From Cylindrobasidium torrendii FP15055 ss-10 (lineage: Eukaryota; Basidiomycota; Agaricomycetes; Agaricales; Physalacriaceae), in assembly GCA_000934385.1 (NCBI GenBank), contig KN880709.1, forward strand, positions 1 through 30,397: a stretch of 30,397 bases of DNA, given 5' to 3'. Under the pieces are notes generated by a model. It saw only the letters and a program-made list of their open reading frames with translations. It was not told the origin of the DNA and did no database searches. Below, piece after piece: positions 1-30,397 of this stretch (its first letter is position 1; each line of letters opens with the position of its first letter). The translations under genes were made by a program, and so were the position numbers.

Positions 1-930
1 AGCGTAAAGGGATTAAAGTGCATCGTGTGACTCACTCTCCTCGACGATAGTTTGTACTTCGGTACTTAAAATTGGACGTCGGCGGTCACCTAGTGATTTA
101 GCCACTCAGACAGTTGACCCCTCTGGCAACTTGTCTTCGCGTTGAGCGTACTCGAAAGAGGGCTCCGCACCAGTTCGAACGACCTTAGAAGAAATTCTAT
201 TGAAACAATCCAAAAGCCTTAAATACCCCACGAACTTAGTGTTTGGTGTGTGTGTGTGTTGGTAGCTCATTGCCTTCGCCCATATATCAGCGCATCACCG
301 GGAAGGATCGGAAGGATTGAACAACACCTCGGGGACGTCGGCAGAACAGATGGATGCCAGACAAACCCAAAGGCAAAGCCTCCTGCAACCTATACGCGTT
401 AAGCACACCGGAACCCTGGGTTGAGGTCTATGGAAGTGGAGCGCGATCCAGCAGGGTATGAGAAACCACAATTCTTTAACTAGCAAACCTCTACATGCGA
501 GACTGGTATATCTACTCTAGATGGCGAGCTCGGAACCGGAGAAGTAAGCGTAGCATCGGAATACTCTTGGAATGAGATAAGGAACATGTAAATAGCAAAG
601 CCAATGATAATACACCAATAACCTGCCGCAGCCAAGATGTCCATGTGAAGATAGCAAGGACCGCATGGTCTTGAATGAGTGTGTGTGGAATGAGTGCTCG
701 GAATGACACGTAGAGTGCGAAATGCAATGATAGCACTTGGAGCCCAGAGACAACTGGAGACCGAGGTCAAGAGCGATGTGCCGGGCAACAACTTGGCGAG
801 TCATGACTCATTTGCCAGAATACGCTTGACAGAGTGTGTGTGGTGTAGGGAGATGCACAAAGCAAATGCGAGCACATAGTGAAAGCGCAGCTTGAACACA
901 TCAAGGCAAAAGCGAGTTGGCATGAATGTA
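1..930. other. Left flank of the transposon, no firm gene
   Basis: This stretch lies outside the left terminal repeat of the transposon. It contains a short TG microsatellite at about 246-259 and scattered short reading frames on both strands. The only frame with protein-like character is the minus-strand segment at 480-644, listed separately. The last two bases, TA at 929-930, are the probable left copy of the target-site duplication. Confidence 0.5.
480..644 (-). CDS. Possible last exon of a membrane protein (weak)
   Basis: On the minus strand, from an ATG at 644 to a stop at 480, about 54 codons are open. The first part reads as one strongly hydrophobic helix (around AAAGYWCIIIGFAIYMFLIS), followed by a Ser/Pro-rich polar tail, as in the C-terminus of a multi-pass membrane protein. 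I could not join it to an upstream exon with confidence; the sequence further upstream (645-800) is open in more than one frame. It may be the 3' end of a decayed gene or a chance frame. No family is recognised. Confidence 0.2.
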   Translation of the reverse strand: MDILAAAGYWCIIIGFAIYMFLISFQEYSDATLTSPVPSSPSRVDIPVSHVEVC

Positions 931-946
931 TGTCGGAAAACCGCTC
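931..946 (+). repeat. Left terminal inverted repeat
   Basis: TGTCGGAAAACCGCTC matches the reverse complement of 15947-15962 exactly. The next five bases are diverged or partly matched, and then a TTATAAG follows at the same offset from both termini. Immediately outside is TA. Confidence 0.9.
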
Positions 947-950
947 AGCC

Positions 951-1650
951 CTTATAAGTAGCTTCTAAGGCCATTTCGACCCTTTGCCAGCCGATCGCCT
1001 TATAAGCTGCTTATCGGAGAAGAGTCGCCAAATATATGCATATGTTAAGGTACGACTTATAATGGGCAACCGGCTGCAATCACATCGTTGTGATCCGAGG
1101 CGTGATCGATCCCAAGCCTTATAATCATGATTATAAGGCTTCTTATAATGCGCTTATAAGATGGCTTATAAGATGGCTTATAAGCTTGATTATAATGTAG
1201 TAAATAAGGTACATCTTCGGGCTCTATGGTCGGAGGCCAAAGCAATCGGGTACTGTCCGGTCCGGCAACTAACGTGCCTCTACGAGCCGGACCCGCGTGG
1301 TCTAGGGCGGGACCGCGTGGCGTTGGGCGGGACCGCGTAGGGTGTTCAAATCCTGGCGCAGTCGACGTCGGGGGCTTGTGCAACGCGTACGTGGTGGGGG
1401 CGCTGCGTGGCCGCACATTACCCGCGTAATTTTTGGCTGCTGGTTCGAAAAATGCATGGCCAAAAGGCGTACATGTAGTCTCCGGCGAATCCGCCCAAAT
1501 CGGATGGCTCGGCTAACCATATGCCGGCAGGGCAAGGCCTCATAAGGCAAATATAAGCCAATTATAAGGGGATTATAAGGTGATGCTGTTGCTGCAGCGC
1601 GGTCCGGCCCCCCGGCAGCCCAAATGGCTCATAAGCGTTCTTATAAGCTA
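951..1650. repeat. Left subterminal TTATAAG repeat array
   Basis: About 700 bp next to the left end carry well over ten copies of CTTATAAG, ATTATAAG or ATTATAA-like motifs in both orientations; CTTATAAG is itself a palindrome. They form three clusters: about 951-1065, a dense run at about 1117-1197 including near-tandem GATGGCTTATAA units, and about 1538-1650. Subterminal motif arrays of this kind are known transposase-binding regions in CACTA and related elements; binding here is inferred. No gene is supported in this stretch. Confidence 0.75.
1287..1344. repeat. GC-rich tandem repeat, period about 20 bp
   Basis: Two adjacent 20-bp units beginning GGGCGGGACCGCGT (1305-1324 and 1325-1344) follow a partial, diverged copy from 1287. 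The block sits between two TTATAAG clusters in the left subterminal region. No coding function is apparent. Confidence 0.6.
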
Positions 1651-1893
1651 GGTCAAGAAAAATACCCATGTACTTTGCTGATACAACTACTCACTGAGTA
1701 AATGGTACCTTCAGAGACATTGTCAGCAAATTAATTCCTCACCGTGGAGCCTGAACTTCCTTCGGTAGACAAAGTATTCCAGAATAATGCTATATTCATT
1801 GTACAATGCCATTAGCTACCGAAAATATTCGATGTAATCACCTGGATGTATCAAAGGGTTTGAGTAATACAGCACTGATCATGGCAACATCAT

Positions 1894-4800
1894 TTAGTAG
1901 CAGCCCTCGGGAGTTGAATTTACATAGTCCTCGTCGGCATCAAACGCATCTGGATCTTCGTCAGACTCCAACGGCGCCTCGTCGATTTCTCTGAGGCTCC
2001 TTGCTATCTCGTCCTCCGCTTCGTGTTGCAGATTATGTTTCTGAAGCACCTGAGTAGCGCTATAGGAACGTATGACCGGTGGTGTCTGCTGTCTCTGCGT
2101 TGTGTTGGATATGCCGTTGCGCGGGCCGTTGTTGAGAGATCTCGGGGGTGCAACCGATGAGCTGACGGTGGGCGTTGTCGGGTTAGCGCCAGGCGGGCGA
2201 AGGATCGCATGCGCGCCTAGCTTCTGCGTGTTATAGACGCTACCACTTCCGTTACGATTGCCCAGCGCTGCCGCCGAATCCGAAACAATACGTCCAGAGT
2301 TTGCCCGATTCACAGGTGCTATGGATGCCAAAGACGACGTGGATGTTGATGAGTAGGTGTGGCTGCTGTGTCGCGGGGCGTTGCTGGGACGCGAAGACGG
2401 GTGGCCCAATCCCAGAGCTTGATGTCCACGGAGGACTGCAGGCGCGCCAATGCCCCCAGTCACGCCAGTATTCATCGACGGGGCCTGCTGTCTCTCGGAG
2501 AGAAGAAGATACTTGAGGCCTGGGGTGAGACTGAGGACGCCGTTGCGCAGCAAGCTCTTGAAAGCATCGGGCTCAGACCGCGCAAACTTGGCTGTCGTCA
2601 TATCGTGCTCAGTGATTGGCGGCGCGCTAGGTAGAGCTGTTTCCGCTGGAGAACCGGGGGCAGCAGCACTTCTGTCGATGGTTGTAACGACTCGGGCGGC
2701 GCTGGAATCGAATGGAGGAGCCTGCATGCCTTGGCCTTGGTTGGATGTTTGATCTGTGCGTGGGCTCGTTGAGCGAAGGGCTCCTGGCGTACGGATTTCA
2801 CCGTGGTCGCCGCTGCGTTGGATCTCTGGTATCTGCAAGCGACCAGTTGGCTGTGATGGCACCGACGAAGGATTGTTCGCCACCGAGGAGACACTCTTCT
2901 CCTGAGTGCGGAGGGCTTGTCTGGGCTTTGGGCGATTGCTCGTTTGCGACGGCAGTGTCGGGAGAGTGTCACTTGCTGCGGTAGCAGCAGTTGCACTTGC
3001 AGTTCCTTTGGCCATTGCCGCTTCTGTGTACCACAGCCCATCTTCTTCGCCGCCGGGATACATCTGGAGACCCCATTCGTTGCTGTCACCCATAATCTCG
3101 TATGCTTTCGCTTGAGTGGACTTCATTGCGTCCGCGACAAGTAACTGAACGGCAGTGGGAACAAGCACCGCCCGATGATAGTCCTCTGGTGTCGCCGGAG
3201 ACGCAACTTTTGCAATGCTGTCAACGGGGAACATATCCTTGAGCACCTTAGCTATAATGATCTGCCCACGTTCGCCGTAGCTATCATCCTATCAGAACAT
3301 ATGCAACAAGAATGTCAGTACACTTACTAGCCACAGAGACCAAGTGATTCTATGGACGACGCTTGCTCTGCAGTCGCCGTCAGATACGCTTTCCAGAAGA
3401 GGTTTTTGCCCCGTGTATTGCCCTTCGCCGCAACAAGTTTGGATAGGCGCCCTTGGAACGCCGATGACCGCAAGATTTTTTCGATGCCATCCCAGTCAAT
3501 GTCGGGGTATGGGTGTGCTCGATGTTCGAGGAGCGATGGCTCAGCAGCGTGACGAATGCATACTGGATGCGGGGAGGGAACCTCTTCAAGGAAACTGACA
3601 CCATCCGGGTTCGTAGCACGGGGAGTCTTGATGCTATGTTCTAGTGCTTGATGTAGCATGGTACGGAAGAGCGCAGAAAGGTTCTCTGCGCACAAGGGAG
3701 CGTCGCACAGAGGGCAAAGTGCTCTGGCCAAAGGTACAGCGCCGTGTGAGTGCAATGGTTCGGCAGGGTCTGAACCTGACGAAGCAACTTCCGACTCAAT
3801 CTCCTCAATGGCTTCGACTTCCTCGATAACTTCAACTTCATCGTCGTCCTCGCCTTCGGCATCTTGGCTCTGGGCCCTGTACGGGCGCGCAGATATGATG
3901 AGTGTTTCATTGCGCTCAACGTCGATGACGACGTTATTCCCAGAACTGCGATGGGCACCAGTGACAGATGGCTTGAGTATCCCGAGGAGTGGCGGAAGGG
4001 TATGCCTAGGAGCTTGGTCAATGTCAGATAAGTACGTGGTGAATGAGCCGTACGTGCTGCTGCCAACATCTGCACCTGATGTGCCCTCTAGATCATCGTC
4101 CGCGGGGGCAGGCACAGCGTAGTCTGAATCGTTGAAGTCCACATCCACCTCAGCGCCAGAGAATGGGCCGTCGATTGTGTTGTCGCGTGTAGTAAGGCCC
4201 GCAAAGTCGCTGGCGAGGCCTATAAGACAAGTAAGCTTCCAAAACAAGCTGTGTGGCTCAACTCACCATGATGGTCAAGCAAAGGGGTCCCTCCATCTTG
4301 CGCAGTCCCTGCACGAGGTTAGTATAGCCACTCAAAGGTTGTGCCGCCTAGTATTTACCTGGTTGCCCCAGATCGAATGATAAGCTGGGTGCACCTGCAC
4401 TTCGTGCCGCCTGCGCAAAACGCTGTGCTCGAAGGGCTACCTGGTCGGTTGCAGGCGTTGATGAGCTGCTCTGGGATGCTGTACTCGCGGTGCGTTTCCC
4501 AAAGAGATGCTCATTGAAGTAATCGAGCGTCCGAAGCATCCCTGGGTCTTGGGCTTTGAGCTTGAGGTCGACCAGAATGTTGTACGTCTTGAGCGTCTCC
4601 CCGAAATCGATATCGGTATCTGCGCCTACTTCGGTAAAGAAGCGCTCAGAAGTAGCTGTGAAAAGAGCCTGTCCCATCTTCTTTTAGATGATCGTAACAT
4701 TGCCATGTGCATGGGACTTACCAGCAAGCCTCCCAGAGCAATAACGGAGGCGTCGGCTATCATATCCAACTTCTGCGCTATATTCTTGCGGCCGTCGACA

Positions 4801-6017
4801 AGCTTCGCATGGCCAGACAGGGAGTTTGCCCCAAGGAAAGTGAGCTTAAGACACTATGTAGAAGATATTCAGCGTTGCGGATATGACAAAAGAAGTTGAA
4901 CATACATTGAGAACGCACTCTACGCGAAACTCTGTTCCAGGGATGAGATGACCGTTCGAATCTAGTTCAAACAGCATCGGGGGTATCGCTTCAGTTGCAG
5001 TGAACTTTCGCGCGGTCGTGTCGTATCCGATGAGGTAGGACCACTCGGACTCGGTGACAATGTCCGCGACAGGCCGTCCAGCATATGGGGCAATAGCAGA
5101 TTTCGCGAAGATATCCTCGCGCTTGTTACGACAACGATTGGACAACATTGACCTGAACCTCGCCTGTCCTTTATTCATCTAGAATAACGTCAAGTGTGAG
5201 AATGCAGTTGAGTTGGCGGGTTTGCAGTCAACTCACAACTGCTCGTACGCGTTTGTTCGTCCTGTACTTGATAACATCGTCCCGAGGTACCAGAGTGTAG
5301 AAACTACGAATGATTTCGAGGTCGAGGCGCCCATGGTGGTCAAGAGGCTTGCCGGTCACAGGGTCTTGGTCGTGGCCCAACGCATAAGTGACCGTGTCGA
5401 TGGGGTGTTGGAGGACGATCTTCTCGTACCACAGATAGACGATGGCCATCTTCTTGATCCACGGGAAGTCCTTGGGGCTTGGGGGTGTGCCATCGTCAGG
5501 AGGTCCGGCTGGAGCTGCTTCCACAGCTGCTTGGAATCGAGAGCTTCGCGTAGACCCCACAAGCTGTACTAGGGCTTAGGAAAGGAGGTGATTCTAGGAG
5601 ATATGTATTCACCTGAGTTTGAACTTGCGGCGGCTCGGGACGTTGAGGCACAGCCACGGCTCCTTGCCCCGCCGCCGTCGGTGCGCACAAGGGTGACGAT
5701 TGGCCGTGATTAGACTGACTTGGGAGCTTGACGGAGAACTCTTGCAAGAAGTCCTGAACGTCGGTTGCGTTTAGCCAGCGATTAGCTTGATGGGCAAGCG
5801 CCGAATTATCGTCGAAAGTGGGCGGTTGTCCCGTCTGCTTTTGCGGATATGGCGGGAGGAGCTGTTGAATAGGTGGGCAATCCTCCAGCCTTCCACCAAC
5901 GACATGTCCACCACCACCGCGCGCTGGTCCACCTGGGCCAGGCGCAAATAACCAGTTGTCGTGGCCGGGTGGTCCAGCGCCTTGCGGATGCGCATACCCT
6001 TGGTTAATGTAGTTCAT
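1894..6017 (-). CDS. RTC4-like domain protein, transposon cargo, 1259 aa
   Basis: Eight exons join in frame on the minus strand: 6017-5613, 5563-5237, 5178-4906, 4853-4722, 4680-4359, 4308-4267, 4219-3328 and 3280-1894. An in-frame TGA sits just upstream of the ATG, which fixes the start. The N-terminal ~135 residues are Gly/Pro/Gln rich. Residues ~136-480 look globular and are unrecognised. After an acidic stretch come CPLC (669-672) and HPVCIRH (~718-724), then the RTC4-like module with DIDWDGIEKIL, GYYGERG (797-803) and an EDYHRAVLVP..VQLLVADAM segment to about residue 875. The tail to 1259 is Ser/Pro-rich and ends acidic. The final splice acceptor was chosen because it restores the family GYYG motif. 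Yeast RTC4 is named for a telomere-capping genetic phenotype; the biochemical role of the domain is not established. Lying well inside the element, this is cargo or an accessory protein. Confidence 0.8.
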
Positions 6018-6047
6018 TCAGGACTAGACAAAATTTCATTTAGCGGT

Positions 6048-6882
6048 TCAGAGCGGGAGGCCAGGAGGGTCGACGTACAAGAAAATCGTCTGTTCGAAAA
6101 GCGCACTGATGAAGGGCGAAGGACAGATGGAGTGCGATACTGAAAAGACTAGCGCACCACGCGGGCGATGGAAATTCAAATTGTGCAGGGAGGTGATGCG
6201 TGCTTGATACTCTTTGAAATACGTTAACCCGTATGGGATTGTGGCTGGGCACGTTGTGCATACCCTGGAATGCAAGAGATTGGTAAATATAACCATAACG
6301 CCGTGCATTTGAAGCTTACCAGAACTGGGCAAAGTGGTTCAGAGGGATGGCGTACCACAGCCATCCCAGTGGCGCGGCGGTAAGTTGGTGGGGCCCGCGA
6401 TTTCATTCAATTGAAGGGAGGACACGCCAGATATTTAATGAGATGCATTGGATCCACGCAGCTCCTGGGGAGAAGCCGCTATTTCCCCAAGCTCAGTCGA
6501 CGGTGTTCAGAATAGTGTACCAAGGGCCTGTGTTGTTTGACCATCCGCCTTCCGCTCCCTTCGGTTCGTAAATCCAGTAAAGAAATAGGCCAACAGGTAC
6601 CCGGGCGGCATAGGGTGATTCAGAGGGTGTGGGTGAGGTTTGTTCGACAAGCATCCTGCTAGGACCGACGGGGTTACTGCCCATGCATGAGCTCAACGAA
6701 GACTGTGCGTCTTCGCTGGGAAGAAAGCTGTACGCCTCCTCCTTTGCTGGGTGTGCCGCAGTGTTTTGAGGTGGTCCATGGTGGTTGCTTGCGAAGTAGC
6801 CGATCAGCGAATTGATGAACTATGATCGCCAATTCCAAACTCGACCATCATCATCGCTCACCAAATAGACTATAGGTAACAT
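6048..6882 (-). pseudogene. Small unknown gene interrupted by two in-frame TGA codons
   Basis: Exons 6882-6862, 6819-6320 and 6264-6048 splice at good GT..AG sites into one frame of 245 codons before the final stop. The first coding segment is open for 115 codons, then TGA occurs at 6495-6493. The same frame continues with protein-like sequence (W-rich, around GAAWIQCISLNIWRVLPSIE), meets a second TGA just after that, continues through WYAIPLNHFAQFW, and crosses the second intron to end at FLYVDPPGLPL. Continuity of composition and splice phase on both sides of the stops argues that this was one gene. Both stops could derive from CGA by C-to-T change. It lies 30 bp upstream of the RTC4-like gene on the same strand. 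No family is recognised. Alternatively only the first 115 residues are made, or the stops lie in an intron I failed to see. Confidence 0.55.
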
Positions 6883-7186
6883 TTTAATCCTCTTCGATGC
6901 AGCCGCTTCATGTTAGGGAAGGCGTACAGCCATCTCATAGAGCAATGACGTACAGTCATTGTTTGTCATGTCGCCCGCTGTGAAGTCTTGTTGGCACGAT
7001 GCTAATGAACACAGTCATGGACACCATCGAAAGCACCGCAATGTCCAAGTCATCTTACCGTCATGTGGAGAAGAACCCGCGCCGACTACTACAGTATGGG
7101 GCACAAAACCCGGTCAGCGAGCATCAGCGTGAGTACACCATAAGTTTCGAAATGTGGTCTCACGTTGCCGTAAAGCCTTCAACACG

Positions 7187-9345
7187 ATGGATGGCCGGGT
7201 TGCTGCCCTTCATCCAACATCTTACTTGCTCATCACCACGCCCAACGTCGACTATATTCCAACCCCTGTTGTCGGGAAGGCAGAAACTGTCTTCGTGCGG
7301 GATGACTTGCGTTTGGGAGAGCATGACCCAACACAATGGCCGCAACACTGGAATCCCGAATTTCCACACCTTCCTTGCATCCCGCGCAAGGAGACAGCAC
7401 ACAGTTCTCGTAGCGTTCTCTGGGCATCCCCGCTGAAGCAGCCGAGTGACTTTGTTGTGGTCAGTCCCACCTGCGGTAAAGGACTTGGGCAGTTAACTCC
7501 CCAACTTCGCACCGACCTCAAGAACACCATTCACGAAATTACGACCGCAGCTGAGCGTACGGTCCCAAAAGACCTTCGACTTACGCGCCAACTCTTGGTC
7601 GGCATCGACCACTTCCACTTCCTCATCGAGAACCGTCCACTTCCGTACTACCGGACATTGCTATCGCTTCGTTGTCTCCAGCGCGCAATGCTCGAGCTAG
7701 ACGCTCTAGTCAACTACTACGAGCACGTAGTTCCCGTCTTCAACGGCACTGGGGTATCTCAAGGAACAATTCCCCCTTCGAGAGGATGGATCGGTGCATT
7801 CACATCCGACACACTCGCAGCAAGGCGTCTCTGTGCTTCCGGATGTCCCGTATGGCTTCTATGGTCCGCCGAACGACATACAAGTATTCGTTGCTTCAAG
7901 ATTGCATCTCCACAGATGGCAGCGGACCATCTTTCCACGGCCCAGCCAGCTATGTCCAGCTACTGCCAAACATTATATGACGGTCCCCTGGGTCATACGA
8001 AGAAATACCTTCGGATCCGCGATTGGGCATTTGTCGACCTGGGAAAGCTCTTCAGCCCTCTCAATCTCTTTCAACTCCCTTCGCGCCCATCCGGTGGAGC
8101 GCTGCCGGGACCAGCCACTTCATCTCAGCCCGTTCGCCAGCGCAGTACTGGTGAGTTCGAGTTATAGACCTGGCAAGTGCGCGCTTATCACATCACCTAG
8201 TGCGCATTCCAGGTGGCAACAAGACATTCAAAGTAGCCTCCCATCAGCTTCTGTGTCCAGTCGTCAGAACTTGGGGGAACGCGCAAGAGACAATTGACGT
8301 CTCGACTGCACGCTGCATGGATCTGACGGGATGCGAGCGCTTCATCGTTCCGCGCCCAGACATCTTTGTGTCCAGCGGCAGCAACGACGGTATTGCACGC
8401 TCCTTTGCATCGTGGCTTCGGGTTCGGCCTGTCATTCTTGCCGCACTTAATCGGCCCGCCAAAGACACTCTACAAGATTTTCCGCAGATATCTCATCAGG
8501 CATTTCGCATTATTCTCCATGAGGGCACGCTTGATGTCGAACCACCTCGTCTTGACTCTGGAGGCGCGCATACACCAACGACAGGCTCCTCCGAGCTATT
8601 TGGAAGCACGCGCGCGCCCTCAAAAAAGAAGAACAAAGGATCTGGATCAAGACAAAAAGAGGCGCGCAATCGAGACGATATCGCGGCGTATACTGCGTTC
8701 ATACGCGACGGCGATCCGGATGTACATGGTGTGCCCCCGGACGTAGTGCCAGAGTGGTTGGGGTCCCCGTTCGTTCAACAGCCTGTCGTATCTGAGGACC
8801 ATGGCATCTTGCGCGAAATTACTTGGGAATTGGCCGAACTGGGATTCCGCATCGACCTTGTCGCCTTGGATGCCGCGATGGATCACGGACGCTGGGATTC
8901 AGACAAGCAGCATCAGGCTGTTCTTCGCAGCTGTTTCAGGATAGGTGGACGCAGTCTCCTCGACGTCGACCTCGGCATGGCCAATACAGGGTTAGCAGAG
9001 GCAGACTGGATGCTACGCGCACCATTTCTTTTCGCGCTCAAGATCCTTGTCTCTTATTGGAAGCCTCTGGGCGATACGCCAGCGCCTGCCAGTGTCTTGA
9101 CTGACGTTCCACGGCACTTCGAAGGATATACAGAGGCGGAATTCAGCCAGCTCGAATCTGATATAGCGTGGTACATCAACGAGGTCTTCTTTCGTCGATT
9201 CCGCCGCCCGCTTATCCTTCCTCCAACACTCCCACTCCCAGGTGCCCTACCTGCTCATATATCCTTCGATGTGCCGCCTATCATGCAGTTACCTGTTCGC
9301 ACAGCTGGTCGATGGCTTCCTACTTTGTACAATGCACGGTTGTGA
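7187..9345 (+). CDS. 702-aa protein of unknown function, transposon cargo
   Basis: Two exons, 7187-8150 and 8201-9345, flank a 50-bp intron (gtgagt...cctag); the junction codon GTG restores the frame. The start ATG is followed by DGRVAALHP. The first ~330 residues are rich in hydrophobic and aromatic residues and look globular, for example LLVGIDHFHFLIENRPLPYY and a later GWIGAFTSDTLAARRL segment. A basic Lys/Arg-rich linker (around SKKKNKGSGSRQKEARNRDD) separates it from a second globular region ending near the C-terminus. No signal peptide, membrane helix or known catalytic motif is seen, and I cannot assign a family. It is transcribed away from the minus-strand genes to its left, with about 300 bp between start codons. 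Its size and intact frame suggest selection, so it may be an accessory protein of the element. Confidence 0.8.
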
Positions 9346-9491
9346 ATTATCTTTGGACAATACTTATCTAGTCATGTAGACCTCTAAATTGTATTTTGCT
9401 TTGCTGTGGCCTGTTCTTCTGAGTACCCCTTGAAGCACAACTATTCATCGAGTGCACATAGAAAATCCGTGTTCTGAGCGTATATAGTGAA

Positions 9492-10229
9492 TTAAGGGCA
9501 TGATACGGTGGAGAATATCAATGTAGTGTCTAGATACAACTGGTGCTGCCTGTCAGAGGACATAGAGGCAATTGTAACAGTGTCCTCGAACTTCTGAATG
9601 ACATGGACATGGATAATAATGCGGTTGGGACGACGGTATGAGGGGATTATGTGTTTTGTTCTCCGAGGGAAGCAGAAACCCTGGCACTGTTCCTCGATAC
9701 TGTCCAATATGGATTCGATTTCCCGCGGGTCAACAAGACTCATCTGTTTGTAGGACATGAGATACGGGTAGGGAAGAATAGAACTCATAGACGCACCTCG
9801 TCGTAGTACAATTGACGTAGGACCATGCGCCAGAAGCGTCCCCAGATCCCAATCTCGTCGACGGGCTCCGGATTCAAGGTGTTGTGCAGTCGGCGCGGCC
9901 AGCCTTTAACCTGTTATTGGGGGATAAGGCTCAGCTGTTATACCTCATTTCATAGGAATACGCGACATACTCGCCGCCGACCAGATTTGAATAGCGCCAG
10001 CATTGAGGTTACGAGCAATAGAGTGACTTGAGAACGCTCTTCGGGCTGCACCGCGACGTGAGGGACGAAGGAGAAGGCAACCCTGTCGGTGTTTGAATCC
10101 TACTACCTTTTCTGACGTGACACTCTGATCCCCGCGGAAGCAATTTCCTTCTGTGCTACATACCACCAGCGCGCTTAATATCGCAATATCTATCGCACAT
10201 TTGATGGTAATAATGTTTCTCTCCCCGGT
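9492..10229 (-). CDS. Multi-exon gene of unknown function, start unresolved
   Basis: Four minus-strand segments join in one frame, every junction in phase 0: 10229-10164, 10099-9971, 9910-9797 and 9743-9492. The introns have good donors (gtatgt, gtatgt, gtgcgt) and AG acceptors. The reading gives at least 186 residues, with stretches such as VAFSFVPHVAVQPEERSQ, WGRFWRMVLRQLYYDE and LVDPREIESILDSIEEQC before the stop at 9494-9492. No ATG occurs in the first segment before an in-frame stop, so an upstream exon must exist, perhaps under the plus-strand gene starting at 10258, or the gene is truncated. No family is recognised. Consistent splicing over four segments makes a chance origin unlikely. 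Confidence 0.55.
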
Positions 10230-10257
10230 CTTGATGATAATTCACAGACGATAGATC

Positions 10258-10745
10258 ATGCCTGTTGCCGACACTTCGGCCGGCGCGCTGCATTTGGATT
10301 TCGGACACAAATCGAGCGAGCCCGTAGACGAGAGCGTTCTCGAGGAGTACGAGCCAGATGAGCTCTTGCTTGTTGTCAGCGGACTTTGGGAGTTTATCAG
10401 GGAAAACCGGAAGGTCCTCATACACCCTTCGTACGTGTGCAGTTTCCGTGTTGTTATCTATGCGCTAACACAATCACTTGCTTTAGGGCAACGGGAACGG
10501 ACAGTGATGAATTCATTCGCATCCTTCAAGCTCTGAAAGAACATGCTGCCAACGCTGGAGCGGTTGAACTTGGGAGGATATGTGGAATGGTAGTCGAGGG
10601 CTTGTTGCTGCAAGATGTCAGGAGCGGAATTCGACTTCAGGAGCACGAGTGTGATGAGCTTGTAGGGGCAATGAGAGCAGCTCGTCGGGCCTTTGCACTT
10701 TATTTGTTTAATTTGGATATTCATGTCATCCTCCACCAGCTGTAA
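10258..10745 (+). CDS. 143-aa small acidic protein, faint HPt-like helix pattern
   Basis: Two exons, 10258-10430 and 10487-10745, flank a 56-bp intron with gtacgt donor, a CTAAC branch-point-like site and ctttag acceptor. The protein is acidic at the N-terminus (EYEPDELLLVV) and predicted helical after residue 60. The segment ILQALKEHAANAGAVELG (70-87) resembles the histidine-phosphotransfer signature HxLKGxxxxxG, but the phosphoacceptor His position holds Gln72 and the Gly position holds Glu76. A later helix (ECDELVGAMRAARRAF) would fit the fourth helix of such a bundle. This is a shape resemblance only. The antisense strand is also open over part of exon 1, and the minus-strand gene at 9492-10229 may have its first exon here, so strand assignment carries some doubt. 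Confidence 0.55.
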
Positions 10746-11062
10746 ATTAACCTTCCTTTGCGTCCCGCTGTAGGCTTAGACCGAATCTTGTGTTACAATC
10801 TATGAACAACAGCATGTTCGACAACAATAGATTGTGTATTTCTGTACAGCTACTAAGGAATAGATATGATTGATTCATGGGGTGGGATGGAGGGTGCATG
10901 ACTGGCTATCTATCCCAACAACAGGAAGACAAACACGCAAGCTATGATAACCAGAAGTCAGCACAGGGATGAATGTAGTAATATGCACGCACCAGCCCTC
11001 AACGTTGAGTCACCGTTGTTATCCTACATGTAGATGGAACATGCCGCCCCCAGAAAGACCTG
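10746..11062. other. Intergenic, no gene seen
   Basis: About 320 bp between the convergent ends of the 143-aa gene and the 150-aa gene. It is AT-rich in parts, with no coding frame, repeat or RNA structure that I can support. It presumably holds the 3' untranslated regions of both. Confidence 0.5.
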
Positions 11063-11572
11063 TTACGATGCCCGAACTGTGAGATGTCGAGTGTCTAGCG
11101 CATTGACTTTACCATATGCTTGTACCCCCAAATAAGTTTTCGAGCACCCTCCATCCCCAATGACGATGCTAGATGTCGTCCATGCGTACCGCAGAGGTAA
11201 ATAGAGCCCTTCCTGTTGGACTACTCCAATGTCCCGGAAGTCGAAGACATGGGACACGCCGGAAGACAGTGCTTGATGGTTGAAGGTCCAGGGTGCGCGG
11301 AGGCAGGAAACGTTTGGCTGCGCTCGGTCCTCGGACGTTTGAAATTTGTTGCAGTAATCGACGGCAGAAGGAAGGCTGTAGTTGGCTAACCCATCATGGT
11401 GGTGCTTAGAATTGTTGGCCACTGATCGTAGCAGTACTATACAATTGATCGATGAAGATCGAAATAACTCTTACTTACAATCACCGTGATAGCGTCGTCG
11501 AGTAAGTCGATTTTCACTAGAGTTGGGCGCAAAATGTGACAAGCATTCCACAGAAAAACTCTGAAAAGCCAT
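11063..11572 (-). CDS. 150-aa protein of unknown function, divergent from the transposase
   Basis: Two exons, 11572-11479 and 11421-11063, flank a 57-bp intron (gtaagt...cgatcag), and the junction codon restores a single frame. The protein starts MAFQSFSVECLSHFAP, has a basic patch NRLTRRRYHGD, a His cluster KHHHDG, and a body including VSHVFDFRDIGVVQQEGLYL. No signal peptide or membrane helix is seen and no family is recognised. The ATG is 156 bp from the transposase ATG on the opposite strand, so the two genes probably share a bidirectional promoter. A regulatory role for the element is possible but is inferred from position alone. The stop at 11065 may not be final if a 3' intron was missed. 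Confidence 0.6.
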
Positions 11573-11728
11573 ATGCTTCCGGGGCGACGTACAGTCTGCC
11601 TTCTGCTTTTGCTCGTCGCACAGACTTGCAATTTCTTCTTTCTGCATCCATCGAAAACTGTCTTGCCATCTACTTCTGTCTGCGTATCCACTTCGCTTTC
11701 CATCCCCCTTTCTTCTTCTCTGCGCCGG

Positions 11729-14700
11729 ATGCCAACGAAGGATGTGTATGATTTGCAACCGCGAGAATGGAACGACATAGACAAGCTCGCACTCTGCAAG
11801 ATCTGCCGCAAAAAATGGTGTGACCGACGTGGGCTCCAACAACACGAAAAAGCCTGCCAAGCCGCGCTTGATGTTGACGCAATGGACCGCGTCCGTGCTA
11901 CTTGGGCAAATGGTATGTCCCATTGCCTCTACATCAAATCAACGTGATTAAGATTTAGCGGCGCCCGTATCTATCCGTCCATCTCAAGGTACATTCGCAT
12001 GCCCTTCATCCCCTCTCCTCATGCTTGCTTATAGGGACACAACCTCCGCCAGGGATCACTCAAACCAGCACCCATGGACACAGCAATGCAGGGATAGGTT
12101 CTTCTGGTCACGGCAATTACATGGGTATGTACTTAAGCCATATTCCCACAAGCAACTGCTAACTGTTATCCTTTAGCAGCCGCAACCGACGAGTGGGATA
12201 GCATCTTCCTTGCCCCCGAGCCACTGGAATTGTCGCATGGCAATGAAGGTACATCCTTTGTTGCAAATGCTGACAAGGCGCTAATTGTTTTCAGCGGAAC
12301 TTTATCCATTCACGCAAGAAATCTCCGACAGTGCTCTAGGCCACACGTCTCCGTCTACCCCTTCGGTCCCCGTTATTGAGCAAGAATCTCTCGACCGTAT
12401 CCTGATACGGTGGCATCCAAGCACAATGCGCAAGGACGACAACGTAGCGTTCGAAGACTTCAATCCGGACCCTGACCTTTCGGACATCGCATGGCAAACC
12501 ACCGCTGAGTCTGCTGACAACAAGACCTTCGCCCCGCACTCACCCTTCAATACCGAACTCGACTTTGAGATTGCCGACTTCTTAAACGACACGGGGCTCA
12601 CCAAGAAAGCCGGTGAACGGTACTTCAAGCTTCTCCAAAAGGTTTCCATGAACCCTAAGGACTGGACAATGCGGGATTGGAGTACATACACGAAAACCAT
12701 GGACGCCGCTTCCGAACTGGTCAACGAGGTATGAACCAGGTTTATGGTTGTTTTTTTCTCTCGGCGCTTACACGTCTTTCAGTTCAAGAGCGAGACATTT
12801 GAGGCCAAGCACGTCGACGACACATTCAAGTTCACGGTATACTTTCGCGACATGCAGAGCTGGTGCATGGATCTCCTAAACGAACCGTCACTCAAACCAT
12901 ATCTCGAATTTGACGCGCGCAAAATGTTTGTGTCGACAGATGGACGCGAGTTTAGGCAATTCTGGAGGGAGCCCAATACCGGTGAGCTGTGGTGGAACAT
13001 CCAGGTAGGTGAGAATCCGAACCTCAGTGGCAATATGCCTTATCCTCTCTAGGACCATATCTCCAAAAAATACGGTAACAACAACGTCAAGCCGGTCTGT
13101 CTCATTATCTACACGGACAAATCGAGGTTATCGTCGTTTGGGACCGTCCAAGCATATCCGATTGTCGCCCGTCTTGCCAACCTTCCTGACCACATTCGCA
13201 ACAACAACGGCCTCGGCGGTGGTCGCGTTGTCGGCTTCTTGCCAGTTGTGAGTCTTCAAAATCCATGTAGAATAGGTACTGACACATAACGTGCCCAGAT
13301 CAGTGAGCACGACCGCTACAAGAATACAACGGCTTGGGCAAACTTCAAGCGAGAAGTAGAACACCGCGCCTTGGAGATCTTTCTGCGCAGCGTGGTTGAC
13401 TGGCACAAAAAAGGCCCCGTCCCATACCAGTTCAGCGACGAGATCAGGTACAACGTCCTCCCATATGTGCTCATATACTCTTGCGATTATGAAGAAGCGT
13501 GAGTGCTTATTTTCTCAGCCAAAACAGTATTTCTAATAATTTCCAGGATTCTTCTGACCCTCACTCGCGGTGTAGCGGGATCTCATCCATGCGTCTTTTG
13601 TCTTGCGCCAAAGGACCAGCTTATGAAAAACCGAGACCACTATGCGATGCGTGATTGGGAAAAGGAAAAGGAAATGTACAAGAATAATGCCAGCGATAAA
13701 TCGTATGGATTGCAAGGACTACGTCGTGTCAAAGTAAGTTCCTCTTCGCTCTCGGGAATAGGCATGTATTAATGTGCGCAGAACGCGTTCTGGGAACTTC
13801 CTTTCTTCAATCTACACAAGGCGCTCTCGTTTGACACACTGCACGCGTTTTTCAGCGGTCTTGGGGACCGTATTTCCAAGACTCTCGTGGGGCGCGTTAG
13901 CGCTCGTGATAGTCGGGAAGGTAGCGGTCCCAAGAAAGGTCCCAATTATGGTACAAAGCTTGATAACAAGTGGGTGTAACGTTGAACACGCATCAGTTGC
14001 CGATACTGATTCTACGCCAGCATCGCTCTCTTTCCACGCTGGCCCGGGCTGAACCACTTCAGTGGGGTTACTCAAATCATCAACAAGATGTCCGACGGCA
14101 CGAAGCGCGACCATCTTGCTCGCGTGCGTCCTCACTCTCCTTTCTATTCCTCACTGACGATGTTTGTGCAGCAACTCATGTTCTGTCTGCATGGCATTGT
14201 CACGCGAACCAAGGATCCAATTGGCTACACCTTGCTCAAAGCATTTCGCAAGTACCAGGAAATGGTTCTCTACGCTTCACTATCAGTCCAAACCCTAGAG
14301 ACCAGAGAGGGTGGCGAGGCGGCCTCGCTCGCGTACACCGACTTGATACAAGTGCGCTTCTGTATTTGACTATCTTTTTCTTCTCCTCACTTACCTTGTA
14401 CAGGAATATGCAGACCAATCGTCGGCCCAGGAAGGTTCCAATGTAAATTGGAATTTTCCCAAGAACCACATCTTCAAGCATTTCTGGCAGTTCGATATCA
14501 GCATGAAGGGTGTTTCCAAAAACATGAGCACCAAGATCAACGAGGCCATGCATCGACCGCTCAAGTTTACCTACCAGAACAGAACCAATTTCAAGAACGT
14601 CGAAGTACAGGTGCGTCGTTCGCGTCGCCTTCGTGGACATGAGGGTTAACGTATGTAGATCGCGCGCTACGAGCGGCGCTCGGATGCGATGGCGTTCATC

Positions 14701-15767
14701 CTACATCGCATAGACTGGTTTAAGCGGTTCGCGGCGCGAGACACAAAGGGCAGCACAACTTCCGTCGGGGCTACAGGTGACGGCGGCAACACTTCTGCCG
14801 AGGGTGCAGACAAGAAGGCTGAGGGCGGCGTGGTTCCAGACAATGGCGGCGACACTTCTGCCAAGGGTAAAGACAAGAAGGTTGAGGTCGGCGTCATTGA
14901 GGACGATGGACAAGTTGGACTCAATGCAATCCGCGGCGACCACTGCATTCCTGGCTGCGACCGCATCACTGTCCACGGCGCACAGCCGGGGGCAAACCCG
15001 AAAACGAAGCATGAGGTTGGGACGCGCTCAATCATCGATGTCGAAACCGCTGGCGATGCTGCACATCGCAATCTGGCGACTAAACTTGAAGATTTTGTCG
15101 TAGCTGCAATGTCGGATGACAAACGATTCCAAGATCCCCAAGTCATACGCAAGTTCAAGAGGCGCGGGTTCGCAGACACGGACGAGGTCTGTCATCCCTC
15201 CCCTCTTCGGCACGGAGTGAAAATCGTTGACATAACATTATCCAGATACGCCTCTATTCTTCTCTCAAGGTGTCGTATGCCAGCGAAGTCAACTGGAAGA
15301 CTCAAACGGATATTGTACGATCCATCTCGAGCTTCCATTCAACAGAACGCTTTGACTGCATCCTATATCACACCGTTGATGGAAACTATACATTCGGCCG
15401 CCTTCTTCACATTATTAGGTGCTTTCCTTTTGGAATCGACAACGGCCCCTCCATCGTCTGTGCCCTTGTGCACCCTTACGATGCAGCCCTCCTCAAAAGC
15501 CAAGAACTTGCTACATTGGACCAGGATCTCTGCTTTTACCGTGTCCGTTCACAGTCTCGCAAGGACTCCAGGATCATACCCATCGCTTCGATTGTCCGTG
15601 GTGCGCTTCTTGTTGAGGACGTGTTCAAGGTTGAAGGTTATCTGCACCAGGAGGACTACGAAGCGGCTAAGGACAGGCATGATTATCTTGTTATGGACAT
15701 TATAGATGAGGATATGTTCATTCGCATGAAGACACTACCATACAGAGGCCGTAGACCTGAGATATAG
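11729..15767 (+). CDS. Plavaka-type transposase, 1113 aa, intact
   Basis: Fifteen exons join without frame break: 11729-11912, 11959-11988, 12035-12124, 12177-12248, 12295-12728, 12783-13004, 13053-13247, 13299-13498, 13547-13733, 13782-13969, 14021-14123, 14172-14351, 14404-14610, 14659-15186 and 15246-15767. An N-terminal C2HC zinc finger (Cys23, Cys26, His39, Cys43) would bind DNA. The core has Plavaka-type motifs in order: YTDKSRLSSFGT with Asp366 as a candidate catalytic residue, RLANLPDHIRN, GGRVVGFLP, a CDYEEA motif (471-476), HPCVFCLAP, the HKALSFDTLHAFFSGL block, FPRWPGLNHF, and the C-terminal NFPKNHIFKHFWQFD/TNFKNVEVQ block. The family cuts and pastes elements of the CMC superfamily; which acidic residues are catalytic is my inference. 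The start was taken at the first ATG of the zinc-finger exon; upstream in-frame sequence is unlike protein. A 21-residue repeat is duplicated near the C-terminal third. Confidence 0.88.
14782..14907 (+). repeat. 63-bp tandem duplication inside the transposase
   Basis: Two adjacent 63-bp copies encode a 21-residue acidic-basic unit of the form GG(N/D)TSA(E/K)G(A/K)DKK(A/V)E. Copies differ at several bases. The unit sits in a low-complexity linker after the conserved transposase core, so length variation there is probably tolerated. Confidence 0.7.
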
Positions 15768-15837
15768 CATCAATCTACATGTACTTATTCTACAGTATCT
15801 AAAGCCATCGTTTGTCTACCCCGAGTCTGCCTCGGGC

Positions 15838-15942
15838 CTTATAAGCGGGTCGGCTTATAAGGTACGGCGCACGCGCTTGCAACAGTCGTGCCGTCGCTTA
15901 TCAGCCACGCGGCATCGTTTATCAGACCCTTTCGCTTATAAG
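15838..15942. repeat. Right subterminal TTATAAG repeats
   Basis: Three exact TTATAAG motifs (beginning about 15839, 15854 and 15936) and two TTATCAG variants lie between the transposase stop and the right terminal repeat. The array is shorter than the one at the left end. It matches the left array in motif and in the offset of the outermost copy from the terminus. Confidence 0.75.
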
Positions 15943-15946
15943 GCGA

Positions 15947-15962
15947 GAGCGGTTTTCCGACA
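15947..15962 (-). repeat. Right terminal inverted repeat
   Basis: GAGCGGTTTTCCGACA is the exact reverse complement of 931-946. TA follows immediately at 15963-15964, matching the TA before the left repeat. Confidence 0.9.
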
Positions 15963-15964
15963 TA

Positions 15965-16496
15965 ACATCAATCTTGGACACCTGTTTCAGCCAAAATTCA
16001 GCCCTTTCCCAACCATTCCGGGCACAGTGGCTATAATGGCAGCATGACTAATGCAGACTGGAAAAAAAGGGCAGAATGCAAAGCTTGTATGCTTTTTCAT
16101 GGTTCTACAAAGGAAGGGGTCCCTGAAATGTTTTCTCTCAGGCTTGTCAAATTGGATGGACTGTGATATTATATGCTGCATGCGTAACTCAGATATATTC
16201 TCGGGAATTCTCATGATTCATGTGAGGGAGACAGGTGCAATACAAGCATTAGTCCTAATGTAATACAGACATTACATTCACGCAGCCGGCCACATGCAAG
16301 AACTGCATGAAAACCACACAGGAATAACATGAATGTCGGGGAAATACCACCCCCAACATGTCAGTTGTACCATACAAAAGGCCACTATCTCGTTAAAAGT
16401 ACTAATAGTACACACATAAAGCCCGAAAATAAGATATAACTAAGGGGGTGCGCGTTGTTCATAGAGGTGTTCGTGAGTGCGTATTCATCATCATCA
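15965..16496. other. Right flank of the transposon, intergenic
   Basis: About 530 bp between the transposon end and the stop codon of the next minus-strand gene. No coding frame is supported and no interrupted gene is visible at the insertion point. An ATC/ATG-rich run at about 16486-16501 overlaps the 3' end of the neighbouring gene. Confidence 0.5.
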
Positions 16497-19468
16497 TCAT
16501 GAGTCTTTGGAAAATAAGGATATAGGACGTGTGAAGGACGTCGGCGGGGAGGTGCTATGGCGGCCTCTGGTGCTGGGACTCGACCCTCGCGAGCGCGAGT
16601 CCGTCCTGTCGCTCGTTTCATGCGTGCTGGTGTGGTAGAAGTATAGCGGCGCGCCTGACCCATCCACCCGCGGCTGGGGCACAGGCGGCTCCTCGTGCAG
16701 CGATTCCGATAAACTGAGAATGGGCGAGAAGAAGGCGTTGTGTGATTCGGGCACGTAGGAGGCGGGGTAGGCGTTGCTGGTGTCGACGGGCATTGCGGAT
16801 GACGGTCGGGTAGACGGCGGGCGCGTCGTGTTCACGGCGGTGAGGGATCCGTCGCTGTCTGAGTGGGGAGAGGACGAGCTTGAGCTTGAGCTGTTTTCGC
16901 CATCGACGACTGTGTCGACTTCCTCGAGCGGACGCAGACTCAGGCCTTCGGGCGTGAGGTAGCTCATATTCAGCTCAGGCTCGTGGGCGTCTGAAGGCGA
17001 ACGTGACTGTAACGAGCCGGTGAGTATGCAGAAGAATAAGCACAAAGCTCGATGAAGGGCACGCACTGGTGGTTCAATCTCGATATTCACACCCGGGCTT
17101 GACCACGTTCGTTTCAGATGACCGAAGAGCCTTTGCAGTGGGCTCTTCGCCCGCACCGGCGGCGACGATTCAATGGTCGTAGTTGTATGAGAAGAACGAG
17201 GCGAATCGGACGCTGGATGCGTGACAACAACAGCTGGGATTTCTCCATTCGGTGAACCTTGGTGAAGACCGCGGGCATTATTTCGCGGGTTACGGTAGAT
17301 ATCCTCCAGCAGAACCCCCCGGGGAGATTTAAACTTTTCATCTTGGACGACCGCGCCGAGGGACGTAGGTTGGACGATATCACGCTCGACGAGAGGTGAC
17401 CGTGTGCGTGTAAACGGGTTTGGGATTCGATGAAGCGGCGATGAAGATCGAGCAGGAGCTTGAGTTTGTGTTGGAGTAGGTGGTTTATACAGCGGCGCAG
17501 GCATTACTGGTTGCGGTCGATTTCGCGGCGGAGGCTGACAGAAGATAGAGAATGAGCTTCCGGTTCATACAATAAGATTCAAGATGGAATGTATATAATG
17601 ATAGGTAAAAGCAAGTCCAAACGGGGATCAAAACCGAGAAAAGACCAAATGAAACAAGACACGAATACGTTCACTGACCTCTGGTAATGGGGCACTCGGT
17701 GACCTGCGCGGTGCATAGATATTGTTTGCTCGAGGTTTGAGAAGCTCGGGCGAGTTGCTTACATCCGAGTTTCGACTTCGCCATTCAGCGGCTATTTGCT
17801 CGGTGGGTGTTGGTGGATTTCTGGCGGGTGGGGCTGATAGAGATGGCGCTGGAGGTGTCGTCGATGGTTTGAGCATCTCATACTGAGAGTACGGTGTGGA
17901 CATCCCCGTCGTCGGGCGCGACTCTTGCCCACGAGCCTCAGAGGGGAAGGTGGGTACAACAATGGGCTTTGGCATGCTGAAGGATACCGGTGGCGCTGAA
18001 CGGGGCGACTGTGAGGGATACGCTGGAGGGGGTCCCGTAGACGAGCGCGGTGGTCCATAGATCTTTGTGGGCGATGCTGGCATGAACGGTACTGGTGGCA
18101 CCACTGGCTGTGGTGGCCCAGTATAGACCCGCTCTGGACTAGGAGATTCACCATGGAAGCGCGTCTTCTTGGAGGACAAGGAAAACGCCCTAAATCGTGG
18201 CTTCTTCTCGTCCATACTCTTCTCGCTGGGAGCATATATAGGGATAGGCGTCCGACCCCTCGATGGCGGGCGCACTGACTCGTTTCGTGATGGTGGGCGT
18301 ACTGACTGGCTGCGAGACGGCGGGCGTGCTGGCTCGGTATGTACCCTGACTGGCTCATTGCGTGAGGGTACATGGGTGGACTGACTGCGCGAAGGAAGTC
18401 GAGCTGGCTCGTTCTGCGACGGGGCGCGCCAAGGGTCGGCCTTGCGGGGAATAATAGTTTCCTGCTGAGGGATTCGCGGTGGAGTAGATGCCGCTCGGGG
18501 CGGCGTGGTCGGTCTGGGAGGCGTGGATGCAGGCCGCCGTGGCACATCCGTCGCGCGCCTGGCGTTCTTCACCGCTGGCGTAGCACTCCTGCATACTGGT
18601 CTTAATGTATTGGTCATGGGGCACAGTAGACCTACTCACCGGAAAGCAACCACCTCGGGGCTGGGTTGTATCCGTGGTTTAAGCTTCTCCTCCCGCTGGT
18701 CGTACCGCGCGAGAACCGAGTCGGCAAGACTAGAGTTCCTAGAAAAATGCGGCGTTAAACATGAGCCCGATGACGCTGAATGTGCGTACCTCTTGCGGGC
18801 TGGCGTCGGGGCCTGCCTTGGCTCATCATCGTCATCCTCGATGACCAGCCGGGTGTGATGCACGACGCGAGCCAGTTTGTACCCCTCGTCGTATCCCAAT
18901 CCGTACCCAGCCTTGCTCGAGTCCTCGAAGCATTGTTCCAGCGCGATACGACGCGCCTGTGAACGCGCCGCTTCTGCCTGAGCCTCGGCAGCCATTCTTT
19001 GCTGGTCGATATCCGCAATAATCCGTCGGGCGCGTTCAACTTCCCGTTGGGCATGGTTTAGCTCCGACTCGTTTGCAGCAATAGTTGACTTTGCATCCAT
19101 GAGTTGCTCATGTAGGTTGGATTGGACCCTGTACGCCGACTCGTATATTTCCAGTTCGCGCCTCAGTGTTTGGGTGGCATCTGGAGCGCGCGCGCGAGGC
19201 AGTAGCTGGTGAACAAGGCTGTTGAACTCCGTCCGCGACCGTGGTTGGGGCGCATCACGTTTTGGACGTTTTCCAGGCGCACTCTGGTACCGTCGGCGTC
19301 TGTATTGCTCTGATTGATAGTCCGGCAGCGATGGGCCCGATGAGGAGGAGGAAGACGGGGAGGACTCTGGCTCATCTACAACCTCTGGCGGGTACCGGGG
19401 CCTTGTTCATTTAGTACGCGTATCAGCAAAGAAAAAAAAGAACAGCAAACGCACTGGCGGTAGTCCAT
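16497..19468 (-). CDS. 874-aa coiled-coil and Ser/Pro-rich low-complexity protein
   Basis: Six exons join in frame: 19468-19455, 19401-18790, 18738-18640, 18600-17679, 17534-17067 and 17006-16497. The first exon is only 14 nt (MDYR plus two bases) and was chosen because it supplies an ATG and splices in phase. Residues ~78-165 form a charged, Ala/Glu/Gln/Arg-rich helix likely to be a coiled coil. A Gly/Tyr motif AGYGLGYDEGYKLARVV (167-183) follows, then an acidic EDDDDE. The remainder is dominated by Pro, Ser and Arg, including repeated PSR(S/N)xS/E units (about 18240-18420) and a Ser run with acidic residues near the C-terminus. Such proteins are common in basidiomycetes and often poorly conserved outside the coiled coil. 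No enzymatic domain is seen; a scaffold role is a guess. Confidence 0.75.
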
Positions 19469-20189
19469 GGTCTAACGGCAACCAGCGGGTATGCACCGAT
19501 ACGCGATCGAACGACGGTAGTCAAACTAGGTCGGATGCTGAGCCCGATTCACAGGCGTAAATCGACGAAAAATTGGCACCGCCCCCGTAGCATTCGGATG
19601 GTCGTGGCCAGCAGCGTAAGAGGGAAGAAACGGACACTGAGTCGACGGCACGTGTCTGATGCCTGTTCTCTTCCTCGCAGGAGATAAAGAGCCGTGTCGT
19701 GGAGGTTTTCCCAGGCGCTGCTTTGAGGCTATCACGGACGCTGCTTTGAAATCGTCACATCTCTTTCACACAGGAACACCACCGGATGAGAGAAGAACAA
19801 CGCCACAAATATCTCTAGGCTCGAACATGCGGCATTCGCGAGGATTCAGACCCGTCTCACCGCGAGGGCACAGCGGCCGTATTTCCAATCCGTTTCCAGG
19901 CGCGCCCTGGAAAAAAAAGCCTAAATACATCGCGTCGCCGTAGCATACGCTTTGCTCAAGCTAAACGCCAGATGGTGGTTGGACGGAAAGTTACTTTTCC
20001 TACAACGTCGAACGTGGTTGACACGAGAACTACTCTGGCCCGCCTGGAATGGCCCCCAAAATTATAGTAACGCCGATTCGGGCTCGAGCCACCAATCTGG
20101 TCAACGCACAAGAGACTCGGTTCACAATGTTGTTGAGCGCAAAGAAAAATTATATGGCATCTAGTCTAACAGTATACAATGCTAATGCT
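19469..20189. other. Intergenic between the coiled-coil gene and leucyl-tRNA synthetase
   Basis: About 720 bp that should hold the promoter of the coiled-coil gene and the 3' untranslated region of the synthetase gene, both on the minus strand. A short inverted repeat with arms TTTCCAG and CTGGAAA around a GGCGCGCC core lies near 19893-19916. Plus-strand frames here have no family character, and I see no gene. Confidence 0.45.
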
Positions 20190-23100
20190 TCAGACATTCC
20201 TGTACTCGAACGCTGGGGTACCAGGCTCTGACTGGTCAATGATAACCTTGGTGTATCCTGGCTCACCCGCCTTCGCCAGCGCCTCATCCACCGTCAGCAC
20301 ATCCACGTCTACCAGATTCAAGGTCTTTTTCAGATACGCCAGCATCTCCTTCAGCACCTGCGTCTCCGAGAACAGCAGTCCACGATTGAATGCAGTCTCC
20401 GCACCATACTGCGCAATACGCTTCTACAAAGGCCGTTAGTTTCCCAATGCTCACACGCCCCCAGAGGACAACTCACCTTGAGGCCTTGGATGAACGGCAT
20501 TGCTCGCTTGTCTTTAATCAAACCCTTCGCCGACAAAAGCTCCTTCACTTTGGCGTCATCCACCTTCTCAGCCTCCTTCGCGTATGCCTCCTTTGTGATC
20601 GCCACACAGGTGTTCTGCCACTCTGGGAAAGAGCTCGCCACATATATCCGCACACTCTTGGGCTTCTTCGGGTCAAACGCTGCCTCCGCTGCCTTCGAAC
20701 CACCCTTGTTCTTCGCCTTATTCAGCATCTTGAGCAGAACGGTCTCCGCATCACGAATCATGCGTGTGGTGCCGCGCATGTACTCGCCCGCCTCAAGCAG
20801 AACCTTGTCCACGGGCTTTTCGGGGGTAGGCCAGCGTGCAAGCTGAATCGACGATGGCTCCTTGAGAATATCCGACCAGGTGTGCTCCGCAAAGTGAGGA
20901 GCGATTGGGCTGGCGAGTAGGGCAGAAATCTTGATCCAGTAGAGAACGAGGTCGCGGTGCATGCCGATATCTGCGGTCACCTCACGGTACCAATCACGGG
21001 CACTCTGCAGCTCGTAGAAACCGAACTTGAGGGCATCCTTGTACTCGTAGCTGGACAAATGGATCAGATGAAGGTTGCAGAGGGCGTGGGGAAAAAGTAC
21101 TTCTCGTAGTGACCCTTGGTAATGTTGATAAGTTCATTGATCTCGTTCTCGAAGACATTGTCGTGGTATGTCCTTGGGCCGGTACGCAGACTGTCCTGAT
21201 CCTTGACCATTTCCTATACACACACTAAGCCCCATTTCGGTGACCCCAATGACATGAACGTACCTCTCCCCATGTTACCAGTGTGTGCACACGCAAGATG
21301 TTGGCATTCGCAGTCTTCTCCTCGAAGTTGGCATCCTCAATACCATCACCAGCGTCCGCCAAAGACAGCCTCGTCGCATCAGCACCAAACTTCTCAACAC
21401 AATCCTTCAACGTCAAGAAATTGCCCGTGCTTTTGCTCATCTTCGCACCGTTCAGCATCAAATGACCATTGGTACGCATACTCAACGGCCACTTGTCCTC
21501 GGGCAGGAGGGCAACATGGTTGTAAAGACAGAATGTCAAATGGTTGTTGATCAGGTCCTTGGCTGAGGAGCGAATGTCGAAGGGATAGAAATAGTTGTAT
21601 TCGTGCTTCATCGCGTCGACCTTCTCCTTCGGGATGGTAGAGTTGGCGGGCCAAGGTCCGTCAGCGAACAGGTATTCCCATACTTCATCGGTCAGTTGGT
21701 CGGCGGTGATGCCCAGAGGGCCGACTTTGGATCCGTCCAAACTGCTGTCTGTGAAAAGGATGAGCAGAGAAGAGAAAACGGACGATATAGCTTACCATGA
21801 AGCAGATGCGCGATGGTGTAGTAGCACATGTAGATGGTAGAATCACTCAGCGACTCGACCATGAAAGCCTTGTCCCAAGGCAAATCCGAGCCCAAGCCGT
21901 AAGTGCGCGCGCAAGCCCACTTGTTCAACCAGGCCAGAGTCTTTTCGAACGCGTTGCGTGTCTCGGGAATGTACATGTCCATTGTCGCGACGTGCCTACA
22001 GAAAGATTAGTCGAGAAATGAGTAATCATTGGAGAAACGCACTTCTCAACCTGGTCGCGCCATGTCGTCTCACCGTAGTCCAAGTACCATTGGTCCATCA
22101 GCGCAACAATACACTCGTCGGCGCTTCTCGAAGTAATAAGACCCTCGGGTTCAGCGTACGCAAACGCTACACCCTCCGCAATCATATCGGCGCGGACCTT
22201 GGCCTTTGCGACTTGAACCGACTCGCCCTTGTACTTGCCGTAGGACATGACACCGTTATAGAAGCCCTCTTTGTACGCGATTTCCTTCGCCTCAGCCAAC
22301 TGCTTGATGTCTTTCTGCGAGTTGATCTTCAGCTGCTTGACGAGAGCCGGTGCAATCATATCGCCGTACGTCGGGGTAGTGATAAGGGGAATGGGGTCGA
22401 ATTTGGCCCAAGCGGCATCGATCTTGTAGTACTCTGCCTTTTTGCGCAAGTCGGTCAGAGCCTGGTAATCGTCGGGCGAGTCAGAGGGAACAGACGTGAC
22501 GACGCCAGTACCCTTGGTGGCGAGCACGTTGTCCATGGGCAAGACGTAGATCTCAGGGTAGACTGAGTACGGCGCCTTGATCTTGGTGCCAATGAGAGCC
22601 GTGCCGGGAACGTCGACCAGATGGTGTATTTCGCCACGATCAGCAGTGATGCCTTGGAAGGTCATATTGCGCATAGAACGTTGCGTGCAGAGATATGCTT
22701 CCTGGTCGTTGACAGCGAAGATACCGTACTTGAGAGATGTTCCGACGAAGCAGTTGGTCTGGCCATACATAGTTTCGGGGCGAAGAGTGGCAGCGACCAT
22801 ATAGACCTTGCGACCGCCAACATTCCCCTCGATGATCTTCTTTGCCTCGGGGGCCAAGTCGACAACCTCGAGCTTGATGCCAGTGAATTCCTGCGGACCA
22901 AGGCCCTCACCCTCTTGACGATCATGATCCATACACGGCTGGCCATCCTTGGGACTGTAGATGGTATAACGCTCGCCAAACTTGATTTTGTCCAAGGTGT
23001 GCAGTTTGTTCATTTGCCAGCGGACGAAAGAATCGAAATACGGGTTGGCATCGGTCGTCAGGAAAGTGCGGCGCCAGTCGATGCGGGATCCAAAGCTCTC

Positions 23101-23888
23101 GTGGTCGCGCTATGGATGGATAAGAAACGCATTAAACATCGCATAGAAAAACACGCACCATAGCAATAGGAGGGAAGTACTGGACCCAGTGGTAAGGGTC
23201 CGCGAACTTCTTGATCTCCTCGCGCGGGATACCGATGCTCTCCATAATTTGGAACTGGTAAGTGTGCCCAGTCTTTTTCGCCTGAAGTTTGCCCTTCTTG
23301 CCCTTGGACTTGTCTACTGGGTCTCCGCTCGCCGCTACTGGTGCCGCCTTCGCTTCTTCCTTCTCCGCGTCCGCCTCAATTTGAGCACTGACAGCCTCGA
23401 AGTTTTCAAAGTCTTGACCGAATAGCGCCAGTTCGCGGACGATTTTGTCGGCAGAAGCCTGTTCACGTCGTATTAACACAAAGCTCTGAGGACGAATATA
23501 CTACGCACCTTGATAGGTAGACCAGTGACATGGAAACCGTGAGGGAAGAGAACGCGCTTGCCCAGCATGCGGTGGTATCCGGCGGCGAATTCGATTTTGG
23601 AGACGGTGAAGGCGTGGCCGAGATGGAGACTGCCATTCATGTACGGGAAGGGAAAGTTTCCGAACCACTTGGGGTGTTTTTCCAGGATATCTGCCTTGGA
23701 CAGGCCTTCCAACTCGGCGGCATTCGGCGCATCGACCTCGAACAGGTGTTCATCCTTCCATTTCGCCTGGTATTTCTTTTCAAGTGATATAAGCGTGTCA
23801 CGCTTGCCAGTCTACAGGGAGTGTTGAGCAAATGGAGCAAATAATGCATTGACGAACGCACCTGGGCCAACTCGATGGTGTTGGCCAT
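20190..23888 (-). CDS. CDC60: Cytosolic leucyl-tRNA synthetase, 1100 aa
   Basis: Nine exons splice cleanly: 23888-23862, 23811-23509, 23458-23159, 23109-22043, 21995-21796, 21748-21264, 21213-21101, 21050-20477 and 20423-20190. The enzyme attaches leucine to tRNA-Leu in the cytosol. The class I HIGH-type signature is HLGH at residues 72-75 in [18 protein letters not shown], and KMSKS lies at 735-739. The editing (CP1) domain between them shows [13 protein letters not shown] and [17 protein letters not shown], the latter holding the conserved editing Asp region. A Lys/Ala-rich insert (about residues 140-165) lies between the Rossmann halves. The C-terminal region matches the eukaryotic/archaeal type. 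Length is normal for the fungal cytosolic enzyme, and there is no mitochondrial presequence. The symbol is that of the yeast orthologue. Confidence 0.95.
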
Positions 23889-26063
23889 CGTTGAGGAAAA
23901 CCGCCGAAAAAGTAATGTACAAGAGGAAGAGAAACGGGGAGAAAAGATGGCGGTCGTGGTCGAAGCCTTTGGGCGTCGGAATCAGGATGCGAACACCTGA
24001 TTCCGAGCGGTTATGCAATCGATGTTATCGAGATTTGGTCGAAGCCCAAAATTCGAGTCAGCGGAGGTCGGAAGCAGCTTTTAATCTTATCGCACAGCCA
24101 CCCTAGGCCATCCACCGATCTTCGGCACCACTCCATTCCGAGCACTCACCTGCGTTATTGTCGCCGTGTTCCTCTCCGTGCTTGAACAACTCTCAAAAAC
24201 ACCTCTCAGAAACAAATTTTCGGCTCGAGCTCGAATCGACAAACCAAGCTGGTCTACAATGGTGCGCGCCAGATACTGGCAACGTCGTCCAATGACTATT
24301 GGGATAAACACCGCACATGCAAGACTAAGCAAGTTCGAACAGTCTGCTCTCTATTGGTAACCAAAGTCCTGACGGACTGTATTTCCCACCAACTTGCTCT
24401 TCGAACTTTCCCTGTGTCTAAATGAACCTCCGCACTTCGATATCCAAGGCAATAGGGAATGCAACTCCAAACTCGATACTCTCTAATTTTTTACCTCGTC
24501 AAATTCTCTTGCGAACACTGGACACGAAGCTGAAAAATGTGATGGAAGGATTGATACCCAGCTGTCTTGCCCAGGAAAATCGGCCTATACCACATTGGTA
24601 TGTTCCGAAGCACCTTCATGCTCAAATCATTTTCTTCGTTTTTGCATCCCTATCGTATCTTCTGGACCGGGTGATTCGGACGTCTCAAGGAGTGTGTGAG
24701 TACTCAAGCCGCGCTCGCTTCATGTCATTTATGTTGCGTAGCTCGCTAGAGACGAACGGTGGTGCTGACAAGCACGCCTGTCCAGCCTGTGCCCATCACC
24801 TGGGACGCATTTGGATTTTGCTGCACTGCTCCTGGAATGCGTCCTCGCGTTGCACTCCATTGTATCATCGCTACGAGACCCATCGCCCGAAACTGCACAG
24901 CGCTTTTGTTTCGGGCAAAATGGGGTGTTCTGCGCGCTGTTTGCGTTCATGTTTCCTTGCGGCCTTAACTAACAAGTATATCTATCTATACAATGAAACT
25001 GTCGACATAGCAATACGACTAAGCCTTCGGGCGTGACAAAGAACTTGATGAAGACCTGCAAGACCTTGCGTCGTAATTGGCAAGCTATTCTAGTCATTCA
25101 CCACCGCGAACAGCTTTCACGGAGAAAAACGTTGGCATCCGACTGGACCCTAGTAGTGCACTTCCGCGACTCGACTTGCTCAAGAAACATCCTGTCTCCC
25201 AAGTGTACAACTCCAGAGCCCCAACATCGCTTTTTCCCGCCTGTCATTCTTCCCTTGGAAGAAGAGATACACACCTGGCGTGCACGCATTGCACGCCGGG
25301 AAATACTCCGTGCTGCGATGGCACTGTGCGAGGGTACGATGCCGAGAGTGGTGTATACCTTGAGCAAGCTGCTCCGCGAATGAAGTTTCGCACAAAGGCC
25401 TAGAGACCGCCGACCTCCATCGGGCAGAACGTTTATTATCAAGGATACACCGTACCCGCGCATCCGTGGTTGAAAAGTTTGGCTAAGTTGGGTCGCCATT
25501 GAGATGGGACTGTTCAGTGGGCCCAAGCAACGGAGCGAACCTTCGATTATGTCGCGCATCTGAGTGCCGCTATTACCAGGCTATCATCATGAAATACTGA
25601 GGCATTACCCAAAATTTGAAGCTGGTTGAAAGCCAAGACCCTAAGGAAACACTAATCTGAGATGGATGTGTTCCAAGTTGAGCCTTTCAATAATGGAAGC
25701 CTTCGGAAGCATGATGAGCAATGCTGCGGACTCTAGGCTCTGCGCGCGCACGCACAAGGCGCGTTCGGCGAGGACTACACTGAGGATGCTCATGTCGGAA
25801 ATTGTCTGTATAATAATCCCCAGCATGCGGCGCAGATGCTCAGACAAGAAATGCCACGAGCACGGGTTCGCAACGCGTCAATGATCGAAATGTATAGGCG
25901 CGCTTCTTTCATTCAGGTCCGGATCAAACAATGAGCCAGTGTCCATTGACTCCGCTGGAATAAGACCCTGCGTCTTACGGCGACGTTGGGCCCTCCATTT
26001 CTTCTTTCCTCTTCACTTTCGCTGCTCGCGTCGCGCTGGCCGTCGAGTTCACGACTTTCAAGC
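23889..26063. other. 2.2-kb divergent intergenic region, no supported gene
   Basis: The region lies between the divergent starts of leucyl-tRNA synthetase and the amylase-like gene and must hold both promoters. A plus-strand frame of 204 codons starts at an ATG at 24422, but its composition is unlike a folded protein, it lacks credible splice partners, and other strands are equally open nearby. A further open stretch at about 25033-25403 (+) and an overlapping one on the minus strand (25559-25098) are likewise unconvincing. A perfect hairpin with 8-bp arms GGCGTGCA/TGCACGCC lies at 25277-25297. Some stretches (about 25430-25690) read as fragments interrupted by stops and could be an eroded gene. 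Confidence 0.4.
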
Positions 26064-28135
26064 ATGCTTTTCTCTTCCATTCTGTCCCTTTCCCTTGTCA
26101 CGCCATTCGCGCTTGCAGCCACTGCCGCCGACTGGCGCTCACGGTCGATTTACCAGGTGCGTGCCCGTATAGTCCCGCTAATAGCTGCTCATCTTTATCT
26201 TCCACGTGTAGGTTGTCACCGACCGATTTGCGAAGGGAAAAGGCGAAGATGATACGACATGCGACTCGTCACAGCGAAAGTATTGTGGTGGAACATGGCA
26301 GGGAATCACCGACAACCTCGACTACATCCAACAGTTGGGCTTCGATGCCGTCTGGATATCTCCCGTCGTCGCCAACCTCGAAGGCGAGACGGACTACGGC
26401 GAGGCATATCTAGGGTATGTCCCGCGACAGCCGCACTTGTGTTTTTCCTGACCCGTCACAGCCGTTGGACCCAGAACATTTCCCACGTTAACGAGCATTT
26501 TGGAAGCGGCGACAGCTTGAAGGAACTTTCTGCTGCGCTGCACAAGCGCGACATGTACCTCATGGTGGAACTTGTTGTCAACAAGTATGTAGCCTTCTAC
26601 ATGCCTAACGCTATTCTCATGCTCTCTAGCTTTGCTCTTCTCCCCCAGAACCAGACCGAAGACGGTTCTTATGACTACTCCTCCCTTGCACCATTCAATT
26701 ATGCCGATGCCTTCCACCCCGAATGTCCTATTAAGGACTACAGCAACCAGACAGAAGTCGAAGAGTGCTGGTTGGGCAATAGCAAGAAACTCATTATGCC
26801 CGACCTCGACACTGGCAATTCGTCCAACTTCAGGATCATGAAGGATTGGGCAAAGGACTTGATTGCCCAATTCGACGTCGACGGGTTCATGCTATCGGGC
26901 GCAAAGCACGTCAGCCCGGCCTTCTGGACTGACTTTGTCGGAGCTACCGGCATTTTTGCAATGGGCGATGTAAGTGTGCTGTTCTACAGATGAGCTATGC
27001 TAACACAGTCTCAAGGTCCTCACCGACAACGTAACCTATGCCGTGGACTACAGCAGTATGCAAACTTTCGTGGACGCAGTTCCTTCGCACGCTAATTTCT
27101 CTTTTTCTTCAGAAGCGCTCCCCGGGATTTTGGACTATCCGACTTGGTTTCCATTGATTGACGCGTTCTCTTCGTCGGATGGAAACTTCACGGCGGTCGT
27201 AAACTCCATCGAACACTCAAAGGAATTATATGGTGTCGGGCTGTACACCAGTGGCTCCTTCATCGAGAATCCCGACCAGCGCAGGTTCCCCAATGTGACT
27301 ACCGACGAGTCCTTGATTCTTAATGCCATGACGTGGCCGTTTGTCCATAACGGCATTCCCATCGCGTATTATGGTGCGTCTGCTCTTCGTGGTCTTCTAT
27401 CATAAGCACTAAGCATAAATCTCCAGGTCAAGAACACGGACTCTACGGCGGTGCATCCCCGGAAAACCATGAATCGTACGTTGAGATATAAGCATGTTGT
27501 TCATAGGCTTACCTGATGGTTTCTTATAGCCTTTGGTCTATCGGTCATAACACATACCACGCCCAATACGCCCAGCACTTCGCTACCCTCAACGGCGTTC
27601 GTCATTTAGCTATCGATTCGGGGAAGAATTTCTTGACCGCACCGGTATGTCGCCATATATGTGGATGAAATACCTCTCACATAGGGTTCTTCTAGATGGA
27701 GTTTGTCCCTCAAGTAGACAAGAACGCTCTCGCAGTGTCAAGACCTCCCCTGCTCGGGCTTCTGACCAACGCTGGCAGCAACAGCAGCGCTCAGTGGACT
27801 ATCCCTGCGGACACCGGCCTCTTCCAGAAGGGAGAGTCCCTCGTCGATGTCCTGACTTGCAACTACTTCGAAGTGGATCAGACGAGCGGAGACCTCGCGA
27901 TCCAATCGGACAGTGGCATGCCCATCGTGTGTTCTCTCCTTGCAACTCTTGTATGTCACCGTTAAGCCCATCCTAGGTCATTATCCCTTCGAAGCTACTC
28001 GACGTCGAGGGCAAGTTCTGTTCGGCACTGCCCACGCTGCATACCGCAGTGACCAACAACAGCCCGGTCTCTGTGCGGAATGTGAATACGCTTTCTTCCA
28101 TTTTTGCCTCCATACTGGCTCTCGCTCTCATTTAA
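26064..28135 (+). CDS. GPI-anchored GH13 alpha-amylase-like protein, catalytic motifs substituted, 556 aa
   Basis: Nine exons join in frame: 26064-26156, 26212-26414, 26462-26584, 26630-26969, 27016-27373, 27427-27475, 27530-27644, 27696-27926 and 27977-28135. A signal peptide (cleavage near ALA, residue ~18) precedes a fungal amylase fold with clear family stretches: CGGTWQGITDNLDYIQQLGF, VEECWLGN, MPDLDT, NGIPIAYYGQEH. The C-terminus ends in a hydrophobic tail (SSIFASILALALI), a probable GPI-anchor signal, as in fungal wall-associated AgtA/AmyD/Aah types. The four conserved regions are altered: region I DVVANH is ELVVNN (135-140); region II GLRIDTVKHV is GFMLSGAKHV, with Ser229 at the nucleophile Asp; region III GEV is GDV (Asp253 for Glu); region IV FVENHD is FIENPD with Asp340 kept. 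Classical hydrolysis therefore seems unlikely. The frame is otherwise intact, so a non-catalytic or wall-glucan-binding role is more plausible than decay. Confidence 0.88.
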
Positions 28136-29101
28136 ACCCTTATAATCCCGGATAATGGTTGGTACTGGCATACTGCTCACGCTCGTTACCCTTACGATGG
28201 CTGAATTTTCCCTGGGACCTCGATACGGATCATTGGACGCCATTCAAGGCGATTTATCACTTCACGTACCTTCCCCCATTGATATGCTAGACGCTACCAC
28301 TGGCGGATCCCCTAGACACCCTAGATTACATTATGGATTGGACTCGCTTGCATGCGCAGGTAATTTATTCCATAGAATACTGTAGATATACGGCTCCCAC
28401 CCACCACGCATCTGGTATATAGCGTCACTCTTGGAGAGCCAATAGTTTTTATGACATGGACATTTTTGAGACCAGCTACGCGACGACCAAGCCTGTACTA
28501 GTGACCGTGCAACTAGACAGGAAGCCATTCCACTGTCTTGTTTGCGGTGTATTGTCACTGTTCGCCTAGCAGGTTCGAACGGACGATAGTAATAATACGA
28601 AACAAATGGGTGCAAACAGTTCGCATTTAAATAAATGCCCAATGCTTGTTGACGGACGTGTGTAACGTTCAAAACTTGGAGTCATCATCTGACGACAAAA
28701 TGGTTTATATAAATAAAGGAATTGCCTAGGCCCAAGCATTGCGGGTTGGGCATGAACGTGAACTTGGACCGCATTCCATCCAGCATAGCTTTCACTCAGC
28801 CCTCCACCATGGTCCCGTTGGAATTCTTGAGGATCCCACTGTCGTCCTGCAGCAATTATGCGCTGCGAGTCTAGTGGATTAGTATCTAGTGGTTCATGCT
28901 TACTTTTGTCTTGGTGGATCTTCTCGAAGTGCGATGTTGTCCAACAGTCGAGCTCGTACCGGCAACGAACGCAGCCAATATACCGTCGGACTCAGAGGAC
29001 CAAGGTTCCGCTGCTGAAAGATCTGACCTTGAACAATCACTGACCCTGCGATCTGCGCTCGTATTAGACCCACCGGAACCGCTGTCGTACTCACCTTTGG
29101 T
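28136..29101. other. Intergenic between the amylase-like and acyl-CoA oxidase-like genes
   Basis: About 970 bp with no coding frame I can support. Short frames occur on both strands but lack family character or splice continuity. The right part is the promoter of the acyl-CoA oxidase-like gene. Confidence 0.45.
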
Positions 29102-29108
29102 TATAAAA
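29102..29108 (+). promoter_or_regulatory. TATA box of the acyl-CoA oxidase-like gene
   Basis: TATAAAA lies 54 bp before the ATG at 29156, followed by a short pyrimidine-rich tract (about 29133-29150) typical of fungal transcription start regions. Placement suggests a short 5' leader. Confidence 0.5.
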
Positions 29109-29155
29109 TGTAAGTCAGACAGCAAGGAACATTATTCTCATTCTCCTTCATTATC

Positions 29156-30397
29156 ATGTCCCAAACCAACTGGCCCTCCGAACCCCTCCTCCAGCAGCCC
29201 GCCTTCAAGGTCGCTGGTTCCAACCCGGGATCAAGGGAGAATGCGCTCGCGCTCGCTAACCATGCCTACATCCGCGCAGAGAGCATCTGGAAAAGCTGGG
29301 GTACGCCGCCTTCATGACGACCAGACGACGATACTCACTCACTATCTGCAGGCTTGACTGTAGAGGATGTTATGACCCTCAGCGACAAGTTCTGGAAGAT
29401 GCACATGGACCCCATCGCTTGGCACGATGGTTGCTCTATTACCGTCATGACCATCCACCTCAACTTGGCTATCGGCACCATTGGCACTTACGCCAAAGAC
29501 CGCCCCGACCTCCAGAAGCTCTGCCAGGACATGATAGAGGCCAAGGCATTGTAAGTTCGCCATGAATACCATGACATGTCAACGCTGACCTCGATATCAG
29601 TGGTCAATTCTGCTTGACAGAGGCTGGCCATGGTCTTGATGCGTACAACCTCGAGACCACTGCAACCCTCCAGGACGACGGCTCCTTCGTTCTCAACTCC
29701 CCCAACCGCGGTGCATCCAAGTACATGCCTCCCACTGTCCCCGTTCTCGGCAAGCCTTGCTACGCCATCATCTGGTCGCGCGTCATTGTCAAGGGCGCTG
29801 ACTGGGGTGTCCGACCCATGCTCGTCCAGCTCAACGATGGAACGCACATGTGCAAGGGCATCACATCCAAGCTCATCCCGACCCGTCACGGAGCGACACC
29901 CGTCAACCACGCCATCACCCACTTCACCAACGTCAAGCTCGCCCATGGCGCACTTCTCGGTGGTCTGGGCGAAAAGCCAGCCTCGCACGAGGACTTCCTC
30001 GTCGCCATCTGGCGTATCTCCGTTGGCACTCTGGCCCTTGCCGCCCTCGCCATCCCTGCCCTCCAAATCTCCTCGTACATTGCGTACAAGTACTCTGCCC
30101 GCCGTCTCGTCGGAGCACCAAACCCCGTCCCCATCCTCTCGTTCCGCACACAGCAGATTCCCATCTTCACTGCTGTCGCGCAGACATACGTGATGACTGC
30201 GTTCCAGAAGTATGTGGTCAAGCACTTCACCGACCCTGCGTCGCCGCACCAGGTCCGCCATGCATTCTCCTGCATCTTCAAGGCTGTGGTGATGGAGCAC
30301 TCGCAAACGTCCCACTTTGCGCTGTCTGAGCGTCTGGGTGCACAGGGTCTTTTCGACTACAACCAGATTGTCACCCAATTCGTGCGTTGCCTTCTCC
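29156..30397 (+). CDS. Acyl-CoA oxidase/dehydrogenase-like protein, 5' part
   Basis: Three exons are visible, 29156-29300, 29352-29550 and 29601-30381, after which gtgcgt begins an intron that runs off the window. The 375 residues seen match the fungal acyl-CoA oxidase group: an N-terminal helical part, MTIHLNLAIGTIGTYA, then the FAD/substrate-binding motif CLTEAGHGLDAYNLETTA (compare xLTExGHGSxxxxLET in oxidases), and the middle beta domain with SRVIVKGADWGVRPMLVQLN. The C-terminal helical domains lie beyond the window. Acyl-CoA oxidases perform the first step of peroxisomal beta-oxidation; location cannot be judged because a C-terminal PTS1 would be outside. The Leu in GHGLD where many oxidases have Ser suggests a divergent subfamily. 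Confidence 0.8.

Follow-up and report, generated by a model that had tools for sequence, protein, structure and literature searches.

A probable, structurally complete PlavakaA-lineage DNA transposon of Cylindrobasidium torrendii with a conserved second protein and a variable third gene

Plavaka elements are a component of mushroom genomes; in Marasmius oreades they and KDZ elements together account for about half of all DNA elements, and the autonomous Plavaka elements of that study were defined via the transposase domain (PMC8290104). In the part of Kojima 2025 (PMC12730594) drawn on here, PlavakaA is described by its transposase and termini; PlavakaB has termini CATCA..TGATG, and TET/JBP genes, given for PlavakaB only, are found in some of its elements and were proposed to counter methylation. 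Plavaka and DUF6532 are named together among the domains of two Ganoderma species (PMC8955403), the only paper found by our literature searches to place DUF6532 with a transposon. No conserved second protein is described in the portions of the Plavaka literature used here (PMC12730594, PMC8290104, PMC9674265, PMC8955403), and those of PMC12730594, supplements aside, describe neither an RTC4 gene nor terminal octamer arrays. The same literature searches returned no paper joining RTC4, a transposon and a basidiomycete and, for Plavaka companion genes and Mycena, no fitting title among the matches listed.

We considered a stretch of DNA from Cylindrobasidium torrendii that forms the entire contig C279 (30,397 bp, hereafter the window) and searched the genome to which it belongs (29.3 Mb in 494 contigs). 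We consider, with a probability of about 80%, that positions 931-15962 form a single, structurally complete PlavakaA-lineage DNA transposon whose DDE transposase is accompanied by a conserved second protein, B, its proposed dedicated partner, and by a variable third gene, A. On this known kind of element, what is provisionally new is a protein B paired with the transposase, together with arrays of an octamer and a third slot whose content varies. The features are collected in Table 1. The right flank of the element contains host genes of ordinary look (a tRNA synthetase, a member of the alpha-amylase family and a gene resembling that of an acyl-CoA oxidase).

Table 1. Features of the window, with the basis of each assignment
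Feature	Position	Strand	Basis
TSD, left copy TA	929..930	.	sequence; matches 15963-15964
Left TIR TGTCGGAAAACCGCTC	931..946	+	sequence, inverted-repeat ranking, pattern search
Left subterminal array: palindromic CTTATAAG and partial copies	951..1184	.	motif searches
Additional left motif copies (TTATAAG, CTTATAAG)	1562..1647	.	motif searches
Gene A, RTC4-domain protein, 8 exons, 1256 aa	1894..6017	-	gene finder, splice check, Pfam
Gene A exons	5561-6017, 5237-5514, 4906-5178, 4722-4853, 4359-4668, 4267-4308, 3328-4219, 1894-3280	-	gene finder, splice check
Gene A RTC4-like domain (PF14474), protein residues 758-868, one intron inside	3061..3440	-	Pfam; outer limit 3440 reckoned from exon table
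Gene B, 3 exons (7041-7128, 7176-8150, 8201-9345), 735 aa	7041..9345	+	gene finder, public model
Weak gene C, minus-strand ORFs	9492..10464	-	gene finder; limit ~10464, beyond which the model is uncertain as far as 11647
Plavaka transposase, 14 exons, 1096 aa	11729..15767	+	gene finder, Pfam, motifs by inspection
Right subterminal array: 3 perfect CTTATAAG motifs	15838..15942	.	motif searches
Right TIR	15947..15962	-	sequence, inverted-repeat ranking, pattern search
TSD, right copy TA	15963..15964	.	sequence
tRNA synthetase of class I (by eye of the leucine type)	20190-23888	-	Pfam scan, eye
Alpha-amylase family protein	26064-28135	+	Pfam scan
Acyl-CoA oxidase-like gene	29156-30292	+	Pfam matches below cut-off

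The ends of the element read TGTCGG..CCGACA and, as the original prediction had it, a check of the sequence found TGTCGGAAAACCGCTC as an exact 16-bp inverted repeat at both of them, a pair that tops the ranking of the window's longest inverted repeats. The matching TA flanks that had been claimed are also present immediately outside both repeats and are taken as a 2-bp target site duplication, for which a single site agrees by chance 1 time in 16. Within the window, the 18-mer TATGTCGGAAAACCGCTC was found, with up to three mismatches allowed, only at both element ends, 0.02 matches being expected. The heptamer CTTATAA has 25 matches in the window against 1.8 expected (both strands, palindromic copies counted twice), with 18 in 951-1647, 6 in 15838-15942 and one outside the element, at 28139. 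The predicted likeness of the subterminal motifs was borne out by the octamer CTTATAAG, which occurs nine times in the element, six times on the left and three times on the right, and at no internal position. That a Plavaka gene and unrelated neighbours happen to lie between two short inverted repeats would be in keeping with an element present only once in the genome; the low expectation for the end pattern, the confinement of CTTATAAG to both ends and the existence of two relatives with the same end type and gene order speak against such a chance placing, which we regard as extremely improbable.

The element appears to be single copy in this genome: searches with its left 770 bp or right 195 bp found no further copies, and the TIR pattern, with up to two mismatches, occurs at three places, the element's own two ends and one two-mismatch place on C131. 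Its mobility is therefore inferred: a single copy provides neither another insertion nor an empty site or a footprint that would show movement. The search for copies in the same genome that had been proposed with the original prediction thus gave no second copy; protein searches found two diverged relatives with matched ends of their own, one of 13.6 kb on C54 and one of 14.3 kb on C292, both ending in TGTCGGAA TIRs. In an inverted-repeat search free of any motif, TGTCGGAAGCCCCG repeats ranked first on both contigs, flanking 13,600 bp with TC/TC outside on C54 and 14,264 bp with AC/AC outside on C292; ends beginning TATGT were found in neither.

In all three elements the genes run A(-) B(+) C(-) transposase(+), and the window and C54 share 35% identity in B (E 6e-137) and 30% in the transposase (E 5e-125). 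In a transposase tree of 19 rows, all from this genome, the window, C54 and C292 stand opposite the 16 others on a branch with support 100/100, with W_T, C131 and C23 as long branches. In each element the ends (320 + 260 bp, 580 bp in total) hold the octamer form CTNRYNAG at 16 to 47 times the density of the interior, with counts of 9 versus 14 in the window (binomial p 9e-9), 17 versus 9 in C54 (p 3e-22) and 24 versus 12 in C292 (p 6e-32), p-values that are optimistic as the form was generalised after viewing these three elements. The shared gene order and matched ends support 931-15962 as one unit; the prediction of a single complete Plavaka (CMC-like) element with these boundaries is thus backed by two relatives, each with TIRs and a 2-bp duplication of its own and with its genes in the same order.

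The transposase gives a Plavaka match (PF18759) with an E-value of 2.8e-40 and 139 bits, against a curated cut-off of 26.3. Our own gene finder, for which 37 long ORFs from this genome, those of the window among them, served as the training set, placed four models inside the element, and in the transposase model, trimmed to the ATG at 11729, the exons join in frame and end at 15767; the in-frame joining that had been announced is therefore retained, with the 1113 aa and 15 exons of that first model replaced by those of Table 1. The residue pattern of the PlavakaA clade is D/D, C(2)C, H(3)H, E (Kojima 2025, PMC12730594, in the part used here), and the joined protein has the expected catalytic residues D349, D455, C474-x2-C477, H700-x3-H704 and E725, an assignment made by inspection rather than by matching to Kojima's figure. 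These residues align with those of C54 and C292, the C54 model being without the CxxC exon. By eye, an N-terminal C2HC finger-like motif can be seen, and the Pfam scan of the transposase gave no zinc-finger-like match; through this motif of its own the transposase alone may bind the arrays.

Six accessory loci had been proposed beside the transposase. The gene finder and Pfam results reduce them to two firm genes (A and B) and a weak one (C), so that the element contains four loci and not seven. Gene C has no Pfam match; C54 and C292 each have a short gene in its place and on its strand, with no detectable similarity to it. Gene A of the window likewise lacks significant similarity to its counterparts in C54 and C292, and the three are consequently tied solely by place and strand. 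The RTC4 domain of the window's gene A is recognised by Pfam with an E-value of 7.7e-14, and a profile search of the genome matched RTC4 three times, in the window and on C229 and C326. The proteins of these last two are about 30% identical to gene A over 226-237 residues; as neither contig has a Plavaka match, the RTC4 part of gene A may, alone among the accessory parts, be a captured host domain.

The 735-aa protein B of the window is 100% identical to the public C. torrendii FP15055 ss-10 protein CYLTODRAFT_494042 (743 aa), whose start lies 8 residues upstream of that of our model. Using three B proteins as queries, we found relatives of B on 20 contigs, the window included, of which 15 are among the 24 contigs with a Plavaka match by profile (hypergeometric p 1e-18, the kinship of copies being ignored). 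The tally is per contig and includes any element cut by a contig end; B occurs without a Plavaka match on C238, C439, C240, C345 and C377, and Plavaka without a B match on C147, C23, C470, C281, C338, C167, C68, C131 and C210. On the 15 shared contigs the two matches lie 1.9-6.4 kb apart, edge to edge, on the same strand in the window, C54 and C292 (3/3) and divergently in all the others (12/12). Close pairs of B proteins also parallel close pairs of transposases (C53 with C5 and C296; C456 with C38). One B relative on a contig without a Plavaka match, a 756-aa model at C439:10373-12683 (L050), is possibly the survivor of a lost transposon or part of a cut element.

The nearness of B to Plavaka on 15 of its 20 contigs, with an orientation fixed in each lineage, speaks for a part of B in transposition or in the upkeep of the element; the window element probably carries a functional second protein. 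The nearness of B also tells against the original view that the accessory genes are cargo. In a cargo account, A and B would be passengers serving the host or themselves, with no part in transposition. The transposase gene does occupy only about one quarter of the element, and the 30% likeness of the RTC4 domain to proteins of contigs without Plavaka is as for a captured host domain. Passengers, however, should be gained and lost among elements, and B is found near Plavaka in two deep lineages, its close pairs following those of the transposase. When the genes were compared as possible passengers, B was common to the related elements and RTC4 was present, among the Plavaka loci of the genome, only at the window, C54 and C292 having another gene there. 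We hold cargo to be improbable, and the accessory load is better read as machinery of the element.

Outside this genome, a database search with the window's B returned B itself, that of C54 and one protein of Mycena leptocephala (E 1e-18, with 26% identity across 34% of the window's B). This last protein, used in turn as the query, gave 130 proteins including itself; the 120 of these that were listed all come from Mycena or Favolaschia, and the two C. torrendii B proteins are absent among them. A Pfam domain is present in one of the 120, a 1219-aa B-family protein of Mycena albidolilacea (P0015) listed with a SUN domain (PF07738), which is a fusion or a gene-model error. Window protein B has no Pfam match, nor have 8 scanned members of the 91 aligned in its family; the family profile matched no PDB sequence, and a fold search with two structure models gave weak helical matches only, none of them significant.

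The third slot differs between elements, with RTC4, DUF6532 or, by eye, a TET/JBP-like protein. DUF6532 (PF20149) occurs on 8 contigs, on C38 just below the curated cut-off, and 7 of the 8 have a Plavaka match, which suggests that this domain is often transposon-borne; in the 6 contigs that also bear B, it lies beyond B and on B's strand. The DUF6532 match of C456 is at 746-2762 (L056), and that element runs from CATCAGGAAAGGG at the first base of the contig to the complement of this sequence, which ends at 12239. Adjoining a B relative and a Plavaka transposase, a 743-aa model at C53:76086-78910 (L058) has by eye the look of a 2OG-Fe dioxygenase of the TET/JBP type, for which Pfam and PDB sequence searches gave no support; the ends of the C53 element were looked for and not found.

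These variable genes also bear on another account, in which B counters silencing or has a regulatory task and is not a partner in cutting and joining, the element then being a transposase with counter-defence genes of which RTC4, TET/JBP-like and DUF6532 proteins would fill the third slot. The TET/JBP genes of some PlavakaB elements, with the action against methylation proposed for them, fit this account, as do the changing third gene and a B without Pfam, PDB-sequence or significant fold match. No enzyme motif was recognised in B, however, and, unlike the third gene, B is present in the majority of the elements found here, which a core role would fit better; we think the anti-silencing account somewhat unlikely.

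For B as a dedicated partner of the transposase, the following course can be proposed. The transposase would cut at the TGTCGG..CCGACA ends and join the element to a 2-bp target, which is duplicated. The CTNRYNAG arrays at both ends would be docking sites that help to bring the ends together. B would most likely act in the end-synapsis complex or regulate it, in a role like that of TnpA beside TnpD in En/Spm, and gene A would sit in a slot filled elsewhere by other proteins, some of them perhaps chromatin- or DNA-modifying. A wider reading, to which we would give a little less than even odds, is that Plavaka elements are obligate two-protein systems, in which B coevolves with the transposase and the octamer arrays and in which exchangeable helpers in chromatin or DNA modification (RTC4, TET/JBP-like, DUF6532) take the third slot; if true, this would give DUF6532 a biological setting. 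If the transposase has B as a fixed partner, "hypothetical proteins" of Mycena and other mushrooms would be transposon machinery, to be masked as such, and elements deemed complete from the transposase alone may be incomplete. The element plan and its matched ends provide a defined set of parts for transposition tests in a laboratory host.

Among known systems, Iyer et al. are said to have reported in 2014 KDZ elements that carry TET/JBP and extra proteins; these are multi-gene DNA transposons of basidiomycetes like the window element and, unlike it, have a transposase of another superfamily, and no TET/JBP-like gene was recognised in the window element. The En/Spm (CACTA) elements of plants, in the part of PMC2613891 used here, share with it a large size, a DDE transposase with a second protein and a short motif arrayed close to either end. 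The termini of the window element, however, are TGTCGG and not CACTA/CACTG, and B is a separate gene and not an alternative splice product. The PlavakaB-type elements of C. torrendii, for whose termini C456 is the one basis, have a transposase of the same superfamily as the window and relatives of B, several with a third gene (DUF6532, and in one case TET/JBP-like by eye), and differ in the divergent placing of B and transposase (12/12), which in the window are on the same strand. The closest likeness is with PlavakaA (CMCT clade; Kojima 2025, PMC12730594, as far as drawn on here), with which the window element shares the Plavaka transposase, TGT..ACA termini that are also those of C54 and C292, a 2-bp target site duplication and an Agaricomycete host.
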